Source: a virus
IMG/VR virus record: IMGVR_UViG_3300025695_000022
Location: 1-47,690 of that record
Direction: 5' to 3' (one strand)
DNA length: 47,690 bases
The translations under genes were made by a program, and so were the position numbers. Numbering within the stretch: the stretch's first letter is position 1; each line of letters starts with the position of its first letter. The notes beneath the pieces are model-generated. The model made no database searches. It was not told the origin of the DNA and worked only from the letters and a program-made list of their open reading frames with translations. Shown here piece by piece: positions 1 through 47,690 of the stretch.

Positions 1-384
1 TATGGTTCAATCGCAACTCTAACCGACGCCGATCACGATGGTATTGGTCATATCAGTCCGTTATTAATTGCGTTCTTTTATAAATTTTGGCCTCGATTAT
101 TACACGAACGTAAGGTTAAAATTACAAGAACCCCTATAATGATTTCTACAAAGGGCAAAGAAACCAAATGGTTCTATACATACGAAGACGCAAGTTCCTT
201 CAAAACGAGTTCTACAAGCTGGAAACATAGATACATAAAAGGCTTAGGTTCCTTGACAGAAGAGGAATATGATGTTATAATAAACAATCCGGTCTATGAT
301 GTAGTAACTGTAGACGATGCGCAATATTTTAAAATGATGTTTGGCAAAGATAGCCAATTGAGAAAGGAATTTATGTATGCTTGA
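1..384 (+). CDS. 39: DNA topoisomerase II large subunit (gp39-like), C-terminal part
   Basis: The reading frame is open from base 1 and its start lies outside the window. It carries the TOPRIM signature DADHDG near the visible N-terminus, and the later segment RYIKGLGSLTEEEY matches the conserved KGLGS region of type II topoisomerases. In T4-like phages the large subunit supplies the ATPase and TOPRIM regions, and works with gp52 to relax DNA and support origin-dependent replication. Its end overlaps the start of gp52 by 8 bases, so the two subunits are probably translationally coupled. Only about 127 residues are visible, so whether the large subunit is split (as T4 39/60) cannot be seen. 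Family assignment is firm; the symbol follows T4 usage. Confidence 0.93.
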   Translation, partial: YGSIATLTDADHDGIGHISPLLIAFFYKFWPRLLHERKVKITRTPIMISTKGKETKWFYTYEDASSFKTSSTSWKHRYIKGLGSLTEEEYDVIINNPVYDVVTVDDAQYFKMMFGKDSQLRKEFMYA

Positions 385-1732
385 TTTAACAGAATTTGCT
401 TCTGACGATACAGTACAAAAGAATGATTACCCTATTAGTCATGTTGCTAATAATGAATGGCGATCGTTTGCTATGTACACCGTTGAGTCTCGAGCAATTC
501 CTAATATGATAGATGGGATGAAACCTGTACAACGGTTTTATGTTTACTCATCTATCCTCAACTCTAAAAAAGATTTCAAAAAAGTATCCGCAGTATCTGG
601 TATTATATCAGACTACGGTTATAACCACGGTGAAGCATCGGCCGCAGGTTCTGGTCAACTTATGGCCGCTGAATGGAATAATAATCTATGTTTGATTGAA
701 GGTCGTGGATCGTTTGGTACTCGACTTATTCAAGAAGCAGGTGCACCTCGTTATGTTTATACAAGGTTACACGAAAACTTTAGTACATATATTAAAGATT
801 TAGAATTATGCCCTGCGCATAGCGATCCTGAACACGAACCACCAGCATTCTATTTACCGGTTATTCCTTTGGTATTAGCAAATGGCACTAAAGGTATCGC
901 AACTGGTTTTGCTACAAATATATTACCACGTGATCCTGCTGATCTTAAACGTCGTTGTGTTGAATATATCGAAAACGATAAAATATCTCGTCGTCCTAAA
1001 GTTAAATTCCCTGAGTTTAGTGGAAAGGTTGAAAACGATTTAGAAGATAAAAACAAATACATTGTGTATGGTACCTTTAATAAGAAAAGTAAAACTGTAA
1101 TGGAAATTACTGAAGTACCATACGGATATGATCGTGAAGGCTATGTTAAAGTATTAGATAAACTTGAAGAAGACAACGATATTGCCGGATATGAAGATCT
1201 TTGTGATAAAACTGGTTTTAAATTTGAAGTTAAACTAAAGCAAGCAACGTCTGCTAATTGGAATGATGCTAAGATCGTACAAAAGTTTAAATTGTCTAAA
1301 TCGTTCGTTGAAAACCTTACAGTGATTGACCAACACGGAAAACTTCGCGAATATGACGATTCTCGTGAATTGATTAAAGACTTCTGTGATTACCGTATTG
1401 GAATTTTACAGAAACGCATCGAATTACGTCAACAAGAATATACTGAAGCGTCGAGATGGTTAAAAGTTAAAATGGAATTTATACAAGCGGTACTTGACGA
1501 TAAAATCGAGTTTAAAAATAAAACCAAGAAACAAGTAGGTGCACGAATCATTGCTACAACCACTGCGTTAGCTGATGATGTTGATCGTTTACTTCGTATT
1601 AATATTATGAGTTTAACTGATGAGATGGTAAAGGAATTGGCTAAGGAAATTAAACAATCAGAAAAAGAATTGAAATTTTGGAATAAAGAAACACCAAAAA
1701 ATCAATTCATATCCGATTTAGAAACGATTTAA
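377..1732 (+). CDS. 52: DNA topoisomerase II medium subunit (gp52-like)
   Basis: This 451-residue protein is close to T4 gp52 in length (about 442). It corresponds to the GyrA/ParC breakage-reunion subunit: the segment GAPRYVYTRL near residue 126 contains the expected active-site tyrosine after arginine, and PNMIDGMKPVQRF near residue 45 is the conserved winged-helix entry motif. A charged helical C-terminus follows. It acts with the gp39-type subunit just upstream, with an 8-base overlap. The gene ends convergently with a minus-strand fibre gene, and the two stop codons share the bases TTAA at 1729-1732. No terminator with a T-run is obvious at the junction. Confidence 0.95.
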   Translation: MLDLTEFASDDTVQKNDYPISHVANNEWRSFAMYTVESRAIPNMIDGMKPVQRFYVYSSILNSKKDFKKVSAVSGIISDYGYNHGEASAAGSGQLMAAEWNNNLCLIEGRGSFGTRLIQEAGAPRYVYTRLHENFSTYIKDLELCPAHSDPEHEPPAFYLPVIPLVLANGTKGIATGFATNILPRDPADLKRRCVEYIENDKISRRPKVKFPEFSGKVENDLEDKNKYIVYGTFNKKSKTVMEITEVPYGYDREGYVKVLDKLEEDNDIAGYEDLCDKTGFKFEVKLKQATSANWNDAKIVQKFKLSKSFVENLTVIDQHGKLREYDDSRELIKDFCDYRIGILQKRIELRQQEYTEASRWLKVKMEFIQAVLDDKIEFKNKTKKQVGARIIATTTALADDVDRLLRINIMSLTDEMVKELAKEIKQSEKELKFWNKETPKNQFISDLETI

Positions 1733-2949
1733 TCCAAATTTGTGTTGTGTGGTATTAATAAACTTGATTTTTTAATACCATCATTAATTATTGTTAGTTT
1801 AGGATCTAGCGTTGCATCTACTGCAGTTGCTATAGCTGTCTCATCCACAGTAATAGTTAATCCTGAAGTGTCGACAATTAATCCTGAAATGTCCACGAGT
1901 TGTCCAACAGTAGCACTAAGATCTACAGTTGTACCATTAGAGTTATCAGTTACTTTAACGGCACCCCTGATGGATATATTACCATCTGTGTTAGTTTCAT
2001 CCAGGGTTGCCTTTCCAGCCACGTACTCTACAGTTGCTATGTCACTTGGATCTTGTAGGTTCTTTATTAATAAACCACCAGAGTATCTTCTCACACTAGC
2101 TTGACAGGGACCGTTAGGGTTTAGATCTAAACAAGGTGAAGAGTTACCGGCGATGTTCGAATAACAGTCTATTAAGAACACATACTCGTTTATACCTACA
2201 TGCAAATGCCCTTCTAATCCACATTGCATGAAGTACCCATAGGCATTCGATAAATCACCAATATGACAAATATTAGATTCTGTTTCAGCCAGTTTCATAT
2301 CACCAGACAAGGTAAGGTTGTTAAAAACAGATCTATGTAAAGCTGCATAGGAACCATCATCTACATTTAAAAGAACATCTCTCGATTTACCATGATAGGT
2401 ATGAGGTGCGCTAACACCACTCATCGAGAATGGAGTATCTGTTACAGAATGTATAAGTATATCATCTATCCCGAAAGTACCCGATAATACACAAGCATCT
2501 CCTAAGTTATTGACTGGACGAGCAGGGGTTCCTATAGGATACTCAGTCCCTGCCTCACCATCTATATCAACATGTATGTAACCCTGGTAATCTACTACTT
2601 GGTCTACAGCGGTTTTTACAATACCGACATCTGAGTTATTAACTAAAGCCGTAGCGCCATTAAGGGTTATTATGGGGTTTTCGCCGTCATCGCTATATAT
2701 GTTAAAAGAGAAGACAACATTGATATTATCAATAACTATACGCCACCCGTTAGTCAAGAAATAGTAAGAAGGAGCAGTCTGCCCCTCAACTGTAGGATCG
2801 CCACCAATAGTACGGAGGGCTTGTGAGTACTTGAGGTTATCTCCTGTTACTACCCAATTTTTCCAAGATGAATAAAGGTCTTTGACGTCTACTTCAGTCA
2901 CACCTGTTACAGTGATACGTTTAGTGATGCCATTAAAAGTAAAAGCCAT
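1729..2949 (-). CDS. Fibre-like virion protein, 406 aa
   Basis: No named T4 homologue. The N-terminus (FNGITKRITVTGVTEVDVKDLYSSWKNW, given here only as its gist: a beta-rich opening, then the DLYSSWKNW helix and an IGGDP motif) resembles an opening found in many marine phage fibre or baseplate-attached proteins, recalled from family knowledge. The C-terminus has repeated TVDLSATVGQLVD/ SGLIVDTSGLTI-type short beta repeats, consistent with a trimeric fibre stalk, and little sign of an enzyme. A good Shine-Dalgarno (AAGGATATATA before ATG) supports the start. It is the last gene of the leftward structural block. Role in host attachment is inferred from composition and company. Confidence 0.65.
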   Translation of the reverse strand: MAFTFNGITKRITVTGVTEVDVKDLYSSWKNWVVTGDNLKYSQALRTIGGDPTVEGQTAPSYYFLTNGWRIVIDNINVVFSFNIYSDDGENPIITLNGATALVNNSDVGIVKTAVDQVVDYQGYIHVDIDGEAGTEYPIGTPARPVNNLGDACVLSGTFGIDDILIHSVTDTPFSMSGVSAPHTYHGKSRDVLLNVDDGSYAALHRSVFNNLTLSGDMKLAETESNICHIGDLSNAYGYFMQCGLEGHLHVGINEYVFLIDCYSNIAGNSSPCLDLNPNGPCQASVRRYSGGLLIKNLQDPSDIATVEYVAGKATLDETNTDGNISIRGAVKVTDNSNGTTVDLSATVGQLVDISGLIVDTSGLTITVDETAIATAVDATLDPKLTIINDGIKKSSLLIPHNTNLD

Positions 2950-2961
2950 TATATATCCTTC

Positions 2962-3162
2962 TTAGAGTTTCAAGGCGTAGATAGAGAAGTTAGGACACGA
3001 AATACTAACATACTCACCTTCTTCCTGCATTTTTGTTATATTAAACTCAATATGTCTGAATTTGAAGATGCGTGAATCTAAATCAACATCTAAAGTAATA
3101 CCTACTATTTCTCTATCCGTGCATGAGATTATTTTAATTAACATTTTTTGTTTCTCCCTCAA
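2962..3162 (-). CDS. Small hypothetical protein, 66 aa
   Basis: A 66-residue protein of unrecognised family between two large fibre-like genes, 12 bases upstream of the 406-aa gene and 25 bases downstream of the 430-aa gene. The alternating hydrophobic and polar pattern suggests a small beta-rich domain. No transmembrane segment or cysteine cluster is seen. The start is supported by GAGGGAGAAAC upstream of the ATG on the minus strand. Its placement inside the structural operon suggests a small virion component or an assembly helper, but nothing in the sequence decides this. Confidence 0.6.
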   Translation of the reverse strand: MREKQKMLIKIISCTDREIVGITLDVDLDSRIFKFRHIEFNITKMQEEGEYVSISCPNFSIYALKL

Positions 3163-3187
3163 TTACGGTTTACCGCAACGTTATATA

Positions 3188-4480
3188 TTATATATTAGAA
3201 TAGTTACGTTCTAGTGCAGATACAAGAGCTATTGAATTTTCAATAGTACGTGCAATAGTACCTGTAGCTGAAACATATTGTGCGTTATTGAGACCGATAG
3301 CGACAAGTGTCACATCCTTATCAATTCCTGTGCCACCACCTGCCGTGTCACCGTCATAGTCATATGAGAATGTAACAGTAGCTCCTGTGATGTTACCTGT
3401 AATAGGATTACCATCAGCGTCATCAACAGTAGTTGCAGAAGAAGTACCAAAGTTATCGCTATAGTACATACGATAAATAGCTGACCCATCGCTAACTAAG
3501 TTAGAGTTAAATGATATAGTACCTGCCGCAACAAATGGGAATGTACGCTTTGTGCCTGAAGTATCTGTGAACTCTAAACGGTTGACATCTGTTGTTTGGA
3601 AGTTATCAATGTAAACACCGGTCGAGGTGACCAAAGTATCTCCTACAAACGCAAGCAATTCGTTAGCAGTCTGACCTACGGTGGTCGATAAGGTGTCTAT
3701 GGTTGTTGATTTACGTAGTAAGCTTTGGATAGCCATGTAGATATCTTCAGCAGTTTTATCGTTACCATCAATGATAACATCAAAGTTACGCGTGACACCA
3801 CCGATATCTCTTGTAGTGGCACCATAAGTTAATGTTACACCGTATGCATCAACGGTCACGTCACTTTCCGTAACCTTGAGATCACTTTGGTTGGATAGTG
3901 GGAATCGGTAAGTCTGATAAGTCATATGACTAACACCGATGTCATCTAAACTTGCACTTGCGTAAGTCTTAGCTTGCTCTCTTACAAACATCTTGAGGAA
4001 GCTACGGTAATCGAAGTCACCATTATCTGCATCGCCAAATACTTTAACTGCTTGGTTAACTGGGCCTGTTATTATGATATCAGTGGATGCACCATCTACT
4101 ACTTGTTGGTAATAGACCTGATCTGAAGCACCAAGAGAACCCAAGGTTATAAGACCTGCATACTCTTCTGCAGAAGAACCATCATCGTTCTTTACTGCAA
4201 AACCTGCACTACGGATAAGATTAACTGTTGTAGTATCAGCAGGCTTCCACCCATTGATAAACTCAAACTGCTCAGATGTGATAGCAATCATAGGGAAAGG
4301 ATAGCGGATAAGAGTGTTATCGTTTTTCCATTCTTCCTTGATAAAAGAGTATAATGTTTGTAGTGTAACACCATCTGACGAAAGGTTACCTGCTACTAAG
4401 AGTTGTATTGTTTTGTTAGCAGTGTCAAACACCACCTCTGTTGCTTGATTCAGGTTATCTGGATCTGTTATCAATGCCAT
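3188..4480 (-). CDS. Fibre-like virion protein, 430 aa
   Basis: A 430-residue protein without enzyme motifs. The N-terminal third contains the segments YSFIKEEWKND and FPMIAITSEQFEFINGW, characteristic (from memory of marine phage genomes) of a conserved structural protein family found next to tail-fibre genes. The remainder is rich in T, S, D, G and V, typical of beta-structured fibre or baseplate decoration proteins. It shares the opening MALI with the 876-aa protein just upstream, and the two are 12 bases apart with clear Shine-Dalgarno sites (AAGGAGAAACAAAA here), so they are co-transcribed. Exact position in the virion is unknown. Confidence 0.65.
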   Translation of the reverse strand: MALITDPDNLNQATEVVFDTANKTIQLLVAGNLSSDGVTLQTLYSFIKEEWKNDNTLIRYPFPMIAITSEQFEFINGWKPADTTTVNLIRSAGFAVKNDDGSSAEEYAGLITLGSLGASDQVYYQQVVDGASTDIIITGPVNQAVKVFGDADNGDFDYRSFLKMFVREQAKTYASASLDDIGVSHMTYQTYRFPLSNQSDLKVTESDVTVDAYGVTLTYGATTRDIGGVTRNFDVIIDGNDKTAEDIYMAIQSLLRKSTTIDTLSTTVGQTANELLAFVGDTLVTSTGVYIDNFQTTDVNRLEFTDTSGTKRTFPFVAAGTISFNSNLVSDGSAIYRMYYSDNFGTSSATTVDDADGNPITGNITGATVTFSYDYDGDTAGGGTGIDKDVTLVAIGLNNAQYVSATGTIARTIENSIALVSALERNYSNI

Positions 4481-4492
4481 TTTTGTTTCTCC

Positions 4493-7123
4493 TTAAGGAT
4501 TGATATATGCTCTATCCAGCTGCTGGAAGACAGTCAGAACGGAACTGTTTGGTTGGGTTGTAAAGTCAATCAACCTCGGTGAGGTTGTGTATTCTTGACT
4601 GTGAATAACTATATAATGATCCTCTGGCGTTATGAAGGTATAACCTAAAGTAACCGAGGAACCTGTTGAAGACTCTACAGCTGCTACTTCTGTATCGTCT
4701 GAAGTCTTATACATTCTAACCTCAGTGCCAGGATTAATACCCTTGATCTCCACTGTGGATTGAATACCATTAGCGTCAATAGTTTGAACACCTAAAGTTA
4801 CACCGTCTTGAGTGTAGAAGTAGTCAGTAGTTCTTATCTTATCAAACCCATTTCCAGAACTTATGATTCCTGTTGAGCTTATGAATAAACTATTAGGCGC
4901 ACCTACTAGAGTTGTCAAAATTGCACTTGCCACATCTAAGGTGTAATCTAGACTTGTTGACCCCGCTGCTGCTGGATGCCAGCTATAGATACTTCCGTTA
5001 GCTATAGTTGCCCATCCATGATAACCCTCAGCATCTGGGCTGGGTAGAGTTTGATAGACTGCGCCTGTGAAGTCAGACGCTACAAGTTCGTTAGCCGTGG
5101 CAGTTGTTAATATAGTATATTTATTGGTAGCACCAGAGGCTAGGAAGACGGTGTTGTCATCTATCCACTTCATGCTAATACCTTGCGCCCTAACATACTG
5201 ACTTGAACCGGTTAGGGTAGTATCATGTGCGCCTGATACTTCAGAAGCTGCTTGGAAGTAATCAAAACCACCTGCGGTTGACATATCCCAAGCTGTTGAA
5301 CAATAAGCTCTACGGCAATAAAAGGCGCCTGAGTTATTTTGAAACTTGTAAACGTAATGACCATCGTTAGACCATGCGTGTTGGTAACCTGTGAATTGTC
5401 CCCAACCATTACCTGAACCGCTTTGCGTTAGCGTTACATCACCTGCTGGTAAAGTGTAAGGTGTGGTTAATTGGTAGTAATACCAAGCACCAGACGAGTC
5501 ATTTTGGACAAATATGTGTTCACCGTGAGTAATACTTATGTGGCTAAAACTACCGCCTGTGCTAGGAAGTTTCTTAACGCTACCTTTAGTAGCTGTAGTT
5601 ATATCAAAAGGAGTGCTTAATGTGAAGTCAACCAAATAGCCACCACCATCTGAACCCGAGTGGAACGCCCATATCATCTTGGTTCCATCAGTGCTTATGT
5701 TTACGTCCTTCAAGAACAAACCACCCCAAGTACCATATCCAGAAAACTCTGAACTACTGAAGTTTATTACATGGTTTTCAACTAAAGAAGTAGGAGTAAC
5801 TGTTGAGCTATATCCTGAACTTGCCTCACTACCCGGAGTTTCGCCAACTGGAGTTGTGTAAGTGTTATCGAAGAATGTTACAGTGTTTGTAAAGTCTCCG
5901 AAGTAAACAGAATAACTACCGAAATCAAGTGTATCATTATCTACAGTTACGAAATCTAAAAGTGCTTCCTCTACATCCGGCGCAGCGTATTGGTAATACT
6001 TTAACATATCGTATAAATCTGCGGTAGACGTAGCTTGTGTAGTTGATTCTATTTGTGCTAAAGTCTTTGTTATATTAAGGTCATCGAACAACACGGTAGT
6101 TGCTTTTAAAGCATTAACATCTGTAGCGTCAGGAACACTGAAAGTAGTGCTCTGAGCTTGATAACCATACATGATAGTATTAACCGTATAAGAAGGCTCT
6201 GTAACTACAGTGAGTGACCCTACACCTTGTGTGAACTGTAATAACTCTGCTTCGTTAGTTGCGCCAGTTAAATCAAACTCATTCTGGCCTGATTTACTAA
6301 TAAGGGATCTAACATTTGAAACGGGATTACCTGATGTATCGAAGAACGTATTACCCCAAGTACGGTAAACTTCAAGAGGTGATGTGTCTGGTGCTGAGGT
6401 TTTCTCTATTCTTCCAATAGGATCTATTAACTTAAGTATTGAGTCCTTTCTTAGGTTGGGAGCTACGTCATTTCTTAAATTTACTACATCCACCCCAGAT
6501 ACTTTAAGACCTCTATAAGTGTAACGGTATATACCATCACCTTGTGGACTAAACTCTGGATAAGCAAAGGTCATTTCTACTTTAAGAGGTTGTGTGCCTT
6601 CAATGGAGATATCGTTAAAAGTATTACCCTCTTCACCAAACGCTAGTTGACGAGTGTCCATTTCAAATACTAGCCCATCTATGTTAGCATTTGATGCATT
6701 AAATAAAGTACGCACACCTGTACCTGGAGGAAACTGAAGTACGCAAGGTCTGCCGTATTCGTCTCTTTCAAATGTACATTCTTGAAGTGCATGAGCGTCA
6801 AATGCAGAATCTTGGTAACAAGTCCAAGTACAACCTTTAAATACGGCTTGTGACTTTCCTCCCCAACGAGGATATATAGTAGGATCACCTGAATTAAAGT
6901 AGTGATCGAATGGTAATATCTTTGCCGTATCTGTTTCTATAAAATGGCATCGAGTGAAAGTGGTAGTACATCCATCGGCTACCTTTAAGATACCACCATC
7001 TTTAGATACAATTGTGGCGTCATAGAGATCGTCTATACCACTACCAAGCTCTACGATAGCAGTTACTTCATACAGGCTATCGTGTATCTTAGTGACACCT
7101 GTTACTGTTTCAATTAATGCCAT
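4493..7123 (-). CDS. Large fibre-like protein with beta-helix start and propeller-like middle, 876 aa
   Basis: The largest protein of the leftward block. Residues about 30-210 read like a right-handed beta-helix (short repeated turns with TTFTRCHF, VFKGCTWTCY, LQECTF). Residues about 450-720 contain several repeats combining a 'TDGTKM / NDGHYV' turn with 'STPFDITTATKG' or 'STAWDMSTAGG', a pattern that resembles blades of a beta-propeller. The last ~130 residues are again beta-rich. It is probably a receptor-binding or fibre protein; the propeller suggests glycan binding, which is inference. The start is supported by AGAGAGGAATGTAA before the ATG. It lies directly after the acidic repeat protein (no spacer), implying coupled translation. 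Confidence 0.65.
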   Translation of the reverse strand: MALIETVTGVTKIHDSLYEVTAIVELGSGIDDLYDATIVSKDGGILKVADGCTTTFTRCHFIETDTAKILPFDHYFNSGDPTIYPRWGGKSQAVFKGCTWTCYQDSAFDAHALQECTFERDEYGRPCVLQFPPGTGVRTLFNASNANIDGLVFEMDTRQLAFGEEGNTFNDISIEGTQPLKVEMTFAYPEFSPQGDGIYRYTYRGLKVSGVDVVNLRNDVAPNLRKDSILKLIDPIGRIEKTSAPDTSPLEVYRTWGNTFFDTSGNPVSNVRSLISKSGQNEFDLTGATNEAELLQFTQGVGSLTVVTEPSYTVNTIMYGYQAQSTTFSVPDATDVNALKATTVLFDDLNITKTLAQIESTTQATSTADLYDMLKYYQYAAPDVEEALLDFVTVDNDTLDFGSYSVYFGDFTNTVTFFDNTYTTPVGETPGSEASSGYSSTVTPTSLVENHVINFSSSEFSGYGTWGGLFLKDVNISTDGTKMIWAFHSGSDGGGYLVDFTLSTPFDITTATKGSVKKLPSTGGSFSHISITHGEHIFVQNDSSGAWYYYQLTTPYTLPAGDVTLTQSGSGNGWGQFTGYQHAWSNDGHYVYKFQNNSGAFYCRRAYCSTAWDMSTAGGFDYFQAASEVSGAHDTTLTGSSQYVRAQGISMKWIDDNTVFLASGATNKYTILTTATANELVASDFTGAVYQTLPSPDAEGYHGWATIANGSIYSWHPAAAGSTSLDYTLDVASAILTTLVGAPNSLFISSTGIISSGNGFDKIRTTDYFYTQDGVTLGVQTIDANGIQSTVEIKGINPGTEVRMYKTSDDTEVAAVESSTGSSVTLGYTFITPEDHYIVIHSQEYTTSPRLIDFTTQPNSSVLTVFQQLDRAYINP

Positions 7124-8569
7124 TTACATTCCTCTCTTTACAACAATATTCGACAATACACCATTCACATAAGATCTATAGAAAGAATCTTGTAAATCGT
7201 TAGTATTCGGCACTAATCTGTATAACGTCATGTTTTTTGTGTATGTATATTGATAAACATCACCTTGCTCAATACTATCTATTAATACTGGAGGCGTTAC
7301 GAAATTTGCGGCATAATCAATCCATTTCTTTATATCATCGCCACCGCCGCCAAGTGTTGATAATTGAGTTTGTACCTTATTAATAAAATCAGAATAACGT
7401 CTATTGAATTCTTTTAATGTAACAAACTTTTGATCTAAAGGTTCAAGAGAATCTTTAGAATCTTCGCTAGTTAATTTTCCAGCGAGTTCTTGTATTCTAT
7501 TAATGGAAGGAACTATTTCTTCTTGTATAGATTCAGCTTCTTCCATCGTTGAAACCGTTTCCATTTCTTTAGTTGCTTCGCTCAACTCAGACATTAATGA
7601 TTTGAATTCATCAATAGCACTTACTTGATCTGCGTCTTCTTCAAATGTTGTTTCTTGTGTTACTTCGCTAGATTTATCTAAAGTTTCTTCAAACGTTGTT
7701 TCTTGTTCGACGTTTTCTCCAATCGCCAATTCGCTTAACTCAGACATTAACGATTTTAATTCATCAAGTGCACTTGCTTGTTCTGAGTCTTCTTGATGTA
7801 TTTCTTCGGATATTATTTCTTCTTGTTCAGTATCTTCTTCGGATATTATTTCTTCTTGTTCAACATCTTCTTCGGATATTATTTCTTCTTGTTCGACATC
7901 TTCTTCTTTCTCGACGTTTTCTTCAACTTTAATTTCTTCGGATACTGCATTATTTAGCTCAGCCATTAGCAATTTGAATTCGTCTATGGCACTTACTTGT
8001 TCTTCAACTACTTCTTCAGATGCTGCCTTATTCAACTCAGACATTAATAATTTGAATTCATCCATAGCACTTACTTGCGTAACTACTTCTTCAGGAATTT
8101 CTTCTTCAACTATTATTTCTTCAGGAGCTTCTTCAAGAATTTCTTCTTCAACTACTATTTCTTCAGGAGCTTCTTCAAGAATTTCTTCTTCAACTACTGT
8201 TTCTTCTTCAACTACTTCTTCAGGAATTTCTTCTTCAACTACTTGTTCTTCAACTACTTCTTCAGATGCTGCCTTATTCAACTCAGACATTAATGATTTG
8301 AATTCATCCATAGCGCTTGCTTGGGCAACGACTTCTTCAGGAATTTCTTCTTGCGTAGACTCAGCTTCTACAGGAGCTTCTTCTTGTATATAAGTACTTG
8401 GGTCTTCAATTACGATTTCTTTTTTGTAAGATAACCTATCTGCTAAAGATTGAATGTCAAATATGGCATCTGGCGGACGAACCACTAGTGGTTCTTTTTC
8501 TTCTTGCTTTTTTAAAGAAACACCAGCCTCTTTTAACATTTTTGTTAATTGAGATAAACTTTCGTTCAT
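7124..8569 (-). CDS. Glu-rich repeat protein with conserved virion-like C-terminus, 481 aa
   Basis: Residues about 60-340 are extremely Glu/Val/Ile rich and hold five copies of a module reading (A/V)SA(M/I/L)DE(F/L)K(S/L)LM(S/A)EL, separated by acidic linkers such as EEEIPEEVV and three tandem copies of an 11-residue DVEQEEIISEE-type unit. The modules look like amphipathic helices spaced on an acidic rod. The last ~120 residues are different: a helix, a GGGG hinge, then a compact domain ending in YVNGVLSNIVVKRG. The layout suggests a head- or fibre-associated scaffold or a long flexible virion protein; function is not recognised. Strongly repetitive DNA makes copy-number variation likely. Confidence 0.65.
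   Translation of the reverse strand: MNESLSQLTKMLKEAGVSLKKQEEKEPLVVRPPDAIFDIQSLADRLSYKKEIVIEDPSTYIQEEAPVEAESTQEEIPEEVVAQASAMDEFKSLMSELNKAASEEVVEEQVVEEEIPEEVVEEETVVEEEILEEAPEEIVVEEEILEEAPEEIIVEEEIPEEVVTQVSAMDEFKLLMSELNKAASEEVVEEQVSAIDEFKLLMAELNNAVSEEIKVEENVEKEEDVEQEEIISEEDVEQEEIISEEDTEQEEIISEEIHQEDSEQASALDELKSLMSELSELAIGENVEQETTFEETLDKSSEVTQETTFEEDADQVSAIDEFKSLMSELSEATKEMETVSTMEEAESIQEEIVPSINRIQELAGKLTSEDSKDSLEPLDQKFVTLKEFNRRYSDFINKVQTQLSTLGGGGDDIKKWIDYAANFVTPPVLIDSIEQGDVYQYTYTKNMTLYRLVPNTNDLQDSFYRSYVNGVLSNIVVKRGM
7802..7900 (+). repeat. Three tandem 33-bp repeats inside the acidic repeat gene
   Basis: Units 7802-7834, 7835-7867 and 7868-7900 are identical except at a few positions near each 3' end (AGTATC, AACATC, GACATC). 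Each encodes one 11-residue acidic unit on the minus strand. The near-identity of the DNA, not just the protein, suggests recent expansion by slippage or unequal recombination. Confidence 0.9.
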
Positions 8570-8629
8570 TAGATTACCTATGATTTATTTGTTTATTATT
8601 TATTTAAACAGTATTTATTTTATTTGTTA

Positions 8630-9358
8630 CTAATAGTTTTTGATGTACATTGTGAAACATCTACTAACACCTGGCTCATTTCTTTTACCATGAATCCAGT
8701 TTTCATCATAAATCAATTGATAAAAAATATCTCCGCAGAAACTAACAAGCCCCAAATCCAAAAACTCTTTAAGGAATGTATCTCTCCATTGAATGAATTG
8801 TTGTGGAGATTCTTCAAATGCGCCGAGGTGTATATCAACTGCAATGTGCCTTACGTTATTTTTAAAGAATTCTTTATTATCTTCTGTAAGTATGTTAAAC
8901 TCTGCACCTTCTGCGTCTATCTTAAGAAAGTCAATATGGTCAATATCGTACTTAAATACAAACTCACCGAACGACATCATCTTAATTGTCTCGTCGTCAT
9001 CAGCTGCGGTTTTAAATACATTAACCAAATCTCTTTGGTGTCTACCTATTGCGTAATTAATTGGAATTACACGAGGATTCTTTACGTCCATAACGTAATC
9101 AGCTGTATTATAACATGCAGTTTTCAAAAGGCTACGACTAGGTTCTATCATATAAACTTTTTCCGCTCCTGCATCTAAAGCTTGAGCTGAAAACCATCCT
9201 ACACAAGAACCAATATCCACAACCACGTCATCAGGTAATACTTCATACCACCAATTATATTTTTTATTGATAGCGAACCCTTGGTACATCGGACCTATTT
9301 TATCTAATAGTAACCCTTCCGTGCTTAGTGTCTTGTAGTTAAACGCCTTTTTATTCAT
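8630..9358 (-). CDS. FkbM-type SAM-dependent methyltransferase
   Basis: A 242-residue class I methyltransferase. Motif I is VVDIGSCVGWFSAQAL near residue 46, followed by the acidic end of strand 2 in YMIEPSRSLL, and the FkbM-typical segment DFLKIDAEGAEFNIL near residue 140. FkbM enzymes usually O-methylate sugars or small molecules. Being embedded among fibre and virion genes, it could modify a host surface glycan, a virion protein, or a nucleotide sugar; the sequence does not say which. The start is preceded by AAGGATAATTTATATT. It is separated by 60 bases from the repeat-protein gene downstream. Confidence 0.85.
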   Translation of the reverse strand: MNKKAFNYKTLSTEGLLLDKIGPMYQGFAINKKYNWWYEVLPDDVVVDIGSCVGWFSAQALDAGAEKVYMIEPSRSLLKTACYNTADYVMDVKNPRVIPINYAIGRHQRDLVNVFKTAADDDETIKMMSFGEFVFKYDIDHIDFLKIDAEGAEFNILTEDNKEFFKNNVRHIAVDIHLGAFEESPQQFIQWRDTFLKEFLDLGLVSFCGDIFYQLIYDENWIHGKRNEPGVSRCFTMYIKNY

Positions 9359-9373
9359 AATATAAATTATCCT

Positions 9374-9595
9374 TTAAATATTGTAAATTGCTAATAATGC
9401 TGATATTAATTTCTCTGCTAAGATCTTATCTTCTTCTAATTCAAGAGTTGAATTGATGTTGTCAATATCAGTTAAATCGGTAACGAGTTCTTCAAATTCT
9501 TCTAAAGATATTTCGCCTGCTTCTAGTAAATCGCTAAGATCGTTGACCTGTTCTTCTAAATTATCTACTATTTCTTTTACTTTTGTACTACTCAT
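9374..9595 (-). CDS. Small acidic helical protein, 73 aa
   Basis: A 73-residue protein of unknown family, strongly acidic (many E and D, few basic residues) and almost wholly predicted helical, with the pattern VDNLEEQVNDLSDLL then LEEFEELVTDLTDI that looks like a short coiled coil. It is translated just after the lipoprotein gene (stop and start adjacent, with AGGAGAAAATAA before ATG) and 15 bases before the FkbM gene. It may be an adaptor or a regulatory peptide; no function is assigned. Confidence 0.6.
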   Translation of the reverse strand: MSSTKVKEIVDNLEEQVNDLSDLLEAGEISLEEFEELVTDLTDIDNINSTLELEEDKILAEKLISALLAIYNI

Positions 9596-9982
9596 TTATT
9601 TTCTCCTATCACCATAAACTTCTAACGCAGACGTCGTAACTTTAAAGATGTTGTTTCTCTTGATTTTACAGTATGCATTAGATGGATTCTTGCGTGTATA
9701 TAGTTCTTCTGATAGACTATATATTTCTTGATATGTATTGGCTATATTGGAGTTTAGAGTATGTTTACTATAAGTAGCCAAATATTTAGCATAATAATGT
9801 ATCATCTGTAGTTCTAAACTATTACACCAAGATTTCTCAGGACCATTTGGTGTTGATGCTGTAGTATTAAGCTCAACGAGTTTTCCATATTCCACATTAT
9901 CAAATGGAGAAACCATATACTTATTAGCTACGGCGCAACCTGATAAACTTAATATAAATAGTAACGTAATTAAAACTTTCAT
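9596..9982 (-). CDS. Putative phage lipoprotein, 128 aa
   Basis: The chosen start (9982) gives MKVLITLLFILSLSGC, a classic type II signal peptide with lipobox LSGC and acylated Cys at residue 16. GGAGGG lies just before it, whereas an upstream in-frame ATG at 10012 would add ten residues and spoil the signal peptide. The mature part has about 112 residues, three further cysteines and helical character. It is the first gene of the leftward block. Candidates are an outer-membrane lipoprotein for superinfection exclusion or a lysis (spanin-like) role. It is longer than typical Rz1 o-spanins and not proline rich, so the spanin idea is weak. Confidence 0.7.
   Translation of the reverse strand: MKVLITLLFILSLSGCAVANKYMVSPFDNVEYGKLVELNTTASTPNGPEKSWCNSLELQMIHYYAKYLATYSKHTLNSNIANTYQEIYSLSEELYTRKNPSNAYCKIKRNNIFKVTTSALEVYGDRRK
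9953..9960 (+). promoter_or_regulatory. T4-type late promoter (TATAAATA) for the tube-like gene
   Basis: An exact match to the T4 late -10 element, 44 bases before the ATG at 10005. It lies inside the signal-peptide coding region of the divergent lipoprotein gene. Late transcription fits a structural protein product and the gp55-type sigma factor encoded here. Confidence 0.65.
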
Positions 9983-10004
9983 AAACCCTCCGAGAGGTAA
10001 AATA

Positions 10005-10490
10005 ATGTCCACTAACTATTTATCACCAGCGAGCTTTGCGATTAATATAACAAGGTTGCCTAACGTAGAATTTACAGCGCAAAAAGTTGAATTGCCTGAA
10101 ATTACTTCCAGTCCTGTTGAAATGCAATCCCCATTCGCTAGTCACTTTGCGGTACAAGATAAATTACAATACGCAGACTTATCTTTATCTTTCATTATTG
10201 ACGAAAACATGGAAAACTATTTAGAAATATTCGATTGGATGAAAGGTTTAGGATCTCCGCAAAACTTAGAGCAATATAAAAATATAGCAGAGAGTGAACA
10301 TGGTATCAAATCGGACATCAGTGTAATCGTTACAAATAGTCATAAAAATGCCAATATGAATTTTAAATTTTTTAACTGTTTTCCTGTCTCTTTATCAGGA
10401 GTACAATTAGACGTCACTGCTAATGACATTACATATCCTGAAGCGTCAGTCACATTCCGATATGATTATTTTACAATAGATAGAATTTAA
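10005..10490 (+). CDS. gp19-like tail tube / baseplate tube protein, 161 aa
   Basis: The length (161) is close to the T4 tail tube protein gp19 (163). The order of elements matches that fold: an opening FAINITRLPNVEFTAQKVELPEI, then a beta strand pair and the helix ENYLEIFDWMKGLG, and a C-terminal VTFRYDYFTIDRI strand like the ends of gp19 and gp54. T4-likes often carry several paralogues of this fold, including tube and baseplate tube initiators. It is therefore a tube-fold structural protein, but whether it is the major tube protein or a baseplate paralogue is open. A Shine-Dalgarno GAGAGG and an upstream late promoter support the call. Confidence 0.7.
   Translation: MSTNYLSPASFAINITRLPNVEFTAQKVELPEITSSPVEMQSPFASHFAVQDKLQYADLSLSFIIDENMENYLEIFDWMKGLGSPQNLEQYKNIAESEHGIKSDISVIVTNSHKNANMNFKFFNCFPVSLSGVQLDVTANDITYPEASVTFRYDYFTIDRI
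10017..10024 (-). promoter_or_regulatory. Possible variant late promoter (GATAAATA) for the leftward block
   Basis: On the minus strand this reads GATAAATA, one base from the T4 late element, 34 bases before the lipoprotein start. It is the only late-like element seen close to the head of the leftward structural block. The AT-rich background makes a chance match possible. Confidence 0.3.
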
Positions 10491-10493
10491 CTA

Positions 10494-10522
10494 TTTACAT
10501 TCTCTTAATTGTTTGATATAAT
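10494..10522 (+). promoter_or_regulatory. Sigma70 promoter for uvsY
   Basis: TTTACA at 10494-10499, 17-base spacer, TATAAT at 10517-10522. It sits in the gap before uvsY, 32 bases ahead of its ATG. Confidence 0.75.
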
Positions 10523-10554
10523 ACAAACACGAATAACATAGGAGACTTTATATA

Positions 10555-10995
10555 ATGAGTAGTGCCGAAGACATTGGTGCATTGTGGGCAAAAGACTGTA
10601 AGATAGATGAAACTGATCTAGTTAGAGCGTCTCGAGAAATTCCAGAACTGCATAGTAAATATTACAACTTATTCTATCGTGAAGCTTTACTTGTGAAAAA
10701 GTATAAAGCTGAGTATAAAGAATTAGAACAAGATAAGCGTGAATACTATGATGGTTCAATGGCTGAAGAAGATCTTAAATCAAGAGGTTGGAAACCATAT
10801 CAAAAGAAAGTACTACGCAACGAAGTAGACAAATATATCCAATCTGATAAAGATATTATCAATTTAAGTCTTAAGATTGATTACCACCAAGAACGTGCTA
10901 AGTTCATTGAAGACATTCTAAAGTCTATCCACTCTCGTAACTTTGTGGTGAAAAACATGATCGACGTGATCAAATTCCAAGCCGGAGCATATTAA
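10555..10995 (+). CDS. uvsY: UvsY-like recombination mediator
   Basis: A 146-residue helical protein matching T4 UvsY (137 aa) in length and in key segments: the central YYDGSMAEEDLKSRGWKPY motif and the final DVIKFQAG. UvsY loads the recombinase UvsX onto gp32-covered single-stranded DNA. The gene is preceded by AGGAGACTTTATATA and a sigma70 promoter, and followed two genes later by uvsW, as in other T4-likes. Its last codons have a degenerate copy beyond the following gene (11306-11332), described separately. Confidence is high. Confidence 0.9.
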   Translation: MSSAEDIGALWAKDCKIDETDLVRASREIPELHSKYYNLFYREALLVKKYKAEYKELEQDKREYYDGSMAEEDLKSRGWKPYQKKVLRNEVDKYIQSDKDIINLSLKIDYHQERAKFIEDILKSIHSRNFVVKNMIDVIKFQAGAY

Positions 10996-10998
10996 TAA
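10972..10998 (+). repeat. First copy of a 27-bp imperfect direct repeat (uvsY 3' end)
   Basis: Covers the last codons and stop of uvsY. It matches 11306-11332 at 22 of 27 positions. The copies flank the 84-aa gene. Confidence 0.7.
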
Positions 10999-10999
10999 T

Positions 11000-11007
11000 T
11001 ATAAATA
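11000..11007 (+). promoter_or_regulatory. T4-type late promoter (TATAAATA)
   Basis: An exact late element 37 bases before the ATG at 11045, directly after uvsY. It would drive the 84-aa gene and possibly uvsW late in infection, as T4 uvsW is also expressed late. Confidence 0.65.
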
Positions 11008-11044
11008 ATCCTTATTGTTTAAATTTAATGTAAAGGAAATATAA

Positions 11045-11299
11045 ATGAATTACTCTAATTTCATGACAGAAAATGTAAAAACGCGAATTAAAGCTAAATT
11101 AAAGAAAGCTGATGACCAGCACGAACTGTCTAACATAGACGATATCATCAAAGATATGAAACGGATTGGAAACCTTAAGGGATTAGCATATCTCGCCGTT
11201 GATTTACAAAAAACTGCTAAGAAGTTTGAAAAAACTGGCTCAGACGAAGATTACGATGATATGTTAGATGCATACGATAAGCTAATGTTAAACCTGTAA
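11045..11299 (+). CDS. Small helical protein between uvsY and uvsW, 84 aa
   Basis: An 84-residue, charged, helical protein starting MNYSNFMTENVKTRIK. It is preceded by AAAGGAAATATAA and an exact late promoter. T4 also has small genes around uvsY and uvsW, but I do not see a convincing match to any of them. The gene is bracketed by two imperfect copies of the uvsY 3' end, which suggests that it arrived or was rearranged between them. No motif indicates function; a small DNA-binding or recombination accessory protein is only a positional guess. Confidence 0.6.
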   Translation: MNYSNFMTENVKTRIKAKLKKADDQHELSNIDDIIKDMKRIGNLKGLAYLAVDLQKTAKKFEKTGSDEDYDDMLDAYDKLMLNL

Positions 11300-11305
11300 T
11301 TGCTT

Positions 11306-11332
11306 AAATTTCAAGCTGGCGGATATTGATAA
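11306..11332 (+). repeat. Degenerate relic of the uvsY 3' end
   Basis: Reads KFQAGGY-stop in frame, against KFQAGAY-stop at the real uvsY end. Three of the five differences are third-codon changes and one swaps TAA for TGA. A weakened late-like element (GATAAATA, 11328-11335) follows, mirroring the TATAAATA after the real end. Confidence 0.65.
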
Positions 11333-11370
11333 ATAGTATTAGTAAAATCAATTAAGGTTTAATTAATATT

Positions 11371-12867
11371 ATGAGTGAAGTAGTTAACGTAGAATATTTA
11401 AATGAAGTGCATATGAGAGTGATAGCGGAACCTTCAACGCGCCAAGAGATCTCTAACTACTTCTCCTTTCAACCGGCAGGTTATCAATTTACACCAAAAT
11501 ATAAAGCTCGCATGTGGGATGGGTACATCAGATTATATTCTCCGATGAAACCTGTTCTATATGTTGGCTTATTAAATCACCTCAAAAAGTTTTGTGAAGA
11601 ACGCGAATATCATTTAAATATTGCAGATGAATATGTCAATTCAGATCCTGTAGATCCAAACTACGGATACGAAATTGCTAAGTATATTAACTGTAAGTTC
11701 CAACCTAGAAACTATCAAAACGATTATATAGTCAACGCAATTCAAGACAAGCGTTCTTTAAACGTATCTCCGACTTCATCAGGTAAATCTCTAATCATTT
11801 ATTTGATGCAACAACATTACCACGTAACAGAAGAACTACGTACACTTATTATCGTTCCAACTATTTCTCTTGTATATCAAATGGCAGGCGACTTCGTTGA
11901 ATATGGATGTAAAGAAGATCATATCTATACTATTAAAGGTGGTGTGGATAAACACACAGATGCTCCTATTGTTATATCAACATGGCAATCATTACAGAAA
12001 TTACCAAAGCAATGGTTTGACCAATTTGGTGTTATTCTTGGTGATGAAGCTCATACTTTCCAAGCAAAATCATTAACAACTATTATGGAAAAGATGGTTG
12101 ATTGTAAATACCGACATGGGTTTACAGGTACATTAAAATCAGACGAATCTAAAACTCACCGCCTTGTGTTAGAAGGTTGCTTTGGTTCTGTTCGTAAATT
12201 TGTATCTACTCGTGATTTGATGGACGAAGGTACTGTTGCTGATTTTAAAGTAAAAGCATTAGTATTAGATCATAAGAACGAAACTAAGAAACTGTTTAAA
12301 GATGCAATGAAACAAATCAAAGATACATCTCGTAAGTATCCTGCTGAACGCGAATTTATTACTAACAATGAAAAACGTAATTTGTTTATTCGTAATCTAT
12401 TATGGTCTTTAGAAGGTCAAAACAATTTAGTTCTATTTGATTTAGTTGAGAAACATGGTAAGATATTAGAACCAATGTTACGTAAAGACGATCGTCAATT
12501 ACATTTTATTTACGGTGCAACATCTGGCGATGAACGTGAACGTATTAGACATTTAGTTGAAAATGATCCAGTGAAACAACATGATATCTTAGCATCTTAT
12601 GGTGTATTCAGTACAGGCGTAAATTTAAAACGATTAGATAATGTAATATTCGCGTCTGGTTCTAAATCTGAGATTAAAGTATTACAATCAATTGGTAGGA
12701 CGTTACGTAAAGGTAATGGTTCTGATAAAGCTGTACTATATGATATTGCGGATGATTTGTCGGTAGGATCTTTTTCTAATTATACGTTAAACCATTTTAA
12801 GAAACGTATTGAAATATATTCATCAGAGGAATTTGATTTTAAAATCTATACAATAGACAACTTTTAG
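11371..12867 (+). CDS. uvsW: UvsW-like RNA-DNA / DNA helicase
   Basis: At 498 residues it matches T4 UvsW. It is a superfamily 2 helicase: the Walker A motif SPTSSGKS is near residue 132, the DEAH box in LGDEAHTF near residue 223, motif III in FTGTLKSDE, and motif VI in QSIGRTLRKG near residue 440. The N-terminal ~100 residues correspond to the UvsW DNA-binding domain, with the motif YKARMWDGYIRLY. UvsW unwinds branched DNA and R-loops and moves T4 from origin-dependent to recombination-dependent replication. The start context is TTTAATTAATATT before ATG. A strong promoter on the opposite strand (12890-12918) points into its 3' end. Confidence 0.95.
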   Translation: MSEVVNVEYLNEVHMRVIAEPSTRQEISNYFSFQPAGYQFTPKYKARMWDGYIRLYSPMKPVLYVGLLNHLKKFCEEREYHLNIADEYVNSDPVDPNYGYEIAKYINCKFQPRNYQNDYIVNAIQDKRSLNVSPTSSGKSLIIYLMQQHYHVTEELRTLIIVPTISLVYQMAGDFVEYGCKEDHIYTIKGGVDKHTDAPIVISTWQSLQKLPKQWFDQFGVILGDEAHTFQAKSLTTIMEKMVDCKYRHGFTGTLKSDESKTHRLVLEGCFGSVRKFVSTRDLMDEGTVADFKVKALVLDHKNETKKLFKDAMKQIKDTSRKYPAEREFITNNEKRNLFIRNLLWSLEGQNNLVLFDLVEKHGKILEPMLRKDDRQLHFIYGATSGDERERIRHLVENDPVKQHDILASYGVFSTGVNLKRLDNVIFASGSKSEIKVLQSIGRTLRKGNGSDKAVLYDIADDLSVGSFSNYTLNHFKKRIEIYSSEEFDFKIYTIDNF

Positions 12868-12889
12868 TATTATTAGAGAGGATAATAGT

Positions 12890-12918
12890 ATTATACAATA
12901 GTTACAACCACATGTCAA
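12890..12918 (-). promoter_or_regulatory. Consensus sigma70 promoter on the minus strand, antisense to uvsW
   Basis: On the minus strand: TTGACA (12918-12913), exactly 17 bases, TATAAT (12895-12890). It would fire leftwards from about 12883 into the 3' end of uvsW. No minus-strand gene follows nearby. Confidence 0.6.
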
Positions 12919-12964
12919 TAGTTTTCTTAAATTAATTTCATTATATTAATATTTCTATTGACAT
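12912..12964. repeat. 10-bp inverted repeat holding two divergent -35 boxes
   Basis: ATGTCAATAG (12912-12921) and CTATTGACAT (12955-12964) are perfect reverse complements. Each contains the TTGACA of one of two divergent promoters, so the arrangement is nearly symmetrical around 12938. Confidence 0.75.
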
Positions 12965-12986
12965 ATTAGCAAAATTGTTATATAAT
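12958..12986 (+). promoter_or_regulatory. Perfect consensus sigma70 promoter for gene 55
   Basis: TTGACA 12958-12963, 17-base spacer, TATAAT 12981-12986. It lies 30 bases before the gp55 ATG. Confidence 0.85.
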
Positions 12987-13016
12987 AGTATCACTAATGA
13001 AAATAGTGAGGCAATT

Positions 13017-13556
13017 ATGGCTAAAAAGAAAAATTATGTAAATAATAAAGATCTACTAAATGCACTTATAGAATATAGAGCTAACGTTGCTGAAGCAGAA
13101 AACGCAGGTGACAAGGTACCACAAGTACCTAACTATATTGGTGAGTGTATCTACTTAATCGCAACACGTCTTGCGACCAAACCAAACTTTTCAGGTTATT
13201 CATATAAAGAAGATATGATTTCAGATGGCATTGAAAACTGTCTACAATATATTCATAACTTTAATCCTGAAAAATCTCAAAACCCATTCGCATACTTTAC
13301 TCAGATTATTTGGTACGCATTCTTACGCCGTATTCAAAAAGAGAAAAAGCAAATGTATATCAAGTTTAAATCCTCGCAGGCTTTAATGACTCAGATCAAT
13401 ATAATGGATTCAGACGGTGGTGAAATTCAAATGCAAGAACCACCTGAATATATTAATGAATTCATTGATGAATTTGAAGGTAAACTCAAAGCCAAGAAAA
13501 AAGAAGCTGATGATAAAAAACTTGAAGCTGAAGAAAAGATTGACATCGAAGAATAA
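13017..13556 (+). CDS. 55: Late-transcription sigma factor gp55-like
   Basis: The start at 13017 follows GAGGCAATT and lies downstream of the promoter. An in-frame ATG at 12975 falls inside the promoter and is rejected. The 179-residue product has the gp55 core: YSYKEDMISDGIENCLQYIHNFNPEKSQNPFAYFTQIIWYAF in shortened form is the sigma region 2-like part (DMISDGIEN, FAYFTQIIWYAFLRRI), followed by an acidic, Lys-rich C-terminus. gp55 directs host RNA polymerase to TATAAATA late promoters, several of which occur in this window, helped by the sliding clamp gp45. The last codons contain the promoter for gene 47. Confidence 0.92.
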   Translation: MAKKKNYVNNKDLLNALIEYRANVAEAENAGDKVPQVPNYIGECIYLIATRLATKPNFSGYSYKEDMISDGIENCLQYIHNFNPEKSQNPFAYFTQIIWYAFLRRIQKEKKQMYIKFKSSQALMTQINIMDSDGGEIQMQEPPEYINEFIDEFEGKLKAKKKEADDKKLEAEEKIDIEE

Positions 13557-13568
13557 CTGTGTTATAAT
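13540..13568 (+). promoter_or_regulatory. Perfect consensus sigma70 promoter for genes 47-46
   Basis: TTGACA 13540-13545, 17-base spacer, TATAAT 13563-13568, with an extended -10 TG (TGTTATAAT). It overlaps the end of gene 55 and lies 27 bases before the gene 47 ATG. Confidence 0.85.
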
Positions 13569-13594
13569 GGCGTTAATTAATTAAGAGGATAACT

Positions 13595-14656
13595 ATGAAA
13601 ATAGCAATTGTTACCGATATGCACATTGGCGCAAGAGGTGATAGCAAAGTATTCCAAGATCATCAAGAACGATTCTTTATGGAACAATTCTTTCCTTATT
13701 TGGATGAGAATGATATTAAAGTAGTCTTTGATCTTGGCGATACATTTGACCGCCGTAAGTATATTAATTATGTTAGTTTAAAACGTGGTAAGGAATACTT
13801 CTTTGACCAAATGGCTAAACGTGGTATTGCATATCATGCTTTGATTGGCAATCATACTACATATTATACTAACACTAACGAAGTTAACTCAATGAACTTA
13901 TTGTTGGCTGAGTACCCTAACTTCCATTTGTATGAACATGATGCTAAAGAAATTAATCTTGGTTCAACTAAGTTCTTAATGTTACCTTGGATCTGTAAAT
14001 CTAATTACGAGCAAGTATCTGAAATGTTACAAACATCTGATGCTAACTTAGTAATGGGTCATTTAGAAGTTCAAGGTTTTGAGATGATGAAAGGTACTGT
14101 ATGTACGCATGGTCTCAAGATGGAAGTATTTAAAAACTTTGAGAGTGTTTACTCTGGTCATTTCCATCATCCATCTCGCTATCGTAATATCGAATATCTT
14201 GGTGCACCTTATGAAATGAATTGGTCAGATTATAATGGTTCTCGTGGATTTCATATTCTTGATACCGAAACAAGAGAAATGACTAAAATTGAAAATCCTA
14301 ATAAGATTTTTATTAAAATAGATTATGATGATGCTGATATGACTATTGATGATATTGCTAATATGGACCTTTCTAATTTGAAAAATACATACATTAAAGT
14401 AATCGTTAAGAATCGTACTAATTCATATCTATATGATTTGTTTATGAGCAGGTTGTCTGAAGAAGGTGTCGCTGATGTAAAAGCAGTTGACGATTCACTT
14501 AATTTAGAATCTGCAGGTGTTGACGATATCTTAGATGAAACAAAAGATACGAAAGAAATTCTACATAATTACATTGATTCTCTAGAAACAAATGTAGAAA
14601 AGAATCGTATCAAACATGTCATCGATGATTTATACTCAGAGGCGTTAAGTTTGTAA
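13595..14656 (+). CDS. 47: Recombination nuclease subunit gp47 (Mre11-like)
   Basis: A 353-residue calcineurin-like phosphoesterase with the metal-binding series TDMHIGA (residues 7-13), DLGDTFDRR (about 46), IGNHTTYY (about 88), MGHLEVQG and SGHFHHPSRY (about 187), matching T4 gp47 (339 aa). With gp46 it forms the Mre11-Rad50 type complex that resects DNA ends for recombination-dependent replication and host DNA degradation. The start follows AAGAGGATAACT. The stop overlaps the gp46 start by one base (TAATG), so the two subunits are coupled. Confidence 0.95.
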   Translation: MKIAIVTDMHIGARGDSKVFQDHQERFFMEQFFPYLDENDIKVVFDLGDTFDRRKYINYVSLKRGKEYFFDQMAKRGIAYHALIGNHTTYYTNTNEVNSMNLLLAEYPNFHLYEHDAKEINLGSTKFLMLPWICKSNYEQVSEMLQTSDANLVMGHLEVQGFEMMKGTVCTHGLKMEVFKNFESVYSGHFHHPSRYRNIEYLGAPYEMNWSDYNGSRGFHILDTETREMTKIENPNKIFIKIDYDDADMTIDDIANMDLSNLKNTYIKVIVKNRTNSYLYDLFMSRLSEEGVADVKAVDDSLNLESAGVDDILDETKDTKEILHNYIDSLETNVEKNRIKHVIDDLYSEALSL

Positions 14657-16368
14657 TGAGAATACATTTTAAACGTGTAAAATATAAAAACATATTGTCT
14701 ACTGGTAATGTATTTACAACTATTGATTTAGATCGTAGAAGTAGTACATTAATCAGTGGATCTAATGGCGCAGGTAAATCTACTTTGCTTGACGCCATTG
14801 TGTTTGGTTTATATGGTAAACCTTTCCGCAAAATAAACAAACCTCAGTTGGTCAATTCAATCAATATGAAAGAATTGGAAGTTGAGGTTGAGTTTATTGT
14901 TGGTGGTAAAAACTATATCGTAAGACGTGGTATTAAACCTGCTTTCTTTGAGATCTATAAAGAAGGCGAATTGTTAAATCAAGATGCAGCAGTTAAGGAT
15001 TATCAAGCTTATCTTGAAGAACATATCATTGGTATTAATGCAAAATCGTTTACGCAAATTGTTGTATTGGGTAGCGCAACGTATGTTCCTTTTATGGAAT
15101 TACCTGCTCACCAACGTCGTGATATTATCGAAGATCTACTTGAGATTCAAGTCTTTAGTACAATGAATCTATTAGTTAAAGATCGTGTTTCTGAAAATAA
15201 GAATCTAATCAATGATAACTCTTATCGTTTAGATTTGACTAATTCAAAGATTGATTCTGCGGAAGAACATAATGATTCTATTCGTAAATTAAAAGAAACA
15301 GAAGTAGAAAAAATCCGAGAAAAGATGCAAGGCCACCTAAATAGTATTGAGGAAAAGCAAAAATCAATCGAAGAAATTGATGCTGAAATTGCTAATCTTA
15401 TTGATACTATTAAGGATAAAGCAAATGCAAAAGCCAAATACGACAAAGCCATCTCTATACGACAGGATCTTGAAACGAATAGACGCGCTTTTGAAAAAGA
15501 CTTGTCGTTTTATCATGATCACGATAATTGCCCTACGTGTAGGCAAGGGATTGATCATGAGTTTAAGACCAGTATCGTCGAAGAAAAAGGTAAACGAAAA
15601 GAAGAAATCGAACAAGGATTAGTCGATATTGATTCTAAGATTAAAGACTTTCGTATTAGATTAGACGAAATATCTACAGTTGAAGATCAGGTTCGTGATA
15701 AGAATCTATCAGCAGGAGAAATCCGAGCTGAAATCAATATGGCTAAGAATGCGTTGAAATCCTATGCTAAAGAATTAAAGGATGCAGAGAAAGAAGTTGA
15801 AGAAGTGGATAATTCTAAATTACAGACTCTTAAAGAGGAAGTAAGTCAGATTGAAACTGATCGTAAAGAATTACTTGACGAGAAAAACGTTCTTGCTATT
15901 GTAAATACAATTCTTAAAGATGGTGGTATCAAGTCACGTATTATTAGTCAGTACATTCCTGTAATGAATAAACTAATCAACAAGTACTTAGCTGCCTTTG
16001 ATTTATTCGTTGATTTCCAATTGGATGAAAACTTCAATGAAATAATCAAATCAAGATTCCGTGATAAGTTTTCTTATGCTTCGTTCTCTGAAGGTGAAAA
16101 GTTACGTATTACGTTATCAATTATGTTAGCATGGCGTTCTGTCGCTAAACTACGCAACTCTGTATCAACAAACCTTCTTATGTTAGACGAAACATTGGAT
16201 GGCGCGTTAGATGGAGTTGGTATTGAAAATCTAATCGAAACATTACATGCTTTAAACACCGATGATAACATCTTTGTTATATCACATCGTGGTGATCAAT
16301 TCGCAGAGAAATTTGCGTCTCATATCAAGTTCCACAAAGTTAAGAACTTCAGTGAAATATTGGTCTAG
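14656..16368 (+). CDS. 46: Recombination nuclease subunit gp46 (Rad50/SbcC-like ATPase)
   Basis: 570 residues, close to T4 gp46 (560). It has Walker A in SGSNGAGKST (about residue 35), a long coiled coil interrupted by the zinc hook CPTC (about residue 291), the ABC signature SFSEGEKLRITLS (about residue 476) and Walker B in LLMLDETLDGALD (about residue 510). It pairs with gp47 to process DNA ends. The one-base overlap with gene 47 indicates coupled translation. No anomalies are seen. Confidence 0.96.
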   Translation: MRIHFKRVKYKNILSTGNVFTTIDLDRRSSTLISGSNGAGKSTLLDAIVFGLYGKPFRKINKPQLVNSINMKELEVEVEFIVGGKNYIVRRGIKPAFFEIYKEGELLNQDAAVKDYQAYLEEHIIGINAKSFTQIVVLGSATYVPFMELPAHQRRDIIEDLLEIQVFSTMNLLVKDRVSENKNLINDNSYRLDLTNSKIDSAEEHNDSIRKLKETEVEKIREKMQGHLNSIEEKQKSIEEIDAEIANLIDTIKDKANAKAKYDKAISIRQDLETNRRAFEKDLSFYHDHDNCPTCRQGIDHEFKTSIVEEKGKRKEEIEQGLVDIDSKIKDFRIRLDEISTVEDQVRDKNLSAGEIRAEINMAKNALKSYAKELKDAEKEVEEVDNSKLQTLKEEVSQIETDRKELLDEKNVLAIVNTILKDGGIKSRIISQYIPVMNKLINKYLAAFDLFVDFQLDENFNEIIKSRFRDKFSYASFSEGEKLRITLSIMLAWRSVAKLRNSVSTNLLMLDETLDGALDGVGIENLIETLHALNTDDNIFVISHRGDQFAEKFASHIKFHKVKNFSEILV

Positions 16369-16380
16369 TGAAAAAAGTGG

Positions 16381-16409
16381 TTTACATATGCGGTCTGTTG
16401 TGTTATAAT
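16381..16409 (+). promoter_or_regulatory. Sigma70 promoter for DNA polymerase gene 43
   Basis: TTTACA 16381-16386, 17-base spacer, TATAAT 16404-16409 with extended -10 TG. The core TTGTGTTATAATGG is shared with the promoter at 20629. Confidence 0.8.
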
Positions 16410-16458
16410 GGACCGTATATTAAATCGCAATATTATATTATGTAACTTAAGGTAAACA

Positions 16459-19005
16459 ATGTCTAAATTCTATACATCAGTTGAAAGATTTGGTAACAAC
16501 ATCTTATGGCGTGGTTACGAGGACGGTAAACGATTCTCGTATAAAGTACCATTTAAACCTACCCTATATCTACAAACAAAAAATAATCAAGACTCTGAAT
16601 TTAAAACGTTACAAGGTAACTATCCTGTACACCCTAAGCAATTTGGTTCTATGTCTGAAGCAAAGCAATTCATTGAAGAATATGGCGACATCAGCAACTT
16701 CAAAATATATGGCAATACTAATTATGTACAGCAATTCGTACAAGAGTACTACCCAGATAACATTGAATTTGACATAGATGATATTAACATCGTATCGTTT
16801 GATATTGAGGTCGACATTAGTGATGGTTATGCTAACGTCGACGAAGCAGATAAAGAAATTACTTCTATTGCTTACAAGTCATCTAAGTCTGATAAGTATG
16901 TACTTCTTGGTCGTAAAGACTTTGATAAAACACAGACTATTACAGGTATTGCTCCTGAGAATATTATCTTCCGTAAATTTGAAACCGAAGCTGAGTTACT
17001 AAACACGTTCGTTCAAATATGGAAACATGACTATCCTGATGTTGTAACCGGATGGAACGTTGAATACTTTGATGTAATGTATATCGTTACTCGTATTAAT
17101 CGTTTACTTGGCGAATCTGTATCAAAGCAGTTATCTCCTCATGGTTATTTGAAAAAGAATACTCGTGAAATCTTTGGTAAACCGGCATCAACATATCAGA
17201 TTAATGGTATGGCTGTTATTGATTACATGGATGCGTTTAAAAAGTTTGGTTACAAATATGGTCCACAGGAAACATATAAACTTGATCATATTGCTCACGT
17301 TGTTCTTGGTGAAAAGAAATTGGATTATTCTGAATACGGTAACCTTACTGAATTATACGAAAAGAATCCACAACTATATCTTGACTATAACTTAAGAGAT
17401 ACTCAGCTTATTGAAAGAATGGAAGAAGAAACTGGTTTATTATCATTAGTAATGACGGTTGCTTATTCAGGTGGTGTTAATTACACTGATGCATTTGGTA
17501 CGGTAGGAATATGGGAATCTACTTTATATCGTAAACTGATTAAAGATAAGATTGTACCTCCACTTAAGAAAGGCCCAGGTATGGCTGCCAACGGTCTTGT
17601 TGGTGGTTATGTTAAAGATCCTGATGTAGGTATGCATCCATGGGTTGTATCGTTTGACTTGAACTCGCTATATCCACATTTGATGATGCAATATAACATG
17701 TCTCCTGAAACATATGATTATGATCGTGGTGAATATGTTACTCAAGAAATGGTATTAAATGGTGAATTTAAAAATGATGATCCTACGATATCTGTTGCTG
17801 CCAACGGTGTTTGTTTTAGTAATCAAAAGCTTGGTGTTATTCCTGAAATAATCAACGAGTACTATTCTAATCGTTCTGTTATCAAAAAAGAAATGCTTAA
17901 AGTAGAACAGTTGATTGAAACAGAAAAGGATCCAATCAAACTTAAAGAACACAAGAAACAAGCAAGCCAATTACACAATCAACAAATGGCAATCAAGATC
18001 GCAATGAACTCGTTGTATGGTGCAACTGCTAACAAATATTTCTTATACTATATTAACGAAATGGCAGAAGCAATTACAACATCAGGTCAGTTATCTATTC
18101 GTTATGCTGAAAAGTCAGTTAATGATTATATGAATAAAATACTTAAAACTGATAATGTTGACTATATCGTTTATATTGATACCGACTCTATTTACGTTAA
18201 GTTCGGTCCGTTGATTGAAAGTGTATTTGGTACAACTGACATCGATCGTTTGAAAGGTGAAGAGTTCCTCGATAAGATCTGTAGTACAAAAATTGAACAA
18301 GTCATCGAACGCGGTTACGAAAAGCTTGCTAAAGACATGGGTGCCTATCGTAATGCGATGGTAATGAAACGTGAAAAGATCACCGATCGCTCTATCTTTA
18401 TTGCTAAGAAACGTTACATTATGAATGCATTAAACAACGAAGGTGTTCATTTTGAAAAGCCTAAGATCTCTGTAACCGGTATCGAATCTGTTCGTTCTTC
18501 AACCCCTGAAGTTTGTCGTAATAAAATGAAAGATATCTTTTCTGTTATTATGAATGATGGTGAAGAGGCAACTCAGAAATTTATTGCTGATTTTAAAGAA
18601 GAGTTTGTTAAACTATCTCCTGAAGCAGTTGGTCGTAACTCAGGTACTGATAATATTGATAAGTATATAGATCGTGGAACTGGATCATATAAGAAAGGTT
18701 GTCCGATGCATGTTCGTGGTTGTATACTATATAATCGACTCTTAAATGAAAAAGGTCTATCTAAAAAGTTTGAAACGGTACAAGGCGGTGATAAGATTCG
18801 TTATGTCTATCTCAAATTGCCAAATCCTTTACGCGAAAACATTGTTTCGTTTCCTAGTGTGTTACCTGAAGATCTTGGTCTACATCAATACGTTGATTAT
18901 AACTTACAGTTTGAAAAAGTATTCCTAAGTCCAATTGAAAACATTATTGGCGCATTAGGTTGGTCTTCTGAAAAACGCGATACTCTCGATGATTTCTTTT
19001 CATAA
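16459..19005 (+). CDS. 43: DNA polymerase gp43-like (family B)
   Basis: 848 residues (T4 gp43 is 898). The 3'-5' exonuclease motif is FDIEVD with Asp115 and Glu117. The polymerase motifs are DLNSLYPHLMMQ (about residue 398), KIAMNSLYGATAN (about 513) and YIDTDSIYV (about 571), with the two catalytic aspartates. The C-terminus LDDFFS is the clamp-binding tail that T4 gp43 uses to bind gp45. The start follows TAAGGTAAACA. If the template contains modified cytosine, as the gp42-type gene implies, this enzyme incorporates hydroxymethyl-dCTP. Confidence 0.97.
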   Translation: MSKFYTSVERFGNNILWRGYEDGKRFSYKVPFKPTLYLQTKNNQDSEFKTLQGNYPVHPKQFGSMSEAKQFIEEYGDISNFKIYGNTNYVQQFVQEYYPDNIEFDIDDINIVSFDIEVDISDGYANVDEADKEITSIAYKSSKSDKYVLLGRKDFDKTQTITGIAPENIIFRKFETEAELLNTFVQIWKHDYPDVVTGWNVEYFDVMYIVTRINRLLGESVSKQLSPHGYLKKNTREIFGKPASTYQINGMAVIDYMDAFKKFGYKYGPQETYKLDHIAHVVLGEKKLDYSEYGNLTELYEKNPQLYLDYNLRDTQLIERMEEETGLLSLVMTVAYSGGVNYTDAFGTVGIWESTLYRKLIKDKIVPPLKKGPGMAANGLVGGYVKDPDVGMHPWVVSFDLNSLYPHLMMQYNMSPETYDYDRGEYVTQEMVLNGEFKNDDPTISVAANGVCFSNQKLGVIPEIINEYYSNRSVIKKEMLKVEQLIETEKDPIKLKEHKKQASQLHNQQMAIKIAMNSLYGATANKYFLYYINEMAEAITTSGQLSIRYAEKSVNDYMNKILKTDNVDYIVYIDTDSIYVKFGPLIESVFGTTDIDRLKGEEFLDKICSTKIEQVIERGYEKLAKDMGAYRNAMVMKREKITDRSIFIAKKRYIMNALNNEGVHFEKPKISVTGIESVRSSTPEVCRNKMKDIFSVIMNDGEEATQKFIADFKEEFVKLSPEAVGRNSGTDNIDKYIDRGTGSYKKGCPMHVRGCILYNRLLNEKGLSKKFETVQGGDKIRYVYLKLPNPLRENIVSFPSVLPEDLGLHQYVDYNLQFEKVFLSPIENIIGALGWSSEKRDTLDDFFS

Positions 19006-19010
19006 AACTA

Positions 19011-19039
19011 TTGACATGACAAGGAAGTTGTGTTATTAT
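19011..19039 (+). promoter_or_regulatory. Sigma70 promoter for the 19065-20616 gene set
   Basis: TTGACA 19011-19016, 17-base spacer, TATTAT 19034-19039, just after the gene 43 stop, with extended -10 TG. Confidence 0.75.
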
Positions 19040-19064
19040 ATCTATTCAATGAGGAAAATACATT

Positions 19065-19205
19065 ATGGCTAAAGTTAAAATTGAGTTAGAGATAGATACT
19101 GTTAAAGATATGGAAGATATCAAACAACTCGTAGAATTGATAACGCTAATGCAGCAATCACAAAATCAATATAACGAAGAGTATTACGAAGATGACCGAG
19201 ATTGA
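19065..19205 (+). CDS. Small acidic protein, 46 aa
   Basis: A short frame, ATG at 19065, with GAGGAAAATACATT upstream, directly behind the promoter at 19011. The product starts MAKVKIELEIDTVKDMEDIK and ends in an acidic, Tyr-rich tail (EEYYEDDRD). The 'MAKVKIELEIDTVKD' start followed by a helix resembles small phage proteins of unknown role. It overlaps the next gene by 14 bases, which supports real coupled translation. No function can be given. Confidence 0.65.
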   Translation: MAKVKIELEIDTVKDMEDIKQLVELITLMQQSQNQYNEEYYEDDRD

Positions 19206-19650
19206 AAGGCAAGGTGAATTTGGCGAACAAGTAGTTGCTGATTTATTCAGATCCACTGGTTGCCAAGTATTCAAGAATCCAGATAAGTATGGTACATGGG
19301 ATCTTATTATAGAAAAAGGTGGAGTCGCACAAACCGCGCAAATAAAAACCACTGTTCGCTTTCTTAAAAAGAATTCATTTCGCTTTCATATCGGTAAAAC
19401 TGGTAGAGCGTACGAAACAATACGCCACTGTGATTTATTAATTGCAGTTGTAAGAAATCCTGAAAACTATTTGACAGACCGTGAATATGGTGGTAAAATA
19501 GTAATGATTAAAAATCACAGAGATTTTAAAATGTCGAGCGATGGATCTCTATGGATTCCTTCTAATAACGATACGACAAAAATCATTGGTGATTTAACAG
19601 AAGAACAACTAAGAACGGTCGATTCTTTTAAGACCGGTAAATTTAAATAA
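19192..19650 (+). CDS. Probable PD-(D/E)XK-fold nuclease-like protein, 152 aa
   Basis: The N-terminus has the arrangement typical of the restriction-endonuclease fold: a Glu-containing helix (RQGEFGEQVVADLFRSTG), then KYGTWDLIIE with the metal-binding Asp, then AQIKTTVRF, where QIK replaces the usual ExK. The rest is a compact alpha/beta C-terminus. The length and lack of other domains fit a small Holliday-junction or DNA-end nuclease, or an inactive relative since Glu is replaced by Gln. It follows DNA polymerase and a tiny gene, under an early promoter, consistent with DNA metabolism. The fold assignment is by motif only. Confidence 0.55.
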   Translation: MTEIERQGEFGEQVVADLFRSTGCQVFKNPDKYGTWDLIIEKGGVAQTAQIKTTVRFLKKNSFRFHIGKTGRAYETIRHCDLLIAVVRNPENYLTDREYGGKIVMIKNHRDFKMSSDGSLWIPSNNDTTKIIGDLTEEQLRTVDSFKTGKFK

Positions 19651-19659
19651 GGGTATATT

Positions 19660-20058
19660 ATGAGTTCAAATTGGGTAACAGATATTAATAAAATGCATAA
19701 TCATTATGGAATGACTAAACGTTTTAGTGAATTTAATGAAGCAGAAAAACGACAGTTTTTAGAATTTAGAGCTAATTTTCTACAAGAAGAATTGGATGAA
19801 TTAAAGGATAACATGGACAATCCAGAAGAGGTTGTAGACGCTCTGATTGATCTTTGTGTTGTTGCCATAGGTACATTAGACGCATACGATATTGACTCTC
19901 ATAAAGCCTGGGATGAAGTATTATCTGCTAATATGAATAAGAAAGTCGGTATTAAAGAAGGTCGACCTAATCCGTTAAAACTTCCAGACCTAATGAAACC
20001 CGAAGGATGGATGCCACCATCTCATGAAGGTAATCATGGCACTTTACCTAAAGGATAA
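19660..20058 (+). CDS. MazG-like all-alpha NTP pyrophosphohydrolase
   Basis: A 132-residue protein with the metal-binding helices of the all-alpha NTP pyrophosphatase superfamily: FLQEELDELKD (EExxE type, about residue 46) and PEEVVDALIDLCVVAIGT (about residue 62, ExxD type). Members include MazG, HisE, dUTPases of the dimeric type and dCTP pyrophosphatases. In a phage that makes hydroxymethyl-dCMP, a dCTP-removing role analogous to T4 gp56 is possible but unproven. The start context is AAGGGTATATTATG. Substrate specificity cannot be read from the sequence. Confidence 0.8.
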   Translation: MSSNWVTDINKMHNHYGMTKRFSEFNEAEKRQFLEFRANFLQEELDELKDNMDNPEEVVDALIDLCVVAIGTLDAYDIDSHKAWDEVLSANMNKKVGIKEGRPNPLKLPDLMKPEGWMPPSHEGNHGTLPKG

Positions 20059-20102
20059 ATTAAACACTTGTTGTGACATTTACACATCTATAGGAGATGA
20101 TT

Positions 20103-20288
20103 ATGAATATGAATGAAGGTGATTTTGAAGTACACGAATCAGGAACTGCATCTGAATTAAAAGCGCTTAGATCGTTAGTAAACGAAATTAATGCAATAGA
20201 GAAGCAATACCCTGGAGTTACTCCACATTCTATTATGAAAAAGCATAAAGAAGTATTAAAGCATTACGCGAAAAATACAGAATATTAA
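20103..20288 (+). CDS. Small hypothetical protein, 61 aa
   Basis: AGGAG at 20092-20096 is ideally spaced for the ATG at 20103; the in-frame ATG at 20097 abuts the Shine-Dalgarno and is unlikely. The product is a charged helical protein with the motif SELKALRSLVNEINAIEKQYPG. It lies in a string of small early genes behind the promoter at 19011. No family is recognised. Confidence 0.6.
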   Translation: MNMNEGDFEVHESGTASELKALRSLVNEINAIEKQYPGVTPHSIMKKHKEVLKHYAKNTEY

Positions 20289-20311
20289 TTACACACCCAT
20301 AGGAGATCAAT

Positions 20312-20416
20312 ATGAAAAAGATGATATATGAAAGCCCTGATAAAGGCAAGACTATATACGCCCGTGAATTCGGAGCCCCTGCTTCAACTCGTAAACTAAT
20401 AAAGGAAACAAAATGA
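20312..20416 (+). CDS. Very small conserved-type protein, 34 aa
   Basis: ATG at 20312 has AGGAGATCAAT upstream and the frame ends by overlapping the next ATG (ATGA). The product contains IYESPDKGKTIYAREFG, which resembles tiny basic phage proteins of the 'YESPDGGKTVY' type that I recall from marine T4-likes. The function of that family is unknown. The strong ribosome site and the 4-base overlap argue that it is translated. Confidence 0.65.
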   Translation: MKKMIYESPDKGKTIYAREFGAPASTRKLIKETK

Positions 20417-20616
20417 GAGGCCAAATTTTAGAAACATTAAAATCGCATGCAATTGGTCATATCAATAAACATAAGATGAATGTTGAGATTTATCTCTCTA
20501 ATCCAGTTGGTATCGGTGAACATTCAGATATTATGGAATCTATTGAAACTGAACTCAAAGCAATCGCTGAGTACGAAGATCAATTAGAAATTTTAAACAA
20601 ATATTTCCCTGAATAG
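20413..20616 (+). CDS. Conserved-type hypothetical protein, 67 aa
   Basis: A 67-residue helical protein (HAIGHINKHKMNVEIYL, GIGEHSDIMESIETEL) that resembles a small protein common in T4-like cyanophages, recalled without a database check. The start overlaps the previous stop as ATGA, indicating coupling. It is the last of the early string before the promoter at 20629. Function is unknown. Confidence 0.65.
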   Translation: MRGQILETLKSHAIGHINKHKMNVEIYLSNPVGIGEHSDIMESIETELKAIAEYEDQLEILNKYFPE

Positions 20617-20628
20617 AGAAAATAATGG

Positions 20629-20657
20629 TTTACATCCTTGTTATGTTGTGTTATAAT
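20629..20657 (+). promoter_or_regulatory. Sigma70 promoter for the nucleotide-metabolism genes
   Basis: TTTACA 20629-20634, 17-base spacer, TATAAT 20652-20657, extended -10 TG. It lies 32 bases before the ATG at 20690. Confidence 0.8.
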
Positions 20658-20689
20658 GGTTAACATAATGTAGCAAGGATTTTTTTATT

Positions 20690-21154
20690 ATGAGTATTTT
20701 ATCGCAACATATCAACAAAATGACTTACATCGGCAATCTTAAAATGAATGGCGACAACTTTGAGTACACTCGTGCGGAAGGCATGAAGTGGAAAGACTTG
20801 TGCTGTGACATGGTCTACTTTATGATAGTCGATGGCGAACTAATGAAAATTGGTAAAGCCGGTGGTAAAACTGGTTGGAATGGTCGTGTAGGTATGTATA
20901 AGAATGGAATTACTCCTCGCGGTGATGGTACAAATAAAAGAATGTTCAGAGTATTAAACGAAAACAATCTAACTGATAAAACGATTGAGGTATACGCGGT
21001 ATTTACTCCACCATCTGAAGTGAAATATGAATGTCCACTAACAGGTGAAGTTACTGTTGAATATGTTCCAGTCCACGGAAATGTTGAGCGTTCTTTAACT
21101 GCTAAATACTTAAAGGAAGGATATGAACTACCTTTCTCTAATCAATTACAATAA
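20690..21154 (+). CDS. Probable GIY-YIG-fold protein, 154 aa
   Basis: The central part VYFMIVDGELMKIGKAG, followed by GRVGMYKNG, has the layout of diverged GIY-YIG domains (first beta strand, the KIG turn, then the catalytic-Arg helix); Glu134 in NVERSLTAKYL could be the metal ligand. No homing-endonuclease DNA-binding repeats are present, so it is a stand-alone domain, perhaps a nuclease acting on unmodified host DNA or a repair enzyme. The start follows AAGGATTTTTTTATT. It is the first gene behind an early promoter, directly before the dNMP kinase and gp42. Fold assignment is moderate. Confidence 0.5.
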   Translation: MSILSQHINKMTYIGNLKMNGDNFEYTRAEGMKWKDLCCDMVYFMIVDGELMKIGKAGGKTGWNGRVGMYKNGITPRGDGTNKRMFRVLNENNLTDKTIEVYAVFTPPSEVKYECPLTGEVTVEYVPVHGNVERSLTAKYLKEGYELPFSNQLQ

Positions 21155-21162
21155 GGTATATT

Positions 21163-21699
21163 ATGATTTTAATTATTGAAGGTATGGACAATTGCGGTAA
21201 GTCCACTCTTATCAAGAACCTCCGCAAAGAATATTTTAGCAAGACTAAAACTCTTGTACACCATTCAACATCTCCTCCTAAAGTTGATGATCCTAATCTA
21301 TGGGAATTAGAACATTATGAACTGATGTTTACGAATGCAGAACATCTTGATTCCGATGGATGGGATATCATATTCGATCGTTTCCATTTAGGTGCAACTG
21401 TGTACGGTAAAAAGTATCGTAACATGGATCCTAATGAAATATTTAAAATTGATTCTTGTCATACGGATACTGTTACTATCGTGTTAACTGATACATATGA
21501 AGGTATTATGTCTCGTGATGATGGCGATAGTATTGAACAATCAAAGGAAGAATACGAAGAAACAAGGGAATCTTTTGTCCAAGCGTACAGTCAATCAAAG
21601 TCAAGAAACAGAAAATTAATCAATATATCGGAAATAGGTATTGACAAACTATACGATACTGTGATACAATATCTAAACAAAATTGAAAAGAGGTTATAA
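21163..21699 (+). CDS. P-loop deoxynucleoside monophosphate kinase-like (thymidylate kinase fold)
   Basis: A 178-residue protein starting IIEGMDNCGKSTLIKNL, a Walker A motif at residues 7-14, with the DRFHLGATVYG segment (about residue 75) that in TMP-kinase-like enzymes contacts the base and phosphate. It ends 2 bases before the dCMP hydroxymethylase gene, so it is a good candidate for phosphorylating hydroxymethyl-dCMP, the job of T4 gp1, though TMP or several dNMPs are equally possible. The start context is AAGGTATATTATG. A possible promoter for the next gene lies in its last codons. Confidence 0.8.
   Translation: MILIIEGMDNCGKSTLIKNLRKEYFSKTKTLVHHSTSPPKVDDPNLWELEHYELMFTNAEHLDSDGWDIIFDRFHLGATVYGKKYRNMDPNEIFKIDSCHTDTVTIVLTDTYEGIMSRDDGDSIEQSKEEYEETRESFVQAYSQSKSRNRKLINISEIGIDKLYDTVIQYLNKIEKRL
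21641..21670 (+). promoter_or_regulatory. Possible internal sigma70 promoter before gene 42
   Basis: TTGACA 21641-21646, 18-base spacer, TACAAT 21665-21670, inside the kinase gene 32 bases before the gene 42 ATG. It is the only one of the set with an 18-base spacer. Confidence 0.45.
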
Positions 21700-21701
21700 T
21701 T

Positions 21702-22445
21702 ATGTTAGTCGAAGATATTCGTAATACATTCCTTAACGAATACAAAAATGGAAGGTTTACTACCGATAAAACTGGTGCCAAGACAATTGAAATTATTGGT
21801 GCTTCTTTTATCGCAGATGAAAATGCAATTTTTGGAAAACCAAACCAAGAATACATTGATGCTGAAATTCAGTGGTACAATAGTAAAAGTACTAATATCG
21901 AAACTCTTGCTAAGTTCTATGGTAAGAAACCTGCTGCTTGGGCTTATTCTGCTAATGCTCATGGTGAAATCAATTCTAATTATGGTACATTGATTTTTAG
22001 TCCTGAATATAACGAACAGTACAATAACGCTCTTAGCGAATTAGTAAAGAATCCTGATAGTCGTCGTGCTGCTATGATTTATAATCGACCTTCTATATGG
22101 GTTGACTATAATGCGCAAAACAAAAACGATTTCATTTGTACTAATGCAGTTACTTATTATATTCGAGACAACCAATTGCACTGTGTAGTACAAATGAGAA
22201 GCAATGATTGTTGGGCAGGTTATCGAAATGATTACGCTTGGCAATTATACATTTTACAGCGGCTTGTTACGGATATTAATTATTGTAATATTGATAATCC
22301 TACACTCACGCTTGGTAACATCTATTGGCAAGTCCAAAATTTACATTGTTACGAAAGAAATTTCTATTTGTTAGATCACTATGATAAAACAGGTGAAATT
22401 CATATTTCTAAATCTGACTATGTAAAAAAATATGAAAATATTTAA
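21702..22445 (+). CDS. 42: Deoxycytidylate 5-hydroxymethylase (gp42-like)
   Basis: 247 residues against 246 in T4 gp42, with long matching stretches: KTIEIIGASFIADENAIFG, GEINSNYGT, NPDSRRAAMIY, FICTNAVTYYIRD (catalytic Cys) and MRSNDCWAGYRNDYAW. The RND segment keeps the Asp that in T4 gp42 replaces the thymidylate synthase Asn and sets specificity for dCMP. The enzyme uses methylene-tetrahydrofolate and water to make hydroxymethyl-dCMP, so genomic cytosine is probably replaced or partly replaced by 5-hydroxymethylcytosine. Upstream is a dNMP kinase; downstream a homing endonuclease gene interrupts the nucleotide operon. The start follows AGAGGTTATAATT. Confidence 0.93.
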   Translation: MLVEDIRNTFLNEYKNGRFTTDKTGAKTIEIIGASFIADENAIFGKPNQEYIDAEIQWYNSKSTNIETLAKFYGKKPAAWAYSANAHGEINSNYGTLIFSPEYNEQYNNALSELVKNPDSRRAAMIYNRPSIWVDYNAQNKNDFICTNAVTYYIRDNQLHCVVQMRSNDCWAGYRNDYAWQLYILQRLVTDINYCNIDNPTLTLGNIYWQVQNLHCYERNFYLLDHYDKTGEIHISKSDYVKKYENI

Positions 22446-22465
22446 CTAACGACGGTGTTTTTGAT

Positions 22466-22473
22466 TATAAATA
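22466..22473 (+). promoter_or_regulatory. T4-type late promoter (TATAAATA) for the homing endonuclease
   Basis: An exact late element 29 bases before the ATG at 22503. Late promoters directly before free-standing homing endonuclease genes are also known in T4. Confidence 0.65.
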
Positions 22474-22502
22474 AATTAAACAATATTAATCAAGGACACC
22501 TA

Positions 22503-23195
22503 ATGGGATACGTTTACAAATACACACATAAAGAAACTGGTAAATATTATATTGGAAGCCATAACGGCAACAAACAAAATTATACTGGTTCTGGCTTAAT
22601 CTGGCAACGTGCAAAAAAGAAACATGGTATAGAATCATTCGACATGGAAATATTATACGAAGGTCCAAATTATCGAGCCGAAGAAGAATTGATGTTAAAA
22701 GCTTTAGACGCGGCAAATGATGATATGTCGTATAACATGAAAAATGAAGCAATCGGTGGTTCATTCCCTGGCGAAAAAAATGGAATGTATGGTAAAACTT
22801 TAACGCCAGAACAAAGATATATGTGTGGTAGCGGTTTTAGAGGAAAGGAACGGCCGGATCATTCTGAAAAAATGAAAGGCGAAAACAATCCAATGTATGG
22901 TAAATCAGAACATGCACACGGTATTGTTGAATACTCTAAATCAAACATAGGTAAAAACTATGAAGAAATATTTGGTGAAGAACGTGCAATTGAAATTAAA
23001 AAAAGATTGAGCGAAAAACATAAAGGTGTACCGAAGCCAGGGACTTCTGCTGCCATGAAAGGTGCCGGTAATAGTTCAGCCAAACCTGTTACTATTGACG
23101 GTGTAGAATATGGTTGTATCAAAGACGCAATGGAAGCAACTGGGCTTAGTAGGTACAAAATATTGAAAAAAGTGAGGAGTTATTATAATGAGTGA
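22503..23195 (+). CDS. GIY-YIG homing endonuclease with NUMOD-type repeats (Seg-like)
   Basis: The start at 22503 follows CAAGGACACCTA; an upstream in-frame ATG at 22455 overlaps the late promoter and is rejected. The 230-residue protein opens with the GIY-YIG core YVYKYTHKETGKYYIGSH, has two NUMOD3-like boxes (KNGMYGKT and NNPMYGKS) and ends in a NUMOD1-like helix-turn-helix (SAKPVTIDGVEYGCIKDAMEATG, abbreviated). This is the layout of T4 Seg proteins, which cut related phages lacking the gene and spread by gene conversion. It sits between gene 42 and small nucleotide genes, so its target is probably in or near gene 42. It overlaps the next gene by 8 bases. Confidence 0.9.
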   Translation: MGYVYKYTHKETGKYYIGSHNGNKQNYTGSGLIWQRAKKKHGIESFDMEILYEGPNYRAEEELMLKALDAANDDMSYNMKNEAIGGSFPGEKNGMYGKTLTPEQRYMCGSGFRGKERPDHSEKMKGENNPMYGKSEHAHGIVEYSKSNIGKNYEEIFGEERAIEIKKRLSEKHKGVPKPGTSAAMKGAGNSSAKPVTIDGVEYGCIKDAMEATGLSRYKILKKVRSYYNE

Positions 23196-23325
23196 TTTAA
23201 AAATGACAAACGCAAAAGATTATATGGAAATGACAGAACAAGTAGCTGAAAACGCTGAGGCATTATATGAAGCAAACGAAGCAGTGGAGCGTTATATTGA
23301 TAGTTTAGATGAGGAGAGTGAATAA
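23188..23325 (+). CDS. Small acidic protein, 45 aa
   Basis: ATG at 23188 follows GAGGAGTTATTATA inside the end of the homing endonuclease gene, and its stop overlaps the next start by one base (TAATG). The product is a Glu/Asp-rich helix (AKDYMEMTEQVAENAEALYEANEA) without cysteines or membrane segments. The tight coupling on both sides suggests that it belonged to the operon before the endonuclease inserted. Function is unknown. Confidence 0.6.
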   Translation: MSDLKMTNAKDYMEMTEQVAENAEALYEANEAVERYIDSLDEESE

Positions 23326-23696
23326 TGCCAGGAAGCGAATATTATGATGAGATTGACAGAAGAAGTTATCAAGAGAAAGTACACAACGATTACACTGAAC
23401 GCATGAGTGAACGTATTCGTAAAATGAACGCAATTGGTTTAAACCCAAACGATACATCTGATGTTGAGTTGTTCCTTAATATGGAACGAGCAATAGAAGA
23501 TCATAAATCTGTATCGCTTGACCCTAATGTAGAGTCAGTCATTGCGAAGTATGAATCTCGTGCAAGAGTTGGTTTTGAAAAGTATGGCGTTGATACTACT
23601 CGTGATGATGTTGATTTACATGGTTGGTTAACTCATTTACAAGAAGAGTTAATGGATGCAACTATCTACATTGAACGATTAAAGAAAGATATTTAA
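23325..23696 (+). CDS. MazG-like helical protein, 123 aa
   Basis: The C-terminal half reads VGFEKYGVDTTRDDVDLHGWLTHLQEELMDATIYIERL in essence: a KYG turn, an acidic loop and the helix HLQEELMDATIYIE, which carries the ExxD-type metal ligands of short phage members of the MazG superfamily. The N-terminal half is charged and helical and looks unrelated. Such proteins may hydrolyse dNTPs. It is directly followed (1 base) by dCMP deaminase, supporting a role in pyrimidine pools. Activity and substrate are not shown by the sequence. Confidence 0.65.
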   Translation: MPGSEYYDEIDRRSYQEKVHNDYTERMSERIRKMNAIGLNPNDTSDVELFLNMERAIEDHKSVSLDPNVESVIAKYESRARVGFEKYGVDTTRDDVDLHGWLTHLQEELMDATIYIERLKKDI

Positions 23697-23697
23697 T

Positions 23698-24135
23698 ATG
23701 AATGATAAGTGGAAAACTAGATTTCTTGGGTTATCTCGAGAAATCTCCACTTGGAGTAAAGATCCAAGTAAACAAATCGGAGCAGTTATTATTGATGACC
23801 ATCTCCGTGTTCTTGCCACCGGCTATAATGGTTTTCCTAAAAACATCGAAGATCAAGAGGAACGTTTAAACGATAGAGAACTTAAGTACAAATACGTAGT
23901 CCATGCTGAAATGAATGCAATATATAATGCTACTTATAGTGGTACTGCATTACATGGATCTACTTTATTCGTATGGGGTTTACCTGTCTGTTCTGAATGC
24001 GCAAAGGGTGTTATCCAAGTCGGTATTAAACATATAGTCATGCCAAAACTAGACTTCCCTCAACGATGGATTGATTCTTTTAAACTATCTGCTTCACTCT
24101 TTGACGAAGCTGGTGTTACTTACGAATTTATTTAA
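23698..24135 (+). CDS. cd: Deoxycytidylate deaminase
   Basis: A 145-residue zinc deaminase with the ligand motifs HAEMNAI (about residue 70, catalytic Glu) and PVCSECAKG (about residue 99, two cysteines), plus the early SKDPSKQIGAVIID segment of dCMP deaminases. It converts dCMP to dUMP, balancing dTMP and dCMP supply; T4 Cd does the same and is controlled by dCTP/dTTP. It lies in the nucleotide operon that also contains the hydroxymethylase. The T4 enzyme is longer (193 aa); this one matches shorter phage versions. Confidence 0.93.
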   Translation: MNDKWKTRFLGLSREISTWSKDPSKQIGAVIIDDHLRVLATGYNGFPKNIEDQEERLNDRELKYKYVVHAEMNAIYNATYSGTALHGSTLFVWGLPVCSECAKGVIQVGIKHIVMPKLDFPQRWIDSFKLSASLFDEAGVTYEFI

Positions 24136-24143
24136 AAAAACTG

Positions 24144-24172
24144 TTGACATCTTTAAATAATTGGTGTATAAT
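24144..24172 (+). promoter_or_regulatory. Perfect consensus sigma70 promoter for the modification operon
   Basis: TTGACA 24144-24149, 17-base spacer, TATAAT 24167-24172, in the gap before the 162-aa gene. All genes from 24206 to 30486 follow it on the same strand with overlaps or gaps of at most 11 bases. Confidence 0.85.
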
Positions 24173-24205
24173 ACAGTCTACAAATTTGAAATATAAGTTT
24201 ATATT

Positions 24206-24694
24206 ATGCGATATTATAAAATTGGCAATCGCCATAAAAAATCTGTTTATGAAATAGAAAACTTCAAAGGAAACATTGACGGTGTAGATGTATTCATTGA
24301 ACACTGCATCACATGGAGAGGCGGTGAATTCATTATGCCGTTCCCCTCAAAAAGATCTGAAATAAAAGCATTCGCCGAATATATGGGATATGAAACTCTT
24401 GACGAAATGCTAACTGACTACGGTGTACGTAAGCTAGAAGAAATTATTATTCCTGGCGAAGATGTTGGTTATTTGGAATTAGATTCATTATGGGAATACG
24501 ATATGGAAAACGTATATGACCCATGCGAATATAATTGGGATATTGCATGCTCAGACGATTCGGTAATTAAAAAGATCGAAAAGTATTTAGAAAATCATAA
24601 TCTCTGGGATTTGACAAACGATTATGAACTAGATACCACTTTGCATACATACCATATAGAAGGAGGAATATATTATGATGAATACGAATATTAA
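24206..24694 (+). CDS. Acidic protein of unknown function, 162 aa
   Basis: No family is recognised. The protein is strongly acidic and rich in Tyr and Trp (for example ELDSLWEYDMENVYDPCEYNWD and the end YYDEYEY), with a mixed alpha/beta look. It is the first gene after a perfect early promoter and overlaps the nucleotidyltransferase gene by 20 bases. Small acidic early phage proteins often inhibit host DNA-binding enzymes by mimicking DNA; that is a possibility here, not a finding. The Shine-Dalgarno is weak; the context is AGTTTATATTATG. Confidence 0.6.
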   Translation: MRYYKIGNRHKKSVYEIENFKGNIDGVDVFIEHCITWRGGEFIMPFPSKRSEIKAFAEYMGYETLDEMLTDYGVRKLEEIIIPGEDVGYLELDSLWEYDMENVYDPCEYNWDIACSDDSVIKKIEKYLENHNLWDLTNDYELDTTLHTYHIEGGIYYDEYEY

Positions 24695-26204
24695 TTTAGT
24701 TATACCAGCCGCAGGTTCAGCGACAAGATTAAGACCTTTATCAAAGAACACATCAAAGATTATGGTACGTGTAAATGGTAAACCATGTCTTGACTATATT
24801 GTAGAACAAGCTCGTAAAGTTGCTAACGTTAAAGAGATAGTTATCGTAGATGGAGAGTTTGACGATATAAGAGAATACTGCGCTATTCGCCATCCTGATA
24901 TTAAACTAGTAAAACAAGGTTCTCTTAATGGGCCTAGGGATGCAATTAAGGTTGGTATAAACGAATTAGATAATCCTGAACTACCTCTTGCTGTATGGTT
25001 AGGCGATGCTATTATTCTTGAAAACGATATGCCATTAGGAACAGATTTTTTATTATCAAAAGATGTAGTTGACCAAACCGCTTGGTGTATGTGGGATGGA
25101 GATTCATTCTATAATAAACCGTCTCATAAAGTTGAAAACGCAGTCGCATTGGTTGGCCTATATTCTTTTAAGAATGGCGGTAGAGCAAAAGAATCATTTA
25201 ATGCAGTTGACGATTACGATATATCAGCAGCTCTTGAATATTACGCAGATTCATACGATAGAATTATAACAAATTTGTGGTATGATATTGGAGAACTAAG
25301 TACTTATTATAAAACGTGTGCTGAGCTACTCAATTTAAAATCACGTGAATTTAATAACATGGAGTACAACCCTGACCTTGGTACTATTCGTAAATCTCCT
25401 AACTATCATGACCACGCAAGTGTAACTACTTTATATAACGAAAAGAACTGGTATAAAAATTTAAATCAAGAACAGTATATGTTTGTTCCAAAAGTACTTG
25501 AAACAACAAACGATCTAGTTATGTCATACGAATCTGGTACACTACTATCTGATTTGATGTTATATGAAAATCTATCAGTTTCAGCTTGGGAATATATCAT
25601 AGATAAAGTATTAAAAGTTAAAACTAATTATTTTAATAATCGATGTGAAGACTTGGAATTTATTGATGGATTTCCTTATATGGCAGAAGGAATATGGGTT
25701 GATAAAACTCAAGAACGTTTGAAAAATACGCCAATTCTTCTTGCTGAAACAAAAAGCAAATTAGAAAACATTGCATTCGCAGTATGTAAAAAGACTAGGC
25801 CTATTTCAGGAATGCATGGCGATTTACATTTTGGAAACATTCTTTACAATCAACAGACTGACCAAATAAAACTATTTGACCCTCGTGGTAATTATGGACA
25901 ATCTAATATTTCGTCTCAATACTCGCACATCGGTATACTAGGCGATGACTTATATGATTATTGTAAATTAGCTCATGACGTATATCATGGTTATAATGCG
26001 ATGGTTTCAAATGTTAAACATAATGAAGAAGTAAAAGAAATATTCGTAGCTAAACTAAAAGAACATAATCTCCCTGTTGATTTGATATTAGCTGGTGGAT
26101 TATTATTGCTTGCTACTTGTATACCGTTACACTACGATGATGAAGAAAGACAAACCCGATTTGCTAACTATGTGGAGAATAATGTTGAAAAGTATAGTGT
26201 TTGA
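24675..26204 (+). CDS. Nucleotidyltransferase-kinase fusion (NDP-sugar or NDP-alcohol synthesis)
   Basis: Two domains. Residues 1-~215 are a sugar-1-phosphate-type nucleotidyltransferase: the opening VIPAAGSATRLRPLS (variant of GxGTRL), KIMVRVNGKP and VWLGDAI. Residues ~230-509 resemble aminoglycoside/choline-type kinases: the catalytic loop SGMHGDLHFGNILY (about residue 378) and the metal-binding segment KLFDPRGNYG (about residue 403). One protein could thus phosphorylate a sugar or alcohol and activate it with an NTP. Such fusions or pairs occur in capsule and LPS decoration loci. With the following phosphatase and glycosyltransferase it probably makes the donor for DNA modification. The start follows AAGGAGGAATATATT; it overlaps both neighbours. 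Confidence 0.75.
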   Translation: MMNTNINLVIPAAGSATRLRPLSKNTSKIMVRVNGKPCLDYIVEQARKVANVKEIVIVDGEFDDIREYCAIRHPDIKLVKQGSLNGPRDAIKVGINELDNPELPLAVWLGDAIILENDMPLGTDFLLSKDVVDQTAWCMWDGDSFYNKPSHKVENAVALVGLYSFKNGGRAKESFNAVDDYDISAALEYYADSYDRIITNLWYDIGELSTYYKTCAELLNLKSREFNNMEYNPDLGTIRKSPNYHDHASVTTLYNEKNWYKNLNQEQYMFVPKVLETTNDLVMSYESGTLLSDLMLYENLSVSAWEYIIDKVLKVKTNYFNNRCEDLEFIDGFPYMAEGIWVDKTQERLKNTPILLAETKSKLENIAFAVCKKTRPISGMHGDLHFGNILYNQQTDQIKLFDPRGNYGQSNISSQYSHIGILGDDLYDYCKLAHDVYHGYNAMVSNVKHNEEVKEIFVAKLKEHNLPVDLILAGGLLLLATCIPLHYDDEERQTRFANYVENNVEKYSV

Positions 26205-26541
26205 TTTAGATGATACAATTTGTAAGCCTAACCATGAGTATACGGATACTTACAATAAATATTCTCGTGCCGAACCAATAAATGAAGTAATTAATAAAAT
26301 AAATCTATTGCATGATTTAGGATACTATGTTATAATTAGTACAGCAAGAAGAATGTTAACTCACGACGGTGACATAAATAAAATTATCGAAGACGTCGGC
26401 GATGTAACTGAAGCTTGGTTAGATGAGCACGGTGTCAATTACGATAACATTATTTTTGGTAAACCTTATTCGTCTACTTACTATATTGACGATAAAGCAA
26501 TGAATGTTGACGATTTTTTAGAATGGAATTTTGATGAATGA
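26182..26541 (+). CDS. HAD-superfamily phosphatase (capsule-biosynthesis type)
   Basis: The start at 26182 (TGGAGAATA upstream) gives a 119-residue protein opening MLKSIVFDLDDTIC, with the nucleophile Asp8 and Asp10. Motif II is IISTAR, and motif III/IV is FGKPYSSTYYIDDKAMN. It lacks a large cap, like small HAD proteins in bacterial capsule loci. An ATG further upstream (26095) lies deep in the previous gene and is rejected. It overlaps the fusion gene by 23 bases and the glycosyltransferase by 4 (ATGA), so it belongs to the same pathway; it may dephosphorylate a sugar-phosphate intermediate. Confidence 0.82.
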   Translation: MLKSIVFDLDDTICKPNHEYTDTYNKYSRAEPINEVINKINLLHDLGYYVIISTARRMLTHDGDINKIIEDVGDVTEAWLDEHGVNYDNIIFGKPYSSTYYIDDKAMNVDDFLEWNFDE

Positions 26542-27773
26542 AACATATAGCATTTTGTAAAATAGGCAAGAGCATAAAATTTGCTAGTGCCTTTAGTCCT
26601 ATCGGTGGCGATAATGAAGCTCCTAGCTTATTACGATTATTAGCCAACAATAATCCAGATATTACTTTTCATATCGTAGGGCGTTCTGACTTTTACAAAC
26701 TCAGTCAAAAAGAACGCATTAATCTATTTAATTATGACAATGTCGTAGATTCTTTTGAAGGAAAAAGAGGAGCTGCTAATGAAGACACGGTTATTGATTA
26801 TTTTAATGATTTAGGTTTTCAGCCTGACGCATGTATCTCTATGGTTGGTCAAGTCGGTACTGTTACTATACCTAATCGCATTCAGCAAGTAAAGAATCCT
26901 GATCTTACTGCTTCTGTTATTGACATGACTAAAAACTATTCTACCCCAATTACTAAATGGTGGAATGAAAATACTAATATGAAACTTGTTGAAATTATCA
27001 ATGATCCTCGGTATGTTTTAAATCAATCTCGTGACATTATTATTAATCCTACTGTTTCTTTAGGTCAATACGATTATACGTACAAGAAAAGTACAATGTT
27101 ATCATACGAAAATCAAGAACGCGTTGACCACGAAATTCATGCAAGTTATGCAGGTGTTGAACGTATCTTCCAATATGATCGTAAGTTCGTAGAAGCAAGA
27201 GCTGACGGTCGTGATACTAACTTTATGATTGTATTGAACGAAGGATCTCCATCTCGATATAAAACATTAAATCAGTGGGTTCTAAATAAAATCGATGATG
27301 TTGAGATTTATGGCAAATGGGAACATCCTGAAACTGAAAACGATCCTCGCTTCAAAGGTTCTATGAAATTAGAAGAACTACAGGAAAAGTTAAAGAGTGT
27401 AAGAGCTACCTTTATTATTCCAATTGCACCTGGGTGGGTAACATCTAAATATATTGAAATGATTAATGCAGGAGTTATTCCATTCTTCCACGAATCGTAC
27501 GATACACAAGACAATACAAAAGTTCCATCTTGGTTACGTATTAAAACAGCAGACCAATTTGCGCAAGCTTTGGAATTAGTAGCTAACGATGAAGTCTATA
27601 ATAAAATGATTAAAGAACTTCAAGATACTTTTTGTACTAAAGAATATTATGATGGTACCGCTTTAAATGATATCGTTATGAGTAATACTATTGAAGATTA
27701 TGTTAGACCAGATTTAAGTAAATATGAAAAAGCAGAAATTGAACCGGAAGGCCTCGAAAGCTTTTTTGGATAA
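26538..27773 (+). CDS. GT-B-type glycosyltransferase, DNA glucosyl/arabinosyltransferase-like
   Basis: A 411-residue protein whose C-terminal half has the layout of T4 beta-glucosyltransferase and related DNA glycosyltransferases: VEIYGKWE, then DPRFKGSMKLEELQEKL, FIIPIAPGWVTSKYIEMINAGVIPFFHESYD and a final helical tail. The segment ending in GWVTSKYIEMINAG corresponds to the donor-binding part. The N-terminal half is the acceptor domain. It is coupled to the HAD gene and to the MTase homologue. Given gene 42 and the donor-synthesis genes, the simplest reading is transfer of a sugar to hydroxymethylcytosine. The resemblance is by motif order, not alignment, and the sugar is unknown. Confidence 0.65.
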   Translation: MKHIAFCKIGKSIKFASAFSPIGGDNEAPSLLRLLANNNPDITFHIVGRSDFYKLSQKERINLFNYDNVVDSFEGKRGAANEDTVIDYFNDLGFQPDACISMVGQVGTVTIPNRIQQVKNPDLTASVIDMTKNYSTPITKWWNENTNMKLVEIINDPRYVLNQSRDIIINPTVSLGQYDYTYKKSTMLSYENQERVDHEIHASYAGVERIFQYDRKFVEARADGRDTNFMIVLNEGSPSRYKTLNQWVLNKIDDVEIYGKWEHPETENDPRFKGSMKLEELQEKLKSVRATFIIPIAPGWVTSKYIEMINAGVIPFFHESYDTQDNTKVPSWLRIKTADQFAQALELVANDEVYNKMIKELQDTFCTKEYYDGTALNDIVMSNTIEDYVRPDLSKYEKAEIEPEGLESFFG

Positions 27774-27784
27774 TGGGAGTTAAA

Positions 27785-28996
27785 ATGAGTGAAATTAGTT
27801 GGGCACCACTTATACCGTTAATCGGTGGACAGATGTTAGGAGCAGAGAAGGCGTTTGGTACCCCGCCTAAAGCAATCTATTCATATAAAGGTTTTGAGGA
27901 TAACGACAGTCACTATGTCAATTATCAACAAAATACTTTAGGTAGAGATGTTCCTTACGTATTATTGGATGAAGCCGATAAAATACAACAAGTGGATGTA
28001 GTGTCAGGTACACCACCTTGCGCTGCGTTGTCTCAATTGAATACAGGTAAATCCGCCGAAGCAAAAGGTGCAGGTTGTGCCAAGAACGAATGGATGTATA
28101 AAGTATTCGAAGATGGTATTGATATTCTTGGTGCTAAAGTGGTAATCGTAGAGAATGCGCCTGCGTTATTTACTAACAAAGGTCAAGCAGTTGCGAATAA
28201 ACTATTTGAAATTTGCCAAGAACGTGGATTCTCTTTATCTTTATATAAAACATCTACTAAATATCATGGTATTCCGCAAGCAAGAGATCGTACATTTGCG
28301 ATTGGTTGGCGTTCGGAAACTGCACCTGTAATGAATTGGTATAAGCGTGATAGAAAAGATTTCGCTGAATATCTACAGGAAGTGCCAGAAGGTACTTTAC
28401 ACCATGACATGGTAATCAATGCAAAATTACCAGAAGAACCATATTTTGCTTTCTTAAAGCATAAGTTCAATACAGATCCACGTGGATTGCTAATAGAATC
28501 TGGCCATAAGACAACGTTTAACTACGTAAATAAAAATGGTTGGCTTAAAGAAGCAAACGAATGGTTCCACGAAATTGGCCATGAAAAAGGTATTAAGTTA
28601 TCTGACCATGCAATTAAAAAATTCTCAGATGGTCTTGGTATATGGGATGGTTCAGTTCACGTATTCCCTGATGTTATGAACGCGGTAATTGGTCGTAATA
28701 TGGCAGATACTATTCATCCAACTGAAGATCGTTCTTTAACTATTCGCGAAGCAATGCATATGATGGGATTCCCTCATGACTTTGAATTGTTACGAGCAAA
28801 ACAAAAGACGAATCATATTGCACAGAATGTACCTGTCGTAACATCAAGAGATGTTCACTCTGAAATTTTAAAGTTCATGAAAAACGAATTGAAACTATCA
28901 GATACCAACTATCTTAGACAAAATAACCATAAGGAAGATACTAACGTAGATCCTATTGGTAAACAAGAATTTAGTACACTTGAGGAATTTATATAA
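27785..28996 (+). CDS. Divergent C5-cytosine DNA methyltransferase homologue
   Basis: The start at 27785 has GGGAG five bases upstream; the ATG at 27773 overlaps the previous stop. In the 403-residue product the catalytic motif IV is SGTPPCAALSQ (Cys79), motif VI is ENA (Glu123) instead of ENV, motif VIII is QARDR (165-169), and motifs IX and X are SLTIREAMHMMGFP and NVPVVTSRDV. Motif I, normally FxGxGG, reads IPLIGG, losing the Phe and first Gly that help bind SAM. So the base-attack machinery is intact but cofactor binding looks altered. It lies directly after a DNA glycosyltransferase-like gene. It may methylate residual cytosine or do other C5 chemistry on hydroxymethylcytosine. Confidence 0.8.
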   Translation: MSEISWAPLIPLIGGQMLGAEKAFGTPPKAIYSYKGFEDNDSHYVNYQQNTLGRDVPYVLLDEADKIQQVDVVSGTPPCAALSQLNTGKSAEAKGAGCAKNEWMYKVFEDGIDILGAKVVIVENAPALFTNKGQAVANKLFEICQERGFSLSLYKTSTKYHGIPQARDRTFAIGWRSETAPVMNWYKRDRKDFAEYLQEVPEGTLHHDMVINAKLPEEPYFAFLKHKFNTDPRGLLIESGHKTTFNYVNKNGWLKEANEWFHEIGHEKGIKLSDHAIKKFSDGLGIWDGSVHVFPDVMNAVIGRNMADTIHPTEDRSLTIREAMHMMGFPHDFELLRAKQKTNHIAQNVPVVTSRDVHSEILKFMKNELKLSDTNYLRQNNHKEDTNVDPIGKQEFSTLEEFI

Positions 28997-29626
28997 ATGG
29001 CCTATCAATTAATGATGGACTTTGAAACAATGGGAAAAGACTCTATGACATGCGCAGCGGTTGATTGTGCTGTCATGGTGTTTGACAACGAACGTTTCTT
29101 ATCAAATAATCCATACACCCTAAATGATATTGACTTAGTCGTTAAATTGAAATTATCAGTTGCAGACCAAGTAAAAAATTATGGCTGTGTGGTTGAAGAG
29201 GATACTCTAAAGTTTTGGCAGCAACAGTCAAAAGAAGTTAGAGCACATGTTAAACCGACAGAAAATGATTTAACTGTGAAAGAATTTGTTGACAAGTTCT
29301 ATCAACTGTTGTATAATAACAGAGTAAACTATTGGTGGTCAAGATCAAATACTTTTGACCCTATTATATTAGAAAGATTATTTAAGTACGTAGATCGCAA
29401 AAAAGACAAAGACAATGTTCTGAAGTTTTGGCAAGTGAGAGATACACGTACTTATATAGACGCCAAATTTGATTTTAGTTTAAAACAAAATGGATTCGTT
29501 CCTATTGCAGATGAAAAGCTATGGGAACAAAAATTCAAGTTACATGACAGTGCGTGGGATGTGTTAGCAGATGTATTACGTCTACAAGCAATTGCTCGAG
29601 CTGAAAACGATCTACCTTTAATTTAG
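28997..29626 (+). CDS. dexA: Exonuclease A-like (DexA, DEDD family)
   Basis: A 209-residue DnaQ-like 3'-5' exonuclease: ExoI motif MMDFETMG (residues 6-13), ExoII in YWWSRSNTFDPIILERLF (about residue 114) and ExoIII in HDSAWDVLADVLRLQ (about residue 184), which is the T4 DexA pattern (227 aa). T4 DexA degrades single-stranded DNA and RNA ends. It starts right after the MTase homologue stop. Its place in the modification operon may be coincidental, or it may trim host or unmodified DNA. Confidence 0.85.
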   Translation: MAYQLMMDFETMGKDSMTCAAVDCAVMVFDNERFLSNNPYTLNDIDLVVKLKLSVADQVKNYGCVVEEDTLKFWQQQSKEVRAHVKPTENDLTVKEFVDKFYQLLYNNRVNYWWSRSNTFDPIILERLFKYVDRKKDKDNVLKFWQVRDTRTYIDAKFDFSLKQNGFVPIADEKLWEQKFKLHDSAWDVLADVLRLQAIARAENDLPLI

Positions 29627-29637
29627 GAAATTATATT

Positions 29638-30486
29638 ATGCAAATAACAACCGAACAACTTAGAGAATATTCTCTTTTTGTTGGTACACCAATGTATGGT
29701 GGTAACTGCTCAGGGATGTATACTAAATCGTGTACTGATTTATCTCAAATCTGCGCAGCAAATGGAATAACGTTAAAGTACTACTTCTTATTCAATGAAA
29801 GTTTAATACAGAGAGCTCGTAATTATATCGTTGATGAATTTTTACGCTCAGACTGTACTCATCTATTATTCATTGATGCAGATATTGGATTTAACGCAAA
29901 AGATGCTCTATCATTATTAGGTTTACAAACAATGGAACCAGAAAAATATGATATCATTACAGGTCCATATCCTAAGAAAGCAATTGCGTGGGAAAAGGTA
30001 GCAAAAGCGGCTAATGCAGGATACGGTAATGAAAATCCATTCCAATTAGAATCGTTTACTTCTGATTTCGTATTTAATCCTGTAGAAGGTAATGGTACAT
30101 TCGCGTTAACTGAACCGGTTGAAGTAAAAGAAGCTGGTACTGGATTCATGCTAATCCCTCGAGCTACATTAGTCAAATACATGGAAGCCTATCCAGAATT
30201 ATCATACAAGCCAGATCATATTCGTACTGATAACTTTGATGGCACTCGTGAAATTACTGCATTCTTTGATTGTATCATCGATCCTAAAACTAAGAGATAC
30301 TTATCTGAAGACTACTTCTTCTGTCAAAAAGCAAGAGAAGCAAATATGTCTGTATGGATGTGTCCTTGGATGCAATTGAACCACGTAGGAACATATACGT
30401 TTAGAGGTAACATGGCTGCTATCGGCCAACTTGGTGTAACTGCAACGGCAGATGATTCATCCAAGAAAAAAAGTTATAAAAAATGA
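29638..30486 (+). CDS. GT-A-type glycosyltransferase-like protein, 282 aa
   Basis: The protein opens LFVGTPMYGGNC and has the strand-turn HLLFIDADIGF (about residue 78), the DxD metal/donor motif of GT-A enzymes, then DIITGPYPKKAI and a late acidic segment LSEDYFFCQKAREANM matching the ED motif of inverting family-2-like enzymes. Similar proteins are common in T4-like cyanophages (recalled). It closes the operon started at 24144 and could add a second sugar to a modified base or modify host glycans or virion proteins. The start context is AGGAAATTATATTATG. Acceptor unknown. Confidence 0.7.
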   Translation: MQITTEQLREYSLFVGTPMYGGNCSGMYTKSCTDLSQICAANGITLKYYFLFNESLIQRARNYIVDEFLRSDCTHLLFIDADIGFNAKDALSLLGLQTMEPEKYDIITGPYPKKAIAWEKVAKAANAGYGNENPFQLESFTSDFVFNPVEGNGTFALTEPVEVKEAGTGFMLIPRATLVKYMEAYPELSYKPDHIRTDNFDGTREITAFFDCIIDPKTKRYLSEDYFFCQKAREANMSVWMCPWMQLNHVGTYTFRGNMAAIGQLGVTATADDSSKKKSYKK

Positions 30487-30515
30487 TTGACAAATACCTA
30501 AAAGTGGTATATAAT
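30487..30515 (+). promoter_or_regulatory. Perfect consensus sigma70 promoter for gene 45
   Basis: TTGACA 30487-30492, 17-base spacer, TATAAT 30510-30515, directly after the glycosyltransferase stop and 34 bases before the gene 45 ATG. Confidence 0.85.
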
Positions 30516-30549
30516 ATACACTCAATAAACAAATGGAGTTAACTATATA

Positions 30550-31218
30550 ATGAAATTTTCTGAAAAAACTATTGGAGTTCTAAAAAGCTTTGCTTCAATT
30601 AATAAATCTATTTTATTAAAACCAGGGCAAGAACTAAAAACAATTACACCAGAGAAAACTTTGATTGCGACAGCAACAATCCAAGACACTATTCCTGCGC
30701 AGGCTTGCGTATACGATTTATCGCGTTTCTTGTCGATCCTATCGTTATACGATGACCCTGATGTGGAATTCAATGATAAATACTTTATTATTTCGGAAGG
30801 TAAGCGTCGTACAAAATACGTATACGCTGATGTTTCGATGATTCACACTCCACCAGATAAAGAAATTAAACTTCCTTCTTCTGATGTGACTGTGACAGTA
30901 ACGTGGGAAGACCTACAGTCTGTATTAAAAGCAGCAGGTGTTCTCCAATTCTCTGAAGTAGCATTTGTAGGCGATGGCGATAAATGTTACCTCAAGGCAA
31001 TCGACAGTTCAAATGAAGGCGCTGATGATTATGGCGTTGAAATTGGTGAAACTGCCGATACGTTTAAGTTTATCATTAAAACTGATAATATTAAACTACT
31101 ACCTCAGGGTTACGTAGTAACATTATGTTCAAAAGGTATCTCTGAATTTAAAAGTGAAGAAGGCGACGTAGTATATTACGTAGCAACTGATTCAAAGTCG
31201 ACTTATACAAAAGGGTAA
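30550..31218 (+). CDS. 45: Sliding clamp gp45-like
   Basis: 222 residues against 228 in T4 gp45, with the matching N-terminus MKFSEKTIGVLKSFASINKSI and the two-domain beta/alpha layout, including the helix WEDLQSVLKAAGVLQF that begins the second domain. The trimeric clamp tethers gp43 polymerase and, in T4, activates late transcription through gp55, linking replication to late gene expression. It has its own strong promoter and GGAGTTAACTATATA before the ATG. The order 45 - small gene - 44 - 62 - regA is typical of T4-likes. Confidence 0.93.
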   Translation: MKFSEKTIGVLKSFASINKSILLKPGQELKTITPEKTLIATATIQDTIPAQACVYDLSRFLSILSLYDDPDVEFNDKYFIISEGKRRTKYVYADVSMIHTPPDKEIKLPSSDVTVTVTWEDLQSVLKAAGVLQFSEVAFVGDGDKCYLKAIDSSNEGADDYGVEIGETADTFKFIIKTDNIKLLPQGYVVTLCSKGISEFKSEEGDVVYYVATDSKSTYTKG

Positions 31219-31225
31219 AATAATT

Positions 31226-31576
31226 ATGACACAACAAGTACACAATCCAGCACAAATTCCACAAGACGTAGTAGACCAAGTACCAGCAGGAGTACTTCCA
31301 GGACAAGGTCAAGAACAACAGCAACAAAAGGTTAGTGTAACATTAGGCGATGTCGCTTCATTGGTACAATTAATTGATGTTGTTTCGCGTCGCGGCGCAG
31401 TATCTGGCGGTGAAATGGCTGGTGTAGGTATGTTACGTAACAAACTTGAAGCTTTCTTGGCGCAAAACGGTGCATTAACCGAACAAGGTCAATTTAAGCA
31501 AGACGCAGCACAAAACGATGCAGGAGTTGAAACTGACGCTCCAGCAGGCGAGCTAGGTGGTTTAGTACAACCATAA
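31226..31576 (+). CDS. Hypothetical protein between clamp and clamp loader, 116 aa
   Basis: A 116-residue protein with low-complexity ends (Gln/Pro rich N-terminus, Ala/Asp/Gly rich C-terminus) around a central compact segment, VTLGDVASLVQLIDVVSRRGAVSGGEM. A comparable protein lies next to gene 45 in some marine T4-likes (recalled). It is followed by a strong terminator, so it ends the gene 45 transcript. Neither membrane segments nor enzyme motifs are present. It could be a replisome accessory protein by position only. Confidence 0.65.
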   Translation: MTQQVHNPAQIPQDVVDQVPAGVLPGQGQEQQQQKVSVTLGDVASLVQLIDVVSRRGAVSGGEMAGVGMLRNKLEAFLAQNGALTEQGQFKQDAAQNDAGVETDAPAGELGGLVQP

Positions 31577-31592
31577 CGACATGACCTTGCTA

Positions 31593-31620
31593 AGTGGGGA
31601 CTAACCTCCCCACTATTTTT
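31593..31620 (+). terminator. Rho-independent terminator after the gene 45 unit
   Basis: Stem AGTGGGGA (31593-31600) with TCCCCACT (31607-31614), 6-base loop, then A and a six-T run. Confidence 0.88.
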
Positions 31621-31659
31621 TGATTTATTTTTTATTATGTTTAAAGGTTATATTATATT

Positions 31660-32613
31660 ATGTCTATTAATGCAAAAGCTAACGAAGTATTGTGGGTCGA
31701 AAAATACAGACCACAGAAGATTGATGATACCATTCTCCCGGCGGCAACTAAAGCTGCTTTCAAAAAATTCGTTGAAGACGAATCTATTCCAAACTTATTA
31801 TTAACAGGTACTGCCGGTGTTGGTAAAACAACTATCGCAAAGGCAATGCTTGATGAACTCGGTTGCGATTATATCGTAAAGAATGGTTCTCTTAATGTTA
31901 ACATCGATACATTACGTTATGATATTTCTACATTTGCATCTGCCGTATCGCTAAGCGGTGGTCGTAAGTATGTTATATTTGACGAAGCTGATTACTTAAA
32001 CGCCGCAAGCGTACAACCTGCACTACGTAACTTCATCGAAGAATATTCTTCCAACTGTGGTTTTATTTTTACTTGTAACTTCAAGAACCGTATTATTGAA
32101 CCATTACGTTCTCGTCTATCTGAAGTTGATTTTACAATTGAACAAGCACAACGTCCACAGTTAGCAATGCAATTCTTTAAACGTGTAACTGCTATTCTCG
32201 ATAATGAAAATGTACCTTACGAAAAAGGTGTAGTTGCTAAAGTAATCGAAAAACATTTCCCTGATTTCCGTCGTGTTATTACTGAACTTCAAACGTATGC
32301 TAGTTCTGGTAAAATCGACGAAGGTATCTTTGTTAATCTAAAAGAAGAGTCTATTGACCAATTGTTCAAACTACTCAAAGAAAAGAACTTTACTGAAATG
32401 CGTAAATGGGTTGCTAAAAACTCAGACCAAGATATGAATGAAATGTTTCGTCGTATCTATGACGCATCAAACGATCGTGTTGCGTTTCGTTCTCTTCCTG
32501 GGTTTGTCGTTACAACAGCTGACTATATGTACAAAGCAAACTTCGTCGCTGACCAAGAAGTAAATATGGTTGCTTATCTAACAGAGGTTATGATTGAAAG
32601 TGAGTTTAACTAA
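31660..32613 (+). CDS. 44: Clamp loader large subunit gp44-like
   Basis: 317 residues against 319 in T4 gp44. It is an AAA+ ATPase with WVEKYRPQKIDD at the start, Walker A GTAGVGKT (about residue 50), Walker B FDEADYL (about residue 107) and sensor 1 in IFTCNFKNRI, then EPLRSRL at the arginine-finger position. With gp62 it loads the gp45 clamp. The start context AAAGGTTATATTATATTATG is AU rich over the ATG, the kind of site T4 RegA represses. No promoter was found between the terminator at 31593 and this gene, so read-through or an unrecognised promoter must serve it. Confidence 0.95.
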   Translation: MSINAKANEVLWVEKYRPQKIDDTILPAATKAAFKKFVEDESIPNLLLTGTAGVGKTTIAKAMLDELGCDYIVKNGSLNVNIDTLRYDISTFASAVSLSGGRKYVIFDEADYLNAASVQPALRNFIEEYSSNCGFIFTCNFKNRIIEPLRSRLSEVDFTIEQAQRPQLAMQFFKRVTAILDNENVPYEKGVVAKVIEKHFPDFRRVITELQTYASSGKIDEGIFVNLKEESIDQLFKLLKEKNFTEMRKWVAKNSDQDMNEMFRRIYDASNDRVAFRSLPGFVVTTADYMYKANFVADQEVNMVAYLTEVMIESEFN

Positions 32614-32803
32614 ACTATTTTCCACCAAAATTAGCTGTTTCTTTTGTGGTATAAAGGTCAAAAGTAAAAAGGCCTTTACTGCAGAGGTCAATACATCGGA
32701 AGGTCAATTAGACGTTAAGATGTGTCCTAAATGCGCAAAAGAGTTCGATAGTCTGATGGCACAAATTGAGGAAGTAAAGAATGAAGGATCTGAGCCCATT
32801 TGA
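32594..32803 (+). CDS. Small zinc-ribbon-like protein between genes 44 and 62, 69 aa
   Basis: It starts with TTG at 32594, with AGAGG six bases upstream inside gene 44 (GTG at 32600 is the alternative). It has two cysteine pairs, CFFC (about residue 15) and CPKC (about residue 43), with a short beta region between, the layout of a zinc ribbon. It overlaps gene 44 by 20 bases and gene 62 by 23, so it is translated in a coupled chain with the clamp loader. T4 has no gene here. It may join or regulate the clamp-loader complex. Confidence 0.65.
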   Translation: MKVSLTKLFSTKISCFFCGIKVKSKKAFTAEVNTSEGQLDVKMCPKCAKEFDSLMAQIEEVKNEGSEPI

Positions 32804-33173
32804 TTTTATTAACGCATTATCATTTACAAAAGAAGATGTAATTGGTGATAGCGAAAATCCAAATCTAACTGAAAAGCAATACAACGCTTATATTATTAAT
32901 CGCGGTTTAACTAACTTCGAAGATACGATATTACATGCTAATGAAATGAATATGCGACATAACATGTTCTATAAAGGACAGTTTGATTATTATCGTGCCG
33001 CCTTACGCAAACGTAAAAGATTTTCAAAGTGGCCTAAAGCAGACAAAAGTAAAGATCTTGATGCAATCCAACAAGTATATGATTGTAATAGAACTGTCGC
33101 TAAATTGTATCTTAAAGCGTTATCAAAAGAAGATATGAAAGCCGTTCATGATAAATTGGTTACCGGTGGCTAA
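32781..33173 (+). CDS. 62: Clamp loader small subunit gp62-like
   Basis: A 130-residue protein (T4 gp62 is 187, so this is a short version). It opens LSPFDFINAL and has the gp62 family segments YIINRGLTNFEDTILHANEMN and KRKRFSKWPKADKSKDL. It completes the 44/62 clamp loader. Its start lies inside the zinc-ribbon gene, with GAGGAAGTAAAG upstream. The assignment rests on motif similarity and on its place between 44 and regA, as in T4. Confidence 0.88.
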   Translation: MKDLSPFDFINALSFTKEDVIGDSENPNLTEKQYNAYIINRGLTNFEDTILHANEMNMRHNMFYKGQFDYYRAALRKRKRFSKWPKADKSKDLDAIQQVYDCNRTVAKLYLKALSKEDMKAVHDKLVTGG

Positions 33174-33206
33174 CATGGTAAAGTGTTCAATATAAAAATA
33201 AAATAT

Positions 33207-33214
33207 TATAAATA
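33207..33214 (+). promoter_or_regulatory. T4-type late promoter (TATAAATA) before regA
   Basis: An exact late element 44 bases before the regA ATG, in the 85-base gap after gene 62. A late source of a translational repressor of early mRNAs would make sense. Confidence 0.6.
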
Positions 33215-33258
33215 CCAATAATAATATTGAACACTAAAAATAATAAAAAAGGTTTATC

Positions 33259-33663
33259 ATGATCACAGAAGATATATTCAAAGGCGTCGGAGTTGAGATT
33301 AAATTACCAACAGAAGATAGCTTTCTAAAAATTAAAGAAACATTAACTCGTATTGGTATTTCTTCTCGTAAGGAAAAGAAACTATACCAATCTTGTCATA
33401 TATTACATAAACAAGGTCGTTATGCTATCTTGCATTTTAAAGAACTGTTTATATTAGATGGCAAACAAGATACATTCGCTGACGAAGATTTAGCTCGTAG
33501 AAATACTATAGTTAACTTATTAGCAGAATGGGGATTGCTTGAAATAGTAAACCCAGCATCAACAAAAGAGCCAATTGCCGGTGTAAATCAAATTAAGATT
33601 ATTTCTTATAAAGATAAAGACAATTGGGATTTAGCCGTTAAATATAACATCGGCAAAAAATAA
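33259..33663 (+). CDS. regA: RegA-like translational repressor
   Basis: 134 residues (T4 RegA 122). Strong matches include VGVEIKLPTEDSFLKIKETLTRIGI, LYQSCHILHKQGRYAILHFKE and RRNTIVNLLAEWGL. RegA binds AU-rich sites over the start codons of many early T4 mRNAs, including 44, 45 and its own, and shuts down their translation. The gene follows gene 62 as in T4. An exact late promoter precedes it. Several start sites in this window share a TATATTATG context that could be its targets. Confidence 0.93.
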   Translation: MITEDIFKGVGVEIKLPTEDSFLKIKETLTRIGISSRKEKKLYQSCHILHKQGRYAILHFKELFILDGKQDTFADEDLARRNTIVNLLAEWGLLEIVNPASTKEPIAGVNQIKIISYKDKDNWDLAVKYNIGKK

Positions 33664-33681
33664 AATAAGGTAATTTATATT

Positions 33682-34254
33682 ATGAGTAAAAGTGAATCTA
33701 ATACCCCTCTAAGTAGCACAACAGATGATTTAATTTCTTGTGCTACTCTCAAAGCTTTTAAATTAAATGAAAACGCATTATTGCCAACTAGAGCAACTGA
33801 AGACTCTGCTTGTTTTGATGTATGTGGATTTTTTGAATATGGTCAGAAATTAAAAAGCTTCAATTCATGGAATAAAGAAGTACAAACTCCAGTTAAATTA
33901 ATTGGAAATAAACCTACTATTCAATTACATCCAGAACATAGAATTCTAATTCCAACTGGTCTTATTTTTGATATACCAGAACATCACGTATTAAAGATGT
34001 ATATTCGTTCTAGTGTTGCGTTAAAACAAGGTTTATCGTTATCTAATGGTACCGGAATCATAGATGCAGACTACGTTGAACAATCATATGTTATGTTAAC
34101 TAATATGTCTGAAAGCCTTGTTAACATCATCTCGGGCGAACGTTTAGCTCAAGTAGAATTACAACCAGTTTATAAAACAGCATTAGAAGAAATCACAGAA
34201 AGACCTGAAACTAAAACAGACCGCGAAGGTGGTTTTGGTTCAACTGGTAAATAA
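33682..34254 (+). CDS. dut: dUTPase (trimeric type)
   Basis: A 190-residue protein with the five dUTPase motifs: DSACFDV (1), MYIRSSVALKQG (2), NGTGIIDADYVEQ (3), SGERLAQVEL (4) and the C-terminal P-loop-like arm REGGFGSTG (5). It hydrolyses dUTP to dUMP, keeping uracil out of DNA and feeding dTMP synthesis together with the deaminase at 23698. It is a different family from T4 gp56, so dCTP removal for hydroxymethylcytosine DNA must be done by something else. The start context is AAGGTAATTTATATTATG. Confidence 0.93.
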   Translation: MSKSESNTPLSSTTDDLISCATLKAFKLNENALLPTRATEDSACFDVCGFFEYGQKLKSFNSWNKEVQTPVKLIGNKPTIQLHPEHRILIPTGLIFDIPEHHVLKMYIRSSVALKQGLSLSNGTGIIDADYVEQSYVMLTNMSESLVNIISGERLAQVELQPVYKTALEEITERPETKTDREGGFGSTGK

Positions 34255-34282
34255 AAAATAATAAAAAATTAATACAAATAAT

Positions 34283-34297
34283 TGTAATTTAATTACA
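34283..34297. repeat. 15-bp palindrome upstream of the hsp20 late promoter
   Basis: TGTAATT-T-AATTACA is a perfect 7-bp inverted repeat ending 8 bases before the TATAAATA at 34305. It could be a protein-binding site; AT-rich chance symmetry is also possible. Confidence 0.4.
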
Positions 34298-34304
34298 TTA
34301 CATG

Positions 34305-34312
34305 TATAAATA
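34305..34312 (+). promoter_or_regulatory. T4-type late promoter (TATAAATA) for hsp20
   Basis: An exact late element 79 bases before the hsp20 ATG. The predicted RNA would start near a 7-bp hairpin, CGTAAAA (34317-34323) with TTTTACG (34335-34341). Confidence 0.65.
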
Positions 34313-34371
34313 AAATCGTAAAATGCCGATAGGGTTTTACGTAAAGTTGATTAAACAATAACAAAACATTC

Positions 34372-34385
34372 TTGCTTAATAGGAG
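34372..34385 (+). promoter_or_regulatory. Possible ROSE-like RNA thermometer core over the hsp20 Shine-Dalgarno
   Basis: TTGCT (34372-34376), loop TAAT, AGGAG (34381-34385). The pairing U-A, C-G, G.G, U-A is the core of ROSE thermometers, which control small heat-shock genes. The helix is short and weak. Confidence 0.3.
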
Positions 34386-34391
34386 AAAACT

Positions 34392-34847
34392 ATGAATGGT
34401 TTTAACATTAATAACCTTACACCTTTTGCCGTTGGTTTCGATCGCGTATTAGATCGTTTAGCAGAACAAGAAAGACATACTCGCCAACCACAAGGGTTTC
34501 CACCTTACAATATCCGTAAGGAAACAGATTCCAAGTTTTATATTGATCTAGCAGTTGCTGGGTTAAGTCAGGACGACTTGGAAATTAAAGTTGAAAAAGG
34601 CGAACTAGTTGTTCGTTCTACGTTTGACGAGAAAACATTTAAAGGCGAATTATTGCATCGCGGTATTTCGTTTAAAAAGTTTACTAGATCATTCACTTTA
34701 GCCGATGATATAAAAGTACGTGGCGCTGATATGCAGCATGGCCTTCTGTCAATTGAATTAGAGAGAATAGTGCCGGATGAAGATAAACCGGTGACAATTA
34801 ATATAAGAAATCAAAAAGATGATTCTAAGGAATTCTTGACAGAATAA
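34392..34847 (+). CDS. hsp20: Small heat-shock protein (Hsp20 / alpha-crystallin)
   Basis: A 151-residue protein with the alpha-crystallin domain from about residue 45 to 140: PPYNIRKETDSKFYIDLAVAGLSQDDLEI, GELVVRS, then the conserved RGISFKKFTRSFTLADDIKV and GLLSIELERIVP. Hsp20 is a hallmark of T4-like cyanophages and several other marine T4-likes and probably aids virion protein folding late in infection. AGGAGAAAACT precedes the ATG, and the leader contains a late promoter and possible RNA structures. A strong UUCG-loop terminator follows. Confidence 0.92.
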   Translation: MNGFNINNLTPFAVGFDRVLDRLAEQERHTRQPQGFPPYNIRKETDSKFYIDLAVAGLSQDDLEIKVEKGELVVRSTFDEKTFKGELLHRGISFKKFTRSFTLADDIKVRGADMQHGLLSIELERIVPDEDKPVTINIRNQKDDSKEFLTE

Positions 34848-34871
34848 TCAGTTTGTGAATTTTGCTAGTAG

Positions 34872-34900
34872 CAGGGAAGGACTTCGGTCCTTCCCTGTTT
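34872..34900 (+). terminator. Rho-independent terminator after hsp20
   Basis: An 11-bp perfect stem CAGGGAAGGAC / GTCCTTCCCTG closed by a TTCG tetraloop (34883-34886), followed by TTTAGTTTT. Confidence 0.92.
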
Positions 34901-34928
34901 AGTTTTAAAAATATAAAAAGTTAGAGAT

Positions 34929-35078
34929 ATGTATAAAATGTATAAAAAGATTAAAAGTTTTATTAAAAAGTCATGGGATAGTTATTGCGAAGTATATGCA
35001 TTATACTATTGGGACTATCCTTACGAAGTATTTGTTACTCATAAAGAGGAAAAGAAAAATGAAAAAGGCGATAAGTAA
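34929..35078 (+). CDS. Small basic-aromatic protein, 49 aa
   Basis: ATG at 34929 starts a 49-residue protein: a basic helix (MYKMYKKIKSFIKKSWDS), a Tyr-rich middle (EVYALYYWDYPYEV) and a Lys/Glu tail. It overlaps the next gene by 20 bases. The upstream Shine-Dalgarno is weak (TTAGAGAT), and the gene lies between two terminators. The amphipathic basic N-terminus could touch a membrane. No family is recognised. Confidence 0.5.
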   Translation: MYKMYKKIKSFIKKSWDSYCEVYALYYWDYPYEVFVTHKEEKKNEKGDK

Positions 35079-35202
35079 TATCGTTGATAAGTTAGAAAGA
35101 AATAGACCTTACATAGCAGTTGCCGGTGAATTATCGGTTATCTTCTTAACAATAGCACTAACGTTTTCTACCATATACTTACAATACAGCGCTTGGTTAT
35201 AA
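35059..35202 (+). CDS. Small single-span membrane protein, 47 aa
   Basis: The start at 35059 (AGAGGAAAAGAAAA upstream) is preferred; an upstream in-frame ATG at 34996 gives a tail with no ribosome site. The product has a charged N-terminus (MKKAISNIVDKLERNRPY) and one hydrophobic helix (ELSVIFLTIALTFSTIYL). Small membrane proteins like this can be holin partners or superinfection-exclusion factors, but size and a single helix do not decide it. A bidirectional terminator follows directly. Confidence 0.6.
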   Translation: MKKAISNIVDKLERNRPYIAVAGELSVIFLTIALTFSTIYLQYSAWL

Positions 35203-35211
35203 ATTATAGAG

Positions 35212-35235
35212 AAAGGAGGCTTTGCCTCCTTTTTT
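35212..35235. terminator. Bidirectional terminator between convergent genes
   Basis: A 9-bp stem AAAGGAGGC / GCCTCCTTT around a TTT loop, with T-run on the plus side and the A-run giving a partial T-run on the minus side. It serves the small genes and the tape-measure gene, which converge here. Confidence 0.85.
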
Positions 35236-35237
35236 GT

Positions 35238-36935
35238 TTATATAGGTAAACCGTCAGAACCACCACCTTGGCTGCCAGCCAAGACATAAGAATTGTTCGT
35301 CGCAGAACTAGAACCACCTTGATTAAATACTTGATTATACACTGGCGAATTCTTAACAATTGTAACAGATTGGTCAGTTGAACCGCCCATTCTATCTAAG
35401 AATTGAGACATGGTAGGAGCTTTTTCCATATTAATTTGTTCTTGAGTCTTACCCATATCCATTAACGGTCCTTGACCATTTAAAGAACTATTTGGATTTA
35501 TAACATCATAGTCTGCGCCAAGTTTCAACGCGGCTGCTTCATTTGCCTTTATCTGATCTAAGATCTCTTGTTCTTTGCGCTTATTCTTTTCAACCGCTTC
35601 TACTAGGTGTTTTTCATTTGTTGCGCTAGGAAGGTTTTCATAATGGTGTTTGGCAATGCGTAGTCTATTCGCAGCTTGTATTCTTTCTTTTTCTAACTTT
35701 TCTTCTAATCTTGCCTTTTCTTCTAAATAAGATTGTTCTGCTTGTTTAGCGCCATCAGCAATTTGCGTTTCTAAATCTGATATTTCTTTTTCTATTCGAC
35801 TTGTGTCTAATCCATTATCTAGTAATTTTTGTCTTCTTTGTACTAACTCTGCTAATCTACTATCAGCTTCAGTTCTTTCGTTTACTATATCTTCCATTGC
35901 ATTCGTTAACGTACCATTATCAAGAACTTGGTCGTCAATATAATCTATTGCTAGTTTACCTAAGCCGAAAGCAGCGCCGGCCGCAGCACCTATCAAGGCG
36001 CCTTTAGGTCCAAACATTGCACCGAGAGTAGCACCACCGGCTGCATATGTTCCTAGATCCACTGCAGAATCTGCTAAATCAAAACCAGCTACTTGTCCAG
36101 GAGTTCTACCTAATGCTTCTTTTTGAATATAATCAGATATTGATTGCGCGTTAGATAATATACCAATACCTGCAGCCGCGAATAACGCTTTGCCTAATCC
36201 AGGGACTCTAGCCCCAGGCTTTGGTTTTGGTGTCTTAGGAGTTTTTCCTTTTTTCCCTTTCTTCTTATCTTTGCCATCGCCATCGCCACCACCCATAAGA
36301 GATGTCGTAAAATTAGTTAAAGCGGTACCTAATTTTAATCCTGCGATAGTAGTCATTGTGGTATTCATTACAGCTGCCAAACCAGCTAATCCTGCGACCG
36401 CAACACCTATAGTACCAATGTTGTCTGTTAAAATAGAAAAATCCAAATCCATTAATTGGTCTTTAATCTCAGTCAATTTTCCATCAGTCATTTCATCAAC
36501 AAAACCATAGATAACAGGCAATGCAGTTAAAAGAGCTCCACCGATTAATAAGTTCTTTGGATTGATTAAACCTCTGATCATTCCAAACAAACCTTTGCTT
36601 TCCCTTTCAGGTTTTTCTGTCGGTTGTTCTATTGGTGTTTGCGTTTCTTGACTAGTACTACTATCTTGGTTATCTCTATTTAACTCTGCTTCAGCTGACT
36701 CTCTTCTTACACGCTCAAGATTAGTTTGCGCTTGTTCTCGACTATCTAATAGACTCTGTCTTAATATATCAGTTTGCTCAATAACATTATCTGCAATGGT
36801 ATCAAATAAACCTTCGAATTTACCAAGATCAGCTTTAACAGAGCGAATTGAGTTGGCACCAGAATTTCTTAATAGGTTACCCTCCGCCTTGAGGCGATCT
36901 ATGATTGCTTGTGTTTCTATTGATAGTTCAGCCAT
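35238..36935 (-). CDS. 29: Tail tape-measure protein (gp29-like)
   Basis: 565 residues (T4 gp29 is 590). N-terminal helical region; then hydrophobic segments (LLIGGALLTALPVIYGFV and GVAVAGLAGLAAV, about residues 130-190), a Lys/Pro-rich linker, a Gly/Ala-rich hydrophobic region (about 290-330) and a long coiled coil (about 350-470). This mix of coiled coil and membrane-like segments is typical of tape-measure proteins. Position next to gp26- and gp54-like genes agrees with T4 order 26-51-27-28-29-48-54. The gene is immediately downstream of the predicted frameshift extension, as tape measures follow G/GT in siphophages. Confidence 0.8.
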   Translation of the reverse strand: MAELSIETQAIIDRLKAEGNLLRNSGANSIRSVKADLGKFEGLFDTIADNVIEQTDILRQSLLDSREQAQTNLERVRRESAEAELNRDNQDSSTSQETQTPIEQPTEKPERESKGLFGMIRGLINPKNLLIGGALLTALPVIYGFVDEMTDGKLTEIKDQLMDLDFSILTDNIGTIGVAVAGLAGLAAVMNTTMTTIAGLKLGTALTNFTTSLMGGGDGDGKDKKKGKKGKTPKTPKPKPGARVPGLGKALFAAAGIGILSNAQSISDYIQKEALGRTPGQVAGFDLADSAVDLGTYAAGGATLGAMFGPKGALIGAAAGAAFGLGKLAIDYIDDQVLDNGTLTNAMEDIVNERTEADSRLAELVQRRQKLLDNGLDTSRIEKEISDLETQIADGAKQAEQSYLEEKARLEEKLEKERIQAANRLRIAKHHYENLPSATNEKHLVEAVEKNKRKEQEILDQIKANEAAALKLGADYDVINPNSSLNGQGPLMDMGKTQEQINMEKAPTMSQFLDRMGGSTDQSVTIVKNSPVYNQVFNQGGSSSATNNSYVLAGSQGGGSDGLPI

Positions 36936-36940
36936 TTAAT

Positions 36941-37120
36941 TTATCCGCTCTTTTCTTTTTGTTTTTCGATCCAATTAATCAGCATTCCAAAGTATAAGTC
37001 ACGTTCATAAGGCATCATGTTTTCTATATCTGATATTGAATATTTGTGATGCTGTGCCAAAGCAAAAACCATTTGGTAATACTCGCCTAAACTAATATGG
37101 CACAGCGCTAAATAAAAAAA
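36941..37120 (-). CDS. Frameshift extension of gp26 (GT-like tape-measure chaperone domain)
   Basis: From the slippery heptamer T TTT TTT (37120-37114, minus strand) a -1 shift leads into a 57-residue frame that ends at 36941. It reads HISLGEYYQMVFALAQHH, then SDIENMMPYERDLYFGML and a Lys-rich end. The only ATG is at 37072, inside the conserved-looking helix and without a good Shine-Dalgarno, giving 43 residues. The MPYERDLYF pattern resembles the short helical T domains that follow G in tail chaperone pairs. Expression by frameshift is inferred from the in-register slippery site and the lack of a start. Confidence 0.6.
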   Translation of the reverse strand, partial: FFYLALCHISLGEYYQMVFALAQHHKYSISDIENMMPYERDLYFGMLINWIEKQKEKSG

Positions 37121-37806
37121 CTACGCATTCCTTCTAAAACGAATGTCTGTTCTTTACCTTCTTTATTTTTGTATTTCATTTCATGTCTTAACTTTGGCAT
37201 TGTCTCAAAGAACTTTTGTATTCCTTTAATAACATCGCCTGTCATATCTTCCATGAAGCTATCAATTTGCTCATCAGTATAATCTTTAAAATTAAATACT
37301 TCATCTTCCGAAGCAATAGTATCTAAACATGATGTCATTACAAAATAATTAACTAAAGGATCTTTTGGATCCATTTTAATAATCTTAGTAAATTCATCAA
37401 TAGATGGATATTTTAGAAATAAAGAATATTCGTCGTTTACTTGTATTCTATTGGTATGTTCTTCACTTTTTACAACTTTTACTTCATTAATATCTACATT
37501 TAATTGCACCGTTTCATTTGTATCTGGATCTTTTATTGAAAACGCGATTTCGTTATCAACAGCGCGCCCTCTTAATACTAATAAAACATATTCTAAATCA
37601 AACATTGCCAAACTAGAAACTTCTTTGTCTATAAGGCAATTGTTTACTATTTGTTTTGTTGCCAATAGTTCTTGTTCTGCGTCGTTAGATTCCTGTGCAA
37701 CCAAAAGAATCTTTTCTTCTTTTACAGTAAAGGGTCTATACTTTACTTTTTCGCCAGTTGAAGGCAATTCCAATTCTGAGATTGGTAAATCAATTTTAGG
37801 TAACAT
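37108..37806 (-). CDS. 26: Baseplate hub / tail assembly protein (gp26-like)
   Basis: A 232-residue protein matching the T4 gp26 baseplate family (T4 208 aa): it opens LPKIDLPISELELPSTGEKVKYRPFTVKEEKILL, and later contains LEYVLLVLRGRAVDNEI. It lies directly upstream of the tape-measure gene with the extension frame between them. Its last codons contain the heptamer T TTT TTT just before the stop, so a fraction of ribosomes may add the 57-residue extension (about 288 aa in total). If so it is the G protein and the fusion the GT protein of tail assembly. The start follows AAAGGAGATTTATATA. Confidence 0.85.
   Translation of the reverse strand: MLPKIDLPISELELPSTGEKVKYRPFTVKEEKILLVAQESNDAEQELLATKQIVNNCLIDKEVSSLAMFDLEYVLLVLRGRAVDNEIAFSIKDPDTNETVQLNVDINEVKVVKSEEHTNRIQVNDEYSLFLKYPSIDEFTKIIKMDPKDPLVNYFVMTSCLDTIASEDEVFNFKDYTDEQIDSFMEDMTGDVIKGIQKFFETMPKLRHEMKYKNKEGKEQTFVLEGMRSFFI
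37114..37120 (-). other. Predicted -1 ribosomal frameshift site (U UUU UUU)
   Basis: Gene 26 codons read AGT TTT TTT ATT TAG; the last T of AGT plus TTT TTT forms an in-frame X-XXY-YYZ heptamer two codons before the stop. The -1 frame is open for 57 codons. Confidence 0.6.
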
Positions 37807-37820
37807 TATATAAATCTCCT

Positions 37821-38618
37821 TTAGTACTTATTACTAATATTGTCCATTGAGTTTCTTACACGTTGTAATTTGTTGATAGCGTCTTGTACGCTTTCGAATT
37901 TAAGCCCATCTTTAAATGTTTGATTTACAACACTGCCGAAAGATGCGAAATCTCCGAGTGCGTCTAATAAACCATTTCCTCTCGAGTTCCTACCACCGGA
38001 TGGAGTTCCTGTTAAAGTACCATCGAATGAAATATTATCATACGCAAACGAAATAGGTAATGTAAGGAAAGAATCGTTACTCTCCCATGCTAAATCTAAA
38101 TCGCCCATTGCTACAGGAAACGCGTTAGATAATTGTATTTCGTAATACTTATCGAATGGATAGTTATCACTCTCTGTTGAATAATGTCTTATTACGACTG
38201 TCGTAGAATACTCTCTTTTGTATCCTATTTCATATGGAAGTTGATTTCCATTAATGGCGTTATATTTTCCACCGCCTGATCCATGATTCACTATCTTTTG
38301 CATCCACTTGTGGAAATAATTTAATATCTCGTGATCAGAGTCTACCATAAAAACAGTATTAATAGGTTCGTTAGTAACACTTGTTGGAAATACTTTAGCT
38401 AACTGACCAACCTGATTAAGTGGTGTTGTATCAAAATTAATTCCAGGGATTGTCGCCGAAGAACAGAAAAAAGAAAACGTTCTTGAATTTATTCTATCAG
38501 ATTCTTCAGTAGTTGCGTCGTTATCTATACCAGCAATAATCACTTCGAAAAGAGATGATCTTGCGGGTCCGCCTCTACGGTCCATTTCTGATTTAAATTG
38601 ACTAATATTAAAAGCCAT
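37821..38618 (-). CDS. 54: Baseplate tail-tube initiator (gp54-like)
   Basis: A 265-residue protein of the gp19/gp54 tube fold. The segments NQVGQLAKVFPTSVTNEPINTVFMVDSDHEILNYFHKWM, PVAMGDLDLAWESND and TLPISFAYDNISFD follow the T4 gp54 order: strand pair, helix with HKWM, then the conserved final strands. T4 gp54 (320 aa) caps the hub and starts tube polymerisation. It lies between gp26-like and a conserved 203-aa gene; nearby, in the opposite direction, lies gp48, its T4 partner. Assignment to gp54 rather than another tube paralogue rests on this context. Confidence 0.7.
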   Translation of the reverse strand: MAFNISQFKSEMDRRGGPARSSLFEVIIAGIDNDATTEESDRINSRTFSFFCSSATIPGINFDTTPLNQVGQLAKVFPTSVTNEPINTVFMVDSDHEILNYFHKWMQKIVNHGSGGGKYNAINGNQLPYEIGYKREYSTTVVIRHYSTESDNYPFDKYYEIQLSNAFPVAMGDLDLAWESNDSFLTLPISFAYDNISFDGTLTGTPSGGRNSRGNGLLDALGDFASFGSVVNQTFKDGLKFESVQDAINKLQRVRNSMDNISNKY

Positions 38619-38619
38619 A

Positions 38620-39231
38620 TTATCCTCTTATAATCTTACGCGAATCAGCGTAGACTTTCTGTTTAGTTGCACCGACGAATTGTGCCATTGGTAAAAATAA
38701 CGCAATGTCCCATTCAGCTGGCGAAATATAAATGAATCTAGATCTTAGTTGAGAATTCAAGTAATGTTTAATACATGGCTTAAACGCTCTGAACTTTGAT
38801 GCTCCACTTAATATTTCATATGATATTCTTATTCTTGTAGAATCATCATAACTATTATTTGTTGTGACTTTATATAATTGATCCATTAACTCTGCTCTCA
38901 ACATAGGAGGGAGATAATGCATATTAATACCAAGGAATCCACCTTTAGCCATATTTATTGGAAAGATGAGTGGATATCTATCCCAGTATGGTAATTTATC
39001 TTTATGCTTTGCGTCGTATTGAAACAAATACATATTACCTAATCTAACTTTATCAGTTGCTTCGCTTTTTAATTCGCGAATCATGTTTTTACCTGATGCG
39101 CCAGTTTTTGAACCACTTTTAGCAACACTCTTTGCTTGGTCTCTATACCATTGTCTAGCTGCATCCGTACGAGCTGGCATTTGACCTGCTCTTGCACCCT
39201 TTGCTAATATGTCACTAAATATTTGAGCCAT
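38620..39231 (-). CDS. Conserved-type virion assembly protein, 203 aa
   Basis: No T4 gene symbol is assigned. The N-terminal 60 residues are basic and disordered-looking; residues 65-120 hold a distinctive MYLFQYDAKHKDKLPYWDRYPL followed by FPINMAKGGFLGINMHYLPP, and the C-terminus is mixed alpha/beta. I recall similar proteins next to head-completion gene 4 in T4-like cyanophages. It overlaps gene 4 by 1 base and is one base from the gp54-like gene, so it is in the same assembly operon. It may be a baseplate or head-tail joining protein. Confidence 0.65.
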   Translation of the reverse strand: MAQIFSDILAKGARAGQMPARTDAARQWYRDQAKSVAKSGSKTGASGKNMIRELKSEATDKVRLGNMYLFQYDAKHKDKLPYWDRYPLIFPINMAKGGFLGINMHYLPPMLRAELMDQLYKVTTNNSYDDSTRIRISYEILSGASKFRAFKPCIKHYLNSQLRSRFIYISPAEWDIALFLPMAQFVGATKQKVYADSRKIIRG

Positions 39232-39695
39232 TACTTTTTAATTCCTAGTTCGTATTCTGTCATAATAATAAATTCCCAACCACGATCTGCACAATATCCT
39301 TGAGCTGCTTTCCATTTTGCTTCATTAATACCCCAAGTTTTTACCTCATTTAAATATCTTCTTGATATTCTACCACTTGGTGTATTATTCTTTTTCCTTG
39401 GATCCGGTGGTTTAGTCTGAGCATGTGGTTTAATTTCTATCATTGTTGTTTTTGGTTTACCTGTTTCAGGATCTATTTGTTTTACAACAACATCAGGAAA
39501 ATAACGATGTACTTTATTATCAATAGGACTACGATAAGGTACCACAAACTCTTCTGATGCCCACCATTCTACATGAGGATGTTGATCCACATAACGAAAA
39601 AACTTTAGCTCCCATAAAGAACGATAAATGATCTTTGTAGGATCACCCTTGTATTTCCCAGGATTCTTAGGTTTAAATCTCCCCTTATATGCCAA
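39231..39695 (-). CDS. 4: Head completion protein (gp4/gp50-like)
   Basis: 154 residues against 150 in T4 gp4. Matches include the opening MAYKGRFKPKNPGKYKGD, YRSLWELKFFRYVD and VEWWASEEFVVPYRS, HRYFPDVVV and IEIKPHAQ. The E...D...ExK series is the nuclease (TnsA-like) fold of this family. The T4 protein is needed to finish DNA-filled heads so that tails can attach. It heads the leftward tail block, divergent from gp48, with a variant late promoter upstream. Confidence 0.9.
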   Translation of the reverse strand: MAYKGRFKPKNPGKYKGDPTKIIYRSLWELKFFRYVDQHPHVEWWASEEFVVPYRSPIDNKVHRYFPDVVVKQIDPETGKPKTTMIEIKPHAQTKPPDPRKKNNTPSGRISRRYLNEVKTWGINEAKWKAAQGYCADRGWEFIIMTEYELGIKK

Positions 39696-39716
39696 GTTTC
39701 ATTACCTCATAGTCAG

Positions 39717-39724
39717 TATAAATA
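39717..39724 (+). promoter_or_regulatory. T4-type late promoter (TATAAATA) for the gp48-gp6 operon
   Basis: An exact late element 42 bases before the gp48 ATG. All genes to the window end follow on the same strand with gaps of at most 3 bases. Confidence 0.75.
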
Positions 39725-39739
39725 GATCATAGATGTTAC

Positions 39740-39747
39740 TATTTATT
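39740..39747 (-). promoter_or_regulatory. Possible variant late promoter (AATAAATA) for the gp4-gp29 operon
   Basis: On the minus strand this reads AATAAATA, one base from the late consensus, 44 bases before the gp4 ATG, the same spacing as the divergent partner. Confidence 0.45.
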
Positions 39748-39766
39748 CAAACTAATTGGAAATAAA

Positions 39767-40762
39767 ATGGCCAAGGCAAAAGTAAATCAATCAAGACCAG
39801 AATTGGTAAGAGCAAAGAAATCAAAAGGTATCAATACTAGATATAGATATCCTTCTGAAGTATTGCCTCATTCTATGGTATTAACTTTTAAAAAGTATGA
39901 TTATAAAGATATTCATAAAACTGCTAGTGAAGCCAAAAAGTTAGGCGAGAAAGGAGTATTGAATACTTCAACGACAGAACTGTCTGAGTCTACGACTATC
40001 GTATTGCCACTTCCTACTAACTTGGTTGATAATACTGCGTTAATGATAAATGGTTTTGCTAAAGATATGACAATGGACACGCTAGCAAATTTAGCAGATG
40101 GTGGACTTGGCAAAGCGGTTGATGGTTTAAAAGCCGCAGGTAAGGCAGGCGCAGTGAAGACAAAAGAAGCTATAGCTGCGTATAAATCAGGTGGGGCAGA
40201 TGCGGCTTTTGACTATGCTATGAAAAATTTAGAAGGAACTGGCGAACAAGCCAAGGCTATGGCTTCTTTTGCGCTAGCTATGTTTCAAGGTGGATCGCAA
40301 ACTCTATCAGCAAGAGCAGGTACAATTGTAAACCCTAAAGAAACATTAGCATTTGAAGGTGTTAATCTAAGACCGCATAGTTTCAAATGGGATTTAGTTC
40401 CTATGGATATAACAGAATCAGAACAAATAAAAAATATAGTAAATGTAATTAAACAAAAAGCATTACCACAGACTGCAGACATCGGAGAAGTTTTCTCTAA
40501 AGTATTATTATCGTATCCACATGTTGTTGATATTGATTTAGTTGGTGTTGATAATAATTATTTTATGGATTTTAAAACATGTATGATAACTAACGTCTCA
40601 GTTCAATATGGTACAGGCGAAGATGTTCCAATTTTAAAAGGTGGTAAACCTGCAGTTGTTTCTCTTACGTTAGAGCTTATGGAATTAGAATCACAAACCG
40701 CAGATGACTATGGAGCTGATCCAATATCTATTGCCGGTGGACAAACGGATGGAGTAGAATAA
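39767..40762 (+). CDS. 48: Baseplate tail-tube cap (gp48-like)
   Basis: 331 residues (T4 gp48 is 364). The C-terminal half follows the T4 pattern: FKWDLVPMDITESEQIKNIVNVIK (T4 FTWDLTPRSTEDLMAIINIY), then DFKTCMITNVSVQYG and a final strand VVSLTLELMELE. The middle is Ala/Gly-rich and helical. gp48 sits on the hub and, with gp54, initiates the tail tube. It starts the rightward baseplate operon behind an exact late promoter. The stop overlaps the gp53 start by one base. Confidence 0.82.
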   Translation: MAKAKVNQSRPELVRAKKSKGINTRYRYPSEVLPHSMVLTFKKYDYKDIHKTASEAKKLGEKGVLNTSTTELSESTTIVLPLPTNLVDNTALMINGFAKDMTMDTLANLADGGLGKAVDGLKAAGKAGAVKTKEAIAAYKSGGADAAFDYAMKNLEGTGEQAKAMASFALAMFQGGSQTLSARAGTIVNPKETLAFEGVNLRPHSFKWDLVPMDITESEQIKNIVNVIKQKALPQTADIGEVFSKVLLSYPHVVDIDLVGVDNNYFMDFKTCMITNVSVQYGTGEDVPILKGGKPAVVSLTLELMELESQTADDYGADPISIAGGQTDGVE

Positions 40763-41139
40763 TGTCTAAATACTTTGAACATTTTCCAGAAATTTCATAT
40801 AACGGTGTAAAAGTAAAAGATATTACTCGGAGAGCTACCTTCACAAAAAGTTTAGCGGCTAATCCATATCTTTATATGCCTTATACAGTAAAAGATGGCG
40901 AAAGAGCTGAAGATATCGCAAATTGGTATTATGGGTCGGTAGATTATGTATGGCTAGTTCACTACGCAAATAATATCGTGGATCCTTATTTACAATGGCC
41001 TTTAGATGAATATAGTTTTAATCAATATTTAGTTAAAAAATATTCTGATGTCTCAGGTAGAGTTGGTGAAGATGTTGTTGATTGGGCAAGAGACCAAGAC
41101 AACGATGAAAATGTAATCTATTATTATAAAGAGGTTTAA
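40762..41139 (+). CDS. 53: Baseplate wedge protein (gp53-like)
   Basis: A 125-residue protein corresponding to the central part of T4 gp53 (196 aa), with YTVKDGERAEDIANWYYGSVDYVWLVHYANNIVDPYLQWPL in essence, the LysM-like module of gp53 (T4: ELANAIYGNPQLYWVLLMCNDNYDPYYGW). gp53 joins wedges around the hub. It is a short version lacking the T4 C-terminal part. It overlaps gp48 by one base and is 3 bases from the next gene. Confidence 0.88.
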   Translation: MSKYFEHFPEISYNGVKVKDITRRATFTKSLAANPYLYMPYTVKDGERAEDIANWYYGSVDYVWLVHYANNIVDPYLQWPLDEYSFNQYLVKKYSDVSGRVGEDVVDWARDQDNDENVIYYYKEV

Positions 41140-41142
41140 GCA

Positions 41143-41400
41143 ATGACAGTAGATCAAGTCATTTTATCGCCTGAGTCATTTCGTACAATATATCTTCGTA
41201 AAGAGGATAGAGTTATTTTGCGTACAGAACAAGGTCGTAAAATTATTATTAAACGTATCATTCCTGATGAATGGAAGCCATATAGAATATACGATTACGA
41301 AAGAGACTTAAACGATAATAAGAAAGAAATATTTTTATTTGATAGTAAATTTTTATCGCAGATAGATCGTGAGTTTAAAGAAAGCGTGAGTGAGGACTAA
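41143..41400 (+). CDS. Hypothetical protein in the baseplate operon, 85 aa
   Basis: An 85-residue, strongly charged, beta-rich protein (FRTIYLRKEDRVILRTEQGRK, IIPDEWKPYRIYDYERD) of no recognised family. It lies 3 bases after gp53 and overlaps the next gene by one base, so it is part of the baseplate operon. Size and context suggest a small baseplate component or assembly factor. No enzyme motif is seen. Confidence 0.65.
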   Translation: MTVDQVILSPESFRTIYLRKEDRVILRTEQGRKIIIKRIIPDEWKPYRIYDYERDLNDNKKEIFLFDSKFLSQIDREFKESVSED

Positions 41401-42755
41401 TGTCAGATACTTTCAGCACATCCAATTACGAAATAACTGAAGCAAAGTTAGTTAATTATTCCGGATCTAAAGAATTAGATATCATCGGAATTATTACTGA
41501 TATTTCTTTTGAGCAATCTATAGACAAACCTGCTTGGACTGGTTCAATAGCAGTTATTGATAATTTAGGCGTGTTAGAAAGTTTTCCTTTAAGAGGTGAA
41601 GAACGATTAGATTTATCAATTACTTCATATGATACAAACACAACTGTAGATTTAAAAACGCAAGTCGTTAGAATAGGTAATGTTGTTACGAATCAAACAA
41701 ACGATGGTGTAGTATATACTATTTCTATTATATCAAGATTGAGTTATGAAGCAAATAAAACTATCGTAACAAAAAGTTTCAGAGATCAGAAAGCATCTAC
41801 GATTGCTAAAAAATTATTCAATGAATACTATGGTAAAACTACTCCTAATGGTTTATTAACAAATTCTAATAATGTAGAACGATTTTCTCTTACAGATAAA
41901 AAAGATAAAGGAATTAGTTTTTATGCTCATCCTACAAAAGGATTATTAAGAGCAGTCATACCTGGGTATTCTCCATGGAAATCTTTATCTTTTTTGACTA
42001 AGAAAGCGTATAGTCCAAATTCTAGTTCGAGTTCTTTTAGATTTTTTGAAACTTATGATTCTTTTTATTGGGTAACTGATGAATTTTTAATTAAACGTGC
42101 CATTAACAATAAAGAAGTTATTAATCTAACTTATGAACCTGATACTTCTCGCGATCCAAAAGATGTTGCAGATCAACTCAGAAGAATAGAAACATTATCT
42201 AATCCAAATAGAGTAGATACAAATTCCGATATGGTAAACGGTGGCTATAAAAATAAAATTATAGAAATAGATTTATTAAGAAGAAAGGTAACTGAGAACG
42301 TTCATGATTTCTTTGATGAAAGCATTATGGATATGGATGGTAAATATAAAAAAGTTTCAGCTGATGATGTTATTCACACAAAAGAATTTGCAGAAGATAC
42401 GTTTACAGATAATAATGCCATGACTCATTTATTATTTACAGATTATCAAACGAATCCAAATTTAGAAGGTGAAGAAGCTCAGCTGCGCGGCAACCAACAT
42501 TATGCTGAAATTATATCGGATAGAATATCATATAGACACCATTTAATGTCTACATCTATTGCTGCAACCATAAAAGGTAGATTTGATATACAAGCTGGAA
42601 GTTTAGTTAAAATAGAATTAGCAAATTTAAGTAGCGAGAACAGAAAACAAAACGAACAACTATATGGAAATTATATTGTTCATTCTGCGTCTCATAGTTT
42701 TAATCAAGGTACTTTAAATACGTCCTTAAAACTAATTAAGTATGACTGGAGTTAA
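41400..42755 (+). CDS. Baseplate hub protein (gp27-like)
   Basis: 451 residues, beta-rich, directly before the gp5-like spike gene. The segments VVRIGNVVTNQTNDGVVYTISIISRLSYEANK and KASTIAKKLFNEYYG, then EIISDRISYRHHLMSTSIAATIKGRFDIQAGSLVKIEL and HSFNQGTLNTSLKLI, fit the tube-like domains of gp27/gpD-type hub proteins, in which a late-barrel 'adhesion' segment binds gp5. T4 gp27 is 391 aa. The assignment rests on these patterns and on the gene order; direct similarity to T4 gp27 is not obvious. Confidence 0.6.
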   Translation: MSDTFSTSNYEITEAKLVNYSGSKELDIIGIITDISFEQSIDKPAWTGSIAVIDNLGVLESFPLRGEERLDLSITSYDTNTTVDLKTQVVRIGNVVTNQTNDGVVYTISIISRLSYEANKTIVTKSFRDQKASTIAKKLFNEYYGKTTPNGLLTNSNNVERFSLTDKKDKGISFYAHPTKGLLRAVIPGYSPWKSLSFLTKKAYSPNSSSSSFRFFETYDSFYWVTDEFLIKRAINNKEVINLTYEPDTSRDPKDVADQLRRIETLSNPNRVDTNSDMVNGGYKNKIIEIDLLRRKVTENVHDFFDESIMDMDGKYKKVSADDVIHTKEFAEDTFTDNNAMTHLLFTDYQTNPNLEGEEAQLRGNQHYAEIISDRISYRHHLMSTSIAATIKGRFDIQAGSLVKIELANLSSENRKQNEQLYGNYIVHSASHSFNQGTLNTSLKLIKYDWS

Positions 42756-42757
42756 AT

Positions 42758-44212
42758 GTGGAAAGTGGAATAGGTATTAGTAATCCGTTATTCTTTATTG
42801 GTGTTGTCGAAAATAACGATGATAAACACCGAGAAGGTAGAGTGCAAGTAAGAGCATTCAGTATTCATGGTACACAGGACGAAATAAAAACAAAAGATTT
42901 ACCTTGGGCTATTTGTGTTTCTGGTAATTACGACGCAAACAATACACCACCTCCACTTAATTCATTTGTATATGGGATGTTCTTAGATGGAAGAGATGCT
43001 CAGCATCCAATGGTGTTAGGTTTAATTCCTTCTAATTTTGCGTTAGATGAAAATGGCGAACCAACAATTAATCCAGCAAAATATGGTTGGGGTGTTATTC
43101 CAGAAAAAGATGGTGATATAGCAGCGAAAGGTTCAGGTCCTAAGGATGTTGGTAAACCACAGAATTCTCCATTAGCTCGTGGCGAAAATTTAGAAGAAAC
43201 ATATATTCTATCGCAGGAAATGACAAGAGTTGAAAATGCTAAAGTAGCAGGTACAGATGAAACTTGGTCAGAAGTAGGTTCTGCATACGCTGCAGAATAT
43301 CCATATAATAAAGTAATAGAAACAAGTAAACATTCTATAGAAATAGATGACACTCCTGGCGCTGAACGTATTATGATTAGACACAACGAAGGTTCTTTTA
43401 TTCAAATGGATTCTTCAGGTACTGTCAATTACAAAACAATGGGTGATCGCCATGATATTACTTTAAATAATGAACATGTTTATGTTAACGATCGTAGTGT
43501 TGTTCATATCAATGGTGATTCTCATGTATATGTCCATGGAAATAAAACAGAAGAAGTAAATGGCGATTATAGATTGTTATGTCACGGTAATGTAGAACTT
43601 GGATCGGGCGGTCAGTTGAGTATTAATGCAGCAGAACAATTCCAAGCAAGAGCTGCCGATGTTAAAATACAAGCAAACGTTGGTACCACTACATTAATGT
43701 CAGAAAAAGATTTAATGATAGACGCAAAAGAAAATATATTAATGACAACAGATTTTTATAATTGTACTGCTAATTATATTAAAACGTGGTCTTGGGTTGA
43801 TACAAACATTAGTTCATTATATGATATTAATTTATTCTCATCTAATATATTCCAAACTGCTTATGGTACATTGCCTAGTTTATCAGTTACTGGTTTAAAT
43901 ACTGGTTTCCATGTATTCTCAGGTACGACTGCTCATATTAGTTCAGCGGTTTCTACGAATATTAATTCCACCGGCGCAGTGAATGTATTAGCACCTTATG
44001 TAAGTATGGATTATGTTTTGAATTTAGGATCAGGTACGACAGTTCCTGCGCCTGCGAGTATTGCATTCCCTAATATTCCAAATCCATTTACACCAGAAAA
44101 ACCGAAGATGCCAGAACCACCATCTAAATCTACATCTTTTGCTGGGTTTAAAAAATCTGGTACAATATCTTCATCAGGTGTTACTACATCAGATGATAAA
44201 ATAGGAAAGTAA
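42758..44212 (+). CDS. 5: Baseplate central spike (gp5-like) without lysozyme domain
   Basis: Starts with GTG at 42758 (GGAG six bases upstream); the ATG at 42756 gives only five codons. Residues 1-~130 form an OB-fold entry (FFIGVVENNDDKHREGRVQVRAFSIHG, as in gp5/VgrG spikes). Residues ~190-350 are short beta repeats (VNDRSVVHINGDSHVYVHGNKTEEVNGDY, LMIDAKENILMTTD) typical of the gp5 C-terminal needle. The T4 lysozyme domain, which lies between these parts, is absent: only about 50 residues join them. The C-terminus is Pro/Ser-rich. The next gene carries a peptidase domain that may supply the cell-wall activity. Confidence 0.8.
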   Translation: MESGIGISNPLFFIGVVENNDDKHREGRVQVRAFSIHGTQDEIKTKDLPWAICVSGNYDANNTPPPLNSFVYGMFLDGRDAQHPMVLGLIPSNFALDENGEPTINPAKYGWGVIPEKDGDIAAKGSGPKDVGKPQNSPLARGENLEETYILSQEMTRVENAKVAGTDETWSEVGSAYAAEYPYNKVIETSKHSIEIDDTPGAERIMIRHNEGSFIQMDSSGTVNYKTMGDRHDITLNNEHVYVNDRSVVHINGDSHVYVHGNKTEEVNGDYRLLCHGNVELGSGGQLSINAAEQFQARAADVKIQANVGTTTLMSEKDLMIDAKENILMTTDFYNCTANYIKTWSWVDTNISSLYDINLFSSNIFQTAYGTLPSLSVTGLNTGFHVFSGTTAHISSAVSTNINSTGAVNVLAPYVSMDYVLNLGSGTTVPAPASIAFPNIPNPFTPEKPKMPEPPSKSTSFAGFKKSGTISSSGVTTSDDKIGK

Positions 44213-44215
44213 TAT

Positions 44216-45775
44216 ATGTCTAATTGCATTGATAGATCAGACCAAACAACATTAAATGCTCTTGCGAGTGTAGCAGGTCCTGGGACAAATTCAAATGGTG
44301 AATATACTTTAAATCAAATAGATGTATTCGCTCAAGACTTTTTAAATAACATTGAAAACGACGCAGAATCTAATCCAATTATAAATGCTAAAATAAAATA
44401 TGGTGATTCTGTTGATGAAGCCATCTCATATTTAAATGGAAATTTCTTTAATCAAGATTATGTACAAAACGATCTTCCTGATTATCCTAATTTAAATACA
44501 AGATTACAATCTGGTTCTGTCACTGCTATGGAATTTACAGATTTTATAGAACAATTTAATCATACTCCTAGTGGTGTTATTACAAAGGGTAATGAAGATT
44601 ACTTAAAGTTATTATATCAATTAGAAAGATATTATGCAGAAGATATTTTTGGCGGAGCTTTGGCTGGAATATGTGGATCTTTTCAAAATATTTTTGGAGC
44701 GATAGAAGATTTCTTTAATTTACTTGGACAAATAGAAGGATTGGTAAATGATGCATTTGCTTTTCTATCTAAGATTAGAGACTTTAAAAAGTTTATTTTT
44801 GAACAAGCAGAAAAGATTACAGTTGAAAAATTAATAAAAGCAATTAAAGAGTTTATTGGAGATGAAATAGAAAAAATCATTACTATATTCCAACAGATCT
44901 TTGAAAATTTTAAAATTCTAGATATTATTGATGATGTCACTACATATATTGATAAAGTAACAATAAAAAGAATTATGAAAACTAAAGATGATGGTTGTTT
45001 ATTCTTTTCTGATAAAAATAAACAAACTATTAGAGATAAGATAAACAATTTATTCGATTATGCGTTTGGTTTATTTGAAAATCCAACACTTGAAGTTATT
45101 TCTTTTTTAGGATTTAGAATTTGCGCGTTAATGACAAACATAAAAGGTTTAATGAATGATTTTAAATCGCCATTAGATCAGTTCGAATTTAAATATAAAA
45201 GAATCTCTAATAGATTAAAAACTATTTCTAATGTACGTACATCATCTGCTATACAAAAAGGTGCAATACGTTTTTCTCCGGAGTCTCGTGCGATTGCCAT
45301 AAATAGTATACAAGCAGCATGGGATGGCGAGAACGGTTCTTTATATACACCAACAGGTAAAGCACCAATTAATCCAAAACCACCTACGATTGAAGAATAC
45401 GAACAAATACCAGCATGTAGTGCAGTAAAGGCAGGTACAGCTCAAATAAGAGTAGAAGGTAGTTGGGTTTCTGAAGATGTATTTGGAATGGAAGGTTGGA
45501 CTGGTTTAGATTATGATTTAAGAGTTTATTTAAACCGTTTACAACAATCATTAGATGCACCGATTACAGTAACAGAAGGCTGGCGATCTCAACAATATAA
45601 TGCTAAAATTGGTGGTTCTCCAGAAAATGCTCACATCAGTGGTAAGTGTGTTGATATTAAACGTAGTTCTATTTCAGCTGAAGAGATAACATCAAAGGCG
45701 CTGTTAGCAGGATTTAAATATGTAGTTGTTTATGACGATTACATCCATTTAGATATAAGAAAGATGGTAGGATAA
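44216..45775 (+). CDS. Baseplate-associated protein with C-terminal M15-type peptidase domain
   Basis: 519 residues. Residues 1-~330 are helical and structural. The last ~100 residues match M15-family D-Ala-D-Ala peptidases: VTEGWRSQQYNAKIGGSPENAHISGKCVDIKR holds the metal ligands His and Asp of the HxxGxxxD motif, and YIHLDIRK the final His. This could cut peptide cross-links of murein when the tail penetrates. It follows the gp5-like spike by 3 bases and precedes gp25 by one. The N-terminal part has no recognised family. Domain call is good; function in the virion is inferred. Confidence 0.75.
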   Translation: MSNCIDRSDQTTLNALASVAGPGTNSNGEYTLNQIDVFAQDFLNNIENDAESNPIINAKIKYGDSVDEAISYLNGNFFNQDYVQNDLPDYPNLNTRLQSGSVTAMEFTDFIEQFNHTPSGVITKGNEDYLKLLYQLERYYAEDIFGGALAGICGSFQNIFGAIEDFFNLLGQIEGLVNDAFAFLSKIRDFKKFIFEQAEKITVEKLIKAIKEFIGDEIEKIITIFQQIFENFKILDIIDDVTTYIDKVTIKRIMKTKDDGCLFFSDKNKQTIRDKINNLFDYAFGLFENPTLEVISFLGFRICALMTNIKGLMNDFKSPLDQFEFKYKRISNRLKTISNVRTSSAIQKGAIRFSPESRAIAINSIQAAWDGENGSLYTPTGKAPINPKPPTIEEYEQIPACSAVKAGTAQIRVEGSWVSEDVFGMEGWTGLDYDLRVYLNRLQQSLDAPITVTEGWRSQQYNAKIGGSPENAHISGKCVDIKRSSISAEEITSKALLAGFKYVVVYDDYIHLDIRKMVG

Positions 45776-45776
45776 A

Positions 45777-46193
45777 ATGACAATAAATGTCTTTACACCA
45801 AGAACAAAGAAGCCGGAATTATTTTCAGATATGAAAAAAGATTTAGCTTTGAGCCCAGTGTCGGATGATATTACTGTATTAAAAAATGAAGACGCTGTAA
45901 AAGAATCTATTAAAAATTTAATGTTTATGGATCGTGGCGAAAAATTAATGAGACCGAATTTTGGTGGTGGGATCCGAGAACTTCTTTTTGAAAATTTAAC
46001 GCCTGATGTTATAACACAATTAGAAAATAGAATAACTGAAACGATAGAGTTATATGAACCTAGATGCGAACTCATTAATGTTAATGCGCAAGCAAGCTTA
46101 GATGAAAACTCAGTTAAAGTAACAATTAATTTTTATGTTTCCAATGTCGAGTTACCAACGCAACTTGATCTCATATTAGAAAGGATACGATAA
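45777..46193 (+). CDS. 25: Baseplate wedge protein (gp25-like)
   Basis: 138 residues (T4 gp25 132). It contains the conserved core of this family: NEDAVKESIKNLMFMDRGEKLMRPNFGGGIRELLFENL (the RGE...PxFGxGI pattern) and ENRITETIELYEPRCELINV. gp25 is the universal sheath-nucleating wedge protein, related in fold to phage-tail and type VI secretion gp25. It overlaps gp6 by one base, as in T4 where 25 and 6 are near neighbours in the wedge assembly. High confidence. Confidence 0.95.
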   Translation: MTINVFTPRTKKPELFSDMKKDLALSPVSDDITVLKNEDAVKESIKNLMFMDRGEKLMRPNFGGGIRELLFENLTPDVITQLENRITETIELYEPRCELINVNAQASLDENSVKVTINFYVSNVELPTQLDLILERIR

Positions 46194-47690
46194 TGGCACA
46201 ACCAAAAACGCCAATAACAGAATTAGATTTTGATGGTATTAAAAACCAATTAAAACAATATCTACAGACGCAAACGAAATTCAAAGATTATAATTTTGAA
46301 GGTTCAAATATGAGCGTCCTTTTGGATGTTCTTGCGTATAATACATATCATAATAATTTTTATACGAATATGGCAATCAACGAAATGTTTCTCGATTCAG
46401 CGCAATTAAGAAACTCTGTCGTATCTCATTCTAAAGAATTAAATTATTTACCAAGATCTAGAAAATCTGCGAAGGCTGTCATTAAATTAAGAATTACAAA
46501 TAATGATCCTTTATTTACAGATCAAACAATTACGATTCCAACTTATACTGAGTTTAGTTCAAGTCATAATGGTGAAGTATTTAACTTTGTAACAAACGAA
46601 ACGTATGTTGCCAGAAAGATCGGTAATAACATATATGAGACGGATAATATAGAGATATATGAAGGCGAGATCTTATCTAGCTTTGAACGTGAAGGTTATA
46701 TAGTAGACGAAGATGGTACCGTTAGAGTTGCATTGAGTAACCCAGAGGTGGACACTGATTCTATTGTCGTATTCGTCGACGCAGAACAAACTGAAGATGG
46801 AAATACATTCTCATTAGCAACAAGTATCTTTGGTGTAGAACCAGATTCTAAAGTTTTCTATATAGAACCATATTTTGATAATAAGTATGCAATTTATTTT
46901 GGTCGTGGTATCTATGGTGAACAACCAACTGAAACTCAAGACATACGAGTTAGATATCGTATATGTTCTGGTGAAGAACCTAACGGCGCAAATTCATTCA
47001 CTACAACGTTTTTAGAAAACGCAACTATCTCTGTAGATACTATTACAGAAGCAACCGGTGGATCTGAAAGAGAAAGTATTGAAAGCATTCGTTTTAATGC
47101 ACCAAAATCAATTCAGATTCAAGAACGTGCAATTACTACAAACGATTATGAAATATTATTAAAACAGAGATTTCCAGAAATTAGCGCGGTATCTGCGTAT
47201 AGTGGTGATGAATTAGAACCACCTCAATATGGTAAGGTTGCGATCGCAGTTTATCTTAGAGATGATACACAATTAATTTCTTCTACATTAGCTAATTCAT
47301 ATATTGATTACCTATCAGATAAAACTCCGTTAGGAATAGAACCAACGTTTATTGAAACGCAATTCTTATATGCTGAAATGCAAATTAATGTTTATGTTAC
47401 GAGTAAGTTATCTGACAAATCTAAAGATGAAATAGAAACTCTAGTAAGAGGAGCGGTTTCAGATTATTCAGATAATAATTTAGAACAGTTTAATAAAACA
47501 TTAAGATTATCTAAATTGTCTAGAGATATCGATGCAACTGAAACTGCAATTCAGAGTAACAGTATTGTAGCATTGCCTATTATAGAATATTCTCCTGCAT
47601 TAAATATTTCTACAAACCCTACTTTTAAATTTGAAACTGCTCTTATTAAACCTTATCCGTTTAAAGAAGCACAAGGTTTTGAAAATTACA
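46193..47690 (+). CDS. 6: Baseplate wedge protein (gp6-like), truncated by window end
   Basis: ATG at 46193 (AAAGGATACGATA upstream) opens a frame that runs off the window after 499 codons (T4 gp6 is 660). It starts MAQPKTPITELDFDGIKNQL, then SNMSVLLDVLAYNTYHNNFYTNMAINEMFLDSA in essence, a segment strongly conserved among gp6 proteins, and later the J-like core ATGGSERESIESIRFNAP and TTNDYEILLKQRFPEI. gp6 connects wedges into the baseplate ring. No frameshift is apparent to the end. Confidence 0.93.
   Translation, partial: MAQPKTPITELDFDGIKNQLKQYLQTQTKFKDYNFEGSNMSVLLDVLAYNTYHNNFYTNMAINEMFLDSAQLRNSVVSHSKELNYLPRSRKSAKAVIKLRITNNDPLFTDQTITIPTYTEFSSSHNGEVFNFVTNETYVARKIGNNIYETDNIEIYEGEILSSFEREGYIVDEDGTVRVALSNPEVDTDSIVVFVDAEQTEDGNTFSLATSIFGVEPDSKVFYIEPYFDNKYAIYFGRGIYGEQPTETQDIRVRYRICSGEEPNGANSFTTTFLENATISVDTITEATGGSERESIESIRFNAPKSIQIQERAITTNDYEILLKQRFPEISAVSAYSGDELEPPQYGKVAIAVYLRDDTQLISSTLANSYIDYLSDKTPLGIEPTFIETQFLYAEMQINVYVTSKLSDKSKDEIETLVRGAVSDYSDNNLEQFNKTLRLSKLSRDIDATETAIQSNSIVALPIIEYSPALNISTNPTFKFETALIKPYPFKEAQGFENY

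Follow-up and report, generated by a model that had tools for sequence, protein, structure and literature searches.

The window analysed here is the entire IMG/VR record IMGVR_UViG_3300025695_000022, a 47,690 bp fragment from a T4-like bacteriophage. It was searched for all genes that a sequence-only reading had named for positions 21163-30486, and each was located at or near the place given there:

21163..21699, + strand: thymidylate/dNMP-kinase-like P-loop kinase (Pfam Thymidylate_kin, 5e-6; phrog_761, 1e-13)
21702..22445, + strand: dCMP hydroxymethylase, T4 gp42 type (52% identity to T4 gp42; PDB 1b49)
22455-23195: GIY-YIG homing endonuclease, which splits the region
23698..24135, + strand: dCMP deaminase, accessory, nucleotide metabolism (Pfam dCMP_cyt_deam_1, 7e-16; phrog_174, 6e-39)
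24144..24172, + strand: sigma-70-type promoter match, TTGACA-N17-TATAAT (12/12 consensus)
24675..26204, + strand: nucleotidyltransferase-kinase fusion (Pfam NTP_transferase, 1e-11; ABC1/APH motifs; predicted fold)
about 26182..26541, + strand: small HAD phosphatase (TIGR01689 EcbF/BcbF, 2e-22; phrog_1238, 1e-21)
26538..27773, + strand: predicted DNA glycosyltransferase (GT) with the T4 beta-glucosyltransferase (BGT) fold (AlphaFold model, Foldseek, VIA-align)
27773..28996, + strand: C5-cytosine-methyltransferase (C5-MTase) homologue with altered SAM motif (Pfam DNA_methylase, 8e-21)
28997-29626: exonuclease DexA (phrog_255, 1e-28)
29638-30486: phrog_1574 protein, putative GT-A glycosyltransferase (phrog_1574, 7e-58)

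From the fusion through the HAD, glycosyltransferase and C5-MTase homologue to the exonuclease (24675-29626), the reading frames overlap or abut, in agreement with the tightly overlapping series described before. The promoter claimed at 24144 does match the consensus perfectly, though not uniquely, as further perfect sigma-70 matches are found in the window at 29289 and 30487.

Two genes were removed from the proposed pathway. DexA had been counted as a member of the modification series; because the exonuclease gene does not adjoin the cassette in many relatives, it was ruled out and is regarded as a mere neighbour. The phrog_1574 protein had been taken for a second glycosyltransferase, which raised the prospect of a disaccharide. 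A DAD motif (LLFIDADIGF) and one homologue annotation underlie its putative GT-A assignment. The gene was not found in RB69, Pseudoalteromonas phage vB_Psh_XG4 (XG4) or 9183 and, where phages have no hydroxymethylase gene (their TS-family gene being solely ThyA-like, or missing), it is located close to the sliding clamp, for which reason it was rejected as a pathway component.

Probable base synthesis, donor synthesis and glycosyl transfer

The hydroxymethylase aligns with T4 gp42 across 99% of its length (PDB 1b49, E 2e-76) and retains the equivalents of the catalytic Cys148, the dCMP-selecting Asp179 and Glu60, the active-site segments aligned with T4 reading DFICTN, RSNDCWAGYRND and YIDAEIQWY. 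In the tree it falls into a clade with T4 gp42 (support 100/99), whereas the RB69 ORF048-type enzymes form a separate clade (100/99), are about 25% identical to it and, in the alignment, lack the Glu60 equivalent. Judged by sequence, it is a T4-type dCMP hydroxymethylase and not an RB69-type 5-hydroxy-dCMP enzyme, and the earlier proposal that hydroxymethylcytosine (hmC) is made by a gp42-type enzyme was upheld by the conserved active site. That the base could instead be 5-hydroxycytosine was weighed owing to the donor module, which is homologous to that of RB69, where the base is arabinosylated 5-hydroxy-dC (PMC13390438), but on active site and tree it was rejected, and we hold it to be very improbable. 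The preceding kinase, with a Pfam Thymidylate_kin match 0.1 bit under the cut-off, is a candidate hm-dCMP kinase by presumed substrate; a similar thymidylate-kinase-like gene stands beside or near a TS-like gene in RB69 (p045) and in Enterococcus phage 9183.

Residues ~1-240 of the fusion correspond to a sugar-1-phosphate nucleotidyltransferase and residues ~245-509 to an APH/choline-kinase-like kinase with ABC1/APH motifs (HGDLHFGN...DPRG). In the AlphaFold model (pLDDT 92), the N-terminal domain adopts the GalU/RmlA/GlmU fold, with Z up to 24.7. No kinase domain was seen among the structural matches listed, which were those of the nucleotidyltransferase domain, so that an anomeric activity of the kinase half is presumed. 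The aminoglycoside/choline-kinase fold also includes anomeric sugar kinases and the other half resembles GalU/RmlA/GlmU; the earlier reading of the kinase resemblance as an argument against a common sugar found no support. The HAD belongs to the EcbF/BcbF capsule phosphatase subfamily (TIGR01689), is 31% identical to RB69 p051 and accompanies the fusion in 73 of 74 distinct fusion loci. Viral contigs of the TET/JBP type carry fusions 58-67% identical to that of the window. Together, fusion and HAD are a portable sugar-activating module.

For the glycosyltransferase, the AlphaFold model (pLDDT 86) retrieved T4 BGT at ranks 1-6 with Foldseek and 1-4 with VIA-align, the latter with Z 21.8 and 3.8 Å over 311 residues, against Z 18.7 for the next family. 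The comparison of predicted structures thus agrees with the T4-BGT-like assignment made previously. As the link to T4 BGT at the sequence level is very weak (hhalign E 0.01, 128 columns, probability 4%), the assignment rests on the predicted fold, which is confidently modelled and makes the protein a putative DNA glycosyltransferase of the BGT type. RB69 p050 was considered as a homologue and rejected for want of a match.

The distribution of these genes was surveyed in 74 distinct fusion loci, 37 of which had flanks long enough for counting hydroxymethylases, and in 56 distinct GT loci, 21 with at least 4 kb and 35 with at least 2.5 kb upstream; since loci share ancestry, the counts in both sets are not independent. 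Each of the 37 long-flank fusion loci encodes an enzyme that hydroxymethylates pyrimidines, of the gp42/thymidylate-synthase-like or the TET/JBP type. TET accounts for five fusion loci, including Stenotrophomonas phage DLP6, TS-like and TET genes never occur together, and a TAGT-type DNA glycosyltransferase match was found within the five TET loci (a Pfam match proper for locus L135 only). Fusion loci without gp42 were examined as counter-examples and dismissed, as they contain TET/JBP genes. All 21 GT loci with at least 4 kb upstream have a gp42/TS-like gene. The sequence-only reading had named a kinase/HAD/GT set occurring mostly in phages that lack gene 42, and linked to surface-glycan genes, as the finding that would speak against it, and this check turned out in its favour. 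Two donor modules without homology to each other occur in the 35 GT loci with at least 2.5 kb upstream, always one per locus: fusion and HAD in 15, a HAD-kinase fusion with an RfaE2-type nucleotidyltransferase in 20, both or neither in 0. Loci with the HAD-kinase always contain RfaE2 (28/28) and never the nucleotidyltransferase-kinase fusion (0/28). The donor module therefore follows the hydroxymethylated base and not lineage or surface-glycan genes, which supports the earlier claim of a phage-made activated donor.

A role of HAD, fusion and glycosyltransferase in modifying a surface glycan of host or phage could be argued from the capsule-phosphatase subfamily of the HAD, from the LPS-heptose family of the alternative nucleotidyltransferase, and from the usual interpretation of pelagimyophage glycosyltransferase genes (PMC7029224). 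Against this stand the match of the glycosyltransferase fold to DNA glucosyltransferases and the linkage to gp42-like or TET genes, which is constant whether the phages are T4-like, jumbo or Enterococcus phages; linkage to surface-glycan genes was looked for in the fusion and GT loci and not found. We consider such a role highly unlikely. Somewhat less remote, but still improbable, is a cassette in which host UDP-glucose glucosylates hmC as in T4 and the donor made by HAD and fusion serves something else, such as a later second sugar. T4 BGT, the nearest fold, is a UDP-glucose enzyme, and in some relatives the cassette includes an extra GT-B gene (XG4 at 4238-5344, L014, L184), XG4 having gp42, HAD, fusion, GT and the C5-MTase homologue as well; yet the window cassette has no second GT-B, and a donor module in 35/35 GT loci would be odd for an enzyme using a host donor. 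As the record is a fragment, a glycosyltransferase using a host donor may lie elsewhere in the genome.

The C5-MTase homologue

The most unusual component of the cassette is the C5-MTase homologue. For its analysis, 161 copies were gathered via GT and fusion, and not via search patterns containing C5-MTase motifs. The motifs with the catalytic Cys, Glu and Arg (C..LS, ENAP with ENV reading ENA, and QxRxR) are kept in 161/161, and the SAM motif I FxGxG is present in 0/161, with PL[IVL]GG in 160/161; the region of motif II is occupied by other conserved sequence (SYxxFxxND in 133/161). The gene was found alongside the gp42-type pathway in 31 of 32 loci, and was searched for but not found in TET/JBP loci.

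Close to an even chance, falling a little short of it, is given to an ordinary SAM-dependent DNA methyltransferase whose SAM pocket has diverged but still works, and which would protect the remaining cytosines. Pfam and NCBIfam both assign the C5-MTase family and the GG of the glycine loop is still there, but the uniform loss of FxGxG, the replacement of motif II, the scarcity of free C5 positions in hmC DNA and the tie to the gp42 route, not the TET route, are at odds with it. A more tentative reading is that of a SAM-independent enzyme dedicated to hmC, which would flip out the base, attack C6 with the conserved cysteine, and add, remove or exchange a group at the hydroxymethyl position. In the laboratory, C5-MTases perform such atypical reactions, namely the coupling of thiols to hmC and the addition of formaldehyde to C (PMC7176277). 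If the SAM-independent reading holds, the homologue would be their natural counterpart and would give gp42-type phages a second layer of hypermodification, which may be sequence-specific. With a homologue that lacks the SAM motif and almost always accompanies gp42-type enzymes, one can test directly whether SAM-independent chemistry on hmC, so far confined to the laboratory, also occurs in nature.

Proposed pathway and comparison with known systems

From sequence and models, the cassette probably makes glycosylated 5-hydroxymethylcytosine using a phage-synthesised donor. As fusion and GT loci pair with hydroxymethylating enzymes and donor modules, it is most likely that the NDP-sugar is synthesised by the phage itself and the sugar attached to hmC. 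By homology, the gp42-type enzyme would convert dCMP to 5-hydroxymethyl-dCMP, which the adjoining kinase probably phosphorylates and the polymerase would then incorporate in place of cytosine. HAD and fusion would convert a host sugar phosphate to an NDP-sugar, in a presumed order of steps that resembles salvage by MupP-AmgK-MurU: the terminal phosphate would be taken off, the kinase half would phosphorylate the anomeric carbon, and the nucleotidyltransferase half would carry out the nucleotidyl transfer. Several sugars are possible, among them pentoses such as arabinose. The BGT-fold enzyme would move the sugar onto hmC in DNA, and the C5-MTase homologue would act on cytosine or hmC in the DNA of phages with the gp42-type route. 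The loci suggest that a modular logic is widespread among T4-like, jumbo and Enterococcus phages, in which the enzymes that make hydroxymethylated pyrimidines (gp42-type or TET), the sugar-activating modules and the DNA glycosyltransferases can each be swapped. This logic predicts DNA sugars yet undescribed, of relevance to resistance against restriction and CRISPR nucleases.

In peptidoglycan salvage, MupP-AmgK-MurU likewise take a sugar phosphate to an NDP-sugar by HAD phosphatase, anomeric sugar kinase and nucleotidyltransferase (PMC5371407), but as separate genes acting on N-acetylmuramic acid in cell-wall recycling; the window fusion is weakly similar to MurU in sequence (MurU model, E 4e-5). 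T4 has a hydroxymethylase of the same clade and, in BGT, a transferase of the same fold, but draws on the UDP-glucose of its host, lacks a donor module next to its gp42 and BGT genes, and was not found to carry the C5-MTase homologue. TET/JBP and TAGT phages have the HAD/fusion donor module in common with the window, but make the hydroxymethyl group by oxidising methyl in DNA, use a TAGT-type transferase and likewise yielded no C5-MTase homologue. In the unrelated Enterococcus phage 9183, ORF043-048 encode, in order, a thymidylate kinase, a TS-like enzyme with the dCMP-type Asp, a HAD, a fusion (27%) and a glycosyltransferase of the same family (27%); its TS-like enzyme is nearest the CMP hydroxymethylase MilA, and the C5-MTase was not found.

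Closest in donor synthesis is the arabinosylation cluster of RB69/Mosigvirus (p045, p048, p051, p052-053, p055), located beside the polymerase gene, with a thymidylate-kinase-like gene, a TS-superfamily dCMP enzyme, a small HAD and an NTP-transferase/kinase fusion; the fusion with its adjacent small HAD is the module shared with the window. RB69 differs in making 5-hydroxy-dCMP, in its other transferases, in that the C5-MTase homologue was not found, and in its SIS arabinose-5-phosphate isomerase. In the window fragment, none of the cassette genes was reported as a SIS-domain isomerase, and among 16 records only RB69 reached the Pfam cut-off. Phage-encoded donor synthesis had been held to be new; RB69-type phages, with arabinose in the DNA of RB69, have homologues of fusion, HAD and kinase, and because donor synthesis by the phage was already inferred there, the window cassette is a variant. 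Comparable gene sets have been described before; what appears to be new is the combination in the window, with its methyltransferase-like partner gene.

Gene order and neighbouring genes

The window corresponds to an entire IMG/VR record (47,690 bases). It is a fragment of a T4-like phage, in which the cassette is surrounded by topoisomerase, gp55-, gp47-, gp46-, gp43-, gp45- and gp44-like genes and by baseplate genes. The region is bounded by:

16459-19005, polymerase, left boundary
from 30550, sliding clamp, right boundary

The gene order from polymerase to clamp is thymidylate-kinase-like protein, gp42 homologue, homing endonuclease, dCMP deaminase, 162-residue protein, nucleotidyltransferase-kinase fusion, HAD phosphatase, glycosyltransferase, C5-methyltransferase homologue, exonuclease and phrog_1574 protein. 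The homing endonuclease (GIY-YIG/NUMOD3, 22455-23195) lies immediately 3' of the gp42 gene. The perfect sigma-70 promoter match claimed at 24144 is present, and further perfect matches occur at 29289 and 30487. First in the operon downstream of the promoter is the gene for the 162-residue protein (24206-24694), which gave zero family matches in Pfam and PHROGs and for which the sole homologue found is in the near-identical contig L005/L131.

DexA, counted as a pathway member by the sequence-only reading, was not borne out as such and is an exonuclease neighbour. The phrog_1574 protein (29638-30486), a putative GT-A enzyme, is encoded near the clamp in many T4-like phages without hydroxymethylcytosine (hmC) synthase. 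Its homologues adjoin the sliding-clamp gene or stand a few genes upstream in Caulobacter phage Cr30, Sinorhizobium phage phiM12, Ochrobactrum phage OC, Rhizobium phage RHph_I1_18 and phage DLP6, where TS-family genes are ThyA-like only (bit scores 320 and above) or missing; it was not found in XG4, RB69 or 9183. It is read as lying outside the pathway and lends no support to a disaccharide. In Enterococcus phage 9183, ORF050 (L002 13823-14794), just past the cassette, matches galactofuranosyltransferase models (2e-31) and is perhaps a second DNA glycosyltransferase.

The modified base and its linkage to the donor module

The gp42 homologue shares 52% identity with T4 gp42 (E 2e-76 against the solved structure 1b49), is placed in the T4 clade of the tree with support 100/99, and retains in the alignment the catalytic cysteine, the aspartate that selects dCMP and the counterpart of Glu60. 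RB69-type phages, for which hmC was long assumed, make 5-hydroxy-dCMP via a distant gp42 homologue (PMC13390438); these enzymes are ~25% identical to that of the window and, unlike it, lack Glu60 in the alignment. From the clade placement, this low identity and the retained Glu60, we infer hmC as the base made here.

The sequence-only reading was to be refuted if the gene set turned up chiefly in the absence of gene 42 and next to genes for surface glycans; this is not what we found. In the counts of glycosyltransferase and fusion loci here and below, which come from loci sharing ancestry and are thus not independent trials, a gp42/thymidylate-synthase-like (TS-like) gene is present in all 21 distinct loci in which the glycosyltransferase is preceded by 4 kb or more of sequence. 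Of the 74 distinct loci with the fusion, 55 contain a TS-like enzyme, five a TET/JBP dioxygenase and none both, the sequence ending close upstream in the 14 with neither. One of the two enzymes is encoded in each of the 37 fusion loci whose flanks are long on both sides. The same architecture was found in Pseudoalteromonas phage XG4, Enterococcus phage 9183 and jumbo-phage contigs.

The TET loci were dropped as counter-examples to the gp42 linkage once Pfam showed TET/JBP dioxygenases there (6e-16 to 2e-23 in L135, L159 and L163), with a TET-associated glycosyltransferase (TAGT) in L135 (2e-8) and homologues of both in the remaining TET loci, Stenotrophomonas phage DLP6 among them. Fusion/HAD donor modules stand beside TET/JBP and TAGT-like genes, without gp42, in these related loci:

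L135, 5799-9512
L159, 5973-9963
L163, 5946-9470
L003

The donor module therefore tracks the hydroxymethylated pyrimidine, whichever route makes it. As no PF00145 methyltransferase was found in the DLP6 genome (168 kb), the substrate of its TET enzyme may be thymine and not methylcytosine.

Glycosyltransferase and donor synthesis

The 411-residue glycosyltransferase matches no family in Pfam, PHROGs or NCBIfam, and resembles T4 beta-glucosyltransferase (BGT) very weakly by sequence comparison alone. Its structure model, built from 29 sequences and confident (pLDDT 86), has T4 BGT entries as top matches (Z 21.8, 3.8 A over 311 residues), followed by bacterial GT-B enzymes (Z 18.7), T4 alpha-glucosyltransferase (17.6) and the recently solved phage HY126 glycosyltransferase (17.3).

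The N-terminal domain of the fusion has a predicted GalU/RmlA/GlmU fold (Z up to 24.7), the C-terminal half carries the HGDLHFGN...DPRG motifs typical of APH/choline-kinase-like kinases, and the family closest to the HAD protein is that of the capsule-biosynthesis phosphatases (TIGR01689, 2e-22). The same three activities, those of a phosphatase, a kinase and a nucleotidyltransferase, make up the MupP-AmgK-MurU route, in which a sugar phosphate is dephosphorylated, phosphorylated at the anomeric carbon and joined to a nucleotide (PMC5371407); by analogy, the HAD/fusion pair would synthesize its donor by the same logic, sugar and step order being presumed.

In other relatives, the same glycosyltransferase is accompanied by a HAD-kinase fusion and, after it, a heptose-1-phosphate-type (RfaE domain II) nucleotidyltransferase (TIGR02199, 1e-20), the latter in 28/28 HAD-kinase loci. 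Exactly one of the two modules occurs in each of 35 glycosyltransferase loci (15 fusion, 20 HAD-kinase; duplicates removed, 2.5 kb or more of sequence before the glycosyltransferase). That two unrelated modules supply the same three activities argues that the glycosyltransferase needs a donor absent from the host. Between HAD-kinase module and glycosyltransferase, 11 of the 28 HAD-kinase loci encode a 304-residue protein of unknown family (L053 3832-4746), whose DDD motif is suggestive of a further GT-A enzyme.

The C5-methyltransferase homologue and known systems

The C5-methyltransferase homologue is present in 31 of the 32 long-flank fusion loci with a TS-like enzyme, phage 9183 being the exception, and in none of the five with TET. 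Among 161 copies, found independently of the scored motifs and on contigs not all distinct, none has lost the catalytic Cys, Glu or Arg motif and none has the SAM motif FxGxG, in whose place 160 have PL[IVL]GG; 133 carry a new conserved motif, SYxxFxxND, close to motif II. These motifs most likely point either to a SAM enzyme whose pocket is unusual or to an enzyme that uses a different cofactor or none. In vitro, C5-methyltransferases can attach thiols to hmC and can also add formaldehyde (PMC7176277), so that an hmC enzyme independent of SAM is chemically possible. A PLxGG-type homologue also occurs in cyanophage S-TIM54, where a gene annotated as ThyA (L086 5129-5971, minus strand) has the dCMP-type Asp in place of the Asn of true thymidylate synthases (RSNDMATGVPLD) and probably encodes a misannotated dCMP-type enzyme.

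Glycosylation of hmC is known from T4. Glycosylated 5-hydroxycytosine was reportedly described in diverse viruses by Lee et al. in 2025, which may overlap with the points listed here as new. Phage-made donors for DNA sugars had already been inferred for RB69 and Thanatos (PMC6024577, PMC8056088, PMC12838424). As far as the surveyed literature shows, the new points are that T4-type hmC synthesis is combined with a donor module and a diverged BGT-fold transferase, that two donor modules are interchangeable, that the HAD/fusion module is shared with phages of the TET route, and that a methyltransferase homologue is linked to gp42.

Follow-up and report, generated by a model that had tools for sequence, protein, structure and literature searches.

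The question raised by this locus is whether the gp26 homologue of a marine T4-like phage is translated into one tail assembly chaperone (TAC) or into two. The gene ends in a run of T's, and beyond its stop codon the overlapping -1 frame continues almost to the next gene. The answer proposed here is two products: one gene very probably yields a short and a long tail assembly chaperone by a -1 slip on the U run, with the presumed tape-measure gene next to it. The window, meaning the whole stretch of DNA analysed, is an IMG/VR record of 47,690 bases that is classed there as a virus; its genes are T4-like. The signal for the slip in this window is unusually clear.

Gene layout

The minus-strand order was gp4-like head closure protein, gp2-like end protector, tail tube protein, gp26 homologue, extension and a 565-aa ORF. 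The tail tube protein (gp19-like; 37821..38618, minus strand), upstream of gp26, matched phrog_45 (E 4e-35) and PF23849. The gp26 homologue (37108..37806, minus strand; 232 aa), the candidate short chaperone (TAC-N), matched PF12322 (E 4.5e-54) and phrog_150, baseplate hub (E 8e-59). The N-terminal domain of its AlphaFold model aligned with the HK97 TAC.

The 565-aa ORF (35238..36935, minus strand) begins with an ATG 5 bases past the TAA of the extension. Family searches gave no match for it, and it is presumed to be the tape-measure protein because of its position and its length, which is close to that of T4 gp29 (590 aa). Its N-terminus was conserved in one relative, and comparison with the phiM12 tape measure gave no useful similarity. 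A 519-aa ORF elsewhere in the window (44216-45775, plus strand) matched peptidases/endolysins and, weakly, tape-measure families; it may be a lysin of the tail tip or another candidate for the tape measure. A dUTPase gene and an Hsp20-like gene lie beside the tail cluster (33682-34254 and 34392-34847, both plus strand).

The slip site and its conservation

The 3' end of the gp26 homologue reads CGT AGT TTT TTT ATT TAG. The 7-T run (37114..37120, minus strand) is in the phase of the gene as U_UUU_UUU, and the zero-frame stop TAG (37110-37108) follows one codon later. The first-pass annotation had reported the last five codons with an in-register heptamer, and was correct to the base. In-phase heptamers were rare in the window (4 in 15,158 codons, counting ORFs of at least 100 aa), and only the gp26 site was near a stop.

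Relatives were collected as two IMG/VR sets plus 15 annotated phage loci, giving 174 usable loci, or 104 after removal of near-duplicates. An in-phase T_TTT_TT(T/C) was found in 100 of the 104 non-redundant relatives. The heptamer lay exactly 10 nt 5' of the gp26 stop in 98 of the 104; the distance was 13 nt in phiM12 and 31 nt in Mosig. The same heptamer was present in KVP40, Ah1, pf16, ACP17, BUCT608, phiM12, Mosig, an Ochrobactrum phage and cyanophages. It had been suggested at the outset that a functional site would be kept in relatives against a changing background, and this was the pattern found: heptamer, phase and distance to the stop were retained while the flanking codons varied.

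The codon preceding the Phe-Phe pair was AAT, AGT, TCT, ACT, GAT or GGT, always with a final T whatever the amino acid. The first Phe codon of the slip site was TTT without exception in the relatives with the heptamer. On the assumption of independent sequences, the codon-usage probability of this pattern was ~1e-39, a value that shows direction only because the relatives are not independent. Other Phe-Phe pairs in the gp26 genes had the slip-type pattern in 2 of 103 instances.

Three relatives (L022-L024) carry G_TTT_TTT (G_UUU_UUU; 4184-4190 in L022) in place of T_TTT_TTT before the gp26 stop and have kept the downstream stem described below. This is a weaker slip site and counts against the proposal. 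The heptamer was absent from Cygsa01 (L170), VAP7 (L172) and phiMAM1 (L178), which read CATTTTC, CGTTTTT and GGTTTTC at about 3690-3830; these phages may reach the long form by a different route. The Pelagibacter phage Mosig (L166, about 3690-3730) has its TTTTTTC 31 nt before the stop, so that more residues at the end of its short form are absent from the long form than in the other relatives.

A Shine-Dalgarno-like GAAGGA (37129..37134, minus strand) ends 8 nt before the heptamer and was considered as a possible stimulator. Mean anti-SD energy at this position was about -6, where the background was close to 0. Synonymous recoding matched the energy within error (z -0.7), so GAAGGA may simply reflect a conserved Glu-Gly-Met, and an upstream SD-like stimulator is not claimed.

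The extension and the C-terminal domain of T4 gp51

The -1 frame (36941..37120, minus strand) is open from 37120 to a TAA at 36943-36941. After the slip, 57 codons are added (37114-36944; YLALCH...EKSG), and the fusion would have 231 + 57 = 288 aa. These lengths, together with an end 5 bases before the next ATG, had already been read from the sequence, and the coordinates are confirmed. At the base composition of the window, the chance of a 57-codon open frame was P about 0.017, which by itself is weak evidence; the reality of the frame is settled by the 100 of 104 relatives that keep the heptamer.

Residues 2-57 of the extension matched phrog_634, 'baseplate hub assembly catalyst' (T4 gp51), with E 1.1e-22. 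The match thus begins at residue 2, that is, from the slip site. T4 gp26 (208 aa) consists of the PF12322 domain only, and T4 gp51 (249 aa) consists of an in-frame PF12322 (gp26) domain followed by the same extension. T4 therefore has two genes for what the phage of the window would make from one by frameshift. Judged by this homology, the extension, here termed TAC-C, is a genuine protein domain, homologous to the C-terminal portion of T4 gp51.

The extension was conserved as protein in the relatives. Variation in its frame, measured in the window clade, was highest at third codon positions (0.26/0.15/0.46 for the three positions), and the -1 frame is under protein selection, as a translated frame would be.

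Start codons in the extension frame

A separate small gene, a 'short gp51' with its own start that is translated by reinitiation after the gp26 stop, is the alternative that survives best, and it is very improbable for this window. GenBank annotations speak for it, since many cyanophage records show a small gp51 of this sort and it is annotated separately in S-RSM4 (L003), P-RSM6, S-PM2 (L176), KVP40 (L174), phiM12 (L165) and others. So do start codons in relatives: an ATG, GTG or TTG overlaps the zero-frame stop in 30 of 46 window-clade relatives and also in KVP40, BUCT608, phiM12, Cygsa01 and VAP7, the last two reading TAATG at the stop. phiMAM1 is without an overlapping start. Those 30 window-clade relatives, KVP40, BUCT608 and phiM12 retain the heptamer beside the overlapping start.

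In the window itself, however, the codon overlapping the gp26 stop is GCG. Reading along the extension frame, no ATG, GTG or TTG occurs until the ATG at 37072 (a 43-aa ORF), which lies 14 codons beyond the start of the added residues and past the conserved YLALCHISLGEYYQ; a product begun there would omit YLALCHISLGEYYQ. A separate gene is rejected for the window because the sequence ahead of the conserved residues of the extension offers no usable start. Overlapping starts were likewise found in 0 of 43 members of the cyanophage clade. Conservation that begins at the slip site, a heptamer that is kept and a stem under selection also argue against a separate gene, as does T4 gp51, in which the domain follows a gp26 domain. 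The first-pass statement that the small frame lacks a convincing start stands for the window. Start codons for the small frame in homologues had been listed there as a sign against the reading, and this sign is partly present, in the 30 window-clade relatives, KVP40, BUCT608 and phiM12 named above. In relatives whose start overlaps the stop, reinitiation could yield a free C-domain as a side product.

The downstream stem-loop

The frameshift reading gains a further element from the RNA downstream of the slip site, a stem-loop that the first-pass annotation had missed. Its main stem has 9 bp and pairs a 5' arm, GCUGUGCCA (37106-37098, minus strand), which begins after a 7-nt spacer past the heptamer, within the about 5-9 nt expected of a -1 frameshift signal, with a 3' arm, UGGCACAGC (37059-37051, minus strand). 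Across 45 distinct relatives, 96.5% of the alignment cells of the main stem were paired. Pair 19-66 occurred as UA (18), UG (11), AU (10), CG (2) and GC (1). When the partner strand was slid by 1-3 columns, pairing of both helices together fell from 82.6% to 36-45%. RNAalifold, unaided, recovered the same nine pairs of the main stem.

A weaker inner helix lies in the loop of the main stem (37060..37088, minus strand), pairing 37088-37082 with 37066-37060. It was paired in 64.8% of cells, with changes on both sides at 4 of 7 pairs, and was missing from the RNAalifold consensus; the inner helix is tentative.

Folding energies were compared with synonymous recoding, a control that keeps the protein sequence. 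The 66 nt of the window had an MFE of -22.0 kcal/mol (z -2.9). Over 66 nt, window-clade loci averaged z -3.2, and over 36 nt, cyanophage-clade loci averaged z -4.1; the corresponding controls from the gp26 body gave -0.4 and -0.3. In a 600-nt scan, folding z dipped to ~-3 only at the slip-site stem in both clades, the next lowest value being -1.8. A smaller second dip (z -1.8) was seen in cyanophage-clade loci, inside the extension about 90 nt past the heptamer. The downstream stem covaries and exceeds the expectation from synonymous recoding, and on these comparisons it is under selection.

The form of the stem differed between groups. The window clade has a long-range stem and the cyanophages a compact one; unrelated stems were found in phiM12, S-PM2, P-RSM6, Ah1 and KVP40. 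The cyanophage clade has a different hairpin, ACUCUUCCA/UGGAAGGGU, at the same starting column. In the window clade, L040 has partly lost the old pairing and has GCUAAUGC/GCAUUAGC in a shifted register, and in the cyanophage clade L122 and its relatives have a shifted CCCUCU/AGAGGG. These three pairings were read from the sequence. Taken alone, the cyanophage hairpin hardly varies in the covariation test, which is therefore uninformative there, and it is the folding test that carries this hairpin.

Every one of the 12 reference phages with the heptamer had a best z below zero, ranging from about -1.8 to -4.9 (best of five lengths). Cygsa01, VAP7 and phiMAM1, which are without the heptamer, had no z beyond -0.6, so that downstream structure was missing there too. 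We give an even chance to the general statement that T4-like chaperone frameshift sites consist of a slip site and a downstream RNA hairpin that is kept yet repeatedly rebuilt. The downstream hairpin may be new to the literature. An Rfam match to Histone3 (37353-37397) fell below its cutoff and on the other strand, and was taken as chance.

Transcriptional slippage on the T run, giving frame-shifted mRNAs, has a slimmer prospect still than a separate gene. Poly-T runs are able to cause slippage of RNA polymerase, but 59 of the 100 relatives with the heptamer have TTTTTTC, with only six T's, which is short for transcriptional slippage and makes it unlikely here; a codon-phased XXXYYYZ with a stem 7 nt downstream fits the ribosome instead. 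The last alternative, a sequencing or assembly indel that split one ORF, has next to no probability: metagenomic contigs are typically prone to such errors at homopolymers like this 7-T run, but contig L005 is identical across the site and conservation refutes the idea, with well over a hundred relatives sharing the arrangement, finished isolate genomes among them and many with TTTTTTC.

Predicted fold of the short chaperone

The AlphaFold model of gp26 had a pLDDT of 85.7. A Foldseek search of the PDB ranked the HK97 tail assembly chaperone first, with a weak E of 0.48. The top three entries with VIA-align 2 were 3fgx (Z 8.4), the HK97 TAC 2ob9 (Z 7.5) and YqbN 3klu (Z 6.3), and the next entry had a Z of 4.1. 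These three matches all fall within residues 1-92 of the gp26 model and cover about residues 1-85, and Z values in the 6-8 range may reflect a common arrangement. YqbN and 3fgx are chaperones of the XkdN type. When the model was compared with predicted viral proteins, baseplate hub/gp26 proteins made up many of the best matches. A search of PDB sequences with the gp26 profile gave no convincing relative. The comparison is favourable to a resemblance between the modelled N-terminal domain and the HK97 and YqbN tail assembly chaperones.

Proposed mechanism

The heptamer, the homology of the extension, the stem, the gene order and the fold comparison together lead us to read gp26 and its frameshifted form (gp26-fs) as a TAC-N/TAC-NC pair of the lambda G/GT type. 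The slip itself, its efficiency and the assembly roles of the two forms are what we infer from these data. A majority of ribosomes would halt at the TAG and release the short form (gp26, TAC-N). A minority would be paused on U_UUU_UUU by the stem-loop 7 nt downstream; both tRNA-Phe would move back one base, and 57 further codons would be read to give the 288-aa TAC-NC. The C-terminal domain of this long form would be the one that T4 carries at the end of its separate full-length gp51. If the roles follow those of lambda gpG/gpGT, the tape measure encoded by the next gene would be coated by many short chaperones, and a few long ones would recruit tail tube subunits.

A G/GT-like pair had been proposed in the first-pass annotation, and the proposal is supported by the gp51 homology of the extension, by the conserved heptamer, phase and stop distance, and by the HK97-like N-terminal domain of the model. 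A frameshifted T4-like TAC is not new in principle; the annotation arrived independently, and correctly, at a system already known, here in one more phage.

Relation to known systems

The E. coli dnaX frameshift signal comprises a slippery A-run heptamer, a downstream stem and an upstream SD-like stretch. The window has a heptamer and a downstream stem in common with it; the run is of U's rather than A's, and an SD-like element is putative in the window. T4-like TACs are reportedly the subject of a 2022 study by Vladimirov, Gautam and Davidson, in which frameshifting is said to be kept in several groups and T4 to use genes 26 and 51.

The PRFect paper (PMC10885494) refers to Vladimirov et al. 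2022 (doi 10.1016/j.virol.2021.11.003) for the finding that some T4-like phages carry a short and a fused long TAC gene and do not use a frameshift. Poly-T slip sites in the TAC-N genes of T4-like phages are credited to that work in the phage Adele paper (PMC12846349). A 2016 review of recoding (PMC5009743) still treats T4 as an exception among long-tailed phages. Cyanophage gp51 is described by Sullivan et al. 2010 (PMC3037559) as 'reduced', being short of about 200 N-terminal residues, and the part of that article dealing with it offers no explanation. The present reading would account for an annotation problem in many T4-like genomes, since what is annotated as a 'short gp51' most likely represents the C-terminal portion of a frameshifted protein.

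The T4-like TACs, with gp26 as TAC-N and gp51 as TAC-NC, belong to the same protein families as those of the window, which adds a further phage. T4 gp26 and gp51 are both PF12322 proteins, and the domain at the end of gp51 is the one that a frameshift would add in the window; unlike the window, T4 has genes 26 and 51 separate and on opposite strands, with no frameshift. Lambda gpG/gpGT, an instance of the frameshift conserved in long-tailed phages (Xu et al. 2004), comprises a short form and a -1 frameshifted long form directly upstream of the tape measure, as proposed for the window, whereas the slip site of the window is U_UUU_UU(U/C) and its proteins are of the gp26 family. Marine T4-like phages would thus be linked to lambda G/GT, with the separate genes 26 and 51 of T4 as an alternative to frameshifting. 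The covarying hairpin is a concrete element by which the phage may set the ratio between the two chaperones.

The TAC locus of the Vandenendeviridae (phage Adele, PMC12846349) also has a -1 slip where TAC-N ends in a T-rich site, and a long open -1 frame; it differs from the window in its motif, GTTTTT, and in belonging to another phage family. The G_TTT_TTT of L022-L024 resembles this GTTTTT motif.
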